From assembly GCA_023382335.1 (NCBI GenBank), contig JAMCPM010000020.1, positions 1 through 64,000 of the forward strand: 64,000 nt of DNA. Reading direction: 5' to 3'. The position numbers and the translations under genes are program-made. Positions 1 through 64,000 of this stretch are shown piece after piece (within the stretch, counting starts at the first letter, position 1; each line of letters begins with the position of its first letter). The notes beneath the pieces are model-generated. The model was not told the origin of the DNA, searched no databases, and saw only the letters and a list, made by a program, of their open reading frames with translations. This DNA is from Actinomycetota bacterium. Its GTDB lineage: Bacteria; Actinomycetota; Thermoleophilia; BMS3ABIN01.

Positions 1-77
1 TACTCCTCCGCGTGATCGAGCACCATCCGTACTGCTCGTTCCTTCAACTCTTTGGGATACCGCTTTCGTGTGTTCAT
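1..77 (-). CDS. IS3-family transposase OrfA, N-terminal fragment
   Basis: An ATG at 77-75 opens a frame that runs off the window edge; its 25 visible residues read MNTRKRYPKELKERAVRMV and onward. This is the typical start of the helix-turn-helix OrfA subunit of IS3/IS911-type transposases, in which a K-R-Y-P-x-E-x-K-x-R-A-V pattern precedes the first helix. OrfA binds the element ends and is normally joined by frameshifting to a DDE-domain OrfB. Only the 5' part is present, so nothing can be said about whether the element is intact. Confidence 0.7.
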   Translation of the reverse strand, partial: MNTRKRYPKELKERAVRMVLDHAEE

Positions 78-127
78 GACTCCATCCTCTCAAAAGATGG
101 AGCCTCCAGGAAACCCGGGGCGATTCA
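1..127 (-). mobile_element. IS3-family insertion sequence, left end (partial)
   Basis: The first 127 bases hold one end of an insertion sequence that continues outside the window. On the minus strand the element begins at a TGA at 127-125, followed by CGCCCCGGGTTTCC, a terminal inverted repeat of the kind common in actinobacterial IS3-family elements, and then by the start of a transposase gene. The element sits exactly where the neighbouring secreted-protein gene loses its expected C-terminal continuation. The other end and the target duplication cannot be seen. Confidence 0.7.
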
Positions 128-1343
128 GCATAGCTGTATATCCTGTCGGGTAATTAAATCTATTTATGTGCCATATAGCTCCCACTCCTGACTGGTAAAG
201 AACCAGATTGCCGTCATTCTGATATGTAAACCAAAATCGCCTATCCGCAGATTGCCGCCATTGGCCCGGTGCAAGGTATTGGCCCGGATATAATGTATCT
301 GACGGTATATCAATACTTACGCCTTTTCCGTCGTGGTTAACGGTATTGCCGCAAGTGTACCACGATGATCCGTCCGGCTTGAATTTGTTTTGGAAATCAG
401 AGAAGTGGCGATTGTACCTGCCTAAAGCTGCATTCCAAACTTGGCCTTCGGCATAATCAAATGATGAGCCCTCCGGTTCGTAAGGATTCAAACAATGTCT
501 AAATCCAAGGGGAGGGGAGTAATCAATCCATTCGTGGTGCACCGCGCCCAGTGTCCAAAATCCCACCGAATCGGGAGTAAGGCCGCCGTCCCACATTCTC
601 ATATGATCGCGTTCCGATATTCCTCCCCGGGGATTACTATATTCTTTTATCATATGCAGCTGGTTCGGCGTCATTTTACTAATTACACCGTCCCAGGGAT
701 AAAAGCTTGATGTATAGGCACATTGGTCATTTTCCTTTAGCGGCCATTCCGTATAAGGCGAGACTTCCCAGCCTCCATATGTCATCATCAGTCCGGCAAC
801 CTTGCTTAACTGGGCCGTATCATAAAACAAAAGATTGACGGGGTCTTCGATAGTTCCAGTACAGTTATTAAAATTGTCGACACTATATGTGTATTTACTC
901 ACATAAGCCGAATGTTCGCCTATTTCCATTAACGGAACTTTTTCACTGCCGAGCTGGTTTTTCTCTTTCAAGTAGTTGACATTCTGCGTCAGTTCCGAAT
1001 CTAAATCCTGCTCTGCCTGCTGCTGTCCTACTTTCTTTGCCTTGTCCTTGAATTTCTTTCCAGTCATCAATTCCTGTTTTTTGCTGGCTACCTCCTCATC
1101 CGAAGGTACGTGATAGTTATAATGTCTGTCGACTTCCAGGTATTTAACGGAAGGCACGGGAGGCGTCAACGGTGCTTGTGATAAGTCTGGTACTGTCGAA
1201 ATTTGAGGAGTTGCTGTTGTATACTGAATATAACTGGCTTCAGCAGAACTCTGCGAGGTATGCACCGCAGATATAGCCATTGCCATACCCAATAGTGAAA
1301 CGAATAAAAAAATAAGTAATGAAAGTCTTTTGTTAGCAAACAA
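90..1343 (-). CDS. secreted protein with C-terminal B-lectin-like domain, truncated by the IS
   Basis: The 417-residue product starts at a TTG preceded by GGGAGGGG at good spacing, and begins with a signal-peptide-like segment (K5-R6, then a hydrophobic stretch to about residue 27). The central part (about residues 150-290) contains a DPVNLLFYD motif and an H-M-R-M-W and V-G-A-V-H-H pattern that resembles LssY-C-like domains; this is a weak family guess. Residues from about 355 match a bulb-type (mannose-binding) lectin repeat, with the Q-N-D-G-N-L-V-L-Y signature. A second lectin repeat would be expected after G-Y-T-A-M-L, but the frame enters the IS terminal repeat and stops after 11 foreign residues. 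The gene is less GC-rich than the bulk of the window. Exported or wall-associated location is inferred. Confidence 0.6.
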   Translation of the reverse strand: MFANKRLSLLIFLFVSLLGMAMAISAVHTSQSSAEASYIQYTTATPQISTVPDLSQAPLTPPVPSVKYLEVDRHYNYHVPSDEEVASKKQELMTGKKFKDKAKKVGQQQAEQDLDSELTQNVNYLKEKNQLGSEKVPLMEIGEHSAYVSKYTYSVDNFNNCTGTIEDPVNLLFYDTAQLSKVAGLMMTYGGWEVSPYTEWPLKENDQCAYTSSFYPWDGVISKMTPNQLHMIKEYSNPRGGISERDHMRMWDGGLTPDSVGFWTLGAVHHEWIDYSPPLGFRHCLNPYEPEGSSFDYAEGQVWNAALGRYNRHFSDFQNKFKPDGSSWYTCGNTVNHDGKGVSIDIPSDTLYPGQYLAPGQWRQSADRRFWFTYQNDGNLVLYQSGVGAIWHINRFNYPTGYTAMLNRPGFPGGSIF

Positions 1344-1687
1344 AAGGATCCCCTCCCCAATAATCGTTTTAATCCGTCTAGGTCCTAGGCTTCCTCAAGA
1401 GCATCAGAAGGCGATGCGATTTTTAAGATCGTGCTCGTCTGATAGCCATCGGATGCCCGTGGTGCCATGAACCCCAATTCTTACTTGAGGTATGGTGAGC
1501 ATAATAATATCCTCACGCCCCCCCCAGGTGTCAATAGTACTTTGGTATGAGATTTATACTCTGAAATATATGTGGGTCATCGAGGGGTGATCCTGATTGT
1601 GCCAATCAAATTACCGGGTTAATCATGGCAATGATGTACTAAAAAAAGTTCTAGTCCAGCCGGGTGTCATGATTTCAGGAAAGAAAA
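1344..1687. other. intergenic stretch without a recognised gene
   Basis: I find no coding frame and no recognisable RNA class here. A short inverted repeat GTGAG...CTCAC lies around 1495-1515 on either side of an ATAATAAT core. Cyclic-di-GMP riboswitch signatures were looked for because an HD-GYP gene follows, and none were seen. Confidence 0.5.
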
Positions 1688-1707
1688 AATGCCTTGAACA
1701 AGGCATT
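1688..1707 (-). terminator. Rho-independent terminator, minus strand
   Basis: AATGCCTT (1688-1695) and AAGGCATT (1700-1707) form an 8-bp stem with a 4-base loop. On the minus strand the stem is followed by a run of T (1689-1684). No intact minus-strand gene lies directly upstream, only a possible tRNA 3' remnant. Confidence 0.6.
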
Positions 1708-1724
1708 CTAAGAGGCGTGATTTC

Positions 1725-1740
1725 TGGTGGACGCGGTCGT
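1725..1740 (-). other. possible tRNA 3'-end remnant
   Basis: On the minus strand this reads ACGACCGCGTCCACCA, ending in CCACCA like the acceptor end of a tRNA, and a terminator follows about 20 bases later. The sequence further upstream does not fold into a T-arm with correct spacing, so at best it is a fragment, such as might be left by site-specific integration. Confidence 0.25.
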
Positions 1741-1915
1741 ACGTAATTTGAACTTCTCTATTTTAAACAGCTTTCAAACGGCGTAAAGAAGATTTCTGCC
1801 TAACTCTGTCAAGAATTGAAATTTGGACGTTGTCGTTAGCTGCTTGAATTTTCATCCTTATATGGTCTTTAGTTTACCGTAAAGGGATATACCGAGTAGT
1901 CAATAATAAAGAAAG

Positions 1916-3754
1916 ATGATCAACCGACTCGGCAACCTTTTCAAGCAATCCAGTCTTCTAACCCGGTTCTCGCTGCTGGCGCTGATAATCGTCGCTATTG
2001 TGGGAATCGTCGCTGCCTGGAGCCTGCAGGAGCTTCTGGAACAAAACATGATCCTCCAGGAGGCCCACAATGCCGCCGACCAGGTGGAAACGGTGCTTGA
2101 TAAGAATCTCAGGTCCTCGGACCTCGTCGCACCTCCTGACCCAGCCCGGCTGCAGCAGATCGACTCGCTTATCCGCAATGAAATCATCCGCGAGCACATC
2201 GTACGCGTCGTGATCCACAACCGTTCGGGACAGATAATATATTCTGACGACCTGGAAATGGTGGGGCAATCGGAACCCGTCAATGAAAAACTTTTAAATG
2301 CTCTCGATGGCCAAGTCGTTTCGGACATCGTAGCGCCGACGGAAGAACACTTCACCAATCCGAGTCAGTATGACCGGCTGATCGAAGTTTTCGCGCCCAT
2401 TAGAACACAGGGTTCAGATGAAGCTCAGGGAGTCTACGAAATCTACCACGACATGGGAGTGCTCGACTCGCAAATGGCCACGATGCGCCGGTCTGTCGGG
2501 CTCAGCTTGGGCCTTGGTCTGGCGGTTTTATATGTAGCGCTCTTCGGAATCGTGTATAACGCCTCCCGAAAGCTGATTCGCACCAACGGAGAGAATCGGA
2601 GGCTTTTTGAAAAAGAAAGTGCCCGGCGGGCAGAGCTGTCAGCCTTGTATGAAATCTCCCGCGAACTGGCGACCGCCGCTCCCAAGTCAGACGAGACACT
2701 CGATATCATTGTCCGCCGCGCCGCGGAGACGATTCATTCGACTTATGTCTGTGCTTTGCTTATCGAGAATGGAAATGTTGTCGGATGCACAACGTACCCG
2801 GTGAGAGATGATATCCAGAACTTGGATTTTCAATGCATACCGGCAGCCAATCTTCCCTTCCTGCAACGAGTTCTTGAGCAGAATGAGCCCGTGATTGTCA
2901 AAAGCAGCGAAGTTAATGATCTCACTGAAAGTGAGCGGAAGACGCTGACTCTGAACCTCGCAAAAACCATCTGCCTGGTACCTATGAGAATAGGAGAGCA
3001 GGCATCGGGTGTCCTCCTGGTCGGAGAAATGCGTAGTGACAATCGTGAGCCCTTCTCGCCAGAAAAACTGAGCCTGGCCAAGGGTATCGCGGATCAGACA
3101 GCGGCCGCCCTTCAGCGTGTGCAGCTCTTTTCCAACCTCGAGCAGGCATACCTGGAAACAGTCCTCACTCTCGCCAACGCCGTTGAAGCCAAGGACACCT
3201 ACACCAAGAACCACGCGGACAACGTCTCCCGGATGGCGGTGCTGGTCGGCAAGGAGCTGGGGCTGCCGGATAACGAACTCGAAGATATACGCTATGGCGG
3301 CGTCCTTCATGATGTTGGCAAGATTGGCGTTCCCGACTCCATTCTGAACAAGCCCGGAAAACTCAACGATGATGAATGGGTGCGAATGCGCGCCCACGCC
3401 GCCATAGGCGCTGATATCCTCAAACCCGTTCCACGCCTGAGGGGCGCCGCTGATATCGTGCGCCATCATCATGAACGATACGATGGCAACGGTTATCCCG
3501 ATGGACTTGCAGGTGAGGATATACCTATCGGGGCACGCATATTGACTACGGTTGATTCTTACAGCGCCATGGTAGACCGGCGTTCATACAAGGCCGCGCG
3601 TCCTCATGAGGTTGCCGCGGAAGAATTGAAGCGCTACGCCGGCTCTCAGTTTGATCCCCGGGCAGTGGATGCCTTCCTGGGTCTTTTTGAACGTGGAGCG
3701 CTCATATCCAACGAATATGAGGCACTTGTTGTGGGGGATGAATCGCCGCATTAG
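1916..3754 (+). CDS. membrane sensor with GAF and HD-GYP domains (c-di-GMP phosphodiesterase)
   Basis: The 612-residue protein has a transmembrane helix at about 16-38, an extracytoplasmic sensor region (about 40-190), a second helix at about 194-216, a GAF-like domain (about 240-402) and a C-terminal HD-GYP domain (about 412-600). The HD-GYP metal and catalytic residues are all visible: H in TKNHADNV, HD in LHDVGKIG, H in MRAHAAIG, HHH followed by E-R-Y-D-G-N-G-Y-P-D-G, and D in TTVDSYSAM. This family hydrolyses cyclic di-GMP, so an active enzyme is likely; the signal sensed is unknown. The gene stands alone on the plus strand and converges on the dsr operon. The ribosome site is weak (AAAGAAAG). 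Confidence 0.9.
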   Translation: MINRLGNLFKQSSLLTRFSLLALIIVAIVGIVAAWSLQELLEQNMILQEAHNAADQVETVLDKNLRSSDLVAPPDPARLQQIDSLIRNEIIREHIVRVVIHNRSGQIIYSDDLEMVGQSEPVNEKLLNALDGQVVSDIVAPTEEHFTNPSQYDRLIEVFAPIRTQGSDEAQGVYEIYHDMGVLDSQMATMRRSVGLSLGLGLAVLYVALFGIVYNASRKLIRTNGENRRLFEKESARRAELSALYEISRELATAAPKSDETLDIIVRRAAETIHSTYVCALLIENGNVVGCTTYPVRDDIQNLDFQCIPAANLPFLQRVLEQNEPVIVKSSEVNDLTESERKTLTLNLAKTICLVPMRIGEQASGVLLVGEMRSDNREPFSPEKLSLAKGIADQTAAALQRVQLFSNLEQAYLETVLTLANAVEAKDTYTKNHADNVSRMAVLVGKELGLPDNELEDIRYGGVLHDVGKIGVPDSILNKPGKLNDDEWVRMRAHAAIGADILKPVPRLRGAADIVRHHHERYDGNGYPDGLAGEDIPIGARILTTVDSYSAMVDRRSYKAARPHEVAAEELKRYAGSQFDPRAVDAFLGLFERGALISNEYEALVVGDESPH

Positions 3755-3784
3755 CAGATGCGAACCGAGGTTAAGTTGGAGAAT

Positions 3785-3818
3785 AAAAAAAAGCCTACCC
3801 CAGGGCATTTTTTAAGGC
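3785..3818 (-). terminator. possible Rho-independent terminator, minus strand
   Basis: GCCT (3793-3796) can pair with AGGC (3815-3818), and on the minus strand the structure is followed by eight T. The stem is short, so the call rests mainly on the T run and on its place just after a tRNA-like 3' end. Confidence 0.4.
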
Positions 3819-3826
3819 AGTTTGAT

Positions 3827-3851
3827 TGTGGGCGATACCGGGTTCGAACCC
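3827..3851 (-). other. tRNA 3'-end remnant, tRNA-Val-like
   Basis: Read on the minus strand this is GGGTTCGAACCC followed by GGTATCGCCCACA. It contains the T-loop TTCGAAC, and GGTATCGCCCAC matches the T-stem and acceptor end seen in many actinobacterial tRNA-Val genes. The 5' half of the T-stem does not pair and no tRNA body lies upstream. Such 3'-end fragments are typical attachment-site scars. Confidence 0.4.
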
Positions 3852-3956
3852 AAAGCCTGGGATGTATTATTGCGCCTAATAGAAAAATTGTCGCCTAATA
3901 GAAAACTGAACCCGCCATCCAAAAACACCTATATCTTGAATGCTCTATCAACAAAA

Positions 3957-3980
3957 AAGGGCCCGCTTGCGCGGGCCCTT
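3957..3980 (-). terminator. strong terminator of the dsr operon
   Basis: AAGGGCCCGC (3957-3966) and GCGGGCCCTT (3971-3980) form a perfect 10-bp GC-rich stem with a 4-base loop. Read on the minus strand it is followed by T residues. It lies about 100 bases beyond the dsrL stop and would end the dsr transcript; it could also stop plus-strand read-through from the HD-GYP gene. Confidence 0.85.
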
Positions 3981-4016
3981 CGTGATTCGCCGGTTTCTCC
4001 GGTCCACTCTTACCAT

Positions 4017-4061
4017 TAATTTAGTAATGTGTCCCCGAATTTCGGTGTCCCCGAATTTCGG
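4017..4061 (+). repeat. GTGTCCC-type dispersed repeat, copy 1
   Basis: The segment TTTAGTAATGTGTCCCCG is followed by a tandem duplication of a 16-base unit (GTGTCCCCGAATTTCG). It shares the TTAGTAATGTGTCCC core with copies at 17903-17948 and 32548-32618. It lies between the operon terminator and the dsrL stop codon. Confidence 0.7.
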
Positions 4062-4086
4062 TTCCGCTATCCCCGGTTCCAGGAGC

Positions 4087-5775
4087 CTATCCCATATTGA
4101 TGTATCCGCAGGGGCATTCTTCGGCGCACTTGGCGCAGCCGACGCAGACTTCAAGTTTGAACTTGTAGGGATTGCCGTTCTCGTCGCGCTCGCCGAGTTT
4201 CTTGACGGCGTTGTAGGAACAGAATGAGTAGCAGTTGCCGCAATCGAAGCATTTACCGCAGCTCATGCAGCGGTTGGTCTCTTCGATGGTCTGCTCGCTG
4301 GTCCAGGTCGACACGACTTCGTTGAAGTTGCCGGCGCGATCTCCGACGGCGATGTGCTGCTTCTCGCCGCGCGGCATCTCAGCATAGTAGTTGAGAGCCA
4401 TCTGGTCGGACTTGATGATCTTGGGCGGATATTCCTTGGGAATCTCCTCGCCGCGGATGTGACAGTCGATAGCCGTGGCTGCCTTGCGGCCGAGGCCGAT
4501 GGCCTCGGTGACGGTGCCGAGATGGTTGGTGACGTCGCCGCCGGCGAACACGCCTTCCTCAGCGGTAGCGCCTGTGGCCTCGTCAACCGTGATCCAGCCC
4601 TTCTCGTCCTGGAAGGCGTCCAGGCCCTCGAACTGCGGACCCTGGCCGATAGCCGGCAGGACCATGTCGCAATCGATGACGAACTCGGAGCCCGCAACCG
4701 GCTCGGGCCGCCTGCGGCCGCTGTCGTCCGGCTCGCCGAGCTCCATCTTGATGCACTTGAGGCCGGTGACCTTGCCGCCTTCGCGGATGACCTCGACCGG
4801 TGCGGTCAGGTACTCGATGTTGATGCCCTCTTCGAGGGTATCGTCGATCTCTTCTTCCTCAGCCGGCATCTCTTCGCGAGTACGCCGGTAGATGATCTGT
4901 GACTCGGCGCCCATCCGCCAGGAAACGCGGGCGGCGTCGACGGCGCTGTTGCCGCCGCCGATGATGAGCACTTTCTTGCCCTTGACGTCAGGGGCGTTGC
5001 CGGTGGTCGCCTGGTTGAGGAACTCGACGGCGCTCATCACGCCTTCGCCCTCCTCGCCCGGGATGCTCAGGGACCAGCCCTGGTGCGCGCCGATGGCGAT
5101 ATAGACGGCGTCAAAGTCCTTCTTGAGGTCGTCGATGGCGACGTCAGTGCCGACACGGGTGCCGACCTTGATGTCGACGCCTAGGTTGGCGATTGCCGCC
5201 ACTTCAGCGTCGAGTATGTTCTCGGGCAGACGATAGGTCGGGATACCATAGCGGAGCATACCGCCGGTCTTGTCATAAGCCTCGAAGATGGTCACCGGAT
5301 AACCGCGCCGGGCAAGCTGGAAGGCGCAGGAAAGTCCGGCCGGACCGGAACCGATGACGGCGATCTTCTCGGATTTGGCCTCATCGGTGAGCTTCTCGTG
5401 CTTGAGGTTGTGCTCCAGGGCGAAGTCGCCCAGGTAGCGCTCGACCTGGTTGATCGAGACCGCGCCTTCCTTGGCGTTACGGTTGCAGTCGGTCTCGCAG
5501 AAATGCGGACAGACGCGCCCGATAACAGCCGGGATCGGATTGGTCTCGCTCAGCAGGCGCCAGGCCTGCTCAAACGACTCATCGTACTCACGCTTGAACA
5601 TCTGCGACTGCGCTACAGTCGTCAGGAAGCCGCGGATATCGTTGCCGCTGGGACAGGCGTTGCGGCAGGGCGGCATCTTCTCGACATAAGCCGGACGAAG
5701 ATGCGAGCCTTCCTTGCCGCGACTGTACGATGCGGCGCCTACCTCACGCTTTCTTGTCTTTAACACTACTGCCAT
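4087..5775 (-). CDS. dsrL: DsrL, NAD(P)H-dependent iron-sulfur flavoprotein of the dsr operon
   Basis: The 562-residue protein has the fold order of glutamate-synthase small subunits plus a C-terminal ferredoxin: N-terminal Fe-S cysteines (C37, C41, then C-x3-C-x3-C at 89-97), an FAD site VIGSGPAG near 140, an NAD(P)H site LIIGGGNSAVDAA near 275 with the following Y-R-R-T-R, and cysteine clusters CMSCGKCFDCGNC and CVGCAKCAEEC in the last 65 residues. This is the DsrL family, which passes electrons between NAD(P)H and DsrAB in sulfur oxidisers and in a group of sulfur-compound reducers (DsrL-2). Its position directly after dsrABD supports the call. It is somewhat shorter than the roughly 650-residue purple-bacterial protein. 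AAAGGAGA precedes the ATG. A general GltD-like oxidoreductase is the alternative. Confidence 0.85.
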   Translation of the reverse strand: MAVVLKTRKREVGAASYSRGKEGSHLRPAYVEKMPPCRNACPSGNDIRGFLTTVAQSQMFKREYDESFEQAWRLLSETNPIPAVIGRVCPHFCETDCNRNAKEGAVSINQVERYLGDFALEHNLKHEKLTDEAKSEKIAVIGSGPAGLSCAFQLARRGYPVTIFEAYDKTGGMLRYGIPTYRLPENILDAEVAAIANLGVDIKVGTRVGTDVAIDDLKKDFDAVYIAIGAHQGWSLSIPGEEGEGVMSAVEFLNQATTGNAPDVKGKKVLIIGGGNSAVDAARVSWRMGAESQIIYRRTREEMPAEEEEIDDTLEEGINIEYLTAPVEVIREGGKVTGLKCIKMELGEPDDSGRRRPEPVAGSEFVIDCDMVLPAIGQGPQFEGLDAFQDEKGWITVDEATGATAEEGVFAGGDVTNHLGTVTEAIGLGRKAATAIDCHIRGEEIPKEYPPKIIKSDQMALNYYAEMPRGEKQHIAVGDRAGNFNEVVSTWTSEQTIEETNRCMSCGKCFDCGNCYSFCSYNAVKKLGERDENGNPYKFKLEVCVGCAKCAEECPCGYINMG

Positions 5776-5873
5776 ACGTTTCTCCTTTTCTCAGGCGTCA
5801 TCGCACCTAATGATCAAGAGCCTATTTAATTTGTACGATCGCCCGGTGCGTTTTCGCCTAAGCGATGTCCCTC

Positions 5874-6119
5874 TTACTGGTTAGCAGAGCCCTCTACGCG
5901 CGGCAGCTCGATGGAGCTCCCGCCGAAGTAACCATAAACGCACCGGCCGGAATCGATGAGCGACTTGATGGCGGCTTTCGTGTCCGCGCGGGGCACGTCG
6001 CCATACTTTTCCTTCATCGCCTTGGTAAGGTCGCCGGCCTTCAGCTTCTTCTGGCCCGCGGCATTGGAGACGAGTTCGAACATGTCGTCAGCCAGTTGCT
6101 CGATCGTGACGTCAGCCAT
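5874..6119 (-). CDS. dsrD: DsrD, DsrAB activator
   Basis: The 81-residue product has the winged-helix pattern of DsrD: a first amphipathic helix, the DLTKAMKEKYGDVPRADTK segment and a following A-I-K-S-L-I-D-S-G-R helix leading to a Y-G-Y-F-G-G-S hairpin. DsrD is a small allosteric activator of dissimilatory sulfite reductase and occurs mainly in organisms that run the pathway in the reductive direction. It lies 14 bases downstream of dsrB, in the usual dsrABD order, with AGGAGGT before its ATG. About 100 bases without a gene separate it from dsrL. Confidence 0.9.
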   Translation of the reverse strand: MADVTIEQLADDMFELVSNAAGQKKLKAGDLTKAMKEKYGDVPRADTKAAIKSLIDSGRCVYGYFGGSSIELPRVEGSANQ

Positions 6120-6133
6120 TTTTACATGACCTC

Positions 6134-7210
6134 CTAGTATCTGTTGTGTAGAGACCTTCTGTAGGTCGTGCCCGCGTGACGGAAGTCATCGAGATGATAC
6201 TTGGTGAATTCGATGCCGGACATGTCGAAGAACTTCTCCCAACCAATGCGGTCGATCCACTCGCCGACGCGCTCGAACGGGCGGGCGTTGGCGGCGTAGA
6301 GCTCGACGATGTTCTTGACCGCGTCCGTTACTTCCGGCCAGCGCGGTGGGTTATTCGGCAGATACGGGATAGCCAGCTTGGTGAACATCGGTTCGGTCCT
6401 GGCGTTGGAGATCTTGCCGCCAACCCAGATGGAGACACCGTCGTTCAGAGGGTCCGCCAGCGGCATGGCCGGGCAGACGGTGAAGCAGTTACCGCAGTAC
6501 ATGCACTTTTCCTCGTCGACCTTGACCGTGGTCTTGCCTTCGATCGAAGTCGGGCGGATAGCGTTGTTCGGGCATGAAGCCACCGTGGTCGGGATCTCGC
6601 AGAGGTTCGGCAGCGTCTCGCTGTCGACCCGCGGCGGGGTCCGGTGCAGTCCGAGGATGGCGATGTCGGACGCGTGCACGGCGCCGCACATGTTCAGGCA
6701 GCAGGCCACGGCGATGCGCAGCTTGTGCGGCAGTTTCTGCTCGGTGAAGTAGTCGGACAGTTCGTCCATGACTACCTTGACCAGGCCGGAGGCGTCAGTC
6801 GCCGATGAATGGCAATGCACCCAGCCCTGGGTGTGGACGATGTTGGAGATGGAGTTATCGGTTCCGCCTACCAGCTGTCCGTGCTCGTTGATCTCCTTGA
6901 CCAGGGGATCGATGTTGTCCTTGTTGGCAAGAAGGAACTCCACGTTGTTGCGGCTGGTGAACCGGAAGTAGCCATCGCTATACTTTTCCGCCAGATCGCA
7001 GACCATGCGCAGGAAGTTCGAGGACACCAGGCGCGGCGAGGACATCCTCACCGAATAGATGGTGCCGTTCGGGCCGGTGTGAGACAGCAGGCCCGGGCCC
7101 AGTGAATCGTGGAACTTCCACTGTCCGTAGTTTTCCTTGATGATTGGATGCAGGAACTTCTCAAAATGCGGCGGTCCTATATCCGTTACTCTCTTTGCTT
7201 CAGTCGCCAT
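6134..7210 (-). CDS. dsrB: dissimilatory sulfite reductase beta subunit
   Basis: The 358-residue protein is DsrB, partner of DsrA in the siroheme enzyme that reduces sulfite with DsrC as co-substrate in the cytoplasm. Visible are the siroheme/[4Fe-4S] region [11 protein letters not shown] with the later V-A-S-C-P-N-N-A-I, and an inserted ferredoxin domain with [12 protein letters not shown] around residues 235-250. Length is normal. It follows dsrA by about 30 bases; AGGAGGT precedes the ATG. Sequence alone does not tell the reductive from the oxidative type, but dsrD next to it favours reduction. Confidence 0.97.
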
Positions 7211-7241
7211 TTATATCTGACCTCCTATAAGGTATTGGAAT

Positions 7242-8450
7242 TTATTCTGCGCCTTCCTCGGCAAAGTACTCTTCGTAGAAGATGTAGGGATTGTCTCTTG
7301 GTGCCTTAACCTGTTTCGGGGACGGCTCCACGCCGATTCCCTCGAGGAAGGTGGCCAGACTGACGCGCTCGATGAACTCGCCGATGCGCTCGCGTGCGGT
7401 GCCGTACTCATCCCAGAACTCCCAGATGCGCTCGAGGAGATCGTGGAACTCTTCGTAGGAGTCGTCGTCCTTGTAGTCTTCGATCGACATGAAGGGAACG
7501 ATGACCGACGCAAAGAGAGCGCCTTCGACGATCGGGGCCTTGGCGCCGAGGTTGATGGCGAAACCCTTTTCGTCGCCCACGTGCAGGGCGTGCGGCAGGC
7601 GGTTGATGCAGTGCATGCACTTGACACAGTTGCTGTTGTCGATGTTGATCTGCTTGCCTTCCACCGAGATGCAGCTGGTGGGGCACTTGTCGACTACGAA
7701 CTCCTGTACGTTATAGCCGTCGTCCAGGTATTTCGCGAACTCGGCCTGATCGACCTTGATGTCGTCTTTCCAGATGCCAATGAGGGCCATGTCGGAACGG
7801 GCGATGGCGGCGGTGCAGTCATTGGGACAACCGGACATCTTGATCTTGTACTTGTAGTTGAACATGGGGCGATGGAGCTCATCCTGGTACTTGTGGGTGA
7901 TCTTGTAGGCCATCTCCATCGTGTCGAAGCAGGCGTTCTCACACCGTGCCGGGCCCACGCAGTTACTCGGAGTACGAAGGTCGGAACCGGAACCGCCAAG
8001 ATCCCAGCCCTTCTCGGTCAGGGCCCGGAAGGTCGGCTCGAGCTCTTCGGTCCTGGTTCCAAGCAGAACCATGTCGCCGGTGGAGCCGTGCATATTGTAC
8101 AGGCCTGACCCATGCTCATCCCAGATATCGATGATCTCACGCAGCTTGTCTGACGTGTAGAACCATCCTGAGGGCTGATTCACTCGCACGGTATGGAAGT
8201 GCGAGACGCCGGGGAACTCCTCCGGCAGGGCTGAGTAACGGCCGATTACGCCACCGCCATAGCCCATGACGCCCACGAGGCCGCCGTGCTTCCAGTAGCC
8301 ACGCTTGTCCTCGTAGGACTTTTCCAGCTGACGAAGGAGATCCTTCGCCATTTCCGACTTGTCGGCCAGAGACTTTATGTCTGTGACAAAACTCGGCCAC
8401 GGTCCCTTTTCCAACTCATCAAGGAGTGGAGTCTTGAGATCATCTGCCAT
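7242..8450 (-). CDS. dsrA: dissimilatory sulfite reductase alpha subunit
   Basis: The 402-residue protein is DsrA. The siroheme-cluster cysteines are present as C-x5-C in CVGPARCENAC and C-x3-C in VDKCPTSC, and a ferredoxin domain follows with NCVKCMHCINRLPHAL. In the last cluster the fourth cysteine is not in the plainest C-P position, as is common in DsrA. The length is near the family norm. AAAGGAGAG precedes the ATG. It is the seventh gene of the dsrMCKJOPABD run, so reductase and membrane complex are likely made from one transcript. Confidence 0.97.
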   Translation of the reverse strand: MADDLKTPLLDELEKGPWPSFVTDIKSLADKSEMAKDLLRQLEKSYEDKRGYWKHGGLVGVMGYGGGVIGRYSALPEEFPGVSHFHTVRVNQPSGWFYTSDKLREIIDIWDEHGSGLYNMHGSTGDMVLLGTRTEELEPTFRALTEKGWDLGGSGSDLRTPSNCVGPARCENACFDTMEMAYKITHKYQDELHRPMFNYKYKIKMSGCPNDCTAAIARSDMALIGIWKDDIKVDQAEFAKYLDDGYNVQEFVVDKCPTSCISVEGKQINIDNSNCVKCMHCINRLPHALHVGDEKGFAINLGAKAPIVEGALFASVIVPFMSIEDYKDDDSYEEFHDLLERIWEFWDEYGTARERIGEFIERVSLATFLEGIGVEPSPKQVKAPRDNPYIFYEEYFAEEGAE

Positions 8451-8510
8451 TCCTGCTCTCCTTTACTTTGATTGCGTTTGCTTGGGATATATTCAGACGG
8501 CTGGTGAGGT

Positions 8511-9779
8511 TCAAGCCTGTGCCCCGTCGGCAAGGCCTTCCACTGACCCGATGCTTTCAGCTTCAGGTTCTTCCGCCACTACTTCCTCATGAACGGGCTT
8601 GATGAAGACGCCCTCGGTCGGCATCAACGGCAGGATCTTCAGGGCCAGCATGTAAACCATGGCCAGGAAGCCGAATATGCCAATGAATTGGAACCATTCT
8701 ATCAGGTGCGGGATATATGTGACGTTGACGCCATCCTGGAATCCGCTTGTCAGCGTGTAGCCGGGCAAAATCGGCTGCGCCAGCACCTGGCCCGGCAGGA
8801 TGAACAGCATTCTCTCGCCGAGGACGCCGAAGACGTGCATCGCCGAGGCTCCCAGGATCCAGCCGAGCTTGTTCCTGGTGCTCGGGTTGAACAGTATGAA
8901 TATGGGGATTATCAAGCCTATCCCGTAGAGCTGGATCCAGAAGACGAACATGAAGAACGGATTCTGGAACATGATGAATTTCTCGCCCGCCTGAAACTCC
9001 GGATCGTAGAGATGGGTCAGGTGCTCGATCGTTACCAGGTAGAAGACGAAGATGATCAGGCCCAGCATGATCTTGCTCAGTTGCAGGAAGAAACGTGTGT
9101 CTACTTCCCGCTTCGTATATTTAAAGGTGAAGTAGAGTATGAGCATCGCCAGCGCCGTTCCTGAAGAAAGGGCGGCGATAACAAAAGCGAGCGGGGTGAT
9201 CGAAGAGAAGTACATGTCCCGGCCGTTGATGATGCCGAAGATGAAGCCGGTGCCGGAGTGCACGAAGACGGCTGTGATGACCGCGACCGTGCCCATGACG
9301 TTGCTCCAGCGCTCGCTCTCCTTGAACTGGGCCCAGAGATAGAGCACACCGACGGTCAGGTAGGTCGAGTAAATGAAAGCGTTCAGGGAAAGCATCGAAC
9401 GCGGGTTGATCATGTAGAAGGGAAGGAACAGCCGGTCGAAGCGGCCCCAGTCAGAGATGAGGATTGAAAGGGCGCCGACCATGAACAGCACCGAGTTGAA
9501 CGCGGCGACCCGGCCGAGCACTTTGTATTCCTTCTGCTTGAAGATGACGGCCAGACCGGAGATCATCAGCGACCCGGCCGAAAGGCCTACGAACAGCACG
9601 AAGAGCACCTTGGCTCCGCCCCAGGTCACCGAAGTGCTGAGGCCCGACAGATAGAATCCCTGAGTGAATCTGATCAGCGAGGCCACGGCCCAACCGAGAG
9701 CCAGGCCTGCAAGGATGGCTATCGTTACCCAATAGCGTCCGCTTTTACCCTCTATTCTTGAGAAATAGTATTTCGCCAC
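8511..9779 (-). CDS. dsrP: DsrP, NrfD-like membrane subunit
   Basis: The 422-residue polytopic protein belongs to the NrfD/PsrC family: helices are spread from about residue 17 to residue 395, with a W-G-G-A-K motif in the second helix region and a long hydrophilic tail rich in E. In the DsrMKJOP complex DsrP is the quinone-interacting membrane module that pairs with the periplasmic Fe-S subunit DsrO and the cytochrome DsrJ. Here it follows dsrO by 29 bases. The last 30 residues, E/A-rich, are unlikely to be structured. Confidence 0.93.
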   Translation of the reverse strand: MAKYYFSRIEGKSGRYWVTIAILAGLALGWAVASLIRFTQGFYLSGLSTSVTWGGAKVLFVLFVGLSAGSLMISGLAVIFKQKEYKVLGRVAAFNSVLFMVGALSILISDWGRFDRLFLPFYMINPRSMLSLNAFIYSTYLTVGVLYLWAQFKESERWSNVMGTVAVITAVFVHSGTGFIFGIINGRDMYFSSITPLAFVIAALSSGTALAMLILYFTFKYTKREVDTRFFLQLSKIMLGLIIFVFYLVTIEHLTHLYDPEFQAGEKFIMFQNPFFMFVFWIQLYGIGLIIPIFILFNPSTRNKLGWILGASAMHVFGVLGERMLFILPGQVLAQPILPGYTLTSGFQDGVNVTYIPHLIEWFQFIGIFGFLAMVYMLALKILPLMPTEGVFIKPVHEEVVAEEPEAESIGSVEGLADGAQA

Positions 9780-9808
9780 TACGACCTCTCAATCTCTGAG
9801 ATAGACAT

Positions 9809-10630
9809 TTAGCCCAACACCTCGTCCAGTGCCGCCTGTTGCCTGGAAAGGCCCAGGTAGAACACGTTCGGCTTGAGCTCCAGATTGGACCGGAGTACCT
9901 GGGCGTTGCCCGAGGCGACCTGCTTGGCGACGGTGGTCTTCTCGTCATCGCGGTTGCCGAAGGTCAGCGCCTGCTTGGGGCACTGTTCCACGCAGGCCGG
10001 CAGCTCGCCGGCGTCGAGGTCCTTGTGAGCACAGAAAGTACACTTGGTGGCTACGCCCAGCATCATCGCCGGCACCTTGGCGTTCTGATCCGCCCGGGGC
10101 ACCGGATTGTCGCGGAAGACGATAGTCCTGGCCCGGTAGGGACAGGCGATGACACAATAGCGGCAACCGATGCAGCGATGCTCGTCGATGAGGACGATAC
10201 CGTCCTTCTCACGGCGGAACGAAGCCTTGGTTGGGCAGACGTGAACGCATGGAGGTTCAGTGCAGTGCACGCACAGCAGCGGTATCGGGCGCGGTTCGAT
10301 CTCGGCGCCCGGCACCTCCTGAGTCATCTCGCCGACGCGGATCCAGTAGGGCGTGTAGCGCTTGGCGTCTTCGCCGTAAAAAGCCTGGAGATCCGGAACG
10401 TTGTTCTCGTTGCGGCAGGCTTGCTCGCAAACCTTGTAATCGAGCTGGTTGCAGCCGTCGCACTTGTTGAGGTCGACAGTCATGGAGTACTGCAGGGACG
10501 TGTTGTTCGTATTGCTGGAGGCCATGCCCGAGGTCACCAGCAGCTGTGATGCCGGCATTGCGGCGCCGGCCGCGGCGATCAAGCCGCCAAGCTTGAGAAA
10601 CGTCCTTCTATCCATTCCTTCGTTAGCCAT
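9809..10630 (-). CDS. dsrO: DsrO, periplasmic iron-sulfur subunit
   Basis: The protein starts with a twin-arginine signal (D-R-R-T-F-L-K, followed by an A-rich hydrophobic stretch) and then carries the four-cluster ferredoxin pattern of the DmsB/NrfC group: CDGCNQLDYKVCEQAC, CVHCTEPPCVHVCP, CIGCRYCVIACP and CTFCAHKDLDAGELPACVEQCP. It is the Fe-S subunit of DsrMKJOP and is exported folded through the Tat system. A longer frame upstream to 10723 exists but would overlap dsrJ by about 50 bases and would bury the Tat motif; the ATG at 10630 is preferred. The first cluster has the D-G-C-N form seen in DsrO. Confidence 0.93.
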   Translation of the reverse strand: MANEGMDRRTFLKLGGLIAAAGAAMPASQLLVTSGMASSNTNNTSLQYSMTVDLNKCDGCNQLDYKVCEQACRNENNVPDLQAFYGEDAKRYTPYWIRVGEMTQEVPGAEIEPRPIPLLCVHCTEPPCVHVCPTKASFRREKDGIVLIDEHRCIGCRYCVIACPYRARTIVFRDNPVPRADQNAKVPAMMLGVATKCTFCAHKDLDAGELPACVEQCPKQALTFGNRDDEKTTVAKQVASGNAQVLRSNLELKPNVFYLGLSRQQAALDEVLG

Positions 10631-10674
10631 TGCAGACCTTTTCTCCCTTGGTTTTGATAAGGCCGAGCCGCGGG

Positions 10675-11094
10675 CTAGAAGCCCTGGGGCCGGGGAAGCC
10701 TGTCCTCTTCTGTTGAATGACATCCACCGGTCTGGTCGAAACAGCCGGGTTCAACGCCGTTGTAGCTGTGGCACTGCTGGCAGAAGTCCTTGTAGTTGTG
10801 GCAAGTGAAGCAAGCCTCGATAGTGAGGCGGTTGCCCGGCGTCGGGTTGCCTTCCCTTACCACTTTTACGCGCTCGTCTTTAAGAAGCTGCTGGTGGTTG
10901 AGCCGCATGTAGTCCTTGGTCTCCTGCCGGGTGCCGCCAACCGGCTCGACGCACTGCTTGGCGTCGGCGTCAGTGCCCGCGGTCAGATCGGGCTTGGTGT
11001 CGGGGTTGAACAGCTTGCCGCTGGCCGCGTTCACCAGGAACGGCGAAGCCAGGACCAGCAGGAAGATGATGGTCGCTATCACTGCCTTTTTCAT
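10675..11094 (-). CDS. dsrJ: DsrJ, periplasmic multiheme cytochrome c
   Basis: The 139-residue protein has an N-terminal export/anchor segment (about 5-23) and two clear heme c sites, CFTCH and CQQCH. A third heme, present in known DsrJ, would be expected near the C-terminus, but here the spacing is C-F-D-Q-T-G-G-C-H, six residues between the cysteines instead of two. The conserved Q-C-V-E-P stretch that supplies a cysteine heme ligand in characterised DsrJ is present at about residue 48. It overlaps dsrK by four bases (ATGA), which supports tight co-translation. Confidence 0.92.
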   Translation of the reverse strand: MKKAVIATIIFLLVLASPFLVNAASGKLFNPDTKPDLTAGTDADAKQCVEPVGGTRQETKDYMRLNHQQLLKDERVKVVREGNPTPGNRLTIEACFTCHNYKDFCQQCHSYNGVEPGCFDQTGGCHSTEEDRLPRPQGF

Positions 11095-12671
11095 TGTTTC
11101 GCCCCCAGTTCGATGGCGTTAGCAATGAGCTGATGTACACCGCCGGCTACTTCCATGCTGACACCATACTTGGGAAGGATCTTGGTGAACTGCGCCTTGC
11201 AGATGGCGCAGATGAGGGCGATGAAGTTGGCTCCGTGAGTTTCCTGCACCTTGCCGAAGGCCTGCATTCTCGGCATGGCGCCCTGAACCCGCAGTTCGAG
11301 CAGATCGTCGGTCAGCAGACCGCCGCCGCCGCCACAACAGAAGGTCTTCTCCATGATGGTGTCCTGATCCATCTCCACGTAGCGGTTGCAGCTGGCCTTG
11401 ATCAGGTCACGCGGGATGGTGAACTGCCCGCCCGGCTTGTCGCCCATGCGGGCGCCCCGGGCCACGTTGCAGGAATCGTGCATGGTGGGGACCAGATGGT
11501 CGTTCTGGGATTTATCGAGCTTGATGCCGCCCCGGTTGACCAGGTCGAGTGTGAACTCGCAGATGTGCTGGGGCCGTTTGTACTTGGGATCGAGCGAATC
11601 GAAGGGCCCGATTATCGTGTTCCAGAAGGAATAGGCGACGCGCCAGGCATGGCCGCACTCGCCGACGATCAGGCGCCTTGGCTTGATCTCACGGATAGCG
11701 TCATTTACTCGTGACGCAAGTTTCTGCATGTGCGAATAGTTCCCGATGAACATGCCGAAGTTGCCGGCCTCGGAGGCCGCCGAGCTGAAGGTCCAGCTGA
11801 TGCCGGCCTGGTGGAACACCTTGGCGTAACCCAGGAGCGACTCGACGTGCGGGGAAGCGAAGAAGTCGGCCGACGGCGTTACCATCAGGACTTCAGCCCC
11901 CACCTGGTCGAGCGGCAGCTTGATTTTCTGGCCGGTCTCTTCCTCGAGGTCTTCTTCTGTCGATTCGAGCGTGGCCTTCAGGGCCTTGGGGTTCATGCCG
12001 AGGTTGTTGCCCACGTCGTGGACCTTGGCGATGATGTCGTTGGTGTACTTCTGGCCCACGCCGATGTGATCCATGATCTCGCGGGCAGCCATGGAGATCT
12101 CGGCCGTGTCTATGCCATAAGGGCAGAAGACCGAGCAGCGCCGGCACTGCGAGCACTGGTGGAAATAGCTGTACCACTCACCGAGCAGCTCGAGGTCGAA
12201 CCTCTCAGCTCCGGCGAGCTTGCCGAGGATCTTGCCCTCGGTGGTGAAATACCTGCGGTAGACCTTGCGGAAGAGCTCCGCGCGGGCAACCGGCATGTTG
12301 TTGCCGTCCTGGGTGCCAATGAAATAATGGCACTTGTCGGTGCAGGAGCCGCACTTGACGCATATGTCCATGTAGACCTGCAGCGACTTGTACTTCTTGA
12401 GCAGATCGGCCATCTTGGCGATGGCGGCGTCGTGCCAGTCCTCACGCAGGTTGGCCGGGAAGCCGAGCTTGGTCATCGTCTCTGATTTGCAGAGATAGGG
12501 CTTGTGATTGGCGACGTCCTCATGGACCTTGGGAATCTTGAACGAGCCGGTCAGCTCGTCGCCGTGCACGTCCTTCGGCTTCTTCCTGGGAACAGCCGGT
12601 TCGCCGACCTTTTCCAGGTCGGTTAAAACTTTTGGTTCTTCTTCTGTTACTGTCGCCTCGTTATCTGCCAT
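11091..12671 (-). CDS. dsrK: DsrK, HdrD-like cytoplasmic iron-sulfur subunit
   Basis: The 526-residue protein has a ferredoxin domain (C-x2-C-x2-C-x3-C starting at about C104, then CSQCRRCSVFC) and a CCG-domain region ending in F-C-C-G-G-G-G-G, with the earlier D-S-C-N-V-A-R-G. This is the pattern of HdrD/DsrK, the subunit thought to oxidise or reduce the DsrC thiol/disulfide pair at a special [4Fe-4S] site. The N-terminal 50 residues are charged and probably flexible. The next upstream gene is dsrC, its physical partner, rather than dsrM. Confidence 0.95.
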   Translation of the reverse strand: MADNEATVTEEEPKVLTDLEKVGEPAVPRKKPKDVHGDELTGSFKIPKVHEDVANHKPYLCKSETMTKLGFPANLREDWHDAAIAKMADLLKKYKSLQVYMDICVKCGSCTDKCHYFIGTQDGNNMPVARAELFRKVYRRYFTTEGKILGKLAGAERFDLELLGEWYSYFHQCSQCRRCSVFCPYGIDTAEISMAAREIMDHIGVGQKYTNDIIAKVHDVGNNLGMNPKALKATLESTEEDLEEETGQKIKLPLDQVGAEVLMVTPSADFFASPHVESLLGYAKVFHQAGISWTFSSAASEAGNFGMFIGNYSHMQKLASRVNDAIREIKPRRLIVGECGHAWRVAYSFWNTIIGPFDSLDPKYKRPQHICEFTLDLVNRGGIKLDKSQNDHLVPTMHDSCNVARGARMGDKPGGQFTIPRDLIKASCNRYVEMDQDTIMEKTFCCGGGGGLLTDDLLELRVQGAMPRMQAFGKVQETHGANFIALICAICKAQFTKILPKYGVSMEVAGGVHQLIANAIELGAKQ

Positions 12672-12778
12672 TGAAATGCTTTCCTTTCGGAGACAAAAAG
12701 CGTCACTGACGGCACGTTAGAGCAGCCACGGCCGCTTCCGCACAAAGGAATTTGCGCCCACCCAAAAACTGGAATGGA

Positions 12779-12810
12779 GGCCGGCCTCGCCGGTACCGGT
12801 CCGGCCGGCC
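12779..12810 (-). promoter_or_regulatory. GC-rich hairpin between dsrC and dsrK
   Basis: GGCCGGCC at 12779-12786 and again at 12803-12810 (self-complementary) enclose an inner CCGGTACCGG palindrome. The fold is very stable, lies about 40 bases past the dsrC stop and has no T run on the minus strand. It could protect a dsrMC 3' end, act as a processing site or reduce read-through into dsrK. The function is inferred. Confidence 0.5.
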
Positions 12811-12849
12811 ACCATGTTACAACTACGCCCTAAATGAAACCGGGGTTGC

Positions 12850-13182
12850 CTAGACGCAACCGGTCGGCTTCGGGAGCCCGGCGATCTTGCAGGCCTGGAG
12901 GGCCGGACCGGCGGGATAAAGGTCATACAGGTACGCGCTGTTGCCCTTCTCGGGGCCGAACATCTTCTTCATTTCCTTGATCAGGATCTTGATGGCCGGA
13001 GCGATGTTGTATTCCTCGTAGTAACCGCGCAGGAAATTGACGACTTCCCAATGCGCATCCGTCATCTCGACTCCCTCCATCTCGGCGATGTGGGCGCCGA
13101 CGTCCTCCGTCCACTCGTCCAGATTGATCAGATAGCCGTCGTCGTCTGTCTCGTACGTCTTTCCGTTAAGCTCAAAGCTCAT
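12850..13182 (-). CDS. dsrC: DsrC, sulfur carrier protein
   Basis: The 110-residue protein is DsrC/TusE-type with both functional cysteines of true DsrC: the penultimate cysteine and the one eleven residues before it (C-x10-C in ACKIAGLPKPTGCV). DsrC carries sulfur from sulfite on DsrAB as a trisulfide, which the membrane complex then reduces. Conserved surroundings such as H-W-E-V-V-N-F-L-R and Y-L-Y-D-L-Y-P-A-G-P are present. An AGGAGG-like site lies before the ATG (AGGAGGATTC). It stands between dsrM and dsrK, an unusual place. Confidence 0.97.
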   Translation of the reverse strand: MSFELNGKTYETDDDGYLINLDEWTEDVGAHIAEMEGVEMTDAHWEVVNFLRGYYEEYNIAPAIKILIKEMKKMFGPEKGNSAYLYDLYPAGPALQACKIAGLPKPTGCV

Positions 13183-13332
13183 TTTAAGAATCCTCCTGTG
13201 TTGTGGCTTTGCCTTATCAGTCCCGGGAAGCCTTTTGTCCCCGGTTATATTAAGAGAGCATGCAGCTCGCAGGAGCGCCCTCGCTTAACCATCTATCATC
13301 GGGGACATGATCTCGTTCGCGTCCCCGGTCAC

Positions 13333-14094
13333 CTATCCTGAAGAAGCCTCCATGGCTTCCTCTACTACCGGGATGGCCTCCGGCCTCTCTACCGCCCACG
13401 GAGTCACAAGACGCTTCTCACGCGGGTTGTCCACCTGGTTGCGGGTCGGGCTGAAGAAGAGGCCAGCCGCGTGCATAAGCTTGCTGAAGGGGAAGTAGGC
13501 CAGCAGCACCAGCACCAGGCTAAAGTGGATGACGAACATCACCTGTGTAGGCATATCAACCGGCTGGAACGCGATCAGGCCCATCATGAATTCCTTGACC
13601 TGGGTGATATCCACCCGAAAGAAGTGCTTGGCGAAGGTGCCGGTGGTGGCGATGGCGATCAGCAGCACCAGCAGGAAGTAGTCGGTCATCACGGAGATGT
13701 ACATGTGCCTGTCGACGACCAGCCTCAACAGGAACAGCAGTCCCAGGCCGCCGAGCATGATCAGGCCGGGATAAAATTCGAGTGTGTCGAGATAACCAAA
13801 GCCCGCGGGAACAGCCGGGAAGAAGAAACGGAAGTGCTTGAGGAGGGCAAGAAGCAGACCGGCGTGGAAGAGATAGCCGGCGAGCCATAGCACGCGGTTG
13901 CTCTTGAACAGGCTCTTGAAGATCACTACTTCGGAGAGGACCCGCACCGGAACACCAGCAGCACCGACCGGAGCCGGCGTCTGCGGAATCTTGAGGGGGC
14001 TCGGCGTCGTGGCGTACTTCCAGACCTTGAAGAGCACCCCGATGACGAAAATCGCCATCACTGCATAACCAAGAATTACGAATAAGACTGTCAA
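13333..14094 (-). CDS. dsrM: DsrM, cytochrome b membrane subunit
   Basis: The 253-residue membrane protein is NarI-like, with about six hydrophobic helices and histidines in helices that can bind heme b (Y-L-F-H-A-G, L-K-H-F-R and the H-F-S-L-V-L and K-L-M-H-A-A-G pairs). DsrM anchors DsrK and exchanges electrons with menaquinone. The start is a TTG with GGGAAGAGG upstream; no in-frame ATG lies nearby. The size is that of the shorter DsrM forms. It is the first gene of the operon after the promoter at 14324-14352. Confidence 0.92.
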   Translation of the reverse strand: MTVLFVILGYAVMAIFVIGVLFKVWKYATTPSPLKIPQTPAPVGAAGVPVRVLSEVVIFKSLFKSNRVLWLAGYLFHAGLLLALLKHFRFFFPAVPAGFGYLDTLEFYPGLIMLGGLGLLFLLRLVVDRHMYISVMTDYFLLVLLIAIATTGTFAKHFFRVDITQVKEFMMGLIAFQPVDMPTQVMFVIHFSLVLVLLAYFPFSKLMHAAGLFFSPTRNQVDNPREKRLVTPWAVERPEAIPVVEEAMEASSG

Positions 14095-14218
14095 ATGCTC
14101 ACACCTCTTCCCTTTTCACTGGAGAGTTTGCACTCTACGGACTGAGTTGGAAAGGAAAACCGTACTAAAAAACCACCCTGGCCTGATATTGCCTACGATA
14201 CCCCCGGGAGCATTGGCA

Positions 14219-14248
14219 AAGATATCACGCTGGTTCGGAATGTGTCAA
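14219..14248 (-). promoter_or_regulatory. second possible promoter in the dsrM leader
   Basis: On the minus strand TTGACA (14248-14243) is followed after 18 bases by TATCTT (14224-14219), about 125 bases before the dsrM start. The -35 is perfect, the -10 moderate. Confidence 0.4.
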
Positions 14249-14323
14249 ACAAAAAGAGACAAAGCCCGCCCGGCCAGCGCGATCTGCTGGCATGATACCT
14301 CAGAGGGTATACGGAGTAAATGG

Positions 14324-14352
14324 AATCTACACCCGATTGGTTTTCTTGTCAA
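14324..14352 (-). promoter_or_regulatory. sigma70-type promoter for the dsr operon
   Basis: On the minus strand TTGACA (14352-14347) and TAGATT (14329-14324) are separated by exactly 17 bases. The -35 begins 8 bases after the dsrN stop, so dsrM can be transcribed independently of dsrN. Transcription would start near 14317 and leave a leader of about 220 bases that contains a GCCAGC...GCTGGC hairpin (14272-14290). Confidence 0.65.
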
Positions 14353-14359
14353 TAGTCCT

Positions 14360-15727
14360 TCAGCGCTTTTTTTCCACGAACTCCACGAAGCCCTCAGCCC
14401 AGCCTTCCGAGCCCAGGCTGTGGAGGTGCGTGTAGGACGCGAGGACGTTCCGGTAGAGAATTCCGTCGTGGTTTTTGTCGACGCCGGTGCCGCGCAGGAC
14501 GCGGTAGGCAAAACCGGTTTTGGCCGTGTCGAGCCCGATCACCTCGGAGTAATGGAACTCGTGCCCGCGGATCTTCAGCCCCGGCGCGAACCAGCTGCTC
14601 TCGCCCTCGGCCTCGAGCTCCATGTAGCCATGCCCGCGCGGCTTTTCGTGCATGAGGATGTCGCAGGGCAGCGCCCCCACCATCTCGCGGTGCTTTCCCT
14701 CCCAGGTCATCTTCCCGGAAAGGTACATGAGGCCGCCGCATTCGGCGTAGACGGGCATGCCGCCCTCGATCGCCCGGCGGATCTCGCCCCTGAGGCCGCT
14801 GTTTGCCTCCAGTTCCTCCATGAAGACCTCGGGGAAGCCGCCGCCGATGTAGAGTCCGTCGACGTCGGGCAGTTTGCTGTCAGCCAGCGGGCTGAAGGGG
14901 ATGAGCCCGGCGCCGGCGACACGCAGGGCCTCGAGGTTTTCCGGATAGTAAAAGGTGAAGGCGCGGTCCTGGGCGACGCCGAGGCGCACCCGGGGCTCGG
15001 GGAAGGGCTGCTGCGCGGTATCGATTGCTTGTAGGGGCGGGGCTGTGGCCGCGATGGCGCGGATGCGGTCGACGTCGACGCTGGCGCTGATCAGTTTTTC
15101 GATCTGGGCGACGACCTCTGCCGAGCCCAGCGCCTCGCGGGCCGGTTGCAGTCCCAGGTGCCGCTGGATGATCTCGATCTCGGGGCGGCGGCGGATGGCG
15201 CCGACAACCTCGACGTCGGTGTAGCGCTCCAGCACCTTGCGCAGCTTGTCCTCGTGGCGCGGGCCCGAGACCTTGTTGAGGACTACAGCGGCGATATCGA
15301 TGTCAGGCTCGAAATTGGTGAACCCCTGGATCAGCGGCGCGATCGAGCGGGTCATGTTGCGCGTGTTCACGACCAGGATGACCGGCGCCCGCAGCTGGCG
15401 GGCAAGGTCGGAGGTGCTGCCGCGGCCCTCGACGTCGACGCTGTCGAACAGGCCCATGTTTCCTTCCGCCAGGGCGATGCCGGCGCCGGCGCCGTTGCGG
15501 GCGACCGACTTGAGGATCTCCTCGTCTCCCATCATGAACTGGTCGAGATTGCGGCAGTCGCGCCCGGCGGCGGCCGTCAGCCACATGGGATCGATGAAGT
15601 CCGGGCCCTTCTTGAAGGGCTGCACCTCCAGGCCGGCGGCGCGCAGGGCGGCGCAGAGCCCGATGCTCACGGTGGTCTTACCGGAGCTGCGGTGGGGTGC
15701 GGAGATTACCAGTCTGGGAAGATCCAT
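14360..15727 (-). CDS. dsrN: DsrN, siroheme/cobyrinate amidating enzyme (CbiA-type)
   Basis: The product (about 455 residues) has an N-terminal dethiobiotin-synthetase-like ATPase domain with S-A-P-H-R-S-S-G-K-T-T and a C-terminal class I glutamine amidotransferase domain with the nucleophile in Y-A-E-C-G-G-L-M-Y-L-S-G. This is the cobyrinic acid a,c-diamide synthase (CbiA/CobB) family. In dsr loci the homologue DsrN is thought to amidate siroheme for DsrAB; its place directly upstream of dsrM supports that reading. A true cobalamin-pathway CbiA cannot be ruled out. The ATG at 15727 is preferred because P-R-L-V-I-S-A-P follows directly; the frame is open 78 bases further upstream. Confidence 0.8.
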   Translation of the reverse strand: MDLPRLVISAPHRSSGKTTVSIGLCAALRAAGLEVQPFKKGPDFIDPMWLTAAAGRDCRNLDQFMMGDEEILKSVARNGAGAGIALAEGNMGLFDSVDVEGRGSTSDLARQLRAPVILVVNTRNMTRSIAPLIQGFTNFEPDIDIAAVVLNKVSGPRHEDKLRKVLERYTDVEVVGAIRRRPEIEIIQRHLGLQPAREALGSAEVVAQIEKLISASVDVDRIRAIAATAPPLQAIDTAQQPFPEPRVRLGVAQDRAFTFYYPENLEALRVAGAGLIPFSPLADSKLPDVDGLYIGGGFPEVFMEELEANSGLRGEIRRAIEGGMPVYAECGGLMYLSGKMTWEGKHREMVGALPCDILMHEKPRGHGYMELEAEGESSWFAPGLKIRGHEFHYSEVIGLDTAKTGFAYRVLRGTGVDKNHDGILYRNVLASYTHLHSLGSEGWAEGFVEFVEKKR

Positions 15728-15782
15728 GAGAGATATTCTCGCACGGGCGCGGTTTGAGGGCCAAGCGGGTAGGATAACTTCC

Positions 15783-15824
15783 ATGAGCGATTCCGGGACT
15801 TCCATGAGCGATTCCGGGACTTCC
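15783..15824 (+). repeat. 21-bp tandem repeat at a gene start
   Basis: Two identical 21-bp units (ATGAGCGATTCC plus 9 bases) run from 15783 to 15824, each carrying an in-frame ATG; a degenerate third unit follows to about 15845. Confidence 0.85.
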
Positions 15825-16466
15825 GCGAAGGATTCCGAGACTTTCGCGGGGGAATCAGATTTCCCGGCCGAGCTGTTTCCGGCCGAGCCGCGCCGGTATT
15901 CGCTGGGGCAGCAGCCCTGGCGCCTGGTCGTGCTGGCTTACCTGGCCGGATATTTCTACCTGCTCTACTGGTTCTACCGCAACTGGCGGGACCTGCGCGA
16001 CCAGATCGGCCTGCAGGTGCGACCGTGGTTGCGGACCGCGGGGCTGCTGGTGCCGCTGCTCAACTTCTATCTCATATATGACCAGTTCAAGGAGATCAGG
16101 GATGCCGACCAGACGGCCGGCCAGCGGCCCGTCTTTTTGTTTGTGGCCACGACCGGTTTTCTGACCTTCTCCAACCTGACCACGCTGCTGCCCAACTTCA
16201 TCTGGCCCTCGTTGTTCGATCGGCTGAACGCGGTGTTGTTCATTCTCCTGATTGTAACAACGGCGGTGTCATGGCTGCTTGCCTGCCTATCGCTGGTGCT
16301 GGTTCAACGGGGCCTTAACCGGCTGTGGGAAAAAGTCCACGGCAAGCGGCAGCTGAAGAATTATTTTTCCAGCGGGGAAAAGGCGCTGATCGGGACCTTC
16401 GGGAGTATCTTCGTGCTGGGTCTGCTGGTTGCGGTGGGGCAGGCCTCGAAGATGGTGCTTTATTGA
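15783..16466 (+). CDS. uncharacterised multi-pass membrane protein
   Basis: The 227-residue product has a polar N-terminal tail of about 40 residues and about five hydrophobic segments (near 45-65, 85-103, 115-137, 147-175, 195-215). The Y-L-L-Y-W-F-Y-R-N-W-R-D-L segment and the following N-F-Y-L-I-Y-D-Q-F-K-E-I recall DUF4234-like small membrane proteins; this is only a resemblance. The first 14 residues are a tandem duplication of M-S-D-S-G-T-S, coded by a 21-bp direct repeat, so either of two ATGs (15783, 15804) could be used. It is divergent from dsrN with about 55 bases between starts. No function is assigned. Confidence 0.6.
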   Translation: MSDSGTSMSDSGTSAKDSETFAGESDFPAELFPAEPRRYSLGQQPWRLVVLAYLAGYFYLLYWFYRNWRDLRDQIGLQVRPWLRTAGLLVPLLNFYLIYDQFKEIRDADQTAGQRPVFLFVATTGFLTFSNLTTLLPNFIWPSLFDRLNAVLFILLIVTTAVSWLLACLSLVLVQRGLNRLWEKVHGKRQLKNYFSSGEKALIGTFGSIFVLGLLVAVGQASKMVLY

Positions 16467-16512
16467 TACGGCGTGCGAGTGGGCGCTGCTGTGCACGGTT
16501 CGCCGGAATCGG

Positions 16513-17502
16513 CTAGGCGCCGCGCAGCTGAACCAATGCTGATTCGAGATCGGGCGGCAGCGGCGAGCTGACCTCGACCGTTTCCCCCGTAACCGGATGG
16601 GTGAAGCGCAACCGTGCTGAGTGCAGAAACTGGCGGCCCAGGCTGAGCTCGTCGCGGCGGCGTCCGTAGACGGCGTCGCCGGCGACGGGATGACCGATGG
16701 CGGCGAGGTGCACGCGGATCTGGTGGGTGCGGCCGGTCTCGAGCTTAACTTCGAGCAGGGAATAGCCGGAGGTCTTACCCCCGGCCGCCGCGCCCTGCGC
16801 TCTGCCGCCGGGCTTTCCTCCCCAGCTTTCGATGACACGGAAATGAGTCACGGCCTCACGGCCGCCCCGGCGAGTCACCGCCATCTGCTGGCGCTCGTGC
16901 GCGTCGCGGCCGAGCGGCGCCTCGATGGTTCCTTCCCTGGTCTCGAATAGTCCGTGCACCAGGCAGAGATAGGTACGCTCGATCTTGTGGCGCGAAAGCG
17001 CCTCGGTGAGGTGGCGGTGGGTGTCGTCGTCGCGGGCGACGATGAGCAGGCCGGAAGTGTCCTTGTCGAGGCGGTGGACGATACCGGGCCGGTGCGGATG
17101 CTCGCCGCCGGCTATCTGCCTGCCGAGCAGGCCGTGCACAAGGGTGCCAGTGGCGTGTCCCTTGGCCGGATGGGTGACGATGCCCGCGGGCTTGTCGACC
17201 ACCAGCAGATATTCGTCTTCGTAGGGAATGGAGAGGTCCATGTCCTCGGGCTCGAGGCCGGGCGCCTCGTCGGGAGGCAGGATGACTTCGATCGTGTCGC
17301 CCTCGGTGGCGCGGAAGTTCTTGTTTCGCGGCGCGCCGTTTACGGAGACCAGGCCGGCGGCGATCAGCTTCTGGGCCGCGGCGCGCGAGCCGATCTCGGG
17401 GCGTGCGGAGATGAGCTTGTCGAGGCGCTGGTCGGCGTCGGCAGGCGCGGCGGTGAAGGTGATGAGTTGGTTGTCTTGTATGTCAGGCAAATTGGAGCTC
17501 AT
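16513..17502 (-). CDS. rluD: RluD-type 23S rRNA pseudouridine synthase
   Basis: The 329-residue protein has an N-terminal S4 RNA-binding domain (about 25-75) and an RluA-family catalytic domain with the active-site motif HRLDKDTSGLL near residue 150. This family converts uridines of 23S rRNA helix 69 to pseudouridine; exact target is inferred from length and domain order. It contains a short G/A-rich insert (K-P-G-G-R-A-Q-G-A-A-A-G-G-K) not needed for the fold. It usually sits next to lspA; here a small AT-rich gene and a repeat separate them. Confidence 0.9.
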   Translation of the reverse strand: MSSNLPDIQDNQLITFTAAPADADQRLDKLISARPEIGSRAAAQKLIAAGLVSVNGAPRNKNFRATEGDTIEVILPPDEAPGLEPEDMDLSIPYEDEYLLVVDKPAGIVTHPAKGHATGTLVHGLLGRQIAGGEHPHRPGIVHRLDKDTSGLLIVARDDDTHRHLTEALSRHKIERTYLCLVHGLFETREGTIEAPLGRDAHERQQMAVTRRGGREAVTHFRVIESWGGKPGGRAQGAAAGGKTSGYSLLEVKLETGRTHQIRVHLAAIGHPVAGDAVYGRRRDELSLGRQFLHSARLRFTHPVTGETVEVSSPLPPDLESALVQLRGA

Positions 17503-17627
17503 CGTCAGATGATCTGTTAAAAAAGTCAGGGAAGGTAAGCAAAGATGGGCCAGCTAAAACAAATATCCAAGCAGGTAAGAGAAGCTATGGTATCAGATCC
17601 AATGGCCTTGTTCACGAGGTGCTTTTC

Positions 17628-17858
17628 TCATTCACTTTCTAATTCTTCTACTCTCTTAATCGCAATCGCTAGGCTGTCTAATATTTCAGTACATTCCTTT
17701 TTTGATACATAAATTTCTCCTTCACCATCATGCCTCGTTGCCAATCCAATCGATATCTGTCGCGTAGGTAGAATAACATTAATTATCGCAACGTCAGATT
17801 CTTCCAAATCTTTGTTGCCAATTTTGATAACACTGATTGGTTCGCGCTGTTTTTCCAT
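17628..17858 (-). CDS. small hypothetical protein in an AT-rich patch
   Basis: A 76-residue product starts at an ATG with AAGGAG at good spacing, so it is probably translated. No domain is recognised. It is rich in I, E and K; the sequence shows a probable beta-rich N-terminal half and a C-terminal amphipathic helix (E-I-L-D-S-L-A-I-A-I-K-R-V-E-E-L). Its base composition is far lower in GC than the genes on both sides, which suggests acquisition by transfer between rluD and lspA. Confidence 0.55.
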   Translation of the reverse strand: MEKQREPISVIKIGNKDLEESDVAIINVILPTRQISIGLATRHDGEGEIYVSKKECTEILDSLAIAIKRVEELESE

Positions 17859-17902
17859 TAGATTCTCCTTAATAGCCTGCGCAACGTGTCCTTGAAATTG
17901 GC

Positions 17903-17990
17903 AATTAAGTTATGTGTCCCTAAAACCATGAATTAAGTAATGTGTCCCTCTTTTTGGGGTCCCTCTTTTTGGGGTCCCTCTTTTTCGGGT
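17903..17990 (+). repeat. GTGTCCC-type dispersed repeat, copy 2 with 16-bp tandem array
   Basis: AATTAAGTTATGTGTCCC (17903-17920), a 10-base spacer TAAAACCATG, and AATTAAGTAATGTGTCCC (17931-17948) form the same composite unit as at 32548-32593 in the opposite orientation. After it comes a tandem of a GTCCCTCTTTTTGGG unit (about three copies to 17990). The array codes the lspA C-terminal tail and its stop codon. A degenerate further unit lies at 17884-17897. Confidence 0.8.
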
Positions 17991-18490
17991 TCGCGCTCTT
18001 TCACGTCCGACCAGAACAGCAGCCGCAGGATCAGCAGGAACACCCCGATGACGATGCAGCTGTCGGCCAGGTTGAAGGCCGGCCAGTGGGGGAAGCGCAT
18101 GAAGTCGGTGACGCTGCCGTTGATGACGCGGTCCAGCAGGTTGCCGCAGCTGCCCGCCACCAGCAGGGCCAGCGGCCAGACCAGCCGCTCGTCGTTGCGC
18201 GCCAGCAGCGCCGCCACCAGCAGCATCGCCACGATGAAGACGCTGACGCCGACGATGATGACCTCATGCCCGTCGAGCATGCCGAAGGCTATGCCACGAT
18301 TCTGCACATGCTCAAGCTGCAGGAAGGGCAGCACCTGTATCAGCTCGTGGACGTCGAGGTAGCGGCGCACGAAGAATTTGGAAATCTGGTCGGCGGCCAG
18401 CAGAACGACGATGATCGTCAGCAGCTTGGTTGAGACGCGGCGCAAAAGAAGCTTCAGTGGGTCTCGCGGCGGCGCTGGCACTCGACGCAC
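17933..18490 (-). CDS. lspA: lipoprotein signal peptidase LspA
   Basis: The protein (up to 185 residues) has four membrane helices and the two catalytic aspartate motifs of signal peptidase II: G-N-L-L-D-R-V and F-N-L-A-D-S. It cleaves signal peptides of lipidated prolipoproteins in the membrane. The ATG at 18490 overlaps the preceding gene by 37 bases; a TTG at 18445 gives a shorter start without overlap in the family-conserved part. The last 18 residues (a P-Q-K-E-G repeat ending H-I-T) come entirely from the dispersed repeat and are not part of the family fold. Confidence 0.9.
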   Translation of the reverse strand: MRRVPAPPRDPLKLLLRRVSTKLLTIIVVLLAADQISKFFVRRYLDVHELIQVLPFLQLEHVQNRGIAFGMLDGHEVIIVGVSVFIVAMLLVAALLARNDERLVWPLALLVAGSCGNLLDRVINGSVTDFMRFPHWPAFNLADSCIVIGVFLLILRLLFWSDVKEREPEKEGPQKEGPQKEGHIT

Positions 18491-18828
18491 ATGGCGGCAT
18501 AGGGAAGGGCTTCCAGCCTCTCCTCGGGAATCTTCTTCCCGCAGGATTTACAGACGCCGTAGTTGCCCGCCTTGATCGCCTCGAGTGCATCCGAAACCCG
18601 CTCCAGCAACAGACGGATGTTCGATTCCAGGGACATGTCCAGCTCGCGGCCGACCGCCAGCGTCGCCACCTCGGCGATGCGGTCGTCCTTGTTGGCCTCC
18701 TGGGCCAACTCCTGCTGGGCCGCCTCCACGTCCTCCTCGAGCCGCTGCAGGTCGTGCTGCAGCTTTTCGCGGATGGCCTCGAGTTTCTCGATCTGTTGTT
18801 TTGATACCGGTGCAGGCATATGGTTCAC
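18454..18828 (-). CDS. DksA/TraR-family zinc-finger protein
   Basis: The 124-residue protein has a long N-terminal coiled coil (about 8-75) and a C-terminal four-cysteine zinc finger (C-K-S-C-G-K-K-I and C-V-E-C-Q). The DksA/TraR family binds the secondary channel of RNA polymerase and alters promoter response, often with ppGpp. The coiled-coil tip of this member lacks an obvious D-x-x-D-x-A match, so activity like that of DksA is uncertain. A second in-frame ATG at codon 4 is possible. Confidence 0.8.
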   Translation of the reverse strand: MNHMPAPVSKQQIEKLEAIREKLQHDLQRLEEDVEAAQQELAQEANKDDRIAEVATLAVGRELDMSLESNIRLLLERVSDALEAIKAGNYGVCKSCGKKIPEERLEALPYAAMCVECQRRRETH

Positions 18829-18858
18829 GCTTTCCGCTGGGTTTGCCGGTCCAGTGGA

Positions 18859-19155
18859 TTATTCCTCACCGAGAGCGGATTTTAACCTTTTGCGGGCTTC
18901 GGACAGGTCAAGGCCCTCGAGCAGCAGGGCCTTTTCCCGGGATTTCTCGCCCCCCGCCAGGGAGACGCGGTTCTTCTTGAGGCCCAGGCTTTTGGCGATG
19001 AACTTCGTCAGCTCGCGGTTGGCCTTGCCTTCGACGGGGGGAGCCTGCAGGCGGACTCTCAGACGTCCGCCTGCCTCCCCCGCGATTTCAGACTTCCTGG
19101 CCCCGGGGGTTACACGCACCCGGAGCAGGGCGCCGTCCGGCGCGGCGGTGAGCAT
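18859..19155 (-). CDS. DUF167 / YggU-family protein
   Basis: The 98-residue product shows the family pattern: R-V-T-P-G-A-R-K-S-E-I near the start, R-V-R-L-Q-A-P-P-V-E-G-K-A-N in the middle and F-I-A-K-S-L-G-L-K-K after it. Family role is not established. It often neighbours yggT, proC and divIVA in division clusters, as here. Confidence 0.85.
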   Translation of the reverse strand: MLTAAPDGALLRVRVTPGARKSEIAGEAGGRLRVRLQAPPVEGKANRELTKFIAKSLGLKKNRVSLAGGEKSREKALLLEGLDLSEARKRLKSALGEE

Positions 19156-19188
19156 CTCAGCACTCAGGGCCGCGCTCAGGCCGGCTTT

Positions 19189-20010
19189 CTACCACTTGAA
19201 CTTGTGCTCGTCGGTGTCGATCTCGACATCGGCGAAGGGGTCTTCCTCTTCGGCCTTCTTGGCTTTCGGTTCCAGCGGCGGGATGCTGCGCACCGCGTCC
19301 TTTTCCAGGGAAGGCTCGCCCGGCACTCTCTCCGACAGGGAGAAATCCGTGGCCGGTATGGAGAGCTCGTCCGAAGATGCGCTGCCGGTCGCGGGTGCGG
19401 GCGAAAATTCACTAGCTGCTGCCGAGGCGGCGGCGATGGTCTCCTCACCGAGGATCTCACGCGACACGGCCTCGTCGATACCCGGGGGTACCTCTTCGGC
19501 GGACGCGGCCTCGGCGGTCTCCGACAGGGACTCGAACTCGACCTCGGCGGAATCGTCGAGCCCGATCTCTTCGTCCTGATCGAGGATCTTGGCGTAGGTC
19601 TCGATCACCGACTTGAGCTGGTAGCGGAGGTCTTCCTGCTTCTGCTTGAGCGCCGCCACCGACCGCTGGATCTTCTGGCGCTCGGCGTAGGAGTCGTTGA
19701 TGATGCTGCGGGACTTGAGCTCGGCGTCGCGGAGGATGAGGTCCGCTTCCTTCTGGGCGTTCTGCTTGAGCTCGTCGGCCTGCTGCTGGGCGGAGAGCAG
19801 TGTCTTCTTGAGGGTGTCCTCGATATTGCGGTACTGCTCGATCTTCTCCTCGAGGGATTCGAGCCTGTCCTTGTAATCGATATTCTCGTTGAAGAGGCGC
19901 TCGAACTCGTCGGCGATGTCATCGAGGAATTCGTCGACTTCGAGGTCCTTGTAACCGCGCATGGCGCGGGAGAATTCCTTGTGCCTGATATCCAGGGGTG
20001 TAAGTCTCAT
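19189..20010 (-). CDS. divIVA: DivIVA-type cell division/polar growth protein
   Basis: The 273-residue protein begins with the DivIVA membrane-binding signature (M-R-L-T-P-L-D-I-R-H-K-E-F-S-R-A-M-R-G-Y) and continues as a coiled coil to about residue 150, followed by a long acidic, A/E/S-rich tail. DivIVA marks curved membrane at septa and poles and in actinobacteria guides wall growth. GGGAGG precedes the ATG. About 210 bases upstream hold no gene and may carry its own promoter. The tail ends in D-E-H-K-F-K-W, possibly an interaction motif; that is a guess. Confidence 0.92.
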   Translation of the reverse strand: MRLTPLDIRHKEFSRAMRGYKDLEVDEFLDDIADEFERLFNENIDYKDRLESLEEKIEQYRNIEDTLKKTLLSAQQQADELKQNAQKEADLILRDAELKSRSIINDSYAERQKIQRSVAALKQKQEDLRYQLKSVIETYAKILDQDEEIGLDDSAEVEFESLSETAEAASAEEVPPGIDEAVSREILGEETIAAASAAASEFSPAPATGSASSDELSIPATDFSLSERVPGEPSLEKDAVRSIPPLEPKAKKAEEEDPFADVEIDTDEHKFKW

Positions 20011-20221
20011 CTGTTTTTCCTCCCTGTTTGAGTAATTTTACAGGAGTGCTTACATTTGGTATCGATCGGTGCTACCCTGCTCCGACCGGTTCCGCATATT
20101 TACCTGCCTGGTGTAGCTATGATACTCCCTTCTCCCTGTGGCGCCGGAATCCTTCCGGACCGGCGTTGTTTTGGCGCCGGGGCGCTGGCGCCGCCGCTGC
20201 GAAAGCGGAAGCCGCCGCCGG

Positions 20222-20968
20222 CTATCCCTCCACCTTTCTGAGTACGGCCATGGGCGTCTGCTCCTCGCCCTGGCCGAGCGGATTGTCTTTAAATGCCTGC
20301 GCCACCAGTTCCGAATCGGCCCCGGAGGCTCCCAGCACGTTGACGCCGAGATCGTTGGCGTCGATGATGGCGACCGCCCGGCCGCCGAGCGCCGCCGAGA
20401 TCTCGGCCGCCGATTTTTGCGGATTGCTGGGTCCAAGGGTAACACATCGGTTGTAAGGAGGTATCGTGCCGTCGGTAGGACCGTCGATTGCAGCCACCTT
20501 GGGGCCGGCGACGCGGTAGAAGACGCCCTTGACGCCAAACGGCTTGGTTACGGCGCTGGCGCAGGCCGCGGCGAAGATCCGCGGCGCTCCGGCCTCGCGC
20601 AGGGCGAATTCCATGGTCCAGGGGCTGCCGATGCCGATGCCGTGCGGCGTCTTGGTCACGAATTTGCACATGATGCCGGCCAGCCGCGTCGGCTGTATCT
20701 CCGCCAGCGGATAGGAGCGGCCCTCGCATATAGCCACGATCTTCTCGCTGATGGCGAGGATGTCGCCCGGCTCGAGGTAGGGTCCGGCGTGCTCGCGCAC
20801 GACGGCGACGATGTCGTCATCGCCGGTCACCAGGTGCGAATATAGCGGATAGCGCGCGAAGCGCCCCGCGGGTGTGTCGATGATGAGCTGCTTGCCCGGG
20901 TTGGGGCTGCCGAACTGCCAGGCCGGCGCCGCTTTTTCGGCGGCAGTGTCTTTTTCCTCTTCAGTCAT
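20222..20968 (-). CDS. CofE-like (F420-0:gamma-glutamyl ligase family) protein
   Basis: The 248-residue protein belongs to the F420-0:gamma-glutamyl ligase family, seen in D-I-L-A-I-S-E-K-I-V-A-I and the N-D-L-G-V-N-V-L-G motif near the C-terminus. Family members join glutamate to a phosphorylated acceptor; CofE itself adds glutamates to coenzyme F420. No other F420 genes are near. It overlaps asnB by eight bases inside the division cluster, so a cell-wall-related glutamyl or amide-forming role is possible but only inferred. Confidence 0.7.
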   Translation of the reverse strand: MTEEEKDTAAEKAAPAWQFGSPNPGKQLIIDTPAGRFARYPLYSHLVTGDDDIVAVVREHAGPYLEPGDILAISEKIVAICEGRSYPLAEIQPTRLAGIMCKFVTKTPHGIGIGSPWTMEFALREAGAPRIFAAACASAVTKPFGVKGVFYRVAGPKVAAIDGPTDGTIPPYNRCVTLGPSNPQKSAAEISAALGGRAVAIIDANDLGVNVLGASGADSELVAQAFKDNPLGQGEEQTPMAVLRKVEG

Positions 20969-22880
20969 TTTCCGGATTTCCCTGATCGTTGTTGTCGAAG
21001 AACACCCGCAGCCAGATCTCGAGGTTGAGCACCCGCCAGATGGCGAGCGTCTCCTCGGCCGTGCCGGCGCAGACGCGCTCGAAGGCGTCGCGGACGGCGG
21101 CGGCGTCGAAATATGGCCGCGAGTTGAAGCTGCCGGAGCTGAACACCTCGTTCACGTAGTCCTTGCGGGCGATCAGCCAGGCCATCTCCGGCGTGGTGAA
21201 GCCAACTTTCCAGCGGCGCTGCCGGATCTTCTCGGGCAGGATGCCGGTGAGCGCCTCGCGCATGATCCGCTTGTTCCAGCCTTTGGCGATGATCGCCTCC
21301 GGCGGCAGCGAGAAAATATACTCTACCAGACGCGGATCGAGGAAAGGCACCCGCGATTCGACCGAGAAGGCCATCGAGTTCTTGTCCTCGTAGCGCAGCA
21401 GCGCCGGCAGGCTGTGGACGAAAACGTCCTCGTAGAGGCGCCCGCGCAGGGACCTGGCCGCGTGCCGCTGCCGGCGGTCGGGCTGGAATTCCTGGAAGAA
21501 ACCGTTCGCCAGCATCGAGCGGACCTCGATCTTGCGGCCCGGCTTGAAGCGGTCGCTGATATGGCTGCGGAAGAACGGGAAGGTGACGTCGCGCGCGGCC
21601 AGCAGTTCCCTGAGGAAGGTGATGTAGCGGTATTCTTTTTTCAGCTGCTGGAAATAGACGAAGAAATAGGGCGTGTAGCCGGCCATGAGCTCGTCGGCTC
21701 CCTGGCCGTCGATGACCACCTTCACTTTTCGGGCGACGTCGCGCATGACACACCACTGGGCGTAGGGTCCGGTGCTGACCAGGGGCTCTTCCTGGTAGAA
21801 GACGAACTTCTCCAGCTCGGCGAAGAACTGGTCGTGTTCCGGATAGATGAAATTGCCTTCGGCGTCGGTCACCTCGAGCACCTCATCGATGTATTCGCGC
21901 TCGTCGAGGTGCTCGCCGGGATATACGGCCGAGAAGGTCTTGAGCCGGTCGCCGATGGCTTCGGACTCGGGCACGCTTTTCTTCAGCAGCCTGTCCATGA
22001 TGCAGACGATGGCCGACGAATCGAGCCCGCCGGAGAGACACGAGCCCACCGGCACATCGCTGATCAGCCGCCGCTGCACAGAATCCTCCAGCAGGTCGCC
22101 GAACTGCCTGGCCATCATCGGGAACTCGCCGGCGGCCTGGCCGCGGGCGTCGCCCGGGCGGGTGATGTCCCAGTAGCGCTCGATGCGCATGCCGGATTCA
22201 TCGACGACCATATAGTGGGCGGCGGGCAGCTTCTTTATCCCGTTAAAGAAAGTCTCGGGCCGGTGCTCGTGCCAGCCGTACATGAGGTACTCGTAAACGA
22301 TCTCGTCGTTGGGCCCGGCGGTGAGGCCGTCCCATTCCAGCAGCGGCTTGATCTCGGAAGCGAAAAGGAAAGAGGCGGGCTGCGCGGCGCCCGGCGAATC
22401 GGCGCCCGTCGCTGCGGGGCCGCCCCCCGCTGCGCCCGGGCTGTAATGATAATAGAGGGGCTTGATGCCGAAATGGTCGCGGGCGAGGAAGAGGCTGCGG
22501 CGGCTGCGGTCGAAGATGGCCAGGGCGAACATGCCGTTGAAACGGCTGACGCACTCCTCGCCGTACTGTTCGTAGGCGTGCAGCAGGACTTCGGTGTCGG
22601 TGCGGGTGTAGAAGCGGTGGCCCAGCTCTTCGAGCTCGGCGCGCAGCTCGCGGAAGTTGTAGACCTCGCCGTTGTAGACGATCCAGAGGGTCTCGTCCTC
22701 GTTGTGGATGGGCTGGCGCCCGGTCTCGAGGTCGATGATGGAGAGGCGCCGGTGCCCCACGGAGACATCGCCTTCGCTGAACCTGCCCTCGTCGTCCGGA
22801 CCCCGGTGGACGAGAGCCTTCAACATCCGGTCTAATAGAGCCTCGTCTTTGAAACCGCTAAAACCGCAAATGCCGCACAA
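20961..22880 (-). CDS. asnB: glutamine-hydrolysing asparagine synthetase-like amidotransferase
   Basis: The 639-residue protein has the class II glutamine amidotransferase domain with catalytic Cys2 (M-C-G-I-C-G-F), followed by the ATP-pyrophosphatase domain with S-G-G-L-D-S-S. The enzyme normally makes asparagine from aspartate. Members of the same family (LtsA/AsnB of corynebacteria and mycobacteria) instead amidate diaminopimelate in peptidoglycan precursors; its place between yggT and divIVA in the division cluster makes that alternative worth considering. A G/A/P-rich insert of about 20 residues lies at around 165-185. Confidence 0.88.
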   Translation of the reverse strand: MCGICGFSGFKDEALLDRMLKALVHRGPDDEGRFSEGDVSVGHRRLSIIDLETGRQPIHNEDETLWIVYNGEVYNFRELRAELEELGHRFYTRTDTEVLLHAYEQYGEECVSRFNGMFALAIFDRSRRSLFLARDHFGIKPLYYHYSPGAAGGGPAATGADSPGAAQPASFLFASEIKPLLEWDGLTAGPNDEIVYEYLMYGWHEHRPETFFNGIKKLPAAHYMVVDESGMRIERYWDITRPGDARGQAAGEFPMMARQFGDLLEDSVQRRLISDVPVGSCLSGGLDSSAIVCIMDRLLKKSVPESEAIGDRLKTFSAVYPGEHLDEREYIDEVLEVTDAEGNFIYPEHDQFFAELEKFVFYQEEPLVSTGPYAQWCVMRDVARKVKVVIDGQGADELMAGYTPYFFVYFQQLKKEYRYITFLRELLAARDVTFPFFRSHISDRFKPGRKIEVRSMLANGFFQEFQPDRRQRHAARSLRGRLYEDVFVHSLPALLRYEDKNSMAFSVESRVPFLDPRLVEYIFSLPPEAIIAKGWNKRIMREALTGILPEKIRQRRWKVGFTTPEMAWLIARKDYVNEVFSSGSFNSRPYFDAAAVRDAFERVCAGTAEETLAIWRVLNLEIWLRVFFDNNDQGNPEND

Positions 22881-22894
22881 ACAATCATCAACCC

Positions 22895-23170
22895 CTAGTA
22901 GCCGCGAACGAGCGAGACGACCACGCTCTGGATGATGCCGAGCACCAGCAGTCCCACGAAGGGACTGAAATCGATGCCGCCCGCGACCGGTATGAACCGG
23001 CGGAAGATTCCCAGGTAAGGTTCGGTGACGTTATAGACGAACCGGAAGATCTCGTACCAGATGCCGTGCGAGGGCAGGCCGATCCAGCTGAAGATCACCC
23101 TGATGAAGATCAGGATGTAATAGACGTAAAAGAGCGCGCTGACAAAACTGACGATGGCGGAGTTGCCCAT
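22895..23170 (-). CDS. YggT-family membrane protein
   Basis: The 91-residue protein has two hydrophobic segments (about 5-28 and 67-88) around a conserved central part with R-V-I-F-S-W and N-V-T-E-P-Y-L-G-I-F-R-R, as in YggT/Ycf19 proteins. These occur next to sepF, proC and divIVA in many Gram-positives and are linked to division or membrane organisation; the molecular role is not settled. It begins one base after the proC stop. Confidence 0.9.
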   Translation of the reverse strand: MGNSAIVSFVSALFYVYYILIFIRVIFSWIGLPSHGIWYEIFRFVYNVTEPYLGIFRRFIPVAGGIDFSPFVGLLVLGIIQSVVVSLVRGY

Positions 23171-23980
23171 TTACTGACCCAGTTCGTTGGAGCGGCCGGC
23201 GGCCATCTGCACGGCGTCGATGATCGCCGATCTGACGCCGGCGCGCTCGAGGTGGGCGATGCCCGACGCTGTCGTTCCCGCGGGGGAAGTCACCCTGTGC
23301 CTGAGCTCGCTGGGCAGCAGCGCCTGTTCCATCAGCAGCTTGGAGGCGCCATGCAGCATCGTCATGGTGATCTCGCGCGCCATGGGTGCGGGCAGGCCCG
23401 CCATGATGCCGCCGTCGATGAAAGCGCCGGCGATCAGCGCCAGGAAACCGGGGCCGCTGCCGCCGATGGCGGTCGCCGCTGAAAAAAGTTTTTCCTGCAG
23501 GACGATGACCCGGCCCACGAGGCTGAAAAGATCGTAGACTTCTTCCTCGGTCTGCACGTCAACGTTGTTGCCGGAGGCCAGGCAGATGGTGCCGGCGTTG
23601 ACTTCAACGGCGACATTTGGCATCAGACGGAAGACGGCGACGTCCACGGGGAAGATCGTTTCCAGGGAAAGGATGGTGCGGCCGGCGGCCACCGATACCA
23701 GTATTTTGCCGCGGCCGAACTGCTCGAAGGTGCCCTCCAGCGCCGCCTCGATGTCGGCGGGCTTGACCGCGATCAGCACCAGGTCCGATTTCTTGACCAG
23801 CTCGAGGTTTGACCTGGCGACGGCCACGCCGGTCTCCTTGGCCAGGCGTTTGACCGAAGAGGCGACGGCGTCGGCGATAGTGATGCGGCTCGCCATGCCG
23901 GGATCGGCCTTGAGCCAGCCCTTGACCATGGCCGAGCCCATGTTGCCCGTGCCTATCAGTCCGATTCTCTTGGTGCTCAT
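23171..23980 (-). CDS. proC: pyrroline-5-carboxylate reductase
   Basis: The 269-residue protein has the N-terminal NAD(P)H site G-L-I-G-T-G-N-M-G-S-A and the C-terminal family motif region (A-I-G-G-S-G-P-G-F and V-T-S-P-A-G-T-T-A-S-G-I). It reduces pyrroline-5-carboxylate to proline in the cytoplasm. Its presence between sepF and yggT is the standard arrangement in this kind of cluster and need not imply a division role. Confidence 0.93.
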   Translation of the reverse strand: MSTKRIGLIGTGNMGSAMVKGWLKADPGMASRITIADAVASSVKRLAKETGVAVARSNLELVKKSDLVLIAVKPADIEAALEGTFEQFGRGKILVSVAAGRTILSLETIFPVDVAVFRLMPNVAVEVNAGTICLASGNNVDVQTEEEVYDLFSLVGRVIVLQEKLFSAATAIGGSGPGFLALIAGAFIDGGIMAGLPAPMAREITMTMLHGASKLLMEQALLPSELRHRVTSPAGTTASGIAHLERAGVRSAIIDAVQMAAGRSNELGQ

Positions 23981-24005
23981 ATCTTCCGGCCGGTTCGCTG
24001 TATGC

Positions 24006-24539
24006 TCATGACTGGTTGAAGAAGCCCTTCTCCATCAGCCGCGCCCTCTCCTCGGCGGAGACGTCGACGTTCCTCGGAGTCAGCAGGAAGACCTTGTCGG
24101 CCACCCGCTGCATGCCGCCGTCAAGCGCGTAGGTCAGCCCGCTGGAGAAATCGATCAGGCGCTTGGCCAGGTCGGTGTCGGCGTTCTGCATGTTGAGGAT
24201 GACGGGGATGTCGGCCTTGAACTTGTCCGCCACCTGCTGAGCGTCGTTGAAGTTCTTGGGCAGAACCAGGTGCACGCTGACGTTCACCGGGGAAGCCGCG
24301 GCCCTCAAGGGCCGCACCCGCGAAACCTTGCGGGGAGAATTCTCCTCGGGATAGATGTCATCGTAATCGACACGGCGCTTGCGGGCCGAGCGGCTGATCT
24401 TGCGGACATTCGGACGTTCCTTATATGACTCCTCCAGCTCGCGGTGCGCAGCCAGATGCTCTTCTTCCTCGTCGAAGTCTTCGTTATCATCGAGGCCGTC
24501 TTCGACCAGCCCGAAATAAACCATGGTCTTGTGCCACAT
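24006..24539 (-). CDS. sepF: SepF, FtsZ membrane anchor
   Basis: From the ATG at 24539 the protein has 177 residues: an acidic linker, a basic patch (K-I-S-R-S-A-R-K-R-R) and the C-terminal SepF domain (about 88-175; P-K-N-F-N-D-A-Q-Q-V and F-L-L-T-P-R-N-V). SepF anchors FtsZ filaments to the membrane in bacteria that lack or supplement FtsA. The strongest ribosome site, GGAGGTGAT, lies 22 bases before this ATG, and a GTG frame start at 24563 overlaps the site itself; the true start is therefore uncertain. An N-terminal membrane-binding helix should begin near here. Confidence 0.9.
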   Translation of the reverse strand: MWHKTMVYFGLVEDGLDDNEDFDEEEEHLAAHRELEESYKERPNVRKISRSARKRRVDYDDIYPEENSPRKVSRVRPLRAAASPVNVSVHLVLPKNFNDAQQVADKFKADIPVILNMQNADTDLAKRLIDFSSGLTYALDGGMQRVADKVFLLTPRNVDVSAEERARLMEKGFFNQS

Positions 24540-24670
24540 GTTGCTGTTGCTGATGGAAATCACCTCCAGTAATGGTAGAGAGTCGAGTATATTTTTTCTG
24601 CACCCGGCTCGCTATCCCTTTAGTACCACTTCAGGGTCTAACCGAAAAAATCCATGTAATTTGCCGGCTT

Positions 24671-24725
24671 CTAGCCGAAAATCACGCTGCCGGCTGGCGC
24701 AAACTAGCCGAAAATCACGCTGCCG
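24671..24725 (-). repeat. 22-bp direct duplication of the yggS 3' end
   Basis: The 22 bases at 24704-24725, which hold the last codons and the stop of yggS, recur at 24671-24692, 33 bases further on. Sequence begins CTAGCCGAAAATCACGCTGC in both. Confidence 0.85.
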
Positions 24726-25411
24726 AGCCGGATAATCGTCGCCCCTTCCTCCACCGCTGCCACGTAATCGTGGCTGGTCCCCATGGAAAGATGCCGGAAA
24801 TCGTGCTTTTCTTTCCATTTTTGATTGAGTTCGGATGATAGTCGGCGCAGGGCCGCGAAGTGGGGCCTGACGGCTTCGGGGTCGGCCGCCAGAGGCGGCA
24901 TGGTCATGAGGCCGGCGAAGTTCACCATTGAATATTTGTCTGCCTCCTCAAGGAAGCGGTCAACTTCGGAGGGAATGATACCATACTTGCCCGCCTCTTC
25001 GCCAATATTGACCTCCAGGAGGACTTCTGTTGGTGAAGCGGCGCGGCGGTCGATTTCCCTGACCGTGGAGAGCGATTCCACCGAGTGGATCAGGCGCGTG
25101 ACCGGCAGCACCTGCCGCACCTTGTTGCTCTGCAGGTGGCCGATGAAATCCCAGGTGAAGCGGCTGCCGTAAAGGGCATGCTTGGCGGCGAGATCCTGGG
25201 CGCGGTTCTCGCCGACGAAGGTGATGCCGGCCTCGGCCAGCGGCTCCATCCCTTCCACGGAAATATATTTTGTGGCGACAAGGATCTCGACTGATGAAGC
25301 TTCACGGCCGGCGCGGGCGCAGGCGGCGGCGACCTCATCCTTCACTTTAGAGAAGTTCGCGCGTATGAGGCGCGGGTCGAGGGTTTCGGGTGTGCGGCTG
25401 GCGCGCTTCAT
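24704..25411 (-). CDS. yggS: YggS-type PLP homeostasis protein
   Basis: The protein (235 residues from the ATG at 25411) is an alanine-racemase N-terminal-domain protein of the YggS/PLPBP family. The PLP lysine lies in V-A-T-K-Y-I-S, and G-E-N-R-A-Q-D, H-L-Q-S-N-K and S-M-G-T-S-H-D-Y match family motifs. It is a PLP carrier with no known enzyme activity. The ATG overlaps the pgeF stop (ATGA), which decides the start over a longer upstream frame. Confidence 0.92.
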   Translation of the reverse strand: MKRASRTPETLDPRLIRANFSKVKDEVAAACARAGREASSVEILVATKYISVEGMEPLAEAGITFVGENRAQDLAAKHALYGSRFTWDFIGHLQSNKVRQVLPVTRLIHSVESLSTVREIDRRAASPTEVLLEVNIGEEAGKYGIIPSEVDRFLEEADKYSMVNFAGLMTMPPLAADPEAVRPHFAALRRLSSELNQKWKEKHDFRHLSMGTSHDYVAAVEEGATIIRLGSVIFG

Positions 25412-26457
25412 GACCGCGGCTTCGTGCTCTCGCCGATCCAGGCGATGGCGCCCTGGCGGCCGGTGACGCCCTCGCGGCGGTAAGAGAAGAATTCCCGGTG
25501 GCACGAAGTGCAGATATCCAGAATGCAGATATTTTCCCCGGGCACGCCGGCGCCGGTCAGAGCCGACTGGGCTGCTTCCTGCAGATCGAGTAGCACCCGG
25601 TCTTCTGTCCTGTTCTTGATCACTTCGCTGCCGAACTTCTCCTCAAACTCGCGGCCGATCTCTTCTTCCACTTCGTAACAGCAAGGCCCGATCGCCGGAC
25701 CGATGGCGGCGGTGATATCTGAAGCGCTGACGCCGTAATCACTTTCCATTTTCTCCACGCCGTTTTGTAGCACGCCCTCGATAAGGCCTTTGCGCCCGGC
25801 GTGCAGGACCGCTACCACCGGTTTTGTTTCTGCGGGTTTTCCGGCGCCGGAGTTTTCATCGCCCGGCGCCTGCGCGCCGGCCTGTCCCACAAGTACTACC
25901 GGTACGCAATCGGCGAACATCAGCAGCAGGGGGACGCCGGGCAGCCCGGTGATCAGGCCGTCGCAGGGATCGAAGCGGGACTCCTCGCTGAAAGCGCCGC
26001 TGCCGGCCGCCTCCTCATCGGTAACGCTCTGCACGGTGCTTGTGTGCCGCTGATAGGGCGAGGTTATCCGCGAGGGCTCGATCCCCAGGATGCTGGCCAG
26101 GAGCGCCCGGTTGCCCGATACATGCTCGCGATCGTCACCCACGTGAAACCCGAGATTGAGCGAAGCGTACGGGTACCTGCTTCCTCCTCCGCCGCGGGTG
26201 GTGAAGCAAACCCCGGCGCCCGGAGCCTTGAGGAATCGCCAGATGTTGATGTCGCCCCAGTCCTCGAGTTCGAAAGCCGGCTCGAGGGGTTCATTGGGTT
26301 CGGTGGGCTCTGTGGGTTCGGCCGGTTGGGCTTTCTCGGACTGCCGGTTGAATAGCCGAGCTATGGGAGCCAGGAAGACCAGCAGCACCCCGGAGGGAAA
26401 AGAAAAGGCAGGCGCGGGGCCTGCCTCTTGATTTTCTTCATATTCAGAATGGCGCAT
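25408..26457 (-). CDS. pgeF: PgeF/YfiH peptidoglycan editing factor (laccase-domain protein)
   Basis: The conserved domain (about 75-349) carries the zinc-binding and active residues of the family: Q-R-H-T, F-A-D-C-V-P-V, and L-H-A-G-R-K-G. Such proteins remove misplaced amino acids from peptidoglycan precursors and also deaminate purine nucleosides. The first 70 residues are unusual: a hydrophobic stretch (F-P-S-G-V-L-L-V-F-L-A-P-I) that could be a membrane anchor, then a P-x-E-P-T-E-P repeat. The extension may tether the enzyme to the membrane; that is inference. Confidence 0.85.
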   Translation of the reverse strand: MRHSEYEENQEAGPAPAFSFPSGVLLVFLAPIARLFNRQSEKAQPAEPTEPTEPNEPLEPAFELEDWGDINIWRFLKAPGAGVCFTTRGGGGSRYPYASLNLGFHVGDDREHVSGNRALLASILGIEPSRITSPYQRHTSTVQSVTDEEAAGSGAFSEESRFDPCDGLITGLPGVPLLLMFADCVPVVLVGQAGAQAPGDENSGAGKPAETKPVVAVLHAGRKGLIEGVLQNGVEKMESDYGVSASDITAAIGPAIGPCCYEVEEEIGREFEEKFGSEVIKNRTEDRVLLDLQEAAQSALTGAGVPGENICILDICTSCHREFFSYRREGVTGRQGAIAWIGESTKPRS

Positions 26458-26473
26458 GAATTACGTCTCTGCT

Positions 26474-27571
26474 TTAGTCCTTATCCCTCAGGAAGGTCGG
26501 TATGTCAAGCACGTCCTCGCCGACCTCGAAGTCGGGCACGTCTTCGGTGCCGCGGCGGGCGTCGGAGGGGCTCTTGGTGATGATGGTGGTGTCGCGCGTG
26601 CGCGAGATGCGGCCGGCGTTAGCCTGCCGGTCGAAGCCCGTGGCGATGACCGTTACCTTGACCTCGTCCTTGATGGAGTCATCGATGACGGCGCCGAAGA
26701 TGATGTTGCAGTTGGAATCGGCGGCGCTGGAGATGACCTCAGCGGCCTCGTTGACCTCGAACAGTCCCAGGTCGGGTCCGCCGGTGATGTTGAGCAGGAT
26801 GCCGGTCGCGCCTTCGACCGAAGCCTCGAGCAGAGGCGAGGAGATGGCGGCCTTGGCTGATTCCGAGGCGCGGTTCTCGCCGCTGGCGACGCCGATGCCC
26901 ATGAGGGCGGAGCCAGCGTCTTTCATGATGGCCTTGACGTCAGCGAAATCGAGATTGATGAGGCCGGGGACGGTGATCAGGTCGGTGATGCCCTGGACGC
27001 CCTGCCTCAGCACGTCATCGGCGACCTTGAAGGCGTCGATGATGGAAGTCCGTTTCTCCACGACCTGAAGCAGCCGGTCGTTGGGGATGATGATGACGGT
27101 GTCGACTTTCTCGCGCAGCATGCGGATGCCTTCCTCGGCCTGGTCGCTGCGCCTCTTGCCTTCGAAGGAGAATGGACGGGTGACCACACCGACAGTGAGG
27201 GCTCCCAGCTCCTTGGCGATCTCGGCGATGACGGGCGCGGCTCCGGTGCCGGTGCCGCCGCCTTTGCCGGCGGTGACGAACACCATGTCCGATCCCTTGA
27301 TCGCCTCGCGGATCTCGTCGCGGCTTTCTTCGGCTGCTTCCCTACCAACTTCGGGATTGGCGCCGGCGCCCAGCCCCTGCGTGATCTTGCCGCCAATATG
27401 CAGCTTCACATCGGCATCACACATGAGCAGTGCCTGCGCGTCCGTGTTGACGGCGATGAACTCAACACCTTTAAGCCCCGCATCAACCATGCGGTTGACC
27501 GCGTTGGTGCCACCGCCGCCTACCCCCACGACCCGTATTACCGCTAGGTAGCTGCTGCCGGGATCTAGCAT
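26474..27571 (-). CDS. ftsZ: FtsZ, division tubulin
   Basis: From the ATG at 27571 (GGAGGT ten bases before it) the protein has 365 residues. The tubulin signature G-G-G-T-G-T-G lies at about 104-110, and the N-terminal [12 protein letters not shown] and T7 loop N-L-D-F-A-D-V-K-A are present. The C-terminal peptide ends [10 protein letters not shown], the conserved docking tail for FtsA/SepF. It polymerises into the Z-ring. It follows ftsA by 20 bases. A frame extending upstream into ftsA is not used. Confidence 0.97.
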
Positions 27572-27591
27572 GTTATAGAAACCTCCAAGGT

Positions 27592-28845
27592 CTAGGCCTT
27601 TCCAGATTTTCCAAACCAACCCTTGACCTTTGCCAGAACCTCGCTCCACAACCCTACAGTCGGAGTCGAGGGTTCAGGCGGCTGACTTGGCCCCCTCAAA
27701 AAAATATGCCTGCCACCATATAAAAGCAAGCCTACAGCGGTAGCATAGACAGGATTACTGGGGATGTCAACAGCCCCCGAGCCCGTGCGCGGGACCCCCA
27801 GCCGGGCTGGAAGTTTGGCTACATCGGCAGCCAGCCCACAGATACCCTCAAGTTGGCTCGACCCGCCGGTTATCACCATCCCTGCAGCAATACTTGAGAG
27901 ATAACCGCTGTCCTGCGCCTGCTTCAGCACCAGTGTGAAAATCTCAGCGACACGCGCTTCGATTATGCGCGATAGAAACTTTTTGGAAAACGTCACCGTG
28001 CGCTCTTCGTCGTCGCCGGGAACGACGATCGGCACCTTCGCCATCTCGATATCCTCGACCAGATGGCTCTGGGCGTAACCGTGTTTGAGCTTGATGTATT
28101 CTGCGGATTCCAGCGGCACCTTGAGCCCGACGGAGATGTCCTTGGTGACGTGGTTGCCACCCACGGGCAGCACAGCGGTATGCACCAGGCGGCCGTGGGC
28201 GAACATGGCCACGTCAGTGGTGCCGCCGCCGATGTCCACCAGGATGACGCCGGACTTCAGCTCCTGATCGTCGAGGCAGGCCTCGCTGGAGGCCAGAGGC
28301 TCGAGCACGATGTCCTCGGTTGCCAGTCCCGCCTGGCCGACGGCCTCGACCAGGTTCTGTATCGAGTTGATGGCGCCGAAGACCAGGTGCCCCGACATCT
28401 CGATCTTCTTGGCCCACATGCCAACCGGACGGCGGATGCCGTCCTGGCCGTCGAGGGTGTACTCGCGCGGAAGCGCATGGATGAGCTGCAGGTCGCGCGA
28501 GACATCCACCTGCTTGAGCTTCCGCAGCAGCGCCTCGCGCTCGGCCCTGGTCACGCGCCGGTCCTCGTTGGGATTGTTGATCGAGACCTTGCGGTTCATG
28601 GAGATGACGTGGGCGCCGGCAACGCCGACGAAAACTTCATGGACATGATAGCCCGCGGCCTGCTGAGCTTCCTCGAGCGAGGCCTTGATTGACTTGGCGG
28701 CATCTTCCAGGTCTACGACCACGCCTTTGTGCATGCCTTTGGCGGGGACGTGACCCATGCCGGCAAGCCTGGCGAGGTTGCCCTGCTCATCGAGCTCCCC
28801 GATGAGGCAGGCTATCTTGGTGGTGCCCACGTCGAGCGCAACCAC
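27592..28845 (-). CDS. ftsA: FtsA, actin-like division protein (5' end disturbed)
   Basis: The conserved part reads [12 protein letters not shown] from a GTG at 28845 and covers all actin-fold motifs ([16 protein letters not shown]). It ends in a short amphipathic helix ([11 protein letters not shown]) expected to bind membrane. Good FtsA sequence continues upstream of the GTG as A-E-E-E-T-V-S-L-F-P-P, and a lysine-rich reading frame starting at an ATG (29125) just after ftsQ would join it if one A were removed from the AAAA run at 28912-28909. So the gene either starts internally, uses frameshifting, or carries a mutation or sequence error. Confidence 0.88.
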
Positions 28846-28930
28846 GGGGGGGAAGAGGCTGACGGTTTCTTCTTCCGCGAGCCCGGGCTTGGCTGCCGCG
28901 CCGTTTGGTTTTGGCAGGCGGGACCGGGCG

Positions 28931-29020
28931 CTTCTCGCCGCGCTTCGATTCGACAGCGGCGCGCTCGGGCTTCTCGCCGCGCTTCGATTCGACAGCGGCG
29001 CGCTCGGGCTTCTCGCCGCG
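28931..29020 (-). repeat. 39-bp tandem repeat in the ftsA 5' region
   Basis: Units of 39 bp start at 28931, 28970 and (partial) 29009. In the lysine-rich frame each codes G-E-K-P-E-R-A-A-V-E-S-K-R. Confidence 0.9.
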
Positions 29021-29138
29021 CTTCTTCGGCGTCCGCTTCTTTATCTTTGGTTTTTTTGTCTCGTCGTCTGGCATGGTTTTGTCCGGCTTATCGTCCGGTG
29101 TATCGTTTGGCTTATCGTCCGGCATCAGATATATATGC

Positions 29139-30059
29139 CTATTGGCCGGCCGGCGGCTGGCCTGCATCTGGCGGAACGCTTTCCTCGGGAGCAGCGACGG
29201 TCGGGACGGCATCAGCCGCTCCCGCTCCGGCCTCGCCGGCCGCTGCCTGACCCACCCCTGCCTCTTCCCCGGCCGCGGGCGCTGTTCCTTCTTCGGCAGA
29301 CGCGGTCGTAACCGTACTCGCGGGCGGCCTGTCATCTTTGGTAACCGGACGCTGCGGCACTGAAACATCGATGGTCATGGAGACTCCCGCCACGGACGCC
29401 CGCGCCAGCAGTTGCCGCAGCACTTCGAACTTCATCCCGTACTCGTCGAGAGAGCCGAAGTGGACGTTGACGCCGGACGAAGTCTTGGCCCTGATGTCGC
29501 CGCCGGCGATCGAAATCTCGGCAAACTGGTAATTGAAGCTGACGGGGATGTTGGCCAGGAATCTTGCTCCCGTCCGGGCTTCCTCGCAATCAGCGACCTT
29601 GCCGACCTCGGCCGCGCAGGGCTTCGCCGTCGCCATGACCGGCAACGCCGGCCCTCCCGCCGCCTGCTCCGAAAGGACCCTGCCGTCGGGCGCGAGCACA
29701 AAACTCTTGCCGCCCTCAGCCCTCAGCGCTACCAGCGGGCGGTATTCGCGGACGTGAATGATGATGGTGTTGGGGAAATCGCGCTCGAAGTCAACGCTTT
29801 CGATATAAGGTTTGGCCGTGAGCTCGGCGTTGACCGCGTCAAGTGGCGGACGCAGGATGCTCTGCCCGCGCAGCAGCGGCCCGGCCGCCTCCATGATCTG
29901 TTCGCTGGTCACCACGTGGTTGCCGTCGATGACTATCTCGTTGATGGCAAGAACCGACGACTGGCTCAACCAGAAAAGGCCGGCGCCGGCGATGGCGGCC
30001 ATCAGCACTCCCAGGGAGACCTTCCAGATGAATGAGAAAAAACGGCCTGCTGCCATCAT
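29139..30059 (-). CDS. ftsQ: FtsQ/DivIB division protein
   Basis: The 306-residue protein has a short cytoplasmic tail, one membrane helix (about 12-35), a POTRA domain (about 38-107; E-I-V-I-D-G-N-H-V-V-T-S-E-Q-I) and a beta domain to about 235. The last 70 residues are rich in A, G, E and P and probably unfolded. FtsQ links the FtsL/FtsB layer with the septal synthases outside the membrane. It lies between murB and ftsA in the usual order. Confidence 0.92.
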   Translation of the reverse strand: MMAAGRFFSFIWKVSLGVLMAAIAGAGLFWLSQSSVLAINEIVIDGNHVVTSEQIMEAAGPLLRGQSILRPPLDAVNAELTAKPYIESVDFERDFPNTIIIHVREYRPLVALRAEGGKSFVLAPDGRVLSEQAAGGPALPVMATAKPCAAEVGKVADCEEARTGARFLANIPVSFNYQFAEISIAGGDIRAKTSSGVNVHFGSLDEYGMKFEVLRQLLARASVAGVSMTIDVSVPQRPVTKDDRPPASTVTTASAEEGTAPAAGEEAGVGQAAAGEAGAGAADAVPTVAAPEESVPPDAGQPPAGQ

Positions 30060-30093
30060 CCCGCCTTCACGCAGTTGGTGCCAGGGAAAGCCG

Positions 30094-31131
30094 TCATTCT
30101 GCCAACGGCTTCAGGTTGATGTCCCCGAGGAACTTGACCTCGGGCTCGAGGATGACGCCAAACTTTTCGTGGACCCGCCGGCGGCATTCGTCCATCAGCC
30201 AGATCACGTCGGCGGCGCTGCATCCGCCCCGGTTGATAATGAAGTTGGCATGTGTTTGTGAGACGGCGGCGGCTCCGCGTTCGAGGCCCTTGCAGCCCGC
30301 CTTGTCCAGCAGTTCGCCGGCGCTCTGCGGCCCGGCCCCACCCTGGGGCTCGCCCGCGTCCGGCGTCGTGGCGGCACCCTGGAGCTCGCCGGCGCCCGGT
30401 CCGGCCCCGGGATTGCGGAAGACGCTGCCGTAGGAGCGCTCGCCGGCCGGCTGTTTCTCCGCGCGGCGGCGGCGGAATTCCGCCGCCGCCGCGCGGATCT
30501 TTTCCGGATCATCCCTTTTGAGTTCCAGCACGACGCTGCTGACAACCGAACCTTCCGGCAGCTCAGCATGCCGGTACGAAAATTTTAGCTGCCCTTTTTT
30601 CAGAAACTGCACCCCGCCGGGCATGCTGACGATCACCTGCTGGACGAGCTCGCCGATGGAGGTTCCCCAGGCGCCGGCGTTCATGGCTACCCCGCCGCCG
30701 ACGGTTCCGGGGATCCCCGCCAGCGGCTCCAGGCCGGACAGCCCCGCGTCCGCCGCGATCGACGCCGCCTTCGGCAGGGAAGCGCCGCCGCCGCAAACCA
30801 GCTTTCCAACGCCAGGCTCGGCGCCGCTCTTTGGTTCCTCCGGAACGGAAGTCCGGCACTCTTTCAGTTCCCCTGAAAGTCTGATGACGAGCCCGTCCCA
30901 GCCGGAATCGGCGACGAGAAGATTGGATCCCAGCCCCAGGACGAACCGGTCGAGGCTGAAGCGCGCCGCCACTTCGAGGATGGCCGCGAGTTGTTCCGGG
31001 GAGTCTGCTTCGAGAAGAAAGGCCGCGCCGCCGCCGCAACCGATGGTGGTGAGCCGGGCCAGCCCGGCCCTGGCGGTTCCGGGTTTGCCGGCGGCCTGCT
31101 CCAGATCAGAACGGGCCGCCTCGTCAAACAA
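30094..31131 (-). CDS. murB: UDP-N-acetylenolpyruvoylglucosamine reductase MurB
   Basis: The protein (345 residues) starts at a TTG that overlaps the murC stop region, with AGGAAAG upstream. FAD-binding motifs L-G-L-G-S-N-L-L-V and P-G-T-V-G-G-G-V-A-M-N-A-G-A are present; the catalytic serine is in Y-G-S-V-F-R-N-P, and the C-terminal E-P-E-V glutamate is present. An insert of about 30 residues rich in G, A and P (about 245-275) separates F-R-N-P from A-G-E-L-L-D-K-A-G, normally close together. The enzyme reduces enolpyruvyl-UDP-GlcNAc to UDP-MurNAc. Confidence 0.93.
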   Translation of the reverse strand: MFDEAARSDLEQAAGKPGTARAGLARLTTIGCGGGAAFLLEADSPEQLAAILEVAARFSLDRFVLGLGSNLLVADSGWDGLVIRLSGELKECRTSVPEEPKSGAEPGVGKLVCGGGASLPKAASIAADAGLSGLEPLAGIPGTVGGGVAMNAGAWGTSIGELVQQVIVSMPGGVQFLKKGQLKFSYRHAELPEGSVVSSVVLELKRDDPEKIRAAAAEFRRRRAEKQPAGERSYGSVFRNPGAGPGAGELQGAATTPDAGEPQGGAGPQSAGELLDKAGCKGLERGAAAVSQTHANFIINRGGCSAADVIWLMDECRRRVHEKFGVILEPEVKFLGDINLKPLAE

Positions 31132-32557
31132 GGCTTTCCTGCCTTTGCAGAGCAGTGAGCAGATCCTCCCCGACTTTGAAGATGTCGCCGGCGCCGATGG
31201 TGAGCACCAGGTCCCCCGGGCGGAGGTCTTTAAGCAGCAGCGGCACGATGTCGCGCGGCCTGGGAATATAAGCGATGTTGGCGGAAGGCGACCACCGAAG
31301 CGCCGAGTCGACCACCAGTTTGCCGCTGATGCCGGGCTCGGGCTCCTCACGGGCGCCGAAGATGTCGGTGACGATGGCCAGGTCGCAGATGCCCATGGCC
31401 TGGCCGAACTCGTCGTGCAGGTAACGCGTGCGAGAATACAGATGCGGCTGGAAGGCGCCGATAACGCGCGTCCAGCCTCCGGAGCGGGCCGCCTCGAGGG
31501 TCGCGGCGATCTCGGTGGGATGGTGGGCATAATCGTCGACGATCGTTACTCCGGCCGCTTCGCCTTTGATCTGGAAACGCCGGGCGGCGCCGCTGAATTT
31601 TGCCAGTGCCCCTCCGGCATCCGCGGGACTGACGCCGATAAGGTCGAGCACGGCGATGGCCGCCAGCGAGTTCATGACGTTGTGAAGCCCGCGCACCTGC
31701 AACGAGACGCGGCAATCCGCGCCGGCATTGCCGGAAGCCGTTGCGCCGGCTTGCGCCGCTGAGCCGGCATTGCCGGAACACGAAAGCCCGAACGAGGTCC
31801 CTTCCCTGTTGGATTCAAGATCCGAGGCCCGGTAATCTGAGCTCTCACCTGTGCCATAGGTGATGACGCGGGCCCGGGTGGAAGCGGCGATCTCCCGCAG
31901 CAGCGGCGTATCCCAGATGACCAGGGCGCCGTCCTCGGGCAGGCCGCTGACAAATTCCTTGAAGACTTCGATGACCTCGTCGACCGAGACGTAATGGGAA
32001 TGGTGGTCAAGCTCCACATTTGTGATAACTGCGATCTCGGGATGCAGGTGCAGCAGCGAGCCGTCGCTCTCATCGGCTTCGGCCACCAGCCACTCGCCCT
32101 CGCCGGCGCGGGCGTTGCTGCCGACGTCGTTGAGCTCGCCGCCGACGACAAAGGACGGCTCCAGCCCCAGCAGCTCCATTGAATTGGCGATCATCGACGT
32201 GGTCGTGGTCTTGCCGTGCGTGCCGGCCACGGCGATGCCCCGCTTCATGGCCATCAGCTCGGAGAGCATCTGCGCCCGCTGGTAAACGGGAATGCCCCGC
32301 TCGCCGGCGGCGACCATCTCGGGGTTGTGCGCCGGGATGGCGCTGGAGACGACCACGGCGTCGGGCCGGTCAAGGTTGCCGGCGTCGTGCCCGAAGGCGA
32401 CGGGAATACCGCCCTCCTCGAGCATGCGCGTGTAGCGCGAGCGCTTGAGGTCGGAACCGCTTACCTCGTAACCCAGCGTATGGAAGACCTGGGCGATGCC
32501 GCTCATGCCGGCCCCGCCGATGCCTATGAAATGAATTCTTTTAATCTGGGGACACAT
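31124..32557 (-). CDS. murC: UDP-N-acetylmuramate-L-alanine ligase MurC
   Basis: The 477-residue ligase shows the Rossmann start I-H-F-I-G-I-G-G-A-G-M-S-G, the ATP site G-T-H-G-K-T-T-T-T and D-D-Y-A-H-H-P-T-E. It adds L-alanine to UDP-MurNAc. The ATG and the first codons (M-C-P-Q) lie inside a copy of the GTGTCCC repeat, and the best ribosome site (CCAGGAATT) is in the repeat spacer. A small A/G/S-rich insert occurs near residue 260-275. The next gene, murB, overlaps its end. Confidence 0.95.
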   Translation of the reverse strand: MCPQIKRIHFIGIGGAGMSGIAQVFHTLGYEVSGSDLKRSRYTRMLEEGGIPVAFGHDAGNLDRPDAVVVSSAIPAHNPEMVAAGERGIPVYQRAQMLSELMAMKRGIAVAGTHGKTTTTSMIANSMELLGLEPSFVVGGELNDVGSNARAGEGEWLVAEADESDGSLLHLHPEIAVITNVELDHHSHYVSVDEVIEVFKEFVSGLPEDGALVIWDTPLLREIAASTRARVITYGTGESSDYRASDLESNREGTSFGLSCSGNAGSAAQAGATASGNAGADCRVSLQVRGLHNVMNSLAAIAVLDLIGVSPADAGGALAKFSGAARRFQIKGEAAGVTIVDDYAHHPTEIAATLEAARSGGWTRVIGAFQPHLYSRTRYLHDEFGQAMGICDLAIVTDIFGAREEPEPGISGKLVVDSALRWSPSANIAYIPRPRDIVPLLLKDLRPGDLVLTIGAGDIFKVGEDLLTALQRQESLV

Positions 32558-32618
32558 TACTTAATTCCTGGTTTTAGGGACACATTACTTAATCGCCTAT
32601 TTCAGGGACACATTACTT
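32548..32618 (-). repeat. GTGTCCC-type dispersed repeat, copy 3 (three units)
   Basis: Three units of GGGACACATTACTT on the plus strand (32548-32566, 32576-32593, 32604-32618) cover the murG stop codon and the murC start codon. The first two with their spacer match the composite at 17903-17948 nearly base for base, in reverse orientation. Confidence 0.85.
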
Positions 32619-33763
32619 TCCCCGGTTTCTTTTCCTTCATCAGGGCGCCCGGCGATCCGGAAGACTTCCGCCACGACGCGCTCGGCGCCGTCGCAGTTTC
32701 CCAGCCGGGCGCTGGCCGCCGCCATCGCCGCCAGCCTCTGCCTGTCGGCAAACAGCGCCGAGACTTTTTCTTTCAGCAGCGCGCCGCTCAAGCGGTTGTC
32801 GGGTATGACCTCGGCCGCCCCCAGCCCCGCCATCCATTCGGCGTTCGTGCTCTGATGGTCCGCCGTGGCGTATGGATACGGCACCAGCAGCGCCGGTTTC
32901 CCCAGGGCCATCAGCTCGAGGATCGAAGCCCCCGAGCGGCTCACCACCAGGTCGGCTGCCGCCGTCGCCAGCGGCAAATCAACTGTATAGTCTAGCAAAT
33001 GATAGTTCTCGGGGTCCGCACCCCGCTGCCGCAGCTGTTCCTTGACCGCCTCGTAATCGCGCCTGCCGCTGACATGCACCAGCTGAAATGGAAGCGGCCC
33101 GCTGCCGAACGCCTCGACGCAGGCTTCGTTGATGGAGCGGGCTCCCAGGCTGCCGCCGAACACCAGCAGCACCGGCGGGTCATCAGCGGATCTGACCGGT
33201 TTGAGGCCGAAGCGCTCCCGTCCCGCCTCGGGCGTGGCCGCCAGCAGCTCGCGGCTCATAGGGCGGCCGGTCAGTATATATTTGTTCCCTTTGCGGATTT
33301 CGAAACTGAGGCAGACGCTTTTGGAGAAGGGCACCAGCGCCCGGTTGGCGAGCCCCATGTGGGAATCGAGCTCGATCGTCAGCGTCGGGATCCTTTTGAG
33401 GAAGGCGGTGAACACCGGCGCCCAGCTGACGTAACCGCCGCCGCCGACGACGACGTCGGGTTGCCGGCGCTGCAGGATGCGAACGCAGTCGACGCTGCCC
33501 TTGATGACAGACCAGAGGAATGGGAAGACCTGCAGTGATATCCGCCGCTGCAGCCCCCGCAGCTCGGCGAGGTCGAGTTCGTAGCCGGCGCCGGGCACAA
33601 GCTCCGTCTCCAGACCCCGGCCGGTGCCGATGAACGAGACTTCGGCGCCTCTATCCGAGAGCGCGCCGGCGAGGGCCAGAGCCGGAACCAGATGGCCGGC
33701 CGTTCCCCCGGCCGCGATTACCACTTTTAGCGGTCCTGGGTTTTCTCTGGGGAGCTGCGGCAA
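32597..33763 (-). CDS. murG: MurG, lipid II-forming glycosyltransferase
   Basis: The protein (388 residues from an ATG, or 375 from a GTG at 33724) has the N-terminal glycine loop A-A-G-G-T-A-G-H, the acceptor-side V-G-G-G-G-Y-V-S, and the donor-site S-R-S-G-A-S-I-L-E-L and P-Y-P-Y-A-T-A-D-H-Q. It adds GlcNAc to lipid I at the inner face of the membrane. The final residues E-S-N-V-S-L-K come from the GTGTCCC repeat. The start overlaps the ftsW end by up to 113 bases. Confidence 0.94.
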   Translation of the reverse strand: MPQLPRENPGPLKVVIAAGGTAGHLVPALALAGALSDRGAEVSFIGTGRGLETELVPGAGYELDLAELRGLQRRISLQVFPFLWSVIKGSVDCVRILQRRQPDVVVGGGGYVSWAPVFTAFLKRIPTLTIELDSHMGLANRALVPFSKSVCLSFEIRKGNKYILTGRPMSRELLAATPEAGRERFGLKPVRSADDPPVLLVFGGSLGARSINEACVEAFGSGPLPFQLVHVSGRRDYEAVKEQLRQRGADPENYHLLDYTVDLPLATAAADLVVSRSGASILELMALGKPALLVPYPYATADHQSTNAEWMAGLGAAEVIPDNRLSGALLKEKVSALFADRQRLAAMAAASARLGNCDGAERVVAEVFRIAGRPDEGKETGESNVSLK

Positions 33764-34823
33764 TTTTACCCCGTGGGTTGATGGCGATGTTCAGTAATAT
33801 ACCAGTGCTGGCGAGGATGACCACCAGGCTGGAGCCGCCATAGCTGATCAGCGGCAGCGGCACGCCGGTCAGCGGCATCAGGCCGGTGACGGCGCAGAGG
33901 TTGATGGCCGCCTGCCCCACCATCATCGAAGTGATGCCGGCGGCGACGTACTTCCCGAAAGGATTGCGGCACTTGAGAGCAATGCGGTAGCCCATGAAGG
34001 CGAAGGCGGCAAAACCGCCGATGACCAGCAGCACTCCCAGTATGCCGATCTCCTCGCCGATGATGGAGAAGATCATGTCGGTATGCGGCTCGGGCAGATA
34101 GTTGAACTTCTGCACGCTGTTGCCGAGGCCGACCCCCGAGAGCCCGCCGGAACCGATGGCGACCCAGGACTGGATGATCTGGTGGCCGGTGCCGGTCGCG
34201 TCCTTCCATGGATCGATAAAAGCGGTGATGCGGTCCATCTGGTGCGGCTTGATAATAATCGAGACCAGCATCAACACGCCCGCGCCCAGCGCCGGCGGCA
34301 CCAGTATCCGCAGGTTGATGCCGGAGATGATCAGCATGCCCGCCACCGTGACCACGATCGTGATCGTCGTGCCCAGGTCGGGTTCCAGCAGGACCAGTCC
34401 GCAGGCGGCGATAGGCAGCAGCAGCACCGGCACGAACATGTCCCTGAGGGAACCCAGCAGGCGGGGCCGGGCACTCATAACCCCCGCCACGAAAAGTATT
34501 ACCGAGATCTTGGCGAACTCCGACGGCTGGAACGTCGCCAGGCCGAAACCGAGCCAGCGGTGTGCTCCCTTGGATGCGACTCCCACCCCCGGGAGGAACA
34601 CCAGCACCAGACCCACCAGCGAAACGGCCATCAGCGCCGGTGCCAGCTTGCGCAGCCGCGTGAAATCGTAGCGCGCCAGCGTGAACATCAGCGCCAGGCC
34701 TATGACCGCGTAGAGCAGCTCGCGCTTGAGGAAGTAATAGCCGTCCTGATTGTCGAAGTAGGCGCTGGCCAGGCTGGCGCTGAATACCATGACCACTCCC
34801 AGGGCCAGCACGATCATGGTCAC
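33651..34823 (-). CDS. ftsW: FtsW, septal peptidoglycan glycosyltransferase
   Basis: The polytopic SEDS protein (390 residues from a GTG at 34823) shows F-Q-P-S-E-F-A-K, L-L-E-P-D-L-G-T-T, and L-P-L-I-S-Y-G-G-S-S-L. It polymerises glycan strands at the septum with FtsI. The open frame continues upstream through E-Y-I-F-L-A-T-V, which would complete the first membrane helix, but contains no ATG, GTG or TTG before a stop at about 34916; a CTG near 34892 after AAGAGGAG is a possible real start. The basic C-terminal 45 residues overlap murG. Confidence 0.9.
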   Translation of the reverse strand: MTMIVLALGVVMVFSASLASAYFDNQDGYYFLKRELLYAVIGLALMFTLARYDFTRLRKLAPALMAVSLVGLVLVFLPGVGVASKGAHRWLGFGLATFQPSEFAKISVILFVAGVMSARPRLLGSLRDMFVPVLLLPIAACGLVLLEPDLGTTITIVVTVAGMLIISGINLRILVPPALGAGVLMLVSIIIKPHQMDRITAFIDPWKDATGTGHQIIQSWVAIGSGGLSGVGLGNSVQKFNYLPEPHTDMIFSIIGEEIGILGVLLVIGGFAAFAFMGYRIALKCRNPFGKYVAAGITSMMVGQAAINLCAVTGLMPLTGVPLPLISYGGSSLVVILASTGILLNIAINPRGKIAAAPQRKPRTAKSGNRGRGNGRPSGSGSGPRRRALG

Positions 34824-34945
34824 CGTCGCCAGGAAGATGTACTCATAGGCGCCCTCCCGCGGACGGGAGCGTATGCCTTTGACTTTTTTCTTCAGTCGGG
34901 CCGCTTTATTCTCCTCTTAAAATTAGTGTTACACGCATTGCCGGT

Positions 34946-36493
34946 TCAATCTCCACGCGGCTGCAGCCCGTTGACAAGTTCGACGAAATGTTCGCCGCGC
35001 CGCTCGTAATTATCGTACTGGTCGAAGCTGGCGCAGGCCGGACTCAGAAGCACCGTGTCGCCCGGCCCGGCGTTTTCCACGGCGATCCGGATCGCCTGCT
35101 CGAGATCTCCAGCCATCACGACTTCCCCCCCTATCAAGTCGAAACTGGCGGCGATGTCGTTGGCCGCCTCGCCGATGAGGATAACCTCGTTGACTTTGGC
35201 CGACGAAGCCTCGCGGGCCAGCTCGTCGAAGTCGCAGCCTTTCGACCGGCCTCCAAGAATCAGATGGACACCGCGCCGGAAAGCGGTAAGCGCTTTCAGC
35301 GTGGCGTCCACATTGGTGGCCTTGGAGTCGTTGTAATAGGTGACTCCGTCAACCTCCCGCACCTCCTGTAGCCGGTGAGGGACTCCGGGAAAACTTTCGA
35401 TCCCGGCGGCGATTTCCTCCGGGGAAAGACCGAGACAGAGGCAGGCAGCAGTGGCGGCCAGGCAGTTGTCCAGATTGTGCTCTCCCTTGAGGCCGGCCTG
35501 TCTCCAGTCAAAGATCTCATGCGAGCCTGTCTCGCCCGCTGCTTCGCCGGTCTCCCCTGAGACTTCGCCACCGGCGGAGCCATTCCTCCCGGAATCGGCC
35601 TCAAAAAGCTGTTTCCATGCCCGCGGCAGCCGCCCGCGCAGGCCGGCGCTGGCCGTTGCCAGCCCATGGAGATTGGCGCGGATGACGCCGTCGCGGATAA
35701 AGACCAGCGGCTCCGCCGTCTCGCCGGCCTCACGCTTGTCGTCTCCGGCCCGGCGGCTGAACCAGACGCGGGCCGCGTGCCCGGGGACGCTGCGGCGGCA
35801 GCGGGGATCGTCGAGGTTGATGACGGAGACGTCTTCAGCCTCCTGGTTCTCGAAGATCCTCATCTTGGCGGCGAAATATTCCTCGAGGTCGGGGTGGCGG
35901 TCGAGATGGTCCTCGGTCAGGTTCAGGAGGATGGCGACGCCGGGGCGGAACTCGACGATATCCTCGAGCTGGAAGCTCGAAAGCTCGACGACGAGAAGCT
36001 CTTCGGGTTTGACGTCCCCGGCCAGGGAAGAGAGGGCCAGGCCGACGTTGCCGGCCACGCGGCAGGGCCTGCCGCTGGCGCCTATGATGTGCCCGAGCAG
36101 TTCCACGGTGGTCGTCTTGCCGTTGGTGCCGGTTACGCCCAGAAACATGTTGGTGAGGAAGCGGCTGGCGAACTCGATCTCACCCCACACCGGTATGCCG
36201 CGGACGCGCGCCTCGAGCAGCAGTGGATTTTCCTGGGGAATGCCCGGGCTCTTGACCACGAGGTCGCAGCCGTCGAGCAGGGCGGTGTCCTCGCGGCCCA
36301 GCTCCACCTGGATTCCGGCGGCCTCGAGCCCGGCGGCCTCACCGGCGGCTTTGGGCTCTGACTGGCGGTCGGCCAGGACCACCTTCGTACCAGGCAACAG
36401 CCGGCGGGCGGCCAGAGCCGCGGCGATGCCGGAGCGGGCCATCCCCAAAACCAGCAGATGCCCGATGTCCTCGAGATCTACGGCGATGCCCAC
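34946..36493 (-). CDS. murD: UDP-MurNAc-L-alanine:D-glutamate ligase MurD
   Basis: The 515-residue protein has the Mur ligase ATP site G-V-T-G-T-N-G-K-T-T-T, the L-T-E-D-H-L-D-R-H motif and the C-terminal Y-N-D-S-K-A-T-N. It adds D-glutamate to the stem peptide. It is longer than the usual 450 residues because of an insert of about 40 residues (about 290-330) rich in G, E and S between the central and C-terminal domains. Downstream gap to ftsW is about 30 bases to the open frame. Confidence 0.94.
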   Translation of the reverse strand: MGIAVDLEDIGHLLVLGMARSGIAAALAARRLLPGTKVVLADRQSEPKAAGEAAGLEAAGIQVELGREDTALLDGCDLVVKSPGIPQENPLLLEARVRGIPVWGEIEFASRFLTNMFLGVTGTNGKTTTVELLGHIIGASGRPCRVAGNVGLALSSLAGDVKPEELLVVELSSFQLEDIVEFRPGVAILLNLTEDHLDRHPDLEEYFAAKMRIFENQEAEDVSVINLDDPRCRRSVPGHAARVWFSRRAGDDKREAGETAEPLVFIRDGVIRANLHGLATASAGLRGRLPRAWKQLFEADSGRNGSAGGEVSGETGEAAGETGSHEIFDWRQAGLKGEHNLDNCLAATAACLCLGLSPEEIAAGIESFPGVPHRLQEVREVDGVTYYNDSKATNVDATLKALTAFRRGVHLILGGRSKGCDFDELAREASSAKVNEVILIGEAANDIAASFDLIGGEVVMAGDLEQAIRIAVENAGPGDTVLLSPACASFDQYDNYERRGEHFVELVNGLQPRGD

Positions 36494-36533
36494 TGGCAGC
36501 TCCGCTCGTTTAGGCGCCGGGAGGCCTGAGGCC

Positions 36534-37508
36534 TCAACGTCCGGGCAGGGACAGGTAAAAAATCGTGAATCCGGTGGAGGCGAAGATGGCGCCGATGATC
36601 CAGAAGCGCATGATTATCTTCGTCTCCGACCAGGCCATCAGCTCGAAGTGATGATGGATGGGCGTCATCAGGAATACCCGTTTGCCCGTCGCCTTGAAGC
36701 TGAGCACCTGGATTATCACCGAGGCCGCCTCGGCCACAAAGATCGCCCCGATGACGATCAGCAGCAGCTCCGTCTGGGTAAGGACGGCCATGGCGGCGAT
36801 GGCCCCGCCCAGCGCCAGCGAGCCGGTGTCGCCCATGAAGATCTCGGCGGGGAATGAATTGAACCAGAGGAAGCCGACACAGGCGCCGCCAAGGCAGGCG
36901 GCGATTATGCCCATGTCGGTCTGCTGGGTCAGGAAGGCGATGGTCATGTAGGTCAGCATGGTCACCGCGACCGAGCCCGCCGCCAGCCCGTCGAGGCCGT
37001 CGGTCAGGTTGACGGCGTTGGAGAATCCGGCTACCCAGAGGAAGATGATGATGTAATAAAAAAGACCGACGTCAATGATCTCGTTGCTGAAGGGGATCTT
37101 GATGCTCTCGGTGAGGCCGGCGTAGCGCACGGCGATCATTCCCACAATGATCGCCAGCAGTAATTGCAAAAGCAGCTTGCCACGGGCGCGCAGGCCCAGC
37201 GAGCGCTTCATCCTGATCTTGGCAATGTCGTCGGCAAAGCCGATGGCGGCGCAGCCCAGGGTGGTGATGATAACGATCGCGCTCTTGGCGCTCCATTCCC
37301 AGAGGATGAAGAACGGCACCAGCATGCCAATGATGATCAGCAGGCCGCCGAGGGTGGGGATTCCCGACTTGGTCTTCAAGTGTTGCTCGGGGCCCTCTTC
37401 CCTGACCTGCTGCCCGAATTCGTTGCGTTTTACAAACTTGATGAATTGTGGGCCGAGGAAGAGGGTGATCAGCATCGAAGCGAGCCCGGCGGCGAGGAGC
37501 TGGAACAT
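36534..37508 (-). CDS. mraY: MraY, phospho-MurNAc-pentapeptide transferase
   Basis: The 324-residue membrane enzyme has about ten helices and the family motifs K-S-G-I-P-T-L-G-G, N-L-T-D-G-L-D-G-L, F-M-G-D-T-G-S-L-A-L-G-G and H-H-H-F-E-L. It links the precursor to undecaprenyl phosphate to form lipid I. It begins six bases after the murF stop. Confidence 0.95.
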   Translation of the reverse strand: MFQLLAAGLASMLITLFLGPQFIKFVKRNEFGQQVREEGPEQHLKTKSGIPTLGGLLIIIGMLVPFFILWEWSAKSAIVIITTLGCAAIGFADDIAKIRMKRSLGLRARGKLLLQLLLAIIVGMIAVRYAGLTESIKIPFSNEIIDVGLFYYIIIFLWVAGFSNAVNLTDGLDGLAAGSVAVTMLTYMTIAFLTQQTDMGIIAACLGGACVGFLWFNSFPAEIFMGDTGSLALGGAIAAMAVLTQTELLLIVIGAIFVAEAASVIIQVLSFKATGKRVFLMTPIHHHFELMAWSETKIIMRFWIIGAIFASTGFTIFYLSLPGR

Positions 37509-37514
37509 GCCGGA

Positions 37515-39086
37515 TTATCGCTCCGGCGTCTGGTTGGCGCCTTCGCCTGGCGTGTCCGCGGCCGGTGTTGCTGTGCCAGCGGCTAGCGCTTCGCTCAGTT
37601 CTTCCAGCTTCATGAAGCGTGATGCCTTGACCAGAACGACGTCGCCTGGCCTTATCAGTCCCGGCGCTTCGGCGAGGGCTTGCGACCGGTCGGCAAAGTA
37701 GTAGCAGCAGCCGCTACAGGCGCCGGCGCCCTTGACGCCTTCGACGTAACCGGCCGCCTCCCGGCCGACGGCGATCAGGCGGTCGATGCCGAGCTCGGAG
37801 ATCAGCCGGCCGACTTCTTGATGAAACTTTTCGGATTCAGTCCCCAGCTCGCCCATGTCGCCGAGGATGGCCACGGTGCGCCGGCCGGTGCCGACGCTGG
37901 CGAGGTATTCCAGGGAAGATCGCATCGACAGCGGATTGGCGTTGTAGCAGTCGTTGAGCAGCAGTGCGTCGCCGGGCAGCTCGATGAGCTCGCCCCTGAG
38001 GCTGCCGAGGTGGATGTTCTCCACCGCTCCGGGGATGTCCTCGAGCGGAAGCCCCAGCAGATGGTAGGCGCCGATGGCCGCCATGGCGTTTAAAAGGTGA
38101 TGATGGGGAGCGAAATTGAACCAGAGCTCGATCTCACGGCCGCAGCAGGAGATGACCGCGTGCAACCGGCCGTCCTCGGCGTGCTCGTGAAAGACCGGGT
38201 GAATGTCCGCCAGCTCGTCGAAACCAAAGGTTATCTGGCGAAGGTCGAGCCCCTGCAGATGCGGCGCCAGCAGCGCTTCCCCGAAGGGAATCACCAGTCC
38301 GCCGCCGGAGGGAAGGCCCTGGGCTATCTCGGCCTTGCCGCGGGCGATGTTCTCCAGGCTGCCGGCATATTCCAGGTGCGCCGGGCCGACGTTGGTGATC
38401 ACGGCCACATCCGGAGCGGCGATGCGGCAAAGCTCGCTGATCTCTCCGGCGGACTGCATGCCCATCTCGACGACTATGACTTCAGTGCCTGCCGCCGCCG
38501 ACAGCAGCGTCAGCGGCACGCCGACCTCGTTATTGAAACTGGCGCGGCTGGCGACGAAATCAAGCTTGGGCGAAAGCAGTCCCGAGAGCATGTCCTTGGT
38601 GGAGGTCTTGCCGGTGCTGCCGGTGATGGCGACCACGGTGGCGCCGCTGCGGGCGGCGACCAGTGAGGCGATGCCTTTCAATGCCTCGCCGGAGTCGTCC
38701 ACGGCGATGACGACGGCTGTGCCGTTCGCGTTCGCGCCGCTGCCGCCGTTGCCGTTGCCGTTGCCGCCGTTGCCGTTGCCGCCGACTGTCGCGGACAGCG
38801 TCGCCGCGGCTCTCCCGGCGGCGTCCCGTTCTGCCAGCACGCCGCTGGCGCCTCCGGAGAGCGCTTCGACCACGAATTCGCCGCCGTCGAAGTTCTCGCC
38901 CCTGAGCGCGACAAACAGCTTGCCCGCCAGATCTGCCCGCGTATCTGTAGATATATCAACCACCGCTGATGCGGCGTCGCCGGCCAGAAGTTCGCCGGCG
39001 CAGGCATCGCAGATCTCTTGTGCCGTGAGCGTAATCAATTCTTCAACTTGTACAGGAATGGAACCCGACATCCTCTCAGTTTGCAT
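37515..39086 (-). CDS. murF: UDP-MurNAc-tripeptide:D-Ala-D-Ala ligase MurF
   Basis: From the ATG at 39086 the protein has 523 residues. The N-terminal domain carries S-T-D-T-R-A-D, the ATP site A-I-T-G-S-T-G-K-T-S-T-K, and the C-terminal N-D-C-Y-N-A-N-P. It adds D-Ala-D-Ala to the stem peptide. A G-N-G-N-G-G stretch of about 25 residues (about 105-130) is coded by a CCGTTG-type microsatellite and interrupts the N-terminal domain. A longer upstream frame exists but is not protein-like. The usual upstream neighbour murE is absent. Confidence 0.92.
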   Translation of the reverse strand: MQTERMSGSIPVQVEELITLTAQEICDACAGELLAGDAASAVVDISTDTRADLAGKLFVALRGENFDGGEFVVEALSGGASGVLAERDAAGRAAATLSATVGGNGNGGNGNGNGGSGANANGTAVVIAVDDSGEALKGIASLVAARSGATVVAITGSTGKTSTKDMLSGLLSPKLDFVASRASFNNEVGVPLTLLSAAAGTEVIVVEMGMQSAGEISELCRIAAPDVAVITNVGPAHLEYAGSLENIARGKAEIAQGLPSGGGLVIPFGEALLAPHLQGLDLRQITFGFDELADIHPVFHEHAEDGRLHAVISCCGREIELWFNFAPHHHLLNAMAAIGAYHLLGLPLEDIPGAVENIHLGSLRGELIELPGDALLLNDCYNANPLSMRSSLEYLASVGTGRRTVAILGDMGELGTESEKFHQEVGRLISELGIDRLIAVGREAAGYVEGVKGAGACSGCCYYFADRSQALAEAPGLIRPGDVVLVKASRFMKLEELSEALAAGTATPAADTPGEGANQTPER

Positions 39087-39488
39087 GAATTTCTCTTGCC
39101 CGTTCAGGGCAGACAATAACCGCACACCGGCGTGGCCGAAGTGCTCATCCCCATCCGCCCGGCGCCGGCGCCGCGACGATCTGCCGAACGCGGAATGTAG
39201 GTCACGGTCGTGCTCAGGGAACCCGAGGCGGGACCGGTGGCGCTGCTTCCAGCGGACCCGGTGGCGCTGCTCAGGGGGACTGACCAAAGAAAGAGCGTCC
39301 GCAACGGAGCGCCTGGATTTTGTTTTCGGGGATGGTAGACCGCAGTGGCCAGCAGACCGTCGAGAAGGGTGAAGTAGAATTCCGCCTTCATCGGGACAAC
39401 ATTGTATAAGAAATTGCGCTTTTTGAACACCCCGGCATTCGCGGCCGCTCTGGCGGCGTAGCCTGGTTCCGCCTGGAAATACCGGGCA
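39087..39488. other. gap at the expected murE position
   Basis: About 400 bases separate ftsI from murF. One minus-strand frame is open to 39104 and would give about 95 residues from an ATG at 39391, but it lacks a ribosome site and any known motif, and it is rich in S, T and G. No Mur ligase motif is visible in any frame. TTATACAATG near 39405 on the minus strand resembles a -10 element. Confidence 0.5.
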
Positions 39489-41156
39489 TCATGGCGCAAT
39501 CTCCAATTTTTGCAGGGCAAACTGGGTGATTTTCTGGAAGGCCGGCGCCGCCACGGTCGAACCGCCGCCGAATGGATGCGGCTCGTCCACCATCACCATG
39601 ACCACCAGCTGCGGATCCGCCGCCGGCACCATGCCGATGAAGGAGCCGATGTAATTTTCCTCGGAATAGCCGGAGCCGTCCGGGAGCGGCTTCTGGGCCG
39701 TTCCCGTCTTGCCGGCGACGTGATAGCCGTCGATCTGGGCCAGCGGCGCGCCGCCGTCCTCGACGACCTGCTGCAGGTAGGTGCGAAGCTGCCTGGCCGT
39801 CTTTTCGCTGGTGACCGGGTGGCCTGCCGCCGGTTCCACCGGCTGACCGCCGACGGCCCTGACCAGATGCGGTTTCACGGCCACACCGTTGTTGGCGATG
39901 GTCGCGTAAGCCGCCGCCATCTGGATACCGCTGACCGAAAGCCCCTGGCCGATGGGAACATTGCCGATGGTCGATTCCGACCAGTCCTGCGGCGCCCAGA
40001 CGATGCCGGTGGCCTCGCCCGGGAAATCGATCCCCGTAGGCTGGCCAAACCCGAACCTCAGGATCCAGTCATAAAGCTTCTGGTCGCCGGTGCGCATGCC
40101 CACGGTCACGGCGCCGATGTTGCTCGAATGCGTCAATATCTGGCCGAGGTCCCAATCAACCGGGCCGCGGTCGACAGCGTCCTTGATGGTGCGGCCGCCA
40201 AGCTCGAGCGTCGGCTCGAGGTGATAGGTCTGTCCCGGGGCCACGGCATTCTCTTCGAGCCCGGCAGAGACAGTCACCGATTTGAACACCGATCCCGGTT
40301 CGTAGTTGTCGGTCACCGCGCGGTTGCGCCGCTGCTCATCGGTAAGCTTGCTGAAGCTGTTGGCGTCGACGGTTGGCACATCCGCCATGGCGTAGATCTC
40401 TCCCGTTTTGGGATCCATGATGATGCACTCGGCGCCCTTGGCGGACCATTGCTTGACAGTGTCGGATAGGATCTTCTCTGCCTCGAACTGCAGCGACTGG
40501 TCGATGGTCAGGGTGACGTCCTGTCCGCGGCTGCCCTCCACCAGGCTGAGCGTCTCGATCTGCTTTCCGGAAGGATCGAAGACGATTTTCTGGCTGCCGC
40601 CCGTGCCCGAGAGGACATCGTCCATCTGCAGTTCCATGCCCGCCAGGCCCTGATTGTCGACTCCGGCGTAACCGACGACCTGCGCCGCCACCTGCTTCTG
40701 CGGATAGACGCGCTTTTCTTCCGAGCTGATCCAGAGTCCGGTGATCTTGGCGTCGTCGATGGTCTGGGCGGTGGCGGGATCGATCTTGCGCGCCAGGATG
40801 ACCGAACTCGATTTCGAACGGTCGCCCAGCTTCTCCAGGATCGCCGATGAATCGAGCTTGAGCAGCGGCGCCAGGAACTGAGCCGTCTTTAATGGATCCT
40901 CGATGTAGTAGGGATCGGCGGTGATGGTCTTGGCTTCCTCGCCGACGGCCAGCTCGCGGCCGTTGCGGTCGAAGATGGTGCCACGGCGGGCGGGGTACTG
41001 GAATTCCTTGACCTGCTGCTCGTTGGCCTGCGCCGAGAGCTCATCGGCCTTGACGGTCTGCAGGAAGACAGTCTTGGCGATGACGGCGGCAAAGACGAGC
41101 AGAAAGATGAAGAGGGTTAAGCGGATGCGCCTGTTGGGATCGGCGAGCACCGGCAC
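39489..41156 (-). CDS. ftsI: FtsI/PBP2-type septal transpeptidase
   Basis: The 555-residue class B penicillin-binding protein has an N-terminal membrane helix (about 12-33), a dimerisation domain, and the transpeptidase motifs S-V-F-K (in P-G-S-V-F-K-S), S-S-N and K-T-G-T. It cross-links septal peptidoglycan with FtsW. There is no C-terminal PASTA domain. The GTG start directly follows the ftsL stop. Confidence 0.95.
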   Translation of the reverse strand: MPVLADPNRRIRLTLFIFLLVFAAVIAKTVFLQTVKADELSAQANEQQVKEFQYPARRGTIFDRNGRELAVGEEAKTITADPYYIEDPLKTAQFLAPLLKLDSSAILEKLGDRSKSSSVILARKIDPATAQTIDDAKITGLWISSEEKRVYPQKQVAAQVVGYAGVDNQGLAGMELQMDDVLSGTGGSQKIVFDPSGKQIETLSLVEGSRGQDVTLTIDQSLQFEAEKILSDTVKQWSAKGAECIIMDPKTGEIYAMADVPTVDANSFSKLTDEQRRNRAVTDNYEPGSVFKSVTVSAGLEENAVAPGQTYHLEPTLELGGRTIKDAVDRGPVDWDLGQILTHSSNIGAVTVGMRTGDQKLYDWILRFGFGQPTGIDFPGEATGIVWAPQDWSESTIGNVPIGQGLSVSGIQMAAAYATIANNGVAVKPHLVRAVGGQPVEPAAGHPVTSEKTARQLRTYLQQVVEDGGAPLAQIDGYHVAGKTGTAQKPLPDGSGYSEENYIGSFIGMVPAADPQLVVMVMVDEPHPFGGGSTVAAPAFQKITQFALQKLEIAP

Positions 41157-41612
41157 CTAGGGCGCTGCCCTCCCGGCGCTGCCCGCGCCCAGAGGGTCGA
41201 GGTCGGCATAGCTCTTCTGGCTGCCGTCAGGGCTGATGTAGACGTACTGCACCTTGTCGGCCGGCACCATGCCCAGGGTCTTGGTGGCGATCTGTTCGAC
41301 CCGCTCGGGCGAGCGCAGGGTCGCGACGTCACTTGACAATTGCGCGTTTTGTGATGAAAGCTCGTTCTTCTGGGCGATGAGGTCGTTGAATTCGAGGTTC
41401 TTCTTGAGCATGCTCACGTGCACCGCCACCAGGCCGAGCAGGCAGACGGCCACGGCCGTCAGCCAGAGGCCGATATGGGCGGCGCCGCCTTCGGGCACCT
41501 GCACGCGGCTCGTGCGCGTCCGTGTCGAGGGCCGTTTGGCCGGCCGCGTATCGCGCTCGAACTTGCGCGTTATCTCTGTGAAACCCCAGTCTTTTTCAGC
41601 AGGTCTTGCCAT
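41157..41612 (-). CDS. ftsL: FtsL/DivIC-like division protein
   Basis: The 151-residue protein has a basic cytoplasmic segment, one membrane helix (about 47-68), a coiled coil (about 72-105; N-E-L-S-S-Q-N-A-Q-L) and a terminal part with A-T-K-T-L-G-M-V-P, as in FtsL. It bridges FtsQ and FtsI/FtsW. Position between rsmH and ftsI is the standard one; sequence conservation in this family is low. Confidence 0.85.
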   Translation of the reverse strand: MARPAEKDWGFTEITRKFERDTRPAKRPSTRTRTSRVQVPEGGAAHIGLWLTAVAVCLLGLVAVHVSMLKKNLEFNDLIAQKNELSSQNAQLSSDVATLRSPERVEQIATKTLGMVPADKVQYVYISPDGSQKSYADLDPLGAGSAGRAAP

Positions 41613-41636
41613 CTACCCCTCTAGTGATAGTGCTGT

Positions 41637-42608
41637 TTACCCCAGCTTTTCCGCCACCCGCAGCTTTGCCGACTGCGCGCGAGGGTTGTCGGCGATCTCT
41701 TCCTCCGAAGGCGCGATCGGCCTGCGGGTGATCACCCTGATCTCCGCCTGGGCCTTGCAGACGCACTGCGGCAGATCCGGCGGGCATTTGCACTTGCCGA
41801 CACGGGCGGCGAAGAACTGCTTGACGATGCGGTCTTCCAGCGAATGGAAGCTGATGACCGCAAGCCTGCCGTTCGGAGCCAGCAGCGACAGCGCGTTCTC
41901 AAGGCCGCGCTCGAGCGAGGCCAGCTCGTCGTTGACGGCTATGCGCAGCGCCTGGAATACGCGCCTGGCGGGATGACCGGCGCCGAAACGCGCCGGAGTC
42001 GGGATCGCGGCCTTGACCGCGTCGACTAGCTGCAGGGTGGTCTCAAAAGGTTTTTTGTCGCGCTCGTTGCAGATGCGCCTGGCGATCTGCCGCGCGTAGC
42101 GTTCCTCGCCATAGGTCTGGAAGATGCGCACCAGCTCGGCGTAGGGAAGCTCGTTGACCATCTGCCGGGCCGTGGTGCCGCGGCCGGGATCCATGCGCAT
42201 ATCCAGCGGCGCGTTGTAGCTGTAAGAGAAGCCGCGCTCGGGGCGGTCCAGCTGCATCGAGGAGACGCCCAGGTCGAGATAGATGAGGTCGGCCTCGAAG
42301 CCGTTCTGGTTCAGGTCTTCAAGTGCGTCGGCGAAGTTCCCGTGCATGAAGCGGCAACGGAAGGGCTGGTATTGCGAGAACAGATCGAAATAGCGCTTGG
42401 CCACGGGATCGCGGTCGACGCCGATGAAGACGGCGTCCTGTCCCAGCTCGCGCGCAACCTTGCGGGCGTGGCCGCCGGCCCCGAATGTGCAATCGATGAT
42501 GGTGTCATCCGCTTGCGGCGCGAGCAGGTTTACCAGCTCGTCCGCCAGCACCGGCAAGTGCGCGGCGCCGTTTGATGGCATTCCCTGTATGCTGTCATTC
42601 AACTGCAT
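41637..42608 (-). CDS. rsmH: RsmH, 16S rRNA C1402 N4-methyltransferase
   Basis: The 323-residue protein has the family's opening H-L-P-V-L-A-D-E-L, the SAM-binding D-C-T-F-G-A-G-G-H, D-L-G-V-S-S-M-Q-L-D and the C-terminal I-S-F-H-S-L-E-D-R-I-V-K. It methylates a cytidine at the ribosomal P-site. A cysteine group near the C-terminus (C-K-C-P-P-D-L-P-Q-C-V-C) is typical. GGGAAGT precedes the ATG. Confidence 0.95.
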   Translation of the reverse strand: MQLNDSIQGMPSNGAAHLPVLADELVNLLAPQADDTIIDCTFGAGGHARKVARELGQDAVFIGVDRDPVAKRYFDLFSQYQPFRCRFMHGNFADALEDLNQNGFEADLIYLDLGVSSMQLDRPERGFSYSYNAPLDMRMDPGRGTTARQMVNELPYAELVRIFQTYGEERYARQIARRICNERDKKPFETTLQLVDAVKAAIPTPARFGAGHPARRVFQALRIAVNDELASLERGLENALSLLAPNGRLAVISFHSLEDRIVKQFFAARVGKCKCPPDLPQCVCKAQAEIRVITRRPIAPSEEEIADNPRAQSAKLRVAEKLG

Positions 42609-42653
42609 ACTTCCCTTCTCCCTTTACGGGGGAAAGCGCGGTAAAGCGGCCTG

Positions 42654-43082
42654 TTACTGCCCCGCCCTTTCCCGTTCTTTGGAATCTTCCTCGTACTGCT
42701 CCCACTGCTTGACGGCCCAGACTTCAAAACAGCTGCCCATTCCGGTGAAGACCACCTCCTTGCCGATCTCCGCCCAGGTCAGGTGCGCCGCGCCGAGACC
42801 GATGCGTCCCTGCTTGTCGATGTCGCAATGGGCCGCCCCGCTTAAAAGCTTTCTCATCTTGTCGCGGGCGGCGCGGCTCTCCATCATGTCCAGCTGCGAG
42901 ATCTTCTCTTCCCTGAGCTTCTGCCATTCGTCCATGGGATAGACGACGAGACAGCCATCGAATCCCTTGGTCACGATCACCTTGCCGTTGTCCAGCTGCG
43001 AACGGAACTTTGCAGGAATAGCGACCCTGTTCTTCGAATCTAACGTATGTGAATGTTGTCCTAAAAAATCGTATTCCGGCAT
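42654..43082 (-). CDS. mraZ: MraZ, transcriptional regulator of the division cluster
   Basis: The 142-residue protein has two AbrB-like MraZ repeats with D-S-K-N-R-V-A-I-P-A-K-F-R and D-K-Q-G-R-I-G-L. MraZ binds direct TGGGN repeats and represses its own operon. The ATG at 43082 (M-P-E-Y-D-F-L-G) is preferred over two upstream starts because family members begin here, and because the upstream codons lie within the operator array. Confidence 0.95.
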   Translation of the reverse strand: MPEYDFLGQHSHTLDSKNRVAIPAKFRSQLDNGKVIVTKGFDGCLVVYPMDEWQKLREEKISQLDMMESRAARDKMRKLLSGAAHCDIDKQGRIGLGAAHLTWAEIGKEVVFTGMGSCFEVWAVKQWEQYEEDSKERERAGQ

Positions 43083-43087
43083 GACCG

Positions 43088-43135
43088 CCCCATAAATTCC
43101 CATAAATTTTCCCCACTTTATACCACTTCTCCCCA
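43088..43135 (-). promoter_or_regulatory. MraZ box array upstream of mraZ
   Basis: On the minus strand TGGGG (43135-43131), TGGTA (43125-43121) and TGGGG (43115-43111) are spaced exactly 10 bases apart, and TGGGA (43102-43098) and TGGGG (43092-43088) form a second 10-base-spaced pair. This is the known MraZ operator pattern. A TATAAA lies between the second and third boxes and may be the -10 element, so binding would block the promoter. Confidence 0.75.
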
Positions 43136-43402
43136 CGTAACAAGCTTTTCATGCATCTTTTTTTAGGGATTCCCCCTAGATTTTTGTACAAATATCACTT
43201 AATTACGCAGATTACGTTGCAGAACGGGCCTAAATACGGCCCGGTTGCGAAAATCGTGTAATTCATGTGATTGACGGGGCAGCCTGAAAGGGCCTGAATA
43301 TCACGGGTAATCCACGGGGTGAAAAGTGGGGAGATCCGGGTGGAGCTGGCGCAACTGAAATTGCGCTTAAAACTCTACTTCAGCGAAGCGGGAAGGAGCT
43401 TG

Positions 43403-43996
43403 CTAGGGAAGCGCCGGGGCGTTGCCCGTCGACGAAGGATTGTCCTGCTCGGATATCAGCTGCTTGGCCACGTGGGCATACCTGGTTGACGGATCGATAT
43501 CGTAGGCCTGCTGCCAGTTCTTCTTGGCGTCATCGGGCTTGCCGGTCTGGGCGTAGATCGAACCGATGTAGAGGAAGATCTCCTGATCCTTGGGATTGAG
43601 CGCCAGCCCCTTCTGCAGGTCCCGCAGGGCCACATCCACCATCCCCAGAGCGAACTCGGAATCTCCCAGGCGCGCATAGAAAATGGAATCGTTCGGATTG
43701 ACGGCCACGGCTTTGAGATACATGTCGTTGGCGTCGGCATAGCGTCCCGACTGCATGTAGACGTCGCCGAGCCCGGCCAGCGCCATGGTGTCGGCAGGGT
43801 TGGCCTTTATCAGGTCCTGGAAGGCTTCGATCTGGGGAGTGTAATCGACCGGCTCGCTTTGCTGGGAGGTGTCGACGCCGGTATGAGGATCGGAGCTGTC
43901 ATTGCCGCCGCGGAAGACAAATATGGGGAGCGCTAACGCGAGCAGCACCACGACGGCAGCCGCGATAATCGCCCAGTAATAGGATTTGAACTTCAA
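43403..43996 (-). CDS. membrane-anchored TPR protein
   Basis: The 197-residue protein has one N-terminal helix (about 8-28), a polar linker rich in S, D and Q, and about three tetratricopeptide repeats (about 55-165), with the L-x3-G-x7-A-x3-Y spacing. Such proteins act as scaffolds; the partner is unknown. It lies between the prepilin peptidase gene and the division cluster, with 265 bases to the mraZ operator region holding no other gene. Confidence 0.75.
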   Translation of the reverse strand: MKFKSYYWAIIAAAVVVLLALALPIFVFRGGNDSSDPHTGVDTSQQSEPVDYTPQIEAFQDLIKANPADTMALAGLGDVYMQSGRYADANDMYLKAVAVNPNDSIFYARLGDSEFALGMVDVALRDLQKGLALNPKDQEIFLYIGSIYAQTGKPDDAKKNWQQAYDIDPSTRYAHVAKQLISEQDNPSSTGNAPALP

Positions 43997-44070
43997 GAAC
44001 GTACCTCCGGGGAGAATCAGTTCCTATTATAACTTATTCCGCGGGAAAAGCGGCAGCGGGAATTTCTTTT

Positions 44071-44820
44071 TCACTGCACCAGGTTCAGCCACAGTTCCAG
44101 CAGCCGGTCGCCATAGAACAGCGCGATGATGGCCCCGATTGAAAGGAAGGGCCCGAAGGGGATTTTACTCTTGCGGCCACGCTGCCCCGAGGCCATGAGG
44201 TAGACGCCGGTGAGCGCGCCGATAAGGAACCCCAGGAATAGCCCCGGCATGATCGCCGTCCCCAGGAAGAATCCCAGCATACCCGCAAGCTTGACGTCCC
44301 CCATGCCCATTCCGCCCGGATAGAGCACGGCCACGGCGAAGAAGAAGCCCGCGGCTCCCAGGCCGGAGACCAGATACACCCACCAGTCGCCCGGGGAGAT
44401 GGCGATGTTGGCGGCCAGCCCGATCAAACCCACAGGTAGCACGATGACGTTGGGGATGATGTAGTGGTCGAGGTCGATGAAGAAGATCGCCACCAGCGCC
44501 GAGATCAGCAGCAGCGCCGGCAGCAGCGGCCAGTCGACGCCGAACTGGATGCCGCCGACGACCCACAGCACGGCGGTCAGCAGCTCCACCGTGGGATAGC
44601 GCGGCGCGATCGGCAGGCCGCAGTTGCGGCACTGTCCATGCAGAACCATGTAGCTCACCAGGGGGATGTTGTCGTACCACTTGAGAGGCTGCTCGCATCT
44701 GGGGCAATGCGATCCCGGTGAGACGATCGACAGCTGCCGCGGCAGCCGGTAGATGACCACGTTGAGGAAGCTGCCGATTATGGCGCCGACGACAAACAGG
44801 ATTATCAGGAATGGAAGCAT
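44071..44820 (-). CDS. prepilin peptidase (A24 family)
   Basis: The 249-residue membrane protein has the PilD order: first helix with G-S-F-L-N-V-V-I-Y-R-L-P, a four-cysteine zinc segment (C-P-R-C and C-R-N-C), and the two catalytic aspartates in D-L-D-H and G-M-G-D-V-K-L. It cleaves type IV pilin-like leaders and may methylate the new N-terminus. No pilin genes are in the window. Confidence 0.92.
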   Translation of the reverse strand: MLPFLIILFVVGAIIGSFLNVVIYRLPRQLSIVSPGSHCPRCEQPLKWYDNIPLVSYMVLHGQCRNCGLPIAPRYPTVELLTAVLWVVGGIQFGVDWPLLPALLLISALVAIFFIDLDHYIIPNVIVLPVGLIGLAANIAISPGDWWVYLVSGLGAAGFFFAVAVLYPGGMGMGDVKLAGMLGFFLGTAIMPGLFLGFLIGALTGVYLMASGQRGRKSKIPFGPFLSIGAIIALFYGDRLLELWLNLVQ

Positions 44821-44912
44821 TGGGATTCCGCTAGATTATATAGATATAAGCCGGGGCTTGCTCTGACGCATGAGCGCCGGGGCTTGCTCTGGCACGCGCC
44901 GCGCGGCCGAAC

Positions 44913-45584
44913 TCAGTTCGAGTGCTCCGGCACGATTATTTTCGGGCCGGCCGGGAGATTATCCTTTTCCAGCTCGATCTCACTGGTCCCGGGATGCTCG
45001 ACGCCGGCCTTGCCCTCCGTGAACTTGTCTACGCCTTCGATCTCGAAGAGGCACTTGTCGTTGCGGTAGTGCATCGGCAGGGTCACTGCCGGCGCCAGCC
45101 GCTTCCAGATGCGCGTCGCCGCCGCGGCGTCGATGGTAAAGAATCCGCCAACCGGGATTAGCAGCACGTCGACGGCGCCGATGGCGGCGGCCTGCTCCTC
45201 GGAGAGCTCGTGGCCGAGATCGCCCATGTGACAGATGCTGATGCCGTCGGCCTGAATGATGAAGACGATGTCGTTGCCGCGTCTGCTTCCACCCTCGGAA
45301 TCGTGGAACATCTGCAGGCCGCGGATGCTGAAGCCCGCAGCCTCGGTCAGCTCCGTTGCTTCCCTCAGGATTAACTGCGCGCCCTTGACCGCCTCGACAT
45401 TGCCGTGATCGGCGTGCCCGTGACTGACAGTGACCACGTCCGGAGACAGTCCCGGCGTTTCTTCCAGCGGCTTATACATCAGCCTGCCCGGATAGTTACT
45501 GGAATCGTAGGGATCGGTCAGCAGACTGGCGCCGGAACCGGCGGTAATCAAAAAGCAGCTGTGTCCCAGCCACTTGATCTTCAT
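44913..45584 (-). CDS. UlaG-like metallo-beta-lactamase-fold hydrolase
   Basis: From the ATG at 45584 the protein has 223 residues with K-I-K-W-L-G-H-S-C-F at the start and the metal motif S-H-G-H-A-D-H, later H-M-G-D-L-G-H and L-P-M-H-Y-R. It matches the UlaG-like group of metal-dependent hydrolases; the substrate is unknown. The ORF can be extended 13 codons upstream but the family begins at M-K-I-K-W. Confidence 0.82.
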   Translation of the reverse strand: MKIKWLGHSCFLITAGSGASLLTDPYDSSNYPGRLMYKPLEETPGLSPDVVTVSHGHADHGNVEAVKGAQLILREATELTEAAGFSIRGLQMFHDSEGGSRRGNDIVFIIQADGISICHMGDLGHELSEEQAAAIGAVDVLLIPVGGFFTIDAAAATRIWKRLAPAVTLPMHYRNDKCLFEIEGVDKFTEGKAGVEHPGTSEIELEKDNLPAGPKIIVPEHSN

Positions 45585-45648
45585 TAGCTTCCCTTCGTGA
45601 ATCCCGCCATGCGGCCACGTCACGCGGCTTCAAGCTAGACGGGCAATC

Positions 45649-46506
45649 CTATAGTTCTTCCGGCAGCTCCCGCAGCTCCTGCAGCGAGAACACCGGCCCG
45701 TCGGTGCAGACATATTTGGGACCGAGGTTGCAGCGGCCGCAGATGCCGATGCCGCATTTCATCCGCCGTTCAAGCGTAGTATAAATCTGTTCTTCCCGGA
45801 AGCCCATTTTGCTTAAACTCTGCAACGTGAACCTGATCATGATCGGCGGGCCGCACGTGACGGCGACCGAGTTCTCCGGGGAAGGCCCCCGCTCCTCGAG
45901 CACGTTGGGCACCAGCCCGACGCAACCGTCCCAGCCCTCGCAGGCGGCGTCGATGGTGGCGGTGAAATCGAGGCCGGAGCGCTGTTGCCAGTCGGCCCGG
46001 CCGGCTTCGTAGCAGAGGTCCGCGGGCGTGCGGGCGCCGTAGACCAGAGTCAGTTCGCCGTAATCGCCGCGATTGTCGAGCAGGTGGAACAGCAGTGAAC
46101 GCAACGGCGCCATGCCGATGCCGCCGGCGACCAGCACGATGTTCTTGCCCTTCCATTCATCAGTGGGAAAGCCACAGCCCATGGGGGCGCGCACGGCGGT
46201 CCGGTCGCCCGCGGCCAGCTCATGGATGGCGCCGGTGACGACGCCGGCCTTCATGATCGAGAACTCAAAGCTTCCGGAGCCTGACGGCGCCGAGGAAATG
46301 GCGAAGGTCGACTCGCCGGCTCCCAGCACGCTCAACTGGCCGATCTGCCCGGGCAGAAAGCTGAAGGCTTCCATCACCGAGGGGTCGTCGAAGGCCAGCC
46401 GGAGCGTCCTGATGTTCGGAGTCTCCTGGATGACCTCGAGCACCGTGGCCGGCTCGGGCCTCAGCGGCTCGGTTGATTTCCTTCCTGCCTGTGCTATGGT
46501 CGTCAT
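45649..46506 (-). CDS. flxA: FlxA-like FAD/NAD(P)H-binding subunit with [2Fe-2S] site
   Basis: The 285-residue protein is of the ferredoxin-reductase type: an FAD domain with A-I-S-S-A-P, an NAD(P)-binding domain starting G-G-I-G-M-A-P-L-R-S-L, and a terminal C-x4-C-x2-C-x8-C motif (C-G-I-G-I-C-G-R-C then C-T-D-G). Such subunits occur in sulfhydrogenases (HydG), anaerobic sulfite reductase (AsrB) and the Flx complex. The operon with hdrABC favours FlxA, the NAD(P)H entry. It overlaps the gene before it by four bases. Confidence 0.75.
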   Translation of the reverse strand: MTTIAQAGRKSTEPLRPEPATVLEVIQETPNIRTLRLAFDDPSVMEAFSFLPGQIGQLSVLGAGESTFAISSAPSGSGSFEFSIMKAGVVTGAIHELAAGDRTAVRAPMGCGFPTDEWKGKNIVLVAGGIGMAPLRSLLFHLLDNRGDYGELTLVYGARTPADLCYEAGRADWQQRSGLDFTATIDAACEGWDGCVGLVPNVLEERGPSPENSVAVTCGPPIMIRFTLQSLSKMGFREEQIYTTLERRMKCGIGICGRCNLGPKYVCTDGPVFSLQELRELPEEL

Positions 46507-47582
46507 TTGTCAGTCTCCGCCTTGCCGCCATCGGCCATCAATTCCGTTTCTACGGCTCTGGCCTTTGCCGCCCGCAAAACTTCGCGGATGTCAAGATTGG
46601 TGGGGCAGCCGCGGATGCAGCGGCCGCAGCCGGTGCAGAGCGTCTCGCCCTGGTTGACCGGGTAGTAGCTGAACTTGTGGTTGATACGATTGCGGTAACG
46701 GTGCGCCTGGGTCGGCCGCGGATTGTGTCCCGAGGCTTCCTGTGTGTAGACATAGAACATGCAGGCGTCCCAGCTGCGAAGACGCTCGCCCTTGCGATCG
46801 CCGCTCATCTCGTCATGGATGTTGAAGCAGTAGCATGTCGGGCAGCCGTGCGAGCAGAAACCGCAGGAGATGCAGGTCGCGGTGATCTCATTCCAGAAGT
46901 CCAGATCCTTGAAGATGGCCGGCAGCTGCTGTTGCAGACCGTCAAGGCCTTCGACTGTCGCCGTCTCCGCCAGCTGCGGCGGCTCGGCGTTTGATTCCTC
47001 GAAAAATCGAGTAGCGGCGTCAAGGATCGATTCGCCTCTCGCGGTCACGGCTTCAGCCAGATAGCCGCCTTCGAGCGGATACAGGATGAGGTCCGAGCCC
47101 GCCTTCCCGGCGGGGCCCTCGCCAAAGGACGAGCAGAAGCAGGCGGCGTCAGCGGTAGTACAGGCCAGAGTAATGACCGTAAGCGCCCGGCGGCGGGCCT
47201 GATAGTTGGGGTCGTTGTAAGATTCGCTTTCGGGATTGTCAAAGAGCGCGTCCAGAACCGTCAGCGCTTTGGCGTCGCAAGCCCGTGCGCCGAACAGAAC
47301 CGTCGCCGGGGCTGTGACCGCCGCTACGATCTCGATGTTTTCCCCGGGTACGGGGTCGCCGAAAGCATAGTTGAAATCAAAGAGCTTCTCCGTGCGTGGC
47401 AGCACCACGTCCTTGGCCGAGATCGAAGTGATGTGCTCCAGATCGACAGCCACGCCGTTTTGCCAGCGCTCGAAGATCGCGGTGCCGGTGCCGGCGAGTT
47501 CGCGCGGCGCCCAGACCTCGGCGTCTTCAGCCAGCTGTTCCAGCAGTCGCGCTATATTGTCATTTTTGATGATTTTCGTCAT
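46503..47582 (-). CDS. flxB: FlxB-like 4Fe-4S subunit (AsrA/HydB-like)
   Basis: The 359-residue protein has a cysteine-poor N-terminal domain with G-A-R-A-C-D-A-K-A-L and C-F-C-S-S-F, followed by two ferredoxin clusters: C-I-S-C-G-F-C-S-H-G-C-P and C-T-G-C-G-R-C-I-R-G-C-P. It resembles the beta subunits of sulfhydrogenases and AsrA, which relay electrons from the flavin subunit. The flxB name is by position and similarity only. Confidence 0.65.
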   Translation of the reverse strand: MTKIIKNDNIARLLEQLAEDAEVWAPRELAGTGTAIFERWQNGVAVDLEHITSISAKDVVLPRTEKLFDFNYAFGDPVPGENIEIVAAVTAPATVLFGARACDAKALTVLDALFDNPESESYNDPNYQARRRALTVITLACTTADAACFCSSFGEGPAGKAGSDLILYPLEGGYLAEAVTARGESILDAATRFFEESNAEPPQLAETATVEGLDGLQQQLPAIFKDLDFWNEITATCISCGFCSHGCPTCYCFNIHDEMSGDRKGERLRSWDACMFYVYTQEASGHNPRPTQAHRYRNRINHKFSYYPVNQGETLCTGCGRCIRGCPTNLDIREVLRAAKARAVETELMADGGKAETDK

Positions 47583-47601
47583 CCGGTGCTCCCGAAAATA
47601 T

Positions 47602-48609
47602 TCATTCCCCGCTCCAGGAATCGCCCTTTATGCTGAAAGTGAGCAGCGGCGGCCGCGCTTCAGGATCGGCCCCGGCCCGGTAACCAAAAAGCTCCTCGAC
47701 GGCGCGGTTCTGCTCCTCCATCAACAGCATCAGCGGGATGCCCATGGGACAGGCGCGCTCACACTCGCCGCAACCGGTACAGCGGCCGGCAAGATGGTTT
47801 ACCCGGATGAGCTGCATCATCTCCGCCTCGCGTGCGCCGGCGCCGCCGCCGGTCCAGTGAGGCTCCATCGTCTGCATGATACAGACATCGCGGCAGAAAC
47901 ACATCGGACAGGCCTCGCGGCAGGCATAGCAGCGGATGCACTTCGCATATTGCTGCCGCCAGAAGCCGCTTCGCTCGGCCGGGCTCATGGCCTGGAACTC
48001 AGCCCGCAGCGACCGGGTTTCGCCGGCGCCGCTGCCCGCCGCGCCGCTAGCCGCGCCGCTTTCTGCAACGCCGGCGCCATCGGTCATCAAAGACGCCTCG
48101 TTTCCGCCAGAAAGCGCCGGCATGCCCCCGGCCTCATAAATTTCGTCACTGATCACCGGCTCGCTTTCACCGCAATCCAGGCACTTGTGCCTGAGGAAAC
48201 CGGCGCGGTCAACTACAGCCCCGTTGATGCTTAGTGAATCCATGCTAGATACTATCTCCGCTCCGTAGCTGAACTGTTGCCAGATTTTTCTGACGTCCAC
48301 AGTGCCGCCGCATCCCCCCACGCCGATCACCCTGACGGCCGCCCTGTCGACCGCCCTCTCCTGTACAAGCTGCACGATGCTCCTGCAGTCGCATGCCTTG
48401 GCGACGATGCCGACCCGTTTGCCCTTCAGACGCGGCAGATGCACGGCAAGATTATGAACGCAGGTGGCGTCGAATACCGCTCTTTCCGCATCTTCGGCGG
48501 TCTGGAACCTGGCCGGCGCCGCCGTGCCGCCGGCGCCGCCGGCATCCCAGCCGAGCACGGTGTCATATTCTTCCAAAACCTTTTTTATGATGGCGGGCAG
48601 GCCGCTCAT
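47602..48609 (-). CDS. flxC: FlxC-like FrhB-type iron-sulfur subunit
   Basis: The 335-residue protein has features of the FrhB/FdhB beta-subunit group: A-C-D-C-R-S-I-V-Q-L near residue 75, a C-G-E cluster region (K-C-L-D-C-G-E-S-E), and C-I-R-C-Y-A-C-R-E-A-C-P-M-C-F-C plus C-T-G-C-G-E-C-E-R-A-C-P. An A/G/S-rich linker (about 172-195) joins the halves. It probably links FlxAB to HdrA through FlxD. It overlaps the next upstream gene by four bases. Confidence 0.65.
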   Translation of the reverse strand: MSGLPAIIKKVLEEYDTVLGWDAGGAGGTAAPARFQTAEDAERAVFDATCVHNLAVHLPRLKGKRVGIVAKACDCRSIVQLVQERAVDRAAVRVIGVGGCGGTVDVRKIWQQFSYGAEIVSSMDSLSINGAVVDRAGFLRHKCLDCGESEPVISDEIYEAGGMPALSGGNEASLMTDGAGVAESGAASGAAGSGAGETRSLRAEFQAMSPAERSGFWRQQYAKCIRCYACREACPMCFCRDVCIMQTMEPHWTGGGAGAREAEMMQLIRVNHLAGRCTGCGECERACPMGIPLMLLMEEQNRAVEELFGYRAGADPEARPPLLTFSIKGDSWSGE

Positions 48610-49001
48610 CGCTCACCCAGCGAGTTGATGCGCTCGGAGAATTCAGTGACGACTTCGGCCCAGCGCGAACCTTCCGACGCGCTCACCCAGGTGTAAAGAA
48701 ACCGCTCCGGCTCGATGCCATAGGCGGGCAGCATCCGCTGCAGCAGCTCCAGGCGGCGGCGGGCATAATAATTGCCCTCGTTGTAATGGCAGTCGCCGGG
48801 ATGGCAGCCGCTGACCAGCACGCCATCCGCGCCCTCATGAAAAGCCTTGAGGATCAGCAGCGGATTCACCCGCCCGGTGCAGGGCATGCGCACGATGCGC
48901 AGCTCGCCGGGCTGCTTCAGCCGCGCCGTGCCGGCCATGTCGGCCCCGGCATAAGAGCACCAGTTGCAAAGAAATCCTATTAGCTTGAGGTCAGACACCA
49001 C
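48606..49001 (-). CDS. flxD: MvhD/FlxD-type hydrogenase iron-sulfur subunit
   Basis: The 131-residue protein has the MvhD pattern: G-F-L-C-N-W-C-S-Y-A-G-A-D near the start, M-P-C-T-G-R-V, and S-G-C-H-P-G-D-C-H-Y. MvhD carries a [2Fe-2S] cluster and docks an electron donor onto HdrA. Here the donor is probably the NAD(P)H-oxidising Flx unit, as no hydrogenase genes are near. Confidence 0.85.
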   Translation of the reverse strand: MVSDLKLIGFLCNWCSYAGADMAGTARLKQPGELRIVRMPCTGRVNPLLILKAFHEGADGVLVSGCHPGDCHYNEGNYYARRRLELLQRMLPAYGIEPERFLYTWVSASEGSRWAEVVTEFSERINSLGER

Positions 49002-49034
49002 GCCTAATTCCTTTTATCAATCCGCGGCATACGA

Positions 49035-50993
49035 TCACCGCAGCAGCTCCATAGTCTCGGCGAGCAGCTGCTTGTCCGTATAGCCTTTTAGTGATATAAC
49101 CGCCGGCGGGCAGGCGACGTTGCAGACGCCGCAGCCCTGGCAGAGCGAATCGATCACCGAAGCCACTTCGCTTCCGTCCCACAGCTCCACCGCCTCAATG
49201 GCGCTGTAAGGGCACACGTCCCGGCATTTGAAACAGCCGGTGCAGCGCCTCTGGTCGACGGCCGCCACCATGGGATTGGTCTCGAGCTCGCCCTTCGACA
49301 GCAGGCCGATAACCTTGGCCGCCGCCGCGCTGGCCTGCGCCACCGAATCGGGGATATCCTTGGGACCCTGGCAGGCTCCCGCCAGGAAGATGCCGCCGGT
49401 GTTGGTCTCCACCGGACGCAGCTTGGGATGGCTCTCGGACATGAACTCGTACTGGTCATAAGAGATGTTGAGCTTGCGCGCCAGCCCCGCGGCGCCCTTC
49501 GATGCCGCAAATCCTGTCGCCAGCACCACCAGGTCGGCCTCGATCTCAACCGGCTCGCTTGAGAGCGTGTCGGTGCCCATGACCATCAGCTTGCCGCCCT
49601 TGGGATAGACCTTGCCGACGCGGCCGCGCAGGTAGATGGCGCCAAACTCGCGCTGCGCCCGCCTGGTGAATTCCTCATAACCCTTGCCGCCGGCGCGTAT
49701 GTCTATATAGAAGACATAAGACTGCGAATCGGGAATGTGTTCCTTGGTCAGGATCGCCTGCTTGGCCGTGTACATGCAGCCGACGCTGCAGCAGAACGGC
49801 CTACCCACGGATTCGTCCCGCGAGCCGACGCAGGAAATAAAGACGATGTTCTTTGGCTCCTCATTATCGGACGGCCGCTTGACTTGACCTCCCGTCGGGC
49901 CCGACGCCGAGAGCATGCGCTCGTATTGCAGGGAAGTGACCACGTCGGGATACTGGCCGCCGCCGTAATCAGGATAGGCCTCGCGCCAGTCGAAGAGCTC
50001 GTAGCCCGTGGCCACGACGATGGCGCCGAATCTTTCGGTGACCACGCGCTCTTCCTGTTCGTAATCGATGGCGCCGGCCGGGCAGACTTTTTTGCAGATG
50101 CCGCATTTGCCCTTGATGAACTGGCGGCAATATTCCTTGCGTATCGTCGCCACCATCGGCACCGCCTGGGGGAAGGGAATGGAGATCGCCCGCGACAGGC
50201 TGACGTCGGCATTGAACTCATCCGGCGCCCGGTTGGGGCACTTCTCCATGCAGAGCATGCAGCCGGTGCATTTGTCTTCGCTGACGCAGGTCGCCCGCTT
50301 GCGGATATCGACCTCGAAGTTGCCTATATATCCCCGCACCTGGTCAACCTCTGAGTTGACCATGAGGGAGATGTTCTCGTGCTGGTTGGCTTCGACCATC
50401 CTCGGCGTGAGGATGCACGAGGAGCAGTCAAGCGTGGGGAAAGTCTTGTCCAGCCGCGCCATGTTGCCGCCGATCGACGGCCCCCGCTCCACCAGCGTGA
50501 CCGGCAGTCCCGAATCGGCGATGTCAAGCGCCGCCTGGATGCCGGCGATGCCGCCGCCGATGACCAGGACCCTGCCGGTGACCGGCACCGTACTCGAAGA
50601 CAGCGGCGCCTGGCCGCGCACCCTGGCGACACCCATGCGCATCAGATCGACCGCCTTGTCAGTGGCGACATCCATATCGGAATGGATCCAGGAGCAGTGC
50701 TCGCGGATATTGACCATGTCCATCATGTAAGGGTTCATGCCGCCGCGGCTGACCGTGCGCCGGAATGTGGCCTCGTGCATCCGCGGCGAGCAGGCAGCAA
50801 TCACAACGCGGGTAAGCCCCTTCGCCTGCACCGCCTCGATAATGGCGCGCTGGCCGGGATCGGAGCAGGTGTACTGCAGGGTCTCGGCATGCGCCACGTC
50901 GCGCATCGATTGCGCCGCCGCCACGACCTTTTCCGTGTCGACGGTGGCGGCGATGTTGGTGCCGCATTGACAGATAAAGACGCCGATACGCAT
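49035..50993 (-). CDS. hdrA: HdrA, flavin-containing heterodisulfide reductase subunit
   Basis: The 652-residue protein has an N-terminal Fe-S domain (I-C-Q-C-G-T-N-I), an FAD site V-I-G-G-G-I-A-G-I-Q, the H-drA cysteine pattern C-S-S-C-I-L-T-P and F-C-C-S-V-G-C, one ferredoxin insert and two C-terminal [4Fe-4S] clusters (C-T-G-C-F-K-C-R-D-V-C-P, C-Q-G-C-G-V-C-N-V-A-C-P). HdrA is the flavin centre for electron bifurcation. Cysteine, not selenocysteine, is coded throughout. It starts four bases after the hdrB stop. Confidence 0.94.
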   Translation of the reverse strand: MRIGVFICQCGTNIAATVDTEKVVAAAQSMRDVAHAETLQYTCSDPGQRAIIEAVQAKGLTRVVIAACSPRMHEATFRRTVSRGGMNPYMMDMVNIREHCSWIHSDMDVATDKAVDLMRMGVARVRGQAPLSSSTVPVTGRVLVIGGGIAGIQAALDIADSGLPVTLVERGPSIGGNMARLDKTFPTLDCSSCILTPRMVEANQHENISLMVNSEVDQVRGYIGNFEVDIRKRATCVSEDKCTGCMLCMEKCPNRAPDEFNADVSLSRAISIPFPQAVPMVATIRKEYCRQFIKGKCGICKKVCPAGAIDYEQEERVVTERFGAIVVATGYELFDWREAYPDYGGGQYPDVVTSLQYERMLSASGPTGGQVKRPSDNEEPKNIVFISCVGSRDESVGRPFCCSVGCMYTAKQAILTKEHIPDSQSYVFYIDIRAGGKGYEEFTRRAQREFGAIYLRGRVGKVYPKGGKLMVMGTDTLSSEPVEIEADLVVLATGFAASKGAAGLARKLNISYDQYEFMSESHPKLRPVETNTGGIFLAGACQGPKDIPDSVAQASAAAAKVIGLLSKGELETNPMVAAVDQRRCTGCFKCRDVCPYSAIEAVELWDGSEVASVIDSLCQGCGVCNVACPPAVISLKGYTDKQLLAETMELLR

Positions 50994-50996
50994 GGC

Positions 50997-51971
50997 CTAG
51001 CTCACCGCCTTCCTGCTTCCCCGTCCGCTCTCTTTTCCATCCAGGGCGTCCCGGCCACCGCCCCGCTCGATCTTCGCGATCAGCTTGCGGGCGCTGACAA
51101 CGTGCGCGAGGATGCCGAGGTCGTCGGCCTTGAATCCCAGCGCCAGCCCCAGCACCTGTGAAAAATAAAGCACCGGGATATCCAGCGAGGTCCCGAATGT
51201 CTTGTTGATCTGCTCCTGGCGCAGGTCAAGATTTTGATGGCACAGGGGGCAGACGGTGACGATGGCGTCAAAGCCCATGTCCTGGGCCACCTCGATGATG
51301 CGCCGGCTGGCCCGCAGGACAATCTCCTTCTTGGCCAGCCCCATGTAGGAGCCGCAGCACTCGCTCTTAAAAGGGAAGTGAGTGGCCTGGGCTCCGGTGG
51401 CCCAGAGCAGCGGCTTCATGCTGGCGGGGTTGCGCGGATTATCAAATTTGAGGATGCTCGCCGGACGTGTCAGCAGGCAGCCGTAATAAGTCGCCAGTTT
51501 TATTCCCGCCAGGCGGCCCTGCGCGCGTTCCGCCAGCGCCTCGGGCTGCACCGCCCGGCCAAAGAATTGGACCAGATTCAAAATCTCGGTCTGGTAGCGC
51601 ACGGGCTCGCCGAAGATCCGCTCGGCCTGCATGCGGATATCCTCGCTTTGCTCCAGCTGGTACTGGGCGTTCTTGAACCGGTTATAGCAGCCGGCGCAGG
51701 GAGCCACCATGGCGTCATGCGAAGCCGACGCCAGGTGCAGGTTGCGCGCCGGCAGCAGCACGCCCAGGTTTCCTCCCCAATGATGGGGCGCCGGCGAAGC
51801 GCCGCAGCAGTTCCAGTCTTCGACCTCGTCGAGGTGTATGCCCAGCTCGCGCGCAACCAGCCTGAAAGATGCGTCGTACTCGCCGGCCGAGCCCGTCAGG
51901 GAACAACCGGGGAAGTAGGAATAGCCGGTCGCGGCATTTCCCGCGATTGATTTTTCTTCGTTCGGGCTCAC
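50997..51971 (-). CDS. hdrB: HdrB, CCG-domain subunit
   Basis: The protein (324 residues) starts at a GTG that overlaps the hdrC stop (GTGA), with AGGAAG upstream. It carries two CCG motifs: N-C-C-G-A-S-P with its upstream cysteine in P-G-C-S, and E-C-C-G-S-Y-M-G with Y-Y-G-C; a C-P-L-C-H follows. These bind the non-cubane [4Fe-4S] clusters that cleave a disulfide. The substrate here is unknown; DsrC is a plausible one. A longer frame further upstream reads through hdrC and is not real. Confidence 0.94.
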   Translation of the reverse strand: MSPNEEKSIAGNAATGYSYFPGCSLTGSAGEYDASFRLVARELGIHLDEVEDWNCCGASPAPHHWGGNLGVLLPARNLHLASASHDAMVAPCAGCYNRFKNAQYQLEQSEDIRMQAERIFGEPVRYQTEILNLVQFFGRAVQPEALAERAQGRLAGIKLATYYGCLLTRPASILKFDNPRNPASMKPLLWATGAQATHFPFKSECCGSYMGLAKKEIVLRASRRIIEVAQDMGFDAIVTVCPLCHQNLDLRQEQINKTFGTSLDIPVLYFSQVLGLALGFKADDLGILAHVVSARKLIAKIERGGGRDALDGKESGRGSRKAVS

Positions 51972-52537
51972 TTCATCTTCCTGTCGCCGTTGACTTCGCG
52001 GAAGATCCGGTGCACCTGCTCGCGGTTCTTGATGCGAGGCGGGATGACGTGCACCTTTTTCTTCCTGAGGATCAGGGGCACCAGGCTGAAATCGTTGAAA
52101 GGATTGAAGGTGCGGAGGTTCATCCAGGTCAGCAGCCTTGCCTCGTGCAACCGGCCGTGCCGGCGGACGTTCTGCAGAAATGCCCGGCGGAAAAGCCGGA
52201 TCTCTTTCTCCCCGCCTTCGATGCCGCGCTCGTCGGCGATCATTTTTGCCTGCTCGATGACGTTGGCGACATCGATGTTCATGGGGCAGCGCGAGGAGCA
52301 GGTCATGCAATCGAAACAGAGCTGTGCCGTGCGCGAGCCCAGGACTTTGTCAACCTGGCCCAGCTGCAGCAACCGCATGATGCGATGTGGCGGATAATCA
52401 AAAGCAAAAGCGGCGGTGCACGTCGAGGTGCAGCGGCCGCACTGGTAACAGGCCGAGACGCTCTCGCCCGAGCGGCGCTCGATCTCGGCGACGATGGTGG
52501 CGCCATCAGCAACGGTCTGTGATACCGGGATAGTCAA
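51968..52537 (-). CDS. hdrC: HdrC, ferredoxin-like subunit
   Basis: The 189-residue protein has two [4Fe-4S] sites (C-Y-Q-C-G-R-C-T-S-T-C and C-F-D-C-M-T-C-S-S-R-C-P) that relay electrons from HdrA to HdrB. The start is a TTG preceded by GGAGG at 4 bases. It is the first gene of the hdrCBA-flxDCBA operon. The C-terminal part (K-K-K-V-H-V-I-P-P-R) is basic. Confidence 0.93.
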   Translation of the reverse strand: MTIPVSQTVADGATIVAEIERRSGESVSACYQCGRCTSTCTAAFAFDYPPHRIMRLLQLGQVDKVLGSRTAQLCFDCMTCSSRCPMNIDVANVIEQAKMIADERGIEGGEKEIRLFRRAFLQNVRRHGRLHEARLLTWMNLRTFNPFNDFSLVPLILRKKKVHVIPPRIKNREQVHRIFREVNGDRKMK

Positions 52538-52639
52538 GAGGCCTCCGTTCCCATCCTCCCCCTGTCAGCAAAAACCCGTCGGCGTCAGACTTCCCTGCGC
52601 GTATCCGTCAAACGCAGCCTTACAGGTGGGCCAACGAGA

Positions 52640-52678
52640 TTGTGAAACTTTTAACAAAATATGTGAAAATTTTAACAG
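52640..52678. promoter_or_regulatory. two tandem Rex-type operators
   Basis: TTGTGAAACTTTTAACAA (52640-52657) is an 18-bp inverted repeat of the TTGT(T/G)AA-N4-TTAACAA Rex type. ATGTGAAAATTTTAACAG (52661-52678) is a second copy with changed end bases. Their centres are 21 bases apart, two helical turns. They cover the -10 element and start region of the hdr-flx promoter, so an NADH-sensing Rex repressor would block transcription when NADH is low relative to NAD+. Confidence 0.7.
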
Positions 52679-52697
52679 CCTAATTGGGGTAAGTCAA
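52669..52697 (-). promoter_or_regulatory. promoter of the hdr-flx operon
   Basis: On the minus strand TTGACT (52697-52692) and TAAAAT (52674-52669) are 17 bases apart. Transcription would begin near 52662, leaving a 125-base leader before the hdrC start. Confidence 0.65.
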
Positions 52698-52768
52698 TAT
52701 TCTTTAGGGAAGCTGTGAATTCGGGGAGGATGCAGGGAAATCTGGCATCAGCAGATCAGGGCGGCACG

Positions 52769-52818
52769 AATCGGGAGCCACGGAAGGTCCCTGCCGCCAC
52801 TCTCCGCGGCTCCCGATT
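52769..52818 (-). terminator. hairpin after the propeller-protein gene
   Basis: AATCGGGAGCC (52769-52779) pairs perfectly with GGCTCCCGATT (52808-52818) over a 28-base loop. It lies 36 bases past the stop of the upstream minus-strand gene. No T run follows, so it may stabilise the 3' end or act as a weak terminator. Confidence 0.45.
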
Positions 52819-52853
52819 ATTAATGAAGAATAATACCGGGTACCCCGGGCCGT

Positions 52854-55439
52854 TTAACTCGGCTCGTTTCCTGCCACCTCATTGAAGAAACCGTTCCAGA
52901 TCACCCGCTGCGAGGTGATGGAGGCTTCGGGGGTGTTAAAACTGGCGTCGCTGAAAGTGTCGACTTCCACCGGGCCCCCCATGGTGCCCGGGAATGTTGG
53001 TGTGACATTGCTACCCGCAGCGATGGGACCACCAGTGGAAACGACATCGCCGGCAACCTTGATCCGGTAATAAATCGGATTGAGTGTCGGATTGGCGATC
53101 AGCACCCAGTTCCTGGCGCCCGGGCTTTGCTGGTCATACCAGGTCCACATGTGGTTTGCGCTCAAATCAACCTTGGGAATGCCGGGTACTTCCTCGAACG
53201 ATGGACCCCAGATCACCCGCTGGGAAGCGATGGCAGGAGTGGCCAATTGATGGCCTGAGTCGGAGAAGGTCCGCACCTCGACCGGTCCACCTATGGTGCC
53301 GGGGAAAGAAGGCGTGTCATTGGCGCCGGCGGCAATGGGCCCGCCGTTTTTCACCACGTTACCGGCCACCTTGATCTCATAATAGATGGACCCGCTGCCA
53401 GGGTTGGCTATGAGCACCCAGTTCCTGGCGCCCGGGCTCTGCTGGTCGTACCAAGTCCAGTAGTAATGAGCATCGAGGCTGTCCGCGGGGACCCCAGGCA
53501 CTTCATTAAAGGCGGTGTCACCGTTGATGAGCACCCGCTGCGAGGCCATCACGTAGGCCGGCACGCCGCCGCCGACCGAGTCAGACCAGGCTTCGACCTC
53601 TACCGGACCGCCCATGACGCCAGCGAAGCGCGGGGTTATATTGGCGCCTGGGGCCAGACTGCCGCTGGCGCGTTCCGTGCCGGCGATTTTTATCCGGTAA
53701 TAGACCGGGTTGAGCCCGGGATTGTTGACCAGGACCCAGTTCTTGTAACCAGAACTCTGTTCGTCGTACCAGGTCCAGTAAAAGTGATTGGAGAGTTTCC
53801 GCGAATCGGTGCCCACGACCTCCTCCAGCGAATTGCCAGCCCAGAGGATGCGCTGGGAGGTAAGGACTCCCGAGCGGGAATGGGCGCCCACATCGACGGG
53901 ACCACCCATGACGCCCGTATACCGGGCGTTGAGCGACATGCCCGGCGGCACCTGAGCAGCGTTTTTACCGGGTAGCGCCGGCAATGTCCTGACCTGGCCG
54001 GCGATTGTCAGGTCGAACCAGGCATCGCCCGAAGCTGACGAAGGATTAGCCATGAGGATCCAGTTCGCGGCATAGACATTGTCATACCAGCTGAAGGCCG
54101 TATTGGCGTCGCTGTGCCTGATAAAGATTTGCCTGGGGGACGGAGTCGCCCCGCCGGGCACGAGATTTGAAGAGCTGGATGCGAAGACGACCAGCCGCCC
54201 ATCGGCGGATATGGGCGAATGCGACCAGCAGTCGCCGCCGGCGTCTCCCCCAACGCCGGCGATATCGGTCGAGACGCGAACGGTGTCGCCGGTAACTGTA
54301 TCGTTGACAAAGACATCCGGCGAAGCATTGGTGTCTCCCGGCACCAGATTGGTGGCATTCGATTCGAAAACCACGTAGCGGCCATCGCCGGAAATACCGG
54401 CGTACACGCTTTGATTATCTGATTCAGTAGTACCATCAGAGGCAAGTGATGCCCGGATCACGCTGCCATCCTGCAGGTCTTTTCTGAAGACGTCCCACTG
54501 TCGATTGGCGTCTCCGGAAAGCAGGTTCGACGCAGCGGATGCGAAGACGATGTAGCGCCCGTCATTTGAAAATGCCGGGTCCGCGCTCCTGCCGTTGCCT
54601 TCGGCTCGCGCCTGGCTCGTGGAGGCCCTGGTTGTCGTCCCGGTCGATAAGTCCTTCACGAACACGTCCTCAACCGCGTTGGTATCACCCGCTACCAGGG
54701 TGGTGCTGGTCGAGTCAAAGGCCACGTAGCGTCCATCCGGGGATATGGAGGGATCGTCATGGCGGCCCCCGGTCTCGGCGCCCGAAGATGTGGTCGAAGC
54801 CCTGGTGGTTGTTCCTGCCGGGATGTCCCTCACAAAAACGTCCTCGGCCGCGTTAGTGTCGTTCGGGACCAGGTTGGTCGCCTGCGATAAAAAAGAAACA
54901 ATCTGGCCGTCAGCGGAGATGGAAGCTTCGTAGCTGGCAAGATCTGCTTCCACGCCCGCGCCGCTGACGCTTATTCTTATGGTAGCTCCCGTCAATGTAT
55001 CCTTCCGGAAAATATCGGTAACTCCATTATTGTCGCCTGGGACCAGATTGGAAGCCATCGATTCAAAAAGCACGTAGCGTCCGTCACCCGAGATGGCGGG
55101 AAATGTACAGTACCCGTTTGCCTCCACTCCCTCAGAGCTTGTCGAGACACGAGTAATCGCCCCGGTCTGCGTATCCTTGACGAAAACATCCTGGGCTGCA
55201 TCGGTACTTCCCGGGACCAGGTTGTCGCTGCCTTCAAAGGCGACAAACCGTCCGTCAGCGGAGATCGAAGCGCCATAGCCGCCCCAGCCGTCAGCGGGAG
55301 TGCCCGCGGCACTGGTCGAGACCCGGGAAATTATCACGGGCGCGGCGCCGGCTTCATCGGTCTTCATCAGGCCTGCAAGCAGGGCAATTCCCGCGAATAG
55401 GACAAAGAGAAATCGGGAGACTACGGAGGTGTTTGACAT
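52854..55439 (-). CDS. secreted seven-bladed beta-propeller protein with four C-terminal modules
   Basis: The 861-residue protein has a signal peptide (about 1-32). Seven repeats of about 58 residues follow, each with an I-S-x-D-G-R-x-V-x-F core, N-L-V-P-G and D-V-F-V-K-D; this is a TolB/PD40-like propeller. From about residue 440, four modules of about 105 residues each contain W-T-W-Y-D-x-Q-S-x-G, N-W-V-L-I-A-N-P, G-G-P-V-E-V, S-Q-R-V and F-N-E-V-P-G. The module is not one I can name. Cell-surface or extracellular location and a binding or wall role are inferred. AGGAGCG precedes the ATG. Confidence 0.8.
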   Translation of the reverse strand: MSNTSVVSRFLFVLFAGIALLAGLMKTDEAGAAPVIISRVSTSAAGTPADGWGGYGASISADGRFVAFEGSDNLVPGSTDAAQDVFVKDTQTGAITRVSTSSEGVEANGYCTFPAISGDGRYVLFESMASNLVPGDNNGVTDIFRKDTLTGATIRISVSGAGVEADLASYEASISADGQIVSFLSQATNLVPNDTNAAEDVFVRDIPAGTTTRASTTSSGAETGGRHDDPSISPDGRYVAFDSTSTTLVAGDTNAVEDVFVKDLSTGTTTRASTSQARAEGNGRSADPAFSNDGRYIVFASAASNLLSGDANRQWDVFRKDLQDGSVIRASLASDGTTESDNQSVYAGISGDGRYVVFESNATNLVPGDTNASPDVFVNDTVTGDTVRVSTDIAGVGGDAGGDCWSHSPISADGRLVVFASSSSNLVPGGATPSPRQIFIRHSDANTAFSWYDNVYAANWILMANPSSASGDAWFDLTIAGQVRTLPALPGKNAAQVPPGMSLNARYTGVMGGPVDVGAHSRSGVLTSQRILWAGNSLEEVVGTDSRKLSNHFYWTWYDEQSSGYKNWVLVNNPGLNPVYYRIKIAGTERASGSLAPGANITPRFAGVMGGPVEVEAWSDSVGGGVPAYVMASQRVLINGDTAFNEVPGVPADSLDAHYYWTWYDQQSPGARNWVLIANPGSGSIYYEIKVAGNVVKNGGPIAAGANDTPSFPGTIGGPVEVRTFSDSGHQLATPAIASQRVIWGPSFEEVPGIPKVDLSANHMWTWYDQQSPGARNWVLIANPTLNPIYYRIKVAGDVVSTGGPIAAGSNVTPTFPGTMGGPVEVDTFSDASFNTPEASITSQRVIWNGFFNEVAGNEPS

Positions 55440-55540
55440 GGAACGCTCCTGGGAAAGTTATGAGCGCTTCCAAGCGCCCGGCTTAATAACTCGAGCGCGT
55501 TAACAATAATTGTTTATTTGGTTATTGTCCAGCTACCTGT

Positions 55541-56611
55541 TCAAGCCGGACAGTCAACCACTTTGTAGGCGTGATCGCGCTGCACCGGCCGGAACCCGGC
55601 CGACCGGATCGCCCCCACGAGCTCATCCTTGCCCACCCGGTAGCTGACCCCGGTGGCGGCGACGACGTTCTCCTCGATCATGGTGCTGCCGATGTCGTTG
55701 GCGCCGAACAGCAGAGAGACCTGCGCCACCTTGAGCCCCTGCGTCACCCACGAAGCCTGGATGCTCGGCACATTATCGAGATAGATGCGGCTGACGGCCA
55801 GGGTCATGAGGTAATCGATGCCGCTCGAGGAAGTTGTGCCCTCCAGCTGGGTATTGTCCTCCTGGAAGGTCCAGGGGATGAAAGCCCTGAAGCCGCCGGT
55901 CTCGTCCTGCAGCTCCCTCACCCGCCGCAGATGTTCGATGCGGTCGGCCCTGCTCTCGACGCTGCCGAACATCATCGTCGCCGTTGATTTGAGTCCGGCC
56001 TCATGGGCCGCGCGCATGACCTCGAGCCAGGTGTCGGCGTCGATCTTTTTGGGACTCATTCGGCGGCGTACTTCGTTGACCAGGATCTCGGCGCCGCCCC
56101 CGGGCAGCGAATCGAGGCCGGCGTCGCGCAGACGCGCCACCGTCTCGTCCAGCGGCAAGCGGCTGACTTTGGCGATGTGGCAGATCTCCGGCGGCGAGAG
56201 GGAGTGGATGGTGATGTCGTAGCGCTTCTTGATGGCTCCAAAAAGCTCTTCGTAATAGTCGATGCCCAGCTTGGGATGAAGGCCGCCCTGCATCATGATG
56301 CCCGTTCCCCCCAGCTCGACAGTCTCGTCGATCTTGGCAAAGATCTCTTCCCGGCTCAAAAGGTAGCCTTCACCAGAGCCCAAAGGCCGGTGGAAAGCGC
56401 AGAAATCGCAGCCGGTGATGCATAAGTTGGTGTAGTTGATATTGCGATCGATGACGAAAGTGATGTCATTGCCGGGAACCAGCCTCTGCCTGGCGGCCTC
56501 GGCGGCGCGTCCCACCCCGAGCAGCTCGCGGCTCTCAAGCAGAGCCAGCGCCTCTTCCTCGCTGATGCGGGCGCCGGAAAGCGATTTGTCGATTATCTTC
56601 TGGATGATCAC
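55541..56611 (-). CDS. mqnC: MqnC, cyclic dehypoxanthinylfutalosine synthase
   Basis: The protein (356 residues from a GTG at 56611, GGAAG upstream) is a radical SAM enzyme with C-I-T-G-C-D-F-C (C-x3-C-x2-C), then G-G-T-G-I-M-M-Q-G-G and L-P-G-G-G-A-E-I-L. It cyclises dehypoxanthine futalosine in menaquinone synthesis. A longer upstream frame overlaps mqnA and reads as low-complexity, so it is rejected. MqnC and MqnE are close relatives; the H-P-K-L-G and F-Q-E-D-N-T-Q-L-E segments favour MqnC. Confidence 0.88.
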   Translation of the reverse strand: MIIQKIIDKSLSGARISEEEALALLESRELLGVGRAAEAARQRLVPGNDITFVIDRNINYTNLCITGCDFCAFHRPLGSGEGYLLSREEIFAKIDETVELGGTGIMMQGGLHPKLGIDYYEELFGAIKKRYDITIHSLSPPEICHIAKVSRLPLDETVARLRDAGLDSLPGGGAEILVNEVRRRMSPKKIDADTWLEVMRAAHEAGLKSTATMMFGSVESRADRIEHLRRVRELQDETGGFRAFIPWTFQEDNTQLEGTTSSSGIDYLMTLAVSRIYLDNVPSIQASWVTQGLKVAQVSLLFGANDIGSTMIEENVVAATGVSYRVGKDELVGAIRSAGFRPVQRDHAYKVVDCPA

Positions 56612-56627
56612 GTCATCTTCCGGATCA

Positions 56628-57500
56628 TCAGGAAATGAACTCGAGCGCCGGCGCCGAGCCGACGGCGCCGATCTCGGCGGCGCGCCGGTAGAACTCCTCG
56701 AGGCCGCGCCGGTAGTCATCAGTGAAGTCGTACCGCAGCTTGGCGAAGTACGAGCGCAGCAGCTCCGGCTCGAAGGGATAGACTTTTGCCGCCGCGGCAA
56801 CAACCTCTTCCCAATGGCCGCGGCAATAATCGACCGAGTAAAGCAGGCGGTCCTCTACCTCATGGGTCTCATCAGCCCGGCTGGCGAAGAATTCCCGCGT
56901 CACCGCCCAGAGGGCAAAGACCATCGGCAGCCCGGTGAAATCTTTCCATTCACGGCCGAGGTCATAGCAGTGCTCCCAGGTCCCGTGATAACAGGCCTCG
57001 AGCGCCTGGTCGCCGATGAGAAGCACGCCCTCATGCTCTTCGAGGGCCTCGGCAGCGCCAGTCCGCAGCGGTGAAAAAGCGGCGTCAATGCCATATTTCT
57101 GTTTGAGCAGGATCTTGAGGAGCACCACGGATGTAGCGCTTTGTCCAGTAAGCGCCACCTTGCCGACTTCCTCAAAGGGAACCTTCGAGATCAGCCGGAT
57201 GCTGTCGACGACGCCGTCTGCGGTGATTGAAAGCCTTGGCAGGAGCAGCAGCCGGTCGCTGTTGCTTGCATATTCGATCGAGGAGATGGGACTGATGTCG
57301 AGCTTTCCCTCGAGCAGGAGCCCGTTTAAATAGGTGGGCACGCCGTGGACCAGATTGAAACAGCCCCAACCGGCTCCCTTTTCCAGTCCGTAATAGAGGG
57401 GGTAGCCGTTCAGGAATTCGAAATGGCCGATGTTGATGGTGGCGTCCGCAGACGCGCCGCTACCGGCGCCGGCGCCGCTTTTTTCTTCCTCAGTCTTCAT
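56628..57500 (-). CDS. mqnA: MqnA, chorismate dehydratase
   Basis: The protein (290 residues from the ATG at 57500) has the MqnA/MqnD periplasmic-binding-like fold with I-G-H-F-E-F-L-N-G-Y-P-L-Y-Y, L-D-I-S-P-I-S-S-I-E-Y and L-L-I-G-D-Q-A-L. It converts chorismate to 3-enolpyruvyl-benzoate, the first committed step of the futalosine menaquinone route. The ATG follows the mqnE stop by one base. Confidence 0.88.
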   Translation of the reverse strand: MKTEEEKSGAGAGSGASADATINIGHFEFLNGYPLYYGLEKGAGWGCFNLVHGVPTYLNGLLLEGKLDISPISSIEYASNSDRLLLLPRLSITADGVVDSIRLISKVPFEEVGKVALTGQSATSVVLLKILLKQKYGIDAAFSPLRTGAAEALEEHEGVLLIGDQALEACYHGTWEHCYDLGREWKDFTGLPMVFALWAVTREFFASRADETHEVEDRLLYSVDYCRGHWEEVVAAAAKVYPFEPELLRSYFAKLRYDFTDDYRRGLEEFYRRAAEIGAVGSAPALEFIS

Positions 57501-57501
57501 T

Positions 57502-58596
57502 TTAGTATCTGCGGATCTCGTCATAAAGCGTGCCGCGCTCGACCGGCACCCTGCCGGCGTCGCGGATCAGCCGGATCAGCTCGGCCTTGGCGATGGCCTC
57601 TTCGGTCTCGGCGCCGGCGGCGTGGGTGATCTTCTCCTCGACCACGGTGCCGTCGATGTCGTTGACGCCGAAGTGGAGGGAGATCTGCGCCACCTTGATC
57701 CCGAGCATGATCCAGAAAGCCTTGATGTTGCGGAAATTGTCCAGCATCAGACGGCTGACGGCCAGCATCTTCAGGTCCTCGATGCCGTCGGTCCCGGGAA
57801 GCTCGTCGAGATCGGTGTTGGCGGGATGGAACGCCAGGGGGATGAAGCTGCCGAATCCCCCGGTCTCGTCCTGCAGCTCCCGCAGGCGGACGAGGTGATC
57901 GATGCGCTCCTCGATAGTCTCTACGTGCCCGTAGAGCATGGTCGCATTTGACTTGAGGCCGACCTGGTGGGCGGTGCGCATGACCTCGAGCCATTTCTCC
58001 CCCGAGATCTTCTTGTCGCAGACGATGCCGCGCACCCGTTCGGCGAAGATCTCGGCGCCGCCGCCGGGCATGCTGCCAAGCCCGGCCGCCTTCATCTCCG
58101 TAAGCACTTCTTCTTCGCTGCGCTTCGTGCGTTTGGCGAAGAAAGCGATCTCGCTGGCGGTAAATGCCTGCAGGTGCACCTCCGGATCGAGATCGTGCAG
58201 AGCCGCGATCATCTCCAGATAATATTCATAGGGAAGGGAAGGGTGCTCGCCGCCGACGATGTGCAGCTCGGTGATGCCGTCGTCCAGGGACTCACGGGCG
58301 CGCTGAAGCACCTCGTCCAGCGTCATCGTATAGGCGTCTTCGGCCCCCTCGTCAGCGCTGAAGGCGCAGAACTTGCAGCGGTTACCGCAGACATTGGTGT
58401 GGTTGATGTGGCGGTTGTTGATGAAGTAGACCTCGTCGCCGGCCAGCCGGCGGCGGGCAGTGTCGGCCAGCTCCCCCACGGACAGCAGATCGCGCGACTT
58501 CAGCAGCGCCACTCCGTCCTCGAAAGAGAGCCTCTCGCCGGCCCGGACTTTCTCGCCGACCGATGCGAACAGGTCTGTGTCTGATTCTACCGTCAT
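57502..58596 (-). CDS. mqnE: MqnE, aminofutalosine synthase
   Basis: The 364-residue radical SAM protein has C-G-N-R-C-K-F-C (C-x3-C-x2-C), E-L-H-I-V-G-G-E-H-P and M-P-G-G-G-A-E-I-F. It joins adenosine carbon skeleton to enolpyruvyl-benzoate to make aminofutalosine. The mqnE-mqnA-mqnC order on one strand supports a futalosine pathway; mqnB and mqnD are not in the window. Menaquinone is the expected quinone partner of DsrMKJOP. Confidence 0.9.
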   Translation of the reverse strand: MTVESDTDLFASVGEKVRAGERLSFEDGVALLKSRDLLSVGELADTARRRLAGDEVYFINNRHINHTNVCGNRCKFCAFSADEGAEDAYTMTLDEVLQRARESLDDGITELHIVGGEHPSLPYEYYLEMIAALHDLDPEVHLQAFTASEIAFFAKRTKRSEEEVLTEMKAAGLGSMPGGGAEIFAERVRGIVCDKKISGEKWLEVMRTAHQVGLKSNATMLYGHVETIEERIDHLVRLRELQDETGGFGSFIPLAFHPANTDLDELPGTDGIEDLKMLAVSRLMLDNFRNIKAFWIMLGIKVAQISLHFGVNDIDGTVVEEKITHAAGAETEEAIAKAELIRLIRDAGRVPVERGTLYDEIRRY

Positions 58597-58641
58597 ATCA
58601 AGCCCTCCGCTCTCTGCCTGCTCAAACCAGCCTATTCGGAT

Positions 58642-59934
58642 TTAGCAGATCTTCATTTCCAGCTGCCGCACTTCACCCAGAGCGGTCAGCGCCTTCTCAA
58701 AAACTTTGCCATCCGGCCCGATGGCCACCGCCGACAGCCGGTCCGGCTCGAACAGTTCGCGCGCCAGCGAACGCACATCGTCGGCGTTCACGGCCTCGAT
58801 GCGGGCGATGATCTCGTCGAGTGAAAGGATCTCGGAATCGGTCACGGTCAGTTTGCCCAGCCGGCTCATGCGGTTGTGGGTGGTCTCCATGCTCAGCACC
58901 AGCCTGCCCTTGGCGCTCTCCTTGGCCCGCGAGAGTTCCTCCGCGGTGACGCCGTCCTTCATGATCGACCTGATCTGATCGACGACGATGCCGGTCGCCT
59001 CGGCGACGCTGTCGCCGCGGCAGCCGAAATAAACGCCGACAAGGCCCGTGTCTGAATATAGCGCATCGAAGGAATAGACCGAGTAAGCCAGCCCCCGTTT
59101 GTCCCTGACTTCCTGGAACAGGCGTGAACTCGCCGATCCGCCGAGGATGCCGTCGAGTATCGATAGAGTGAAGCGTTTCTCCGAGTGGCGCGCCAGCCCC
59201 GGCCCGCCGAAGCAGACGTGGTACTGCTGCGTGTCCTTCTCGTAAAAGCAGGCGCTGGTGGCGGTCCCGAGCGGACCCGGCTTGACAGCCACCGGTACGG
59301 CGGCGGCGCTTCCGTCAGACAGATGGCGCTTGGCCAGCTCCACCACCTGCTCCTGATCGACGTTGCCGGCCGCGGCCAAAACCATATTTGGCAGAGTATA
59401 GTGGCTGCCATGATAGCCGCGGATCTGGCCGGGCGTGACCGCCCCGATGATCTTGGTCGTACCCAGCACGCTCTTGCCCAGCGGGTGGCCGTCGAAGATG
59501 GCGCGGGTCAGGTAATCGGTGATGAGCTCGCCGGGGGAGTCCTCGTACATGGCGATCTCTTCGACCACGACCTCGCGCTCGAGATCGATGTCGGCGAAGA
59601 TGGGATGAATGACCATGTCGGCCATGACCTCGAAGGCTTCTTCCAGATGTTCGTCGAGGAAACGCGCATGGACGACCGTATATTCGCGGGAGGTAGCGGC
59701 GTTGAGCTCGCCTCCGAAGGAATCAAAGATCTGGGCTATCTCGACGGCGTCATGACGCGCGCCGCCCTTGAACAGCAGGTGCTCGATGAAATGGCTGACG
59801 CCGCCTTCTTCCGGCTTCTCATAACGGGAGCCGGCGCCGATCCAGAAGCCCAGCGAGATGGAGCGGACGGACGGCAGCTTTTCGCTGACGACCCGTCCGC
59901 CACCCTCCAGCTGGTTTAACTTATAGCTTTGGAT
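58642..59934 (-). CDS. M16-family zinc peptidase
   Basis: The conserved protein spans about 430 residues, with the zinc motif H-F-I-E-H (HxxEH) in the N-terminal part and a downstream E about 75 residues later (E-V-V-V-E-E-I). M16 peptidases of this group are often coded next to pnp and degrade peptides or remove leaders. The frame opens right after a stop at 59937; it contains no ATG, GTG or TTG before the conserved part, only ATC (59934) and CTG (59910). The first ATG at 59625 would remove the active site. The start is therefore unresolved; 59934 is given as the outer limit. Confidence 0.8.
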   Translation of the reverse strand: MQSYKLNQLEGGGRVVSEKLPSVRSISLGFWIGAGSRYEKPEEGGVSHFIEHLLFKGGARHDAVEIAQIFDSFGGELNAATSREYTVVHARFLDEHLEEAFEVMADMVIHPIFADIDLEREVVVEEIAMYEDSPGELITDYLTRAIFDGHPLGKSVLGTTKIIGAVTPGQIRGYHGSHYTLPNMVLAAAGNVDQEQVVELAKRHLSDGSAAAVPVAVKPGPLGTATSACFYEKDTQQYHVCFGGPGLARHSEKRFTLSILDGILGGSASSRLFQEVRDKRGLAYSVYSFDALYSDTGLVGVYFGCRGDSVAEATGIVVDQIRSIMKDGVTAEELSRAKESAKGRLVLSMETTHNRMSRLGKLTVTDSEILSLDEIIARIEAVNADDVRSLARELFEPDRLSAVAIGPDGKVFEKALTALGEVRQLEMKIC

Positions 59935-62113
59935 TTAGGTCAACCACCCTCAGGCCGATGCGCTGCTTGCCGCGGTCTTCCTTGACTTCAATCACCTCTA
60001 CCTGAACCATCTGGCCGCGCTTGACCACATCTTCTACCTTGTTTACCCGGCCCTCGGCCAGGTTGGATATGTGCACCAGGCCGTCAGTGCCACGCTTGAG
60101 CTCTACGAAGGCGCCGAAATCGGTGGTCTTGACGACCTTGCCGACGAAAACGTCACCGGCTTCGACATCCTTGGTCAATTCGTTGATGCGCTTGATCAGG
60201 GCCTCACCGCTGGCGCCGTCGCGGGCGCAGATGAAGACGGTGCCGTCTTCCTCCACATCGATGGACGCATCGAATTCATCGACCAGGCCGCGAATGGTCT
60301 CGCCGCCCTTGCCGATGAGCGCGCCGATCTTGTCGGGATTGATCTGCACCGTGAAGATGCGCGGCGCGTATTCAGACAGTTCCGTACGCGGCTCGGGCAT
60401 GACCTCCACCATCTTGCCGATCACATGCAGGCGGCCGCGCTTTGATTGAGCCAGCGCTTCCTCGAGCACTTCCGGCGTGATGCCTTCCTTGATCTTGAGG
60501 TCCATCTGGATGGCGGTGATGCCTTCCTTGCTGCCGGTCACCTTGAAGTCCATGTCGCCGAGGTGGTCCTCGATGCCGGCGATGTCGGTAAGCACAACGT
60601 AGTTGGCGTCGACGTCGGTCGATTCGCACTTCTCACAGCGGCGCAGGAAGACGCCCTCAAACCCGCAGGCGCGGCAACTCGAGCGCACGACCAGGCCGCA
60701 GGCGATGCCGCCTATCGGTGTCTTGATCGGCACGCCGGCGTCCATCAGCGCCAGCGTCGAGCCGCAGGTGCTGGCCATCGAGGAAGAACCGTTGCTTTCC
60801 AGGATCTCACTCACCAGGCGTATGGTATAGGGAAACTCGTGCTCGTCGGGGATCATGGGCCTGAGCGCTTTTTCAGCCAGCGCCCCGTGGCCGATGTCGC
60901 GACGCTTGGGGCCGCGCATGAATCCGGTCTCACCCACCGAGAACGGCGGGAAGTTGTAGTGGTGGATATAGCGTTTGGAGTCCTCGAGCCCGAGGCCGTC
61001 GATGCGCTGATAATCGCCGACGGCGCCCAGCGTCAACAGGGTCATGGCCTGGGTCTGGCCGCGAGTGAAAAGAGCCGAGCCGTGAGTGCGGGGAGCGACC
61101 CCGACCTCGACGGTTATCTCACGGACTTCCTCGACCTCGCGCCCGTCGGGGCGGCGCTTGTCGACGGCGATGGTCTTGCGGACGACGTCCTTCTCGATAG
61201 CCTTGGTGATGCTGCTTACCGAGCGGGCGAATTCTTCAGTGGAGTTCTCGTCCACGAGCTCGTTCCGAACCGAGTTGCGGATCTGCTCGATCTTCTCCGA
61301 CCTCTCCTTCTTGTCGGTGATGCGGTTGGCCTCATCGAGGTCGGCGCGGGTCTTCGACTCGATCTTGGCGTAGAGCTCCTTGTCGACCTGAGGCTCCTCG
61401 AACGGCCATTTGGGCTTGCCGGCGGCCTCGCGCAGCTCGTTCTGAAGCTCACAGAGCTGGCGGATGGGATCCTGGGCGAAGCGGACGGCTTCCATGGCTA
61501 CGTCCTCGGTGATCTCGTCGCCGCCGGCCTCGATCATGAGGATGGACTCGGCGGTGCCGGCAACGATCATATCCAGGTCGCATTCGGGCTCCTGCGTCTG
61601 CTGCATGGTCGGATTGAGGATCAGCTCTCCGCCAAGGCGGCCGACGCGAACCGCGGCGATCGGTCCCTGGAAGGGGATCTCGGAGATGTGCAGCGCCGCC
61701 GATGCTCCCAGCATCGCCAGCATGTCATAAGCATTCTCCTGGTCTGTGGAGAGGATCGTCGCGATCAGCTGGGTCTCGTTGGAGAATCCCTTGGGGAACC
61801 GCGGACGAACCGGACGGTCGATCAGACGGGCGGTGAGGATGGCTTTTTCACTCGGCCTGGCCTCACGCTTGATAAAACCGCCGGGAATCTTGCCGGCGGC
61901 GTACATGCGCTCTTCGATATCGACGGTCAGCGGGAAGAAATCGATTCCTTCCTTGGCCTCGGTGCGGCCGGTCGCTGTCACCAGCACCATGGTATCGCCG
62001 CACCTGACAAGCACGGCGCCGTTGGCCTGTGCGGCCACGCGTCCGGTCTCGATGGAGATGGTCTTGCCGCCGAGCTCGATGCTTTTGGTTGTGATGGTTT
62101 TTTCTGTGGTCAA
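59921..62113 (-). CDS. pnp: polynucleotide phosphorylase with zinc-ribbon-like insert
   Basis: The 730-residue protein has both RNase PH-like domains, the alpha-helical linker, KH (I-G-A-L-I-G-K-G-G-E-T-I) and S1 (F-V-G-K-V-V-K-T-T-D-F-G-A-F-V-E-L) domains. It degrades RNA from the 3' end using phosphate. Between G-I-A-C-G-L-V-V and Y-V-V-L-T-D-I-A-G-I-E-D-H-L-G-D-M-D-F, which are nearly adjacent in standard PNPases, lies an insert with C-x2-C-x9-C-x2-C at about residues 482-498, a likely zinc site close to the active centre. The 3' end overlaps the next gene. Confidence 0.95.
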   Translation of the reverse strand: MTTEKTITTKSIELGGKTISIETGRVAAQANGAVLVRCGDTMVLVTATGRTEAKEGIDFFPLTVDIEERMYAAGKIPGGFIKREARPSEKAILTARLIDRPVRPRFPKGFSNETQLIATILSTDQENAYDMLAMLGASAALHISEIPFQGPIAAVRVGRLGGELILNPTMQQTQEPECDLDMIVAGTAESILMIEAGGDEITEDVAMEAVRFAQDPIRQLCELQNELREAAGKPKWPFEEPQVDKELYAKIESKTRADLDEANRITDKKERSEKIEQIRNSVRNELVDENSTEEFARSVSSITKAIEKDVVRKTIAVDKRRPDGREVEEVREITVEVGVAPRTHGSALFTRGQTQAMTLLTLGAVGDYQRIDGLGLEDSKRYIHHYNFPPFSVGETGFMRGPKRRDIGHGALAEKALRPMIPDEHEFPYTIRLVSEILESNGSSSMASTCGSTLALMDAGVPIKTPIGGIACGLVVRSSCRACGFEGVFLRRCEKCESTDVDANYVVLTDIAGIEDHLGDMDFKVTGSKEGITAIQMDLKIKEGITPEVLEEALAQSKRGRLHVIGKMVEVMPEPRTELSEYAPRIFTVQINPDKIGALIGKGGETIRGLVDEFDASIDVEEDGTVFICARDGASGEALIKRINELTKDVEAGDVFVGKVVKTTDFGAFVELKRGTDGLVHISNLAEGRVNKVEDVVKRGQMVQVEVIEVKEDRGKQRIGLRVVDLNPKL

Positions 62114-62175
62114 AGTATTCTCTTCTCCTTGAACTTCGGACGACTGCCTTTCAGCCGTCCCCTCAATAAATAAAT

Positions 62176-62323
62176 CAGGCCGCGCGAAGCTTCGCTCCCG
62201 CGGCCTGCTCTAGGCTCAAGGCTCAGAATCCCGCGTTCTGCGGGCGAGACTCTCAGCCTCAGGCCTAGAGCAAATAGATCCCAAGTGCGGCAGCATCATA
62301 TGCTGTCAGGGCACAATAGGGAT
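62176..62323 (-). promoter_or_regulatory. structured rpsO-pnp intergenic region with three hairpins
   Basis: On the minus strand, first a nested hairpin (62323-62278; ATCCC, GTGC and CAGCAT arms), then a long hairpin closed by CTCTAGGC/GCCTAGAG (62270-62208) with an inner CCCGC/GCGGG stem, then CAGGCCGCG/CGCGGCCTG (62207-62176). The last is followed by AT-rich bases but not a T run. They could be an attenuator or an RNase III-type processing site controlling pnp, as in enterobacteria, where PNPase autoregulates through its leader. Function here is inferred. Confidence 0.55.
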
Positions 62324-62359
62324 TGATTCAGAAAGAACGGAACCGAACTGGGAATGAAG

Positions 62360-62629
62360 CTACTTCCTCAGCCCTAATTCCTTTACCAGATTGCGGTAGC
62401 GGTTAACGTTCTTGTCCTGCAGATAAGTGAGCAACCGCCGCCTCTTCCCCACCATCTTCAACAAACCCCGGCGAGAGTGATGATCCTTCTTGTGCGTCTT
62501 GAGATGCTCGGTTAGTCCATTGATCCTCTCGGTCAAAAGGGCGATCTGCACCTCAGGGGAGCCCGTGTCAGTCGCGGTGCTGCCAAACTTGCCAATGACC
62601 GATTCTTTGTTCTCCTTGCTTAATGTCAA
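62360..62629 (-). CDS. rpsO: 30S ribosomal protein S15
   Basis: The 89-residue protein shows [13 protein letters not shown]-x-R-I and H[11 protein letters not shown], followed by R-R-R-L-L-x-Y-L, all standard for S15, which binds 16S rRNA helix 20-22. Start is a TTG with AAAGGAGGTGAAACG upstream. rpsO-pnp is a widespread pair. Confidence 0.97.
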
Positions 62630-62867
62630 CGTTTCACCTCCTTTTCTTCCTCCACGGACGGATGTGGGGAGCCTTGCGTACTGTCAGAGCTTATCACAGC
62701 GAATCTTAAAAGGCTAACGGCGGAAATGGCACCGAGGTCTTTATTTGTCCGGGAAACTGCCGACTAAAGGAAGACCTTTTTGGGCCTCATCGCAGCAATA
62801 TGGCAAGAGGACTTTGCGACAATCGGACGGAGCGGTCAAAAGCGCTCCGTTCTCGGGGGAGGTACCC

Positions 62868-63953
62868 ATGCACGGCATCATCGAAGAAGCAGGATCCGCT
62901 TCATCCCGGGCGGCTGTTCGTCAACAGTCCGGGAATTTCTTCGGCAGGACCAACGCCGCGCCCAGGGTTCCCGGAATGCTCCTCTGCCTGGCGATCGCGG
63001 CTCCTTCCCTGGAACTTGCCCGATATTCGCCCTCTGTCGACGCCCTGACGCTTTCGCTGATCATGGGCATGATAATCAGGAATGTCATCGGCGCCAGCGA
63101 GATGGCCCAGCCCGGCATCAGGATGGTCAGCATGATCTTCATCCCGGCGGGCATCCTGCTCTACGGCACCCGGCTCGATTTCCAGAACGTCGCCGACATG
63201 CCGGTTATGACGATCGCGACTATCATGATCTGCATCATCCTGTTCTTTACGGTGATCCTGCTGGGCGTAAAGAAACTGGGCATCGACCAGCGCACCGGCC
63301 TTTTGATCGCCTCCGGCACCGCCATTTGCGGCGCCTCCGCCATCGCCGTGCTCTCCCCGGTAGTCGGCGCCCGTTCGCGCGACACCTCGATGGCGCTGAT
63401 CGTCACCACCACCGCCGGGCTAATCGGCGCGCTGCTTTACCCGATGATCGCCGACGCTATTTCGCTTTCAGACATCTCCTATGGAATTTTCTGCGGCTCC
63501 ACCCTGCAGCAGATGGGGATCGTCAGGCTGGCCTCTTCCCACCTGGGCGATGCCGCCGTTGCTTACGCGGTCCCGGTCAAGATGCTGCGGATAGCGATGC
63601 TGGCGCCGATTACTCTGTTCCTTGCCGGCAAGACCGCGTTCAGGCCGGGCGCCGGGATCACTGCTTCCGCCAGTTCCCTGCAGGTGCTGAAGCGCAACTG
63701 GTTCCTGCCGCTGTTCGTGGCCGTGGCGCTGGTTTTCTCGTTCTTCGGCCCGGCCGCTTCATTGAGGACCGGCGTCGAGCCTTTCGCAATCGTGTTTCTG
63801 GCGCTGGCGCTCGCCAGCGTCGGCCTGTCGGTGGATTTCAACACGATCAAGTCAAGCGGCTCGCGACCCCTGCTGGTGGGAGTGCTGGGATGGGCGCTGG
63901 TCGCGACCGTGATCCTGGTGGCTCTGGTGCCGTTTCTGACCTGGAAGAGCTGA
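62868..63953 (+). CDS. YeiH-family putative sulfate exporter
   Basis: The 361-residue protein has about ten membrane helices and belongs to the UPF0324/YeiH group (P-G-I-R-M-V-S-M-I-F, L-L-I-A-S-G-T-A-I-C-G-A-S-A-I, F-C-G-S-T-L-Q-Q-M-G), annotated as sulfate exporters. Direct evidence for the substrate is scant. GGGGGAGG precedes the ATG at 62868 with good spacing, so the longer upstream frame is rejected. In a sulfite-reducing cell a sulfo-anion substrate is attractive but unproven. Confidence 0.8.
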   Translation: MHGIIEEAGSASSRAAVRQQSGNFFGRTNAAPRVPGMLLCLAIAAPSLELARYSPSVDALTLSLIMGMIIRNVIGASEMAQPGIRMVSMIFIPAGILLYGTRLDFQNVADMPVMTIATIMICIILFFTVILLGVKKLGIDQRTGLLIASGTAICGASAIAVLSPVVGARSRDTSMALIVTTTAGLIGALLYPMIADAISLSDISYGIFCGSTLQQMGIVRLASSHLGDAAVAYAVPVKMLRIAMLAPITLFLAGKTAFRPGAGITASASSLQVLKRNWFLPLFVAVALVFSFFGPAASLRTGVEPFAIVFLALALASVGLSVDFNTIKSSGSRPLLVGVLGWALVATVILVALVPFLTWKS

Positions 63954-63954
63954 C

Positions 63955-64000
63955 ATGGCCACCCCCGTCAAACGACGCCATACGAGCATCTTTCGCAAGA
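63955..64000 (+). CDS. start of an unidentified gene (partial)
   Basis: An ATG one base after the exporter stop opens a frame that runs off the window end; 15 residues (M-A-T-P-V-K-R-R-H-T-S-I-F-R-K) are visible, basic and without a recognisable domain. The close spacing suggests an operon with the exporter, but no clear ribosome site is seen. Confidence 0.3.
   Translation, partial: MATPVKRRHTSIFRK

Follow-up and report, generated by a model that had tools for sequence, protein, structure and literature searches.

Predicted Rex control of an hdrCBA-flxDCBA operon through two phased, putative operators in an uncultured actinobacterium

Rex operators have been published for Streptomyces coelicolor (TGTGAACNNNTTCACA) and Staphylococcus aureus (TTGTGAAWWWWTTCACAA) (PMC5355995) as well as for Clostridiaceae (TTGTTAANNNNTTAACAA; PMC9600882), and a crystallised Thermotoga maritima operator (ATTTGAGAAATTTATCACAAAA) belongs to the Rex ternary complex that serves as the reference for contact residues (PMC8836258). 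According to PMC4215793, which cites Ravcheev 2012, the Desulfovibrio Rex regulon includes sulfate-reduction genes and rnf; for the same organisms, NADH is proposed to be oxidised with ferredoxin and DsrC taking up the electrons. In Solidesulfovibrio fructosivorans, a Rex site has been predicted at the electron-bifurcating hydrogenase Hnd (PMC10084766).

Here, we describe a comparable arrangement in a window of 64,000 nucleotides, the whole stretch of DNA analysed, from an actinobacterial genome of 2,452,407 bases (2.45 Mb; 23 contigs, 99% complete), which we compared with a family sample of 19 genomes from 7 genera of uncultured Thermoleophilia. A preliminary description had placed two tandem palindromes, 21 bases apart, at a TTGACT-17-TAAAAT promoter of the hdr-flx genes; both palindromes were located, and the promoter was recovered by a scan on the minus strand, directed towards hdrC:

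52640..52657, minus strand: putative proximal Rex operator, TTGTTAAAAGTTTCACAA on the coding strand, at about +6 to +23; perfect consensus match
52661..52678, minus strand: putative distal Rex operator, CTGTTAAAATTTTCACAT, with the -10 inside it; perfect consensus match
52669..52674, minus strand: -10 hexamer TAAAAT with extended TG, from the promoter scan; a similar hexamer occurs across the family
52692..52697, minus strand: -35 hexamer TTGACT, from the promoter scan; TTGACT or TTGACA in 19/19 family genomes

On the forward strand the letters read TTGTGAAACTTTTAACAA at 52640-52657 and ATGTGAAAATTTTAACAG at 52661-52678, 21 bases from start to start, and the promoter (TTGACT at 52697-52692, 17 bases, TAAAAT at 52674-52669) points to hdrC at 52537. 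The scan, covering 52500-52900, returned 3 sites, compared with a shuffle expectation of 0.3. The further statement that both operators lie over the -10 and the start point holds for the distal one, which spans about -16 to +3 from the predicted start point and includes the -10; the proximal one lies just downstream, starting about 6 bases past that point. By sequence comparison, both fit the Rex consensus TTGTKAAN4TTMACAA, and their overlap with the promoter is of the kind expected for a repressor. Two features speak against a Rex reading: the half-sites are consistently unequal (TGTTAA / TTCACA), and the distal left half is partly constrained as an extended -10 too.

The palindromes precede a gene set of the following composition, of which hdrC is the first member:

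51968..52537, minus strand: hdrC, first gene of the predicted regulated operon
50997..51971, minus strand: hdrB, CCG domain, with a probable GTG start near 51971
49035..50993, minus strand: hdrA (HdrA2 model, E 9e-246)
48606..49001, minus strand: flxD / mvhD-like (FlpD PF02662)
47602..48609, minus strand: flxC-like Fe-S protein (profile/domain match)
46503..47582, minus strand: flxB-like (AsrA/HydB-type) Fe-S protein (profile/domain match)
45649..46506, minus strand: flxA, NAD- and Fe-S-binding subunit (PF00175, PF10418)

HdrA, HdrB, HdrC, FlxD and an NAD-binding FlxA are thus encoded together, the combination expected of FlxABCD-HdrABC, and the partner gene of that complex, dsrC, is also present, its product ending in a CX10C tail. 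The window of this Thermoleophilia-type actinobacterium also carries a dissimilatory sulfite reductase cluster:

6179-15805: dsr cluster, with dsrAB, dsrP, dsrO, dsrK, dsrC, dsrM and a CobB-like possible dsrN
7269-8423: dsrA, in the same window as hdr-flx
6179-7051: second sulfite-reductase subunit beside dsrA, presumably dsrB

A second dsrA locus is found on contig 2, and the uncultured host is probably a sulfite-respiring actinobacterium. With dsrAB, dsrC and dsrMKOP present in the genome, an electron flow from NADH to ferredoxin and DsrC, by analogy with that proposed for Desulfovibrio, is plausible in this host.

Perfect matches to TGTKAAN4TTMACA occur twice in the entire genome, both at the hdr-flx promoter, against none for a reversed control pattern, and among 396 genomes sampled over the phylum the exact tandem pattern was found in two, both of the same genus and both at the hdr-flx promoter. 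It is these perfect matches, together with conservation, that carry the case for operators, rather than the two-mismatch search of the window, which found 3 sites where 1.9 were expected and is not significant alone. Other sites in the genome with one or two mismatches were set aside, many being intragenic and the symmetric two-mismatch count (91) barely exceeding that of the control pattern (79). One such one-mismatch site lies 2.5 kb upstream of the hemB-hemL-rex1 cluster described below, at the start of another gene, and we therefore make no claim of rex1 autoregulation. A perfect match occurs in 14 of the 19 family genomes; of the 22 such matches across the family, 20 stand at the hdr-flx promoter. 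The remaining two precede unrelated genes and were rejected, each having no counterpart in relatives: that of G004 precedes the gene of a large secreted protein of fibronectin-like type, and that of G007 lies near small genes without a redox link. The Rex regulon looks unusually small, with hdr-flx as essentially its one conserved operon. Rex is normally a global regulator, and so narrow a regulon is itself a point against reading the sites as Rex operators.

The operon's first gene, hdrC, is encoded in all 19 family genomes at an identity of at least 61%, and the Rex-type site in its promoter, whose occurrence before hdr-flx in relatives the claim of Rex control presupposes, is likewise present in 19/19. 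In the proximal operator, the right half TTCACAA is invariant throughout, as is TG..A in the left half, which reads TGTTAA in 13 genomes, TGAGAA in 3, TGTTAT in 2 and TGGGAA in 1. In other families of the class, hdrC homologues (33-47% identity) were found without a convincing operator. In several relatives, L027 and L032 among them, promoter and coding sequence overlap, the hdr -35 falling within the last mqnC codons (..IDFP-stop).

The same half-sites bear on the reading that the palindromes bind a protein of the CRP/FNR family, whose TGTGA-N6-TCACA operator has equal length and symmetry; the genome does encode one clear CRP-type helix-turn-helix protein, and a multihaem cytochrome-like gene (L010) has a perfect TGTGA-N6-TCACA site upstream. 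At the hdr promoters, however, the left halves are TGTTA or TGAGA rather than TGTGA, and TCACA is preceded by T in 19/19, the preference of CRP at that base being A. Moreover, a position over the -10 and +1 is unfit for the usual activator role, and the hdr sites show no TGTGA-N6-TCACA operator at an activator position. We regard CRP/FNR binding here as very improbable. The L010 palindrome is in its own right a CRP/FNR-type site, TGTGAATCAAGTCACA, at L010 1501-1516 (G000:C16:61585), just 5' of the cytochrome-like gene.

The tandem arrangement is narrower in distribution. A pair at exactly 21 bp is kept in 7/7 members of the genus, as phasing would predict; in G009, from another genus, the pair is degenerate and spaced at 20 bp, and the remaining eleven family genomes have a single site just past the -10. 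On the HdrC tree the tandem genomes require one change, with moderate support (78/70). In the genus, the extended -10 TGTTAAAAT serves also as a Rex half-site, and only TTTTCACA is added, which suggests that the second operator arose by adding this half-site to the extended -10. The double role of TGTTAAAAT, and the similar -10 found in sister genera that have no second palindrome, could also mean that the distal palindrome is a mere -10 plus discriminator and that there is one true operator. Against this, the right half TTTTCACA is not a promoter consensus, recurs at exactly 21 bp in every one of the seven members of the genus, and does not occur at this position in other genera, and we judge a single operator improbable. 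From single operator to phased pair, the family forms a series that lends itself to the study of how repressor sites can grow from promoter elements.

As the proposal of Rex control also presupposes, the genome encodes rex, in two paralogues, Rex1 and Rex2. Rex1 scores above the NCBIfam Rex cut-offs and is alignable with solved Rex structures; in the alignment, 10 of the 12 published T. maritima DNA contacts are identical (Arg12, Ser33, Gln46, Arg48, Lys49, Ser52, Gly58, Arg60, Gly61 and Tyr64), the changed ones being Lys43 and Glu34, a contact position that varies (PMC8836258). In its NAD pocket Tyr100 and Asp115 are kept; Asn92 and Lys120, two ADP-moiety-binding positions in T. maritima, are occupied by Lys and Val, so that the affinity for the NAD ligand could differ. 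The gene lies in a hemB-hemL-rex1-(unnamed gene)-ubiD-like-ubiA-like cluster, the names of the flanking genes having been read from their sequences except for hemL, for which relatives were found by search, and rex1 adjoins hemL in 18/18 family genomes that have hemL. In G007, a 90%-complete assembly, the operator is present and no rex was found; since hemL is absent too, the assembly probably lacks the rex locus. In Streptomyces, rex similarly lies next to hem genes. The second paralogue stands elsewhere:

G000:C11:13276-13899 (L002): rex2, flanked by dnaK-like and pyruvate-kinase-like genes

In Rex2, both the Gln-X-Arg recognition helix (QIRRDLS) and the GKRGVGY wing are conserved, and either this protein could repress hdr-flx in place of Rex1 or both could share the tandem sites. 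By alignment, however, it has Arg at the Lys49 contact and Ala for Tyr100 of the NAD pocket, and several operator-bearing family genomes, some of them incomplete assemblies, yielded no second rex. A role for Rex2 here therefore seems unlikely, and comparison of the contact and NAD-pocket residues makes Rex1 the better candidate for the binding protein.

Taken together, the rex genes, the motif in 19/19 genomes, its repressor position, the contact residues of Rex1 and the NAD-binding FlxA support the original proposal, and the palindromes are very probably operators through which Rex controls hdr-flx. We propose that NAD+-bound Rex dimers, probably of Rex1, would occupy the -10 and the first transcribed bases, blocking hdr-flx transcription. 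By membership of the Rex family, the repressor would leave the DNA as NADH rises, allowing the NADH-oxidising HdrCBA-FlxDCBA to be made, which predicts that this NADH-consuming complex is produced mainly when NADH piles up. The complex would then hand electrons to ferredoxin, which we infer as an acceptor, and probably to DsrC. One operator just past the -10 would act family-wide; in the genus, the second, over the -10 and two helical turns away, may let Rex dimers bind cooperatively along one helical face and should give tighter, steeper repression.

Directly after the proximal operator, the leader contains a further conserved element:

52570..52638, minus strand: leader hairpin with U tail, putative attenuator; 5' arm CTCGTTGGC at 52638-52630, 3' arm GCCGACGGG at 52583-52575, T-tract at 52574-52570

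This hairpin (CTCGNCGGC...GCCGNCGGG-TTTTT) is present in 16/19 family genomes; in G017 and G008 another U-tailed hairpin takes its place, and G015 carries the latter with an insertion. In an alignment of 15 sequences (G016, near-identical to G018, was left out), the nine-pair stem is formed in 90.4% of cells, versus 18-58% when slid by 1-3 columns, and two stem pairs change on both sides, a modest covariation. Single-sequence hairpin energies are mostly not unusual, stem scores against shuffles at the conserved tract give p values from 0.007 to 0.29, and an Rfam search of the leader returned no family match. Genomes with a gene other than mqnC upstream (G000, G001 and G003) retain the hairpin, which is therefore more than an mqnC terminator; as a conserved leader element and probable attenuator, it suggests a second, attenuation-type control of hdr-flx. 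In this genome, a gene for an 861-aa protein with PD40 beta-propeller repeats (52768-55439) lies between mqnC and hdrC, and a strong inverted repeat follows it at about 52768-52824. A full two-layer redox switch, combining a Rex of nearly a single operon, phased tandem operators evolved from an extended -10, and leader-hairpin attenuation by a second signal, is a tentative and somewhat doubtful extension of these observations.

The hdr-flx operators constitute a well-supported new case, by sequence comparison, of a known type of regulation, and predict that NADH/NAD+ sensing is coupled to flavin-based electron bifurcation in these uncultured dsr-bearing Actinobacteria. A literature search, with Ravcheev 2012 and Christensen 2015 outside its scope, found hdr-flx nowhere named as a Rex target. 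The TTGAGAAAACTTTCACAA variants at hdr-flx resemble the crystallised T. maritima operator (PMC8836258), and operator consensus and repressor position are like those of the Rex regulons of S. coelicolor and S. avermitilis, S. aureus and Clostridium, the Streptomyces rex-hem neighbourhood finding its counterpart in rex1 beside hemL. In contrast to these actinobacterial and Firmicutes regulons, there is here apparently one conserved target, hdr-flx, served by a phased tandem pair. As in the Desulfovibrio regulon, so far as the available text of PMC4215793 describes it, Rex would be tied to energy conservation in dissimilatory sulfur metabolism, but the target here is hdr-flx, which that text does not name as a Rex target for Desulfovibrio. 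Hnd provides a further likeness, both cases joining a predicted Rex site to a bifurcating complex linked to NAD(H), although that complex is another one, in another phylum, with a single predicted site. Finally, the Desulfovibrio FlxABCD-HdrABC (Hdr/flox) has the same kinds of subunit, likewise with DsrC in the genome, whereas here the genes are ordered hdrCBA-flxDCBA, in an actinobacterium.
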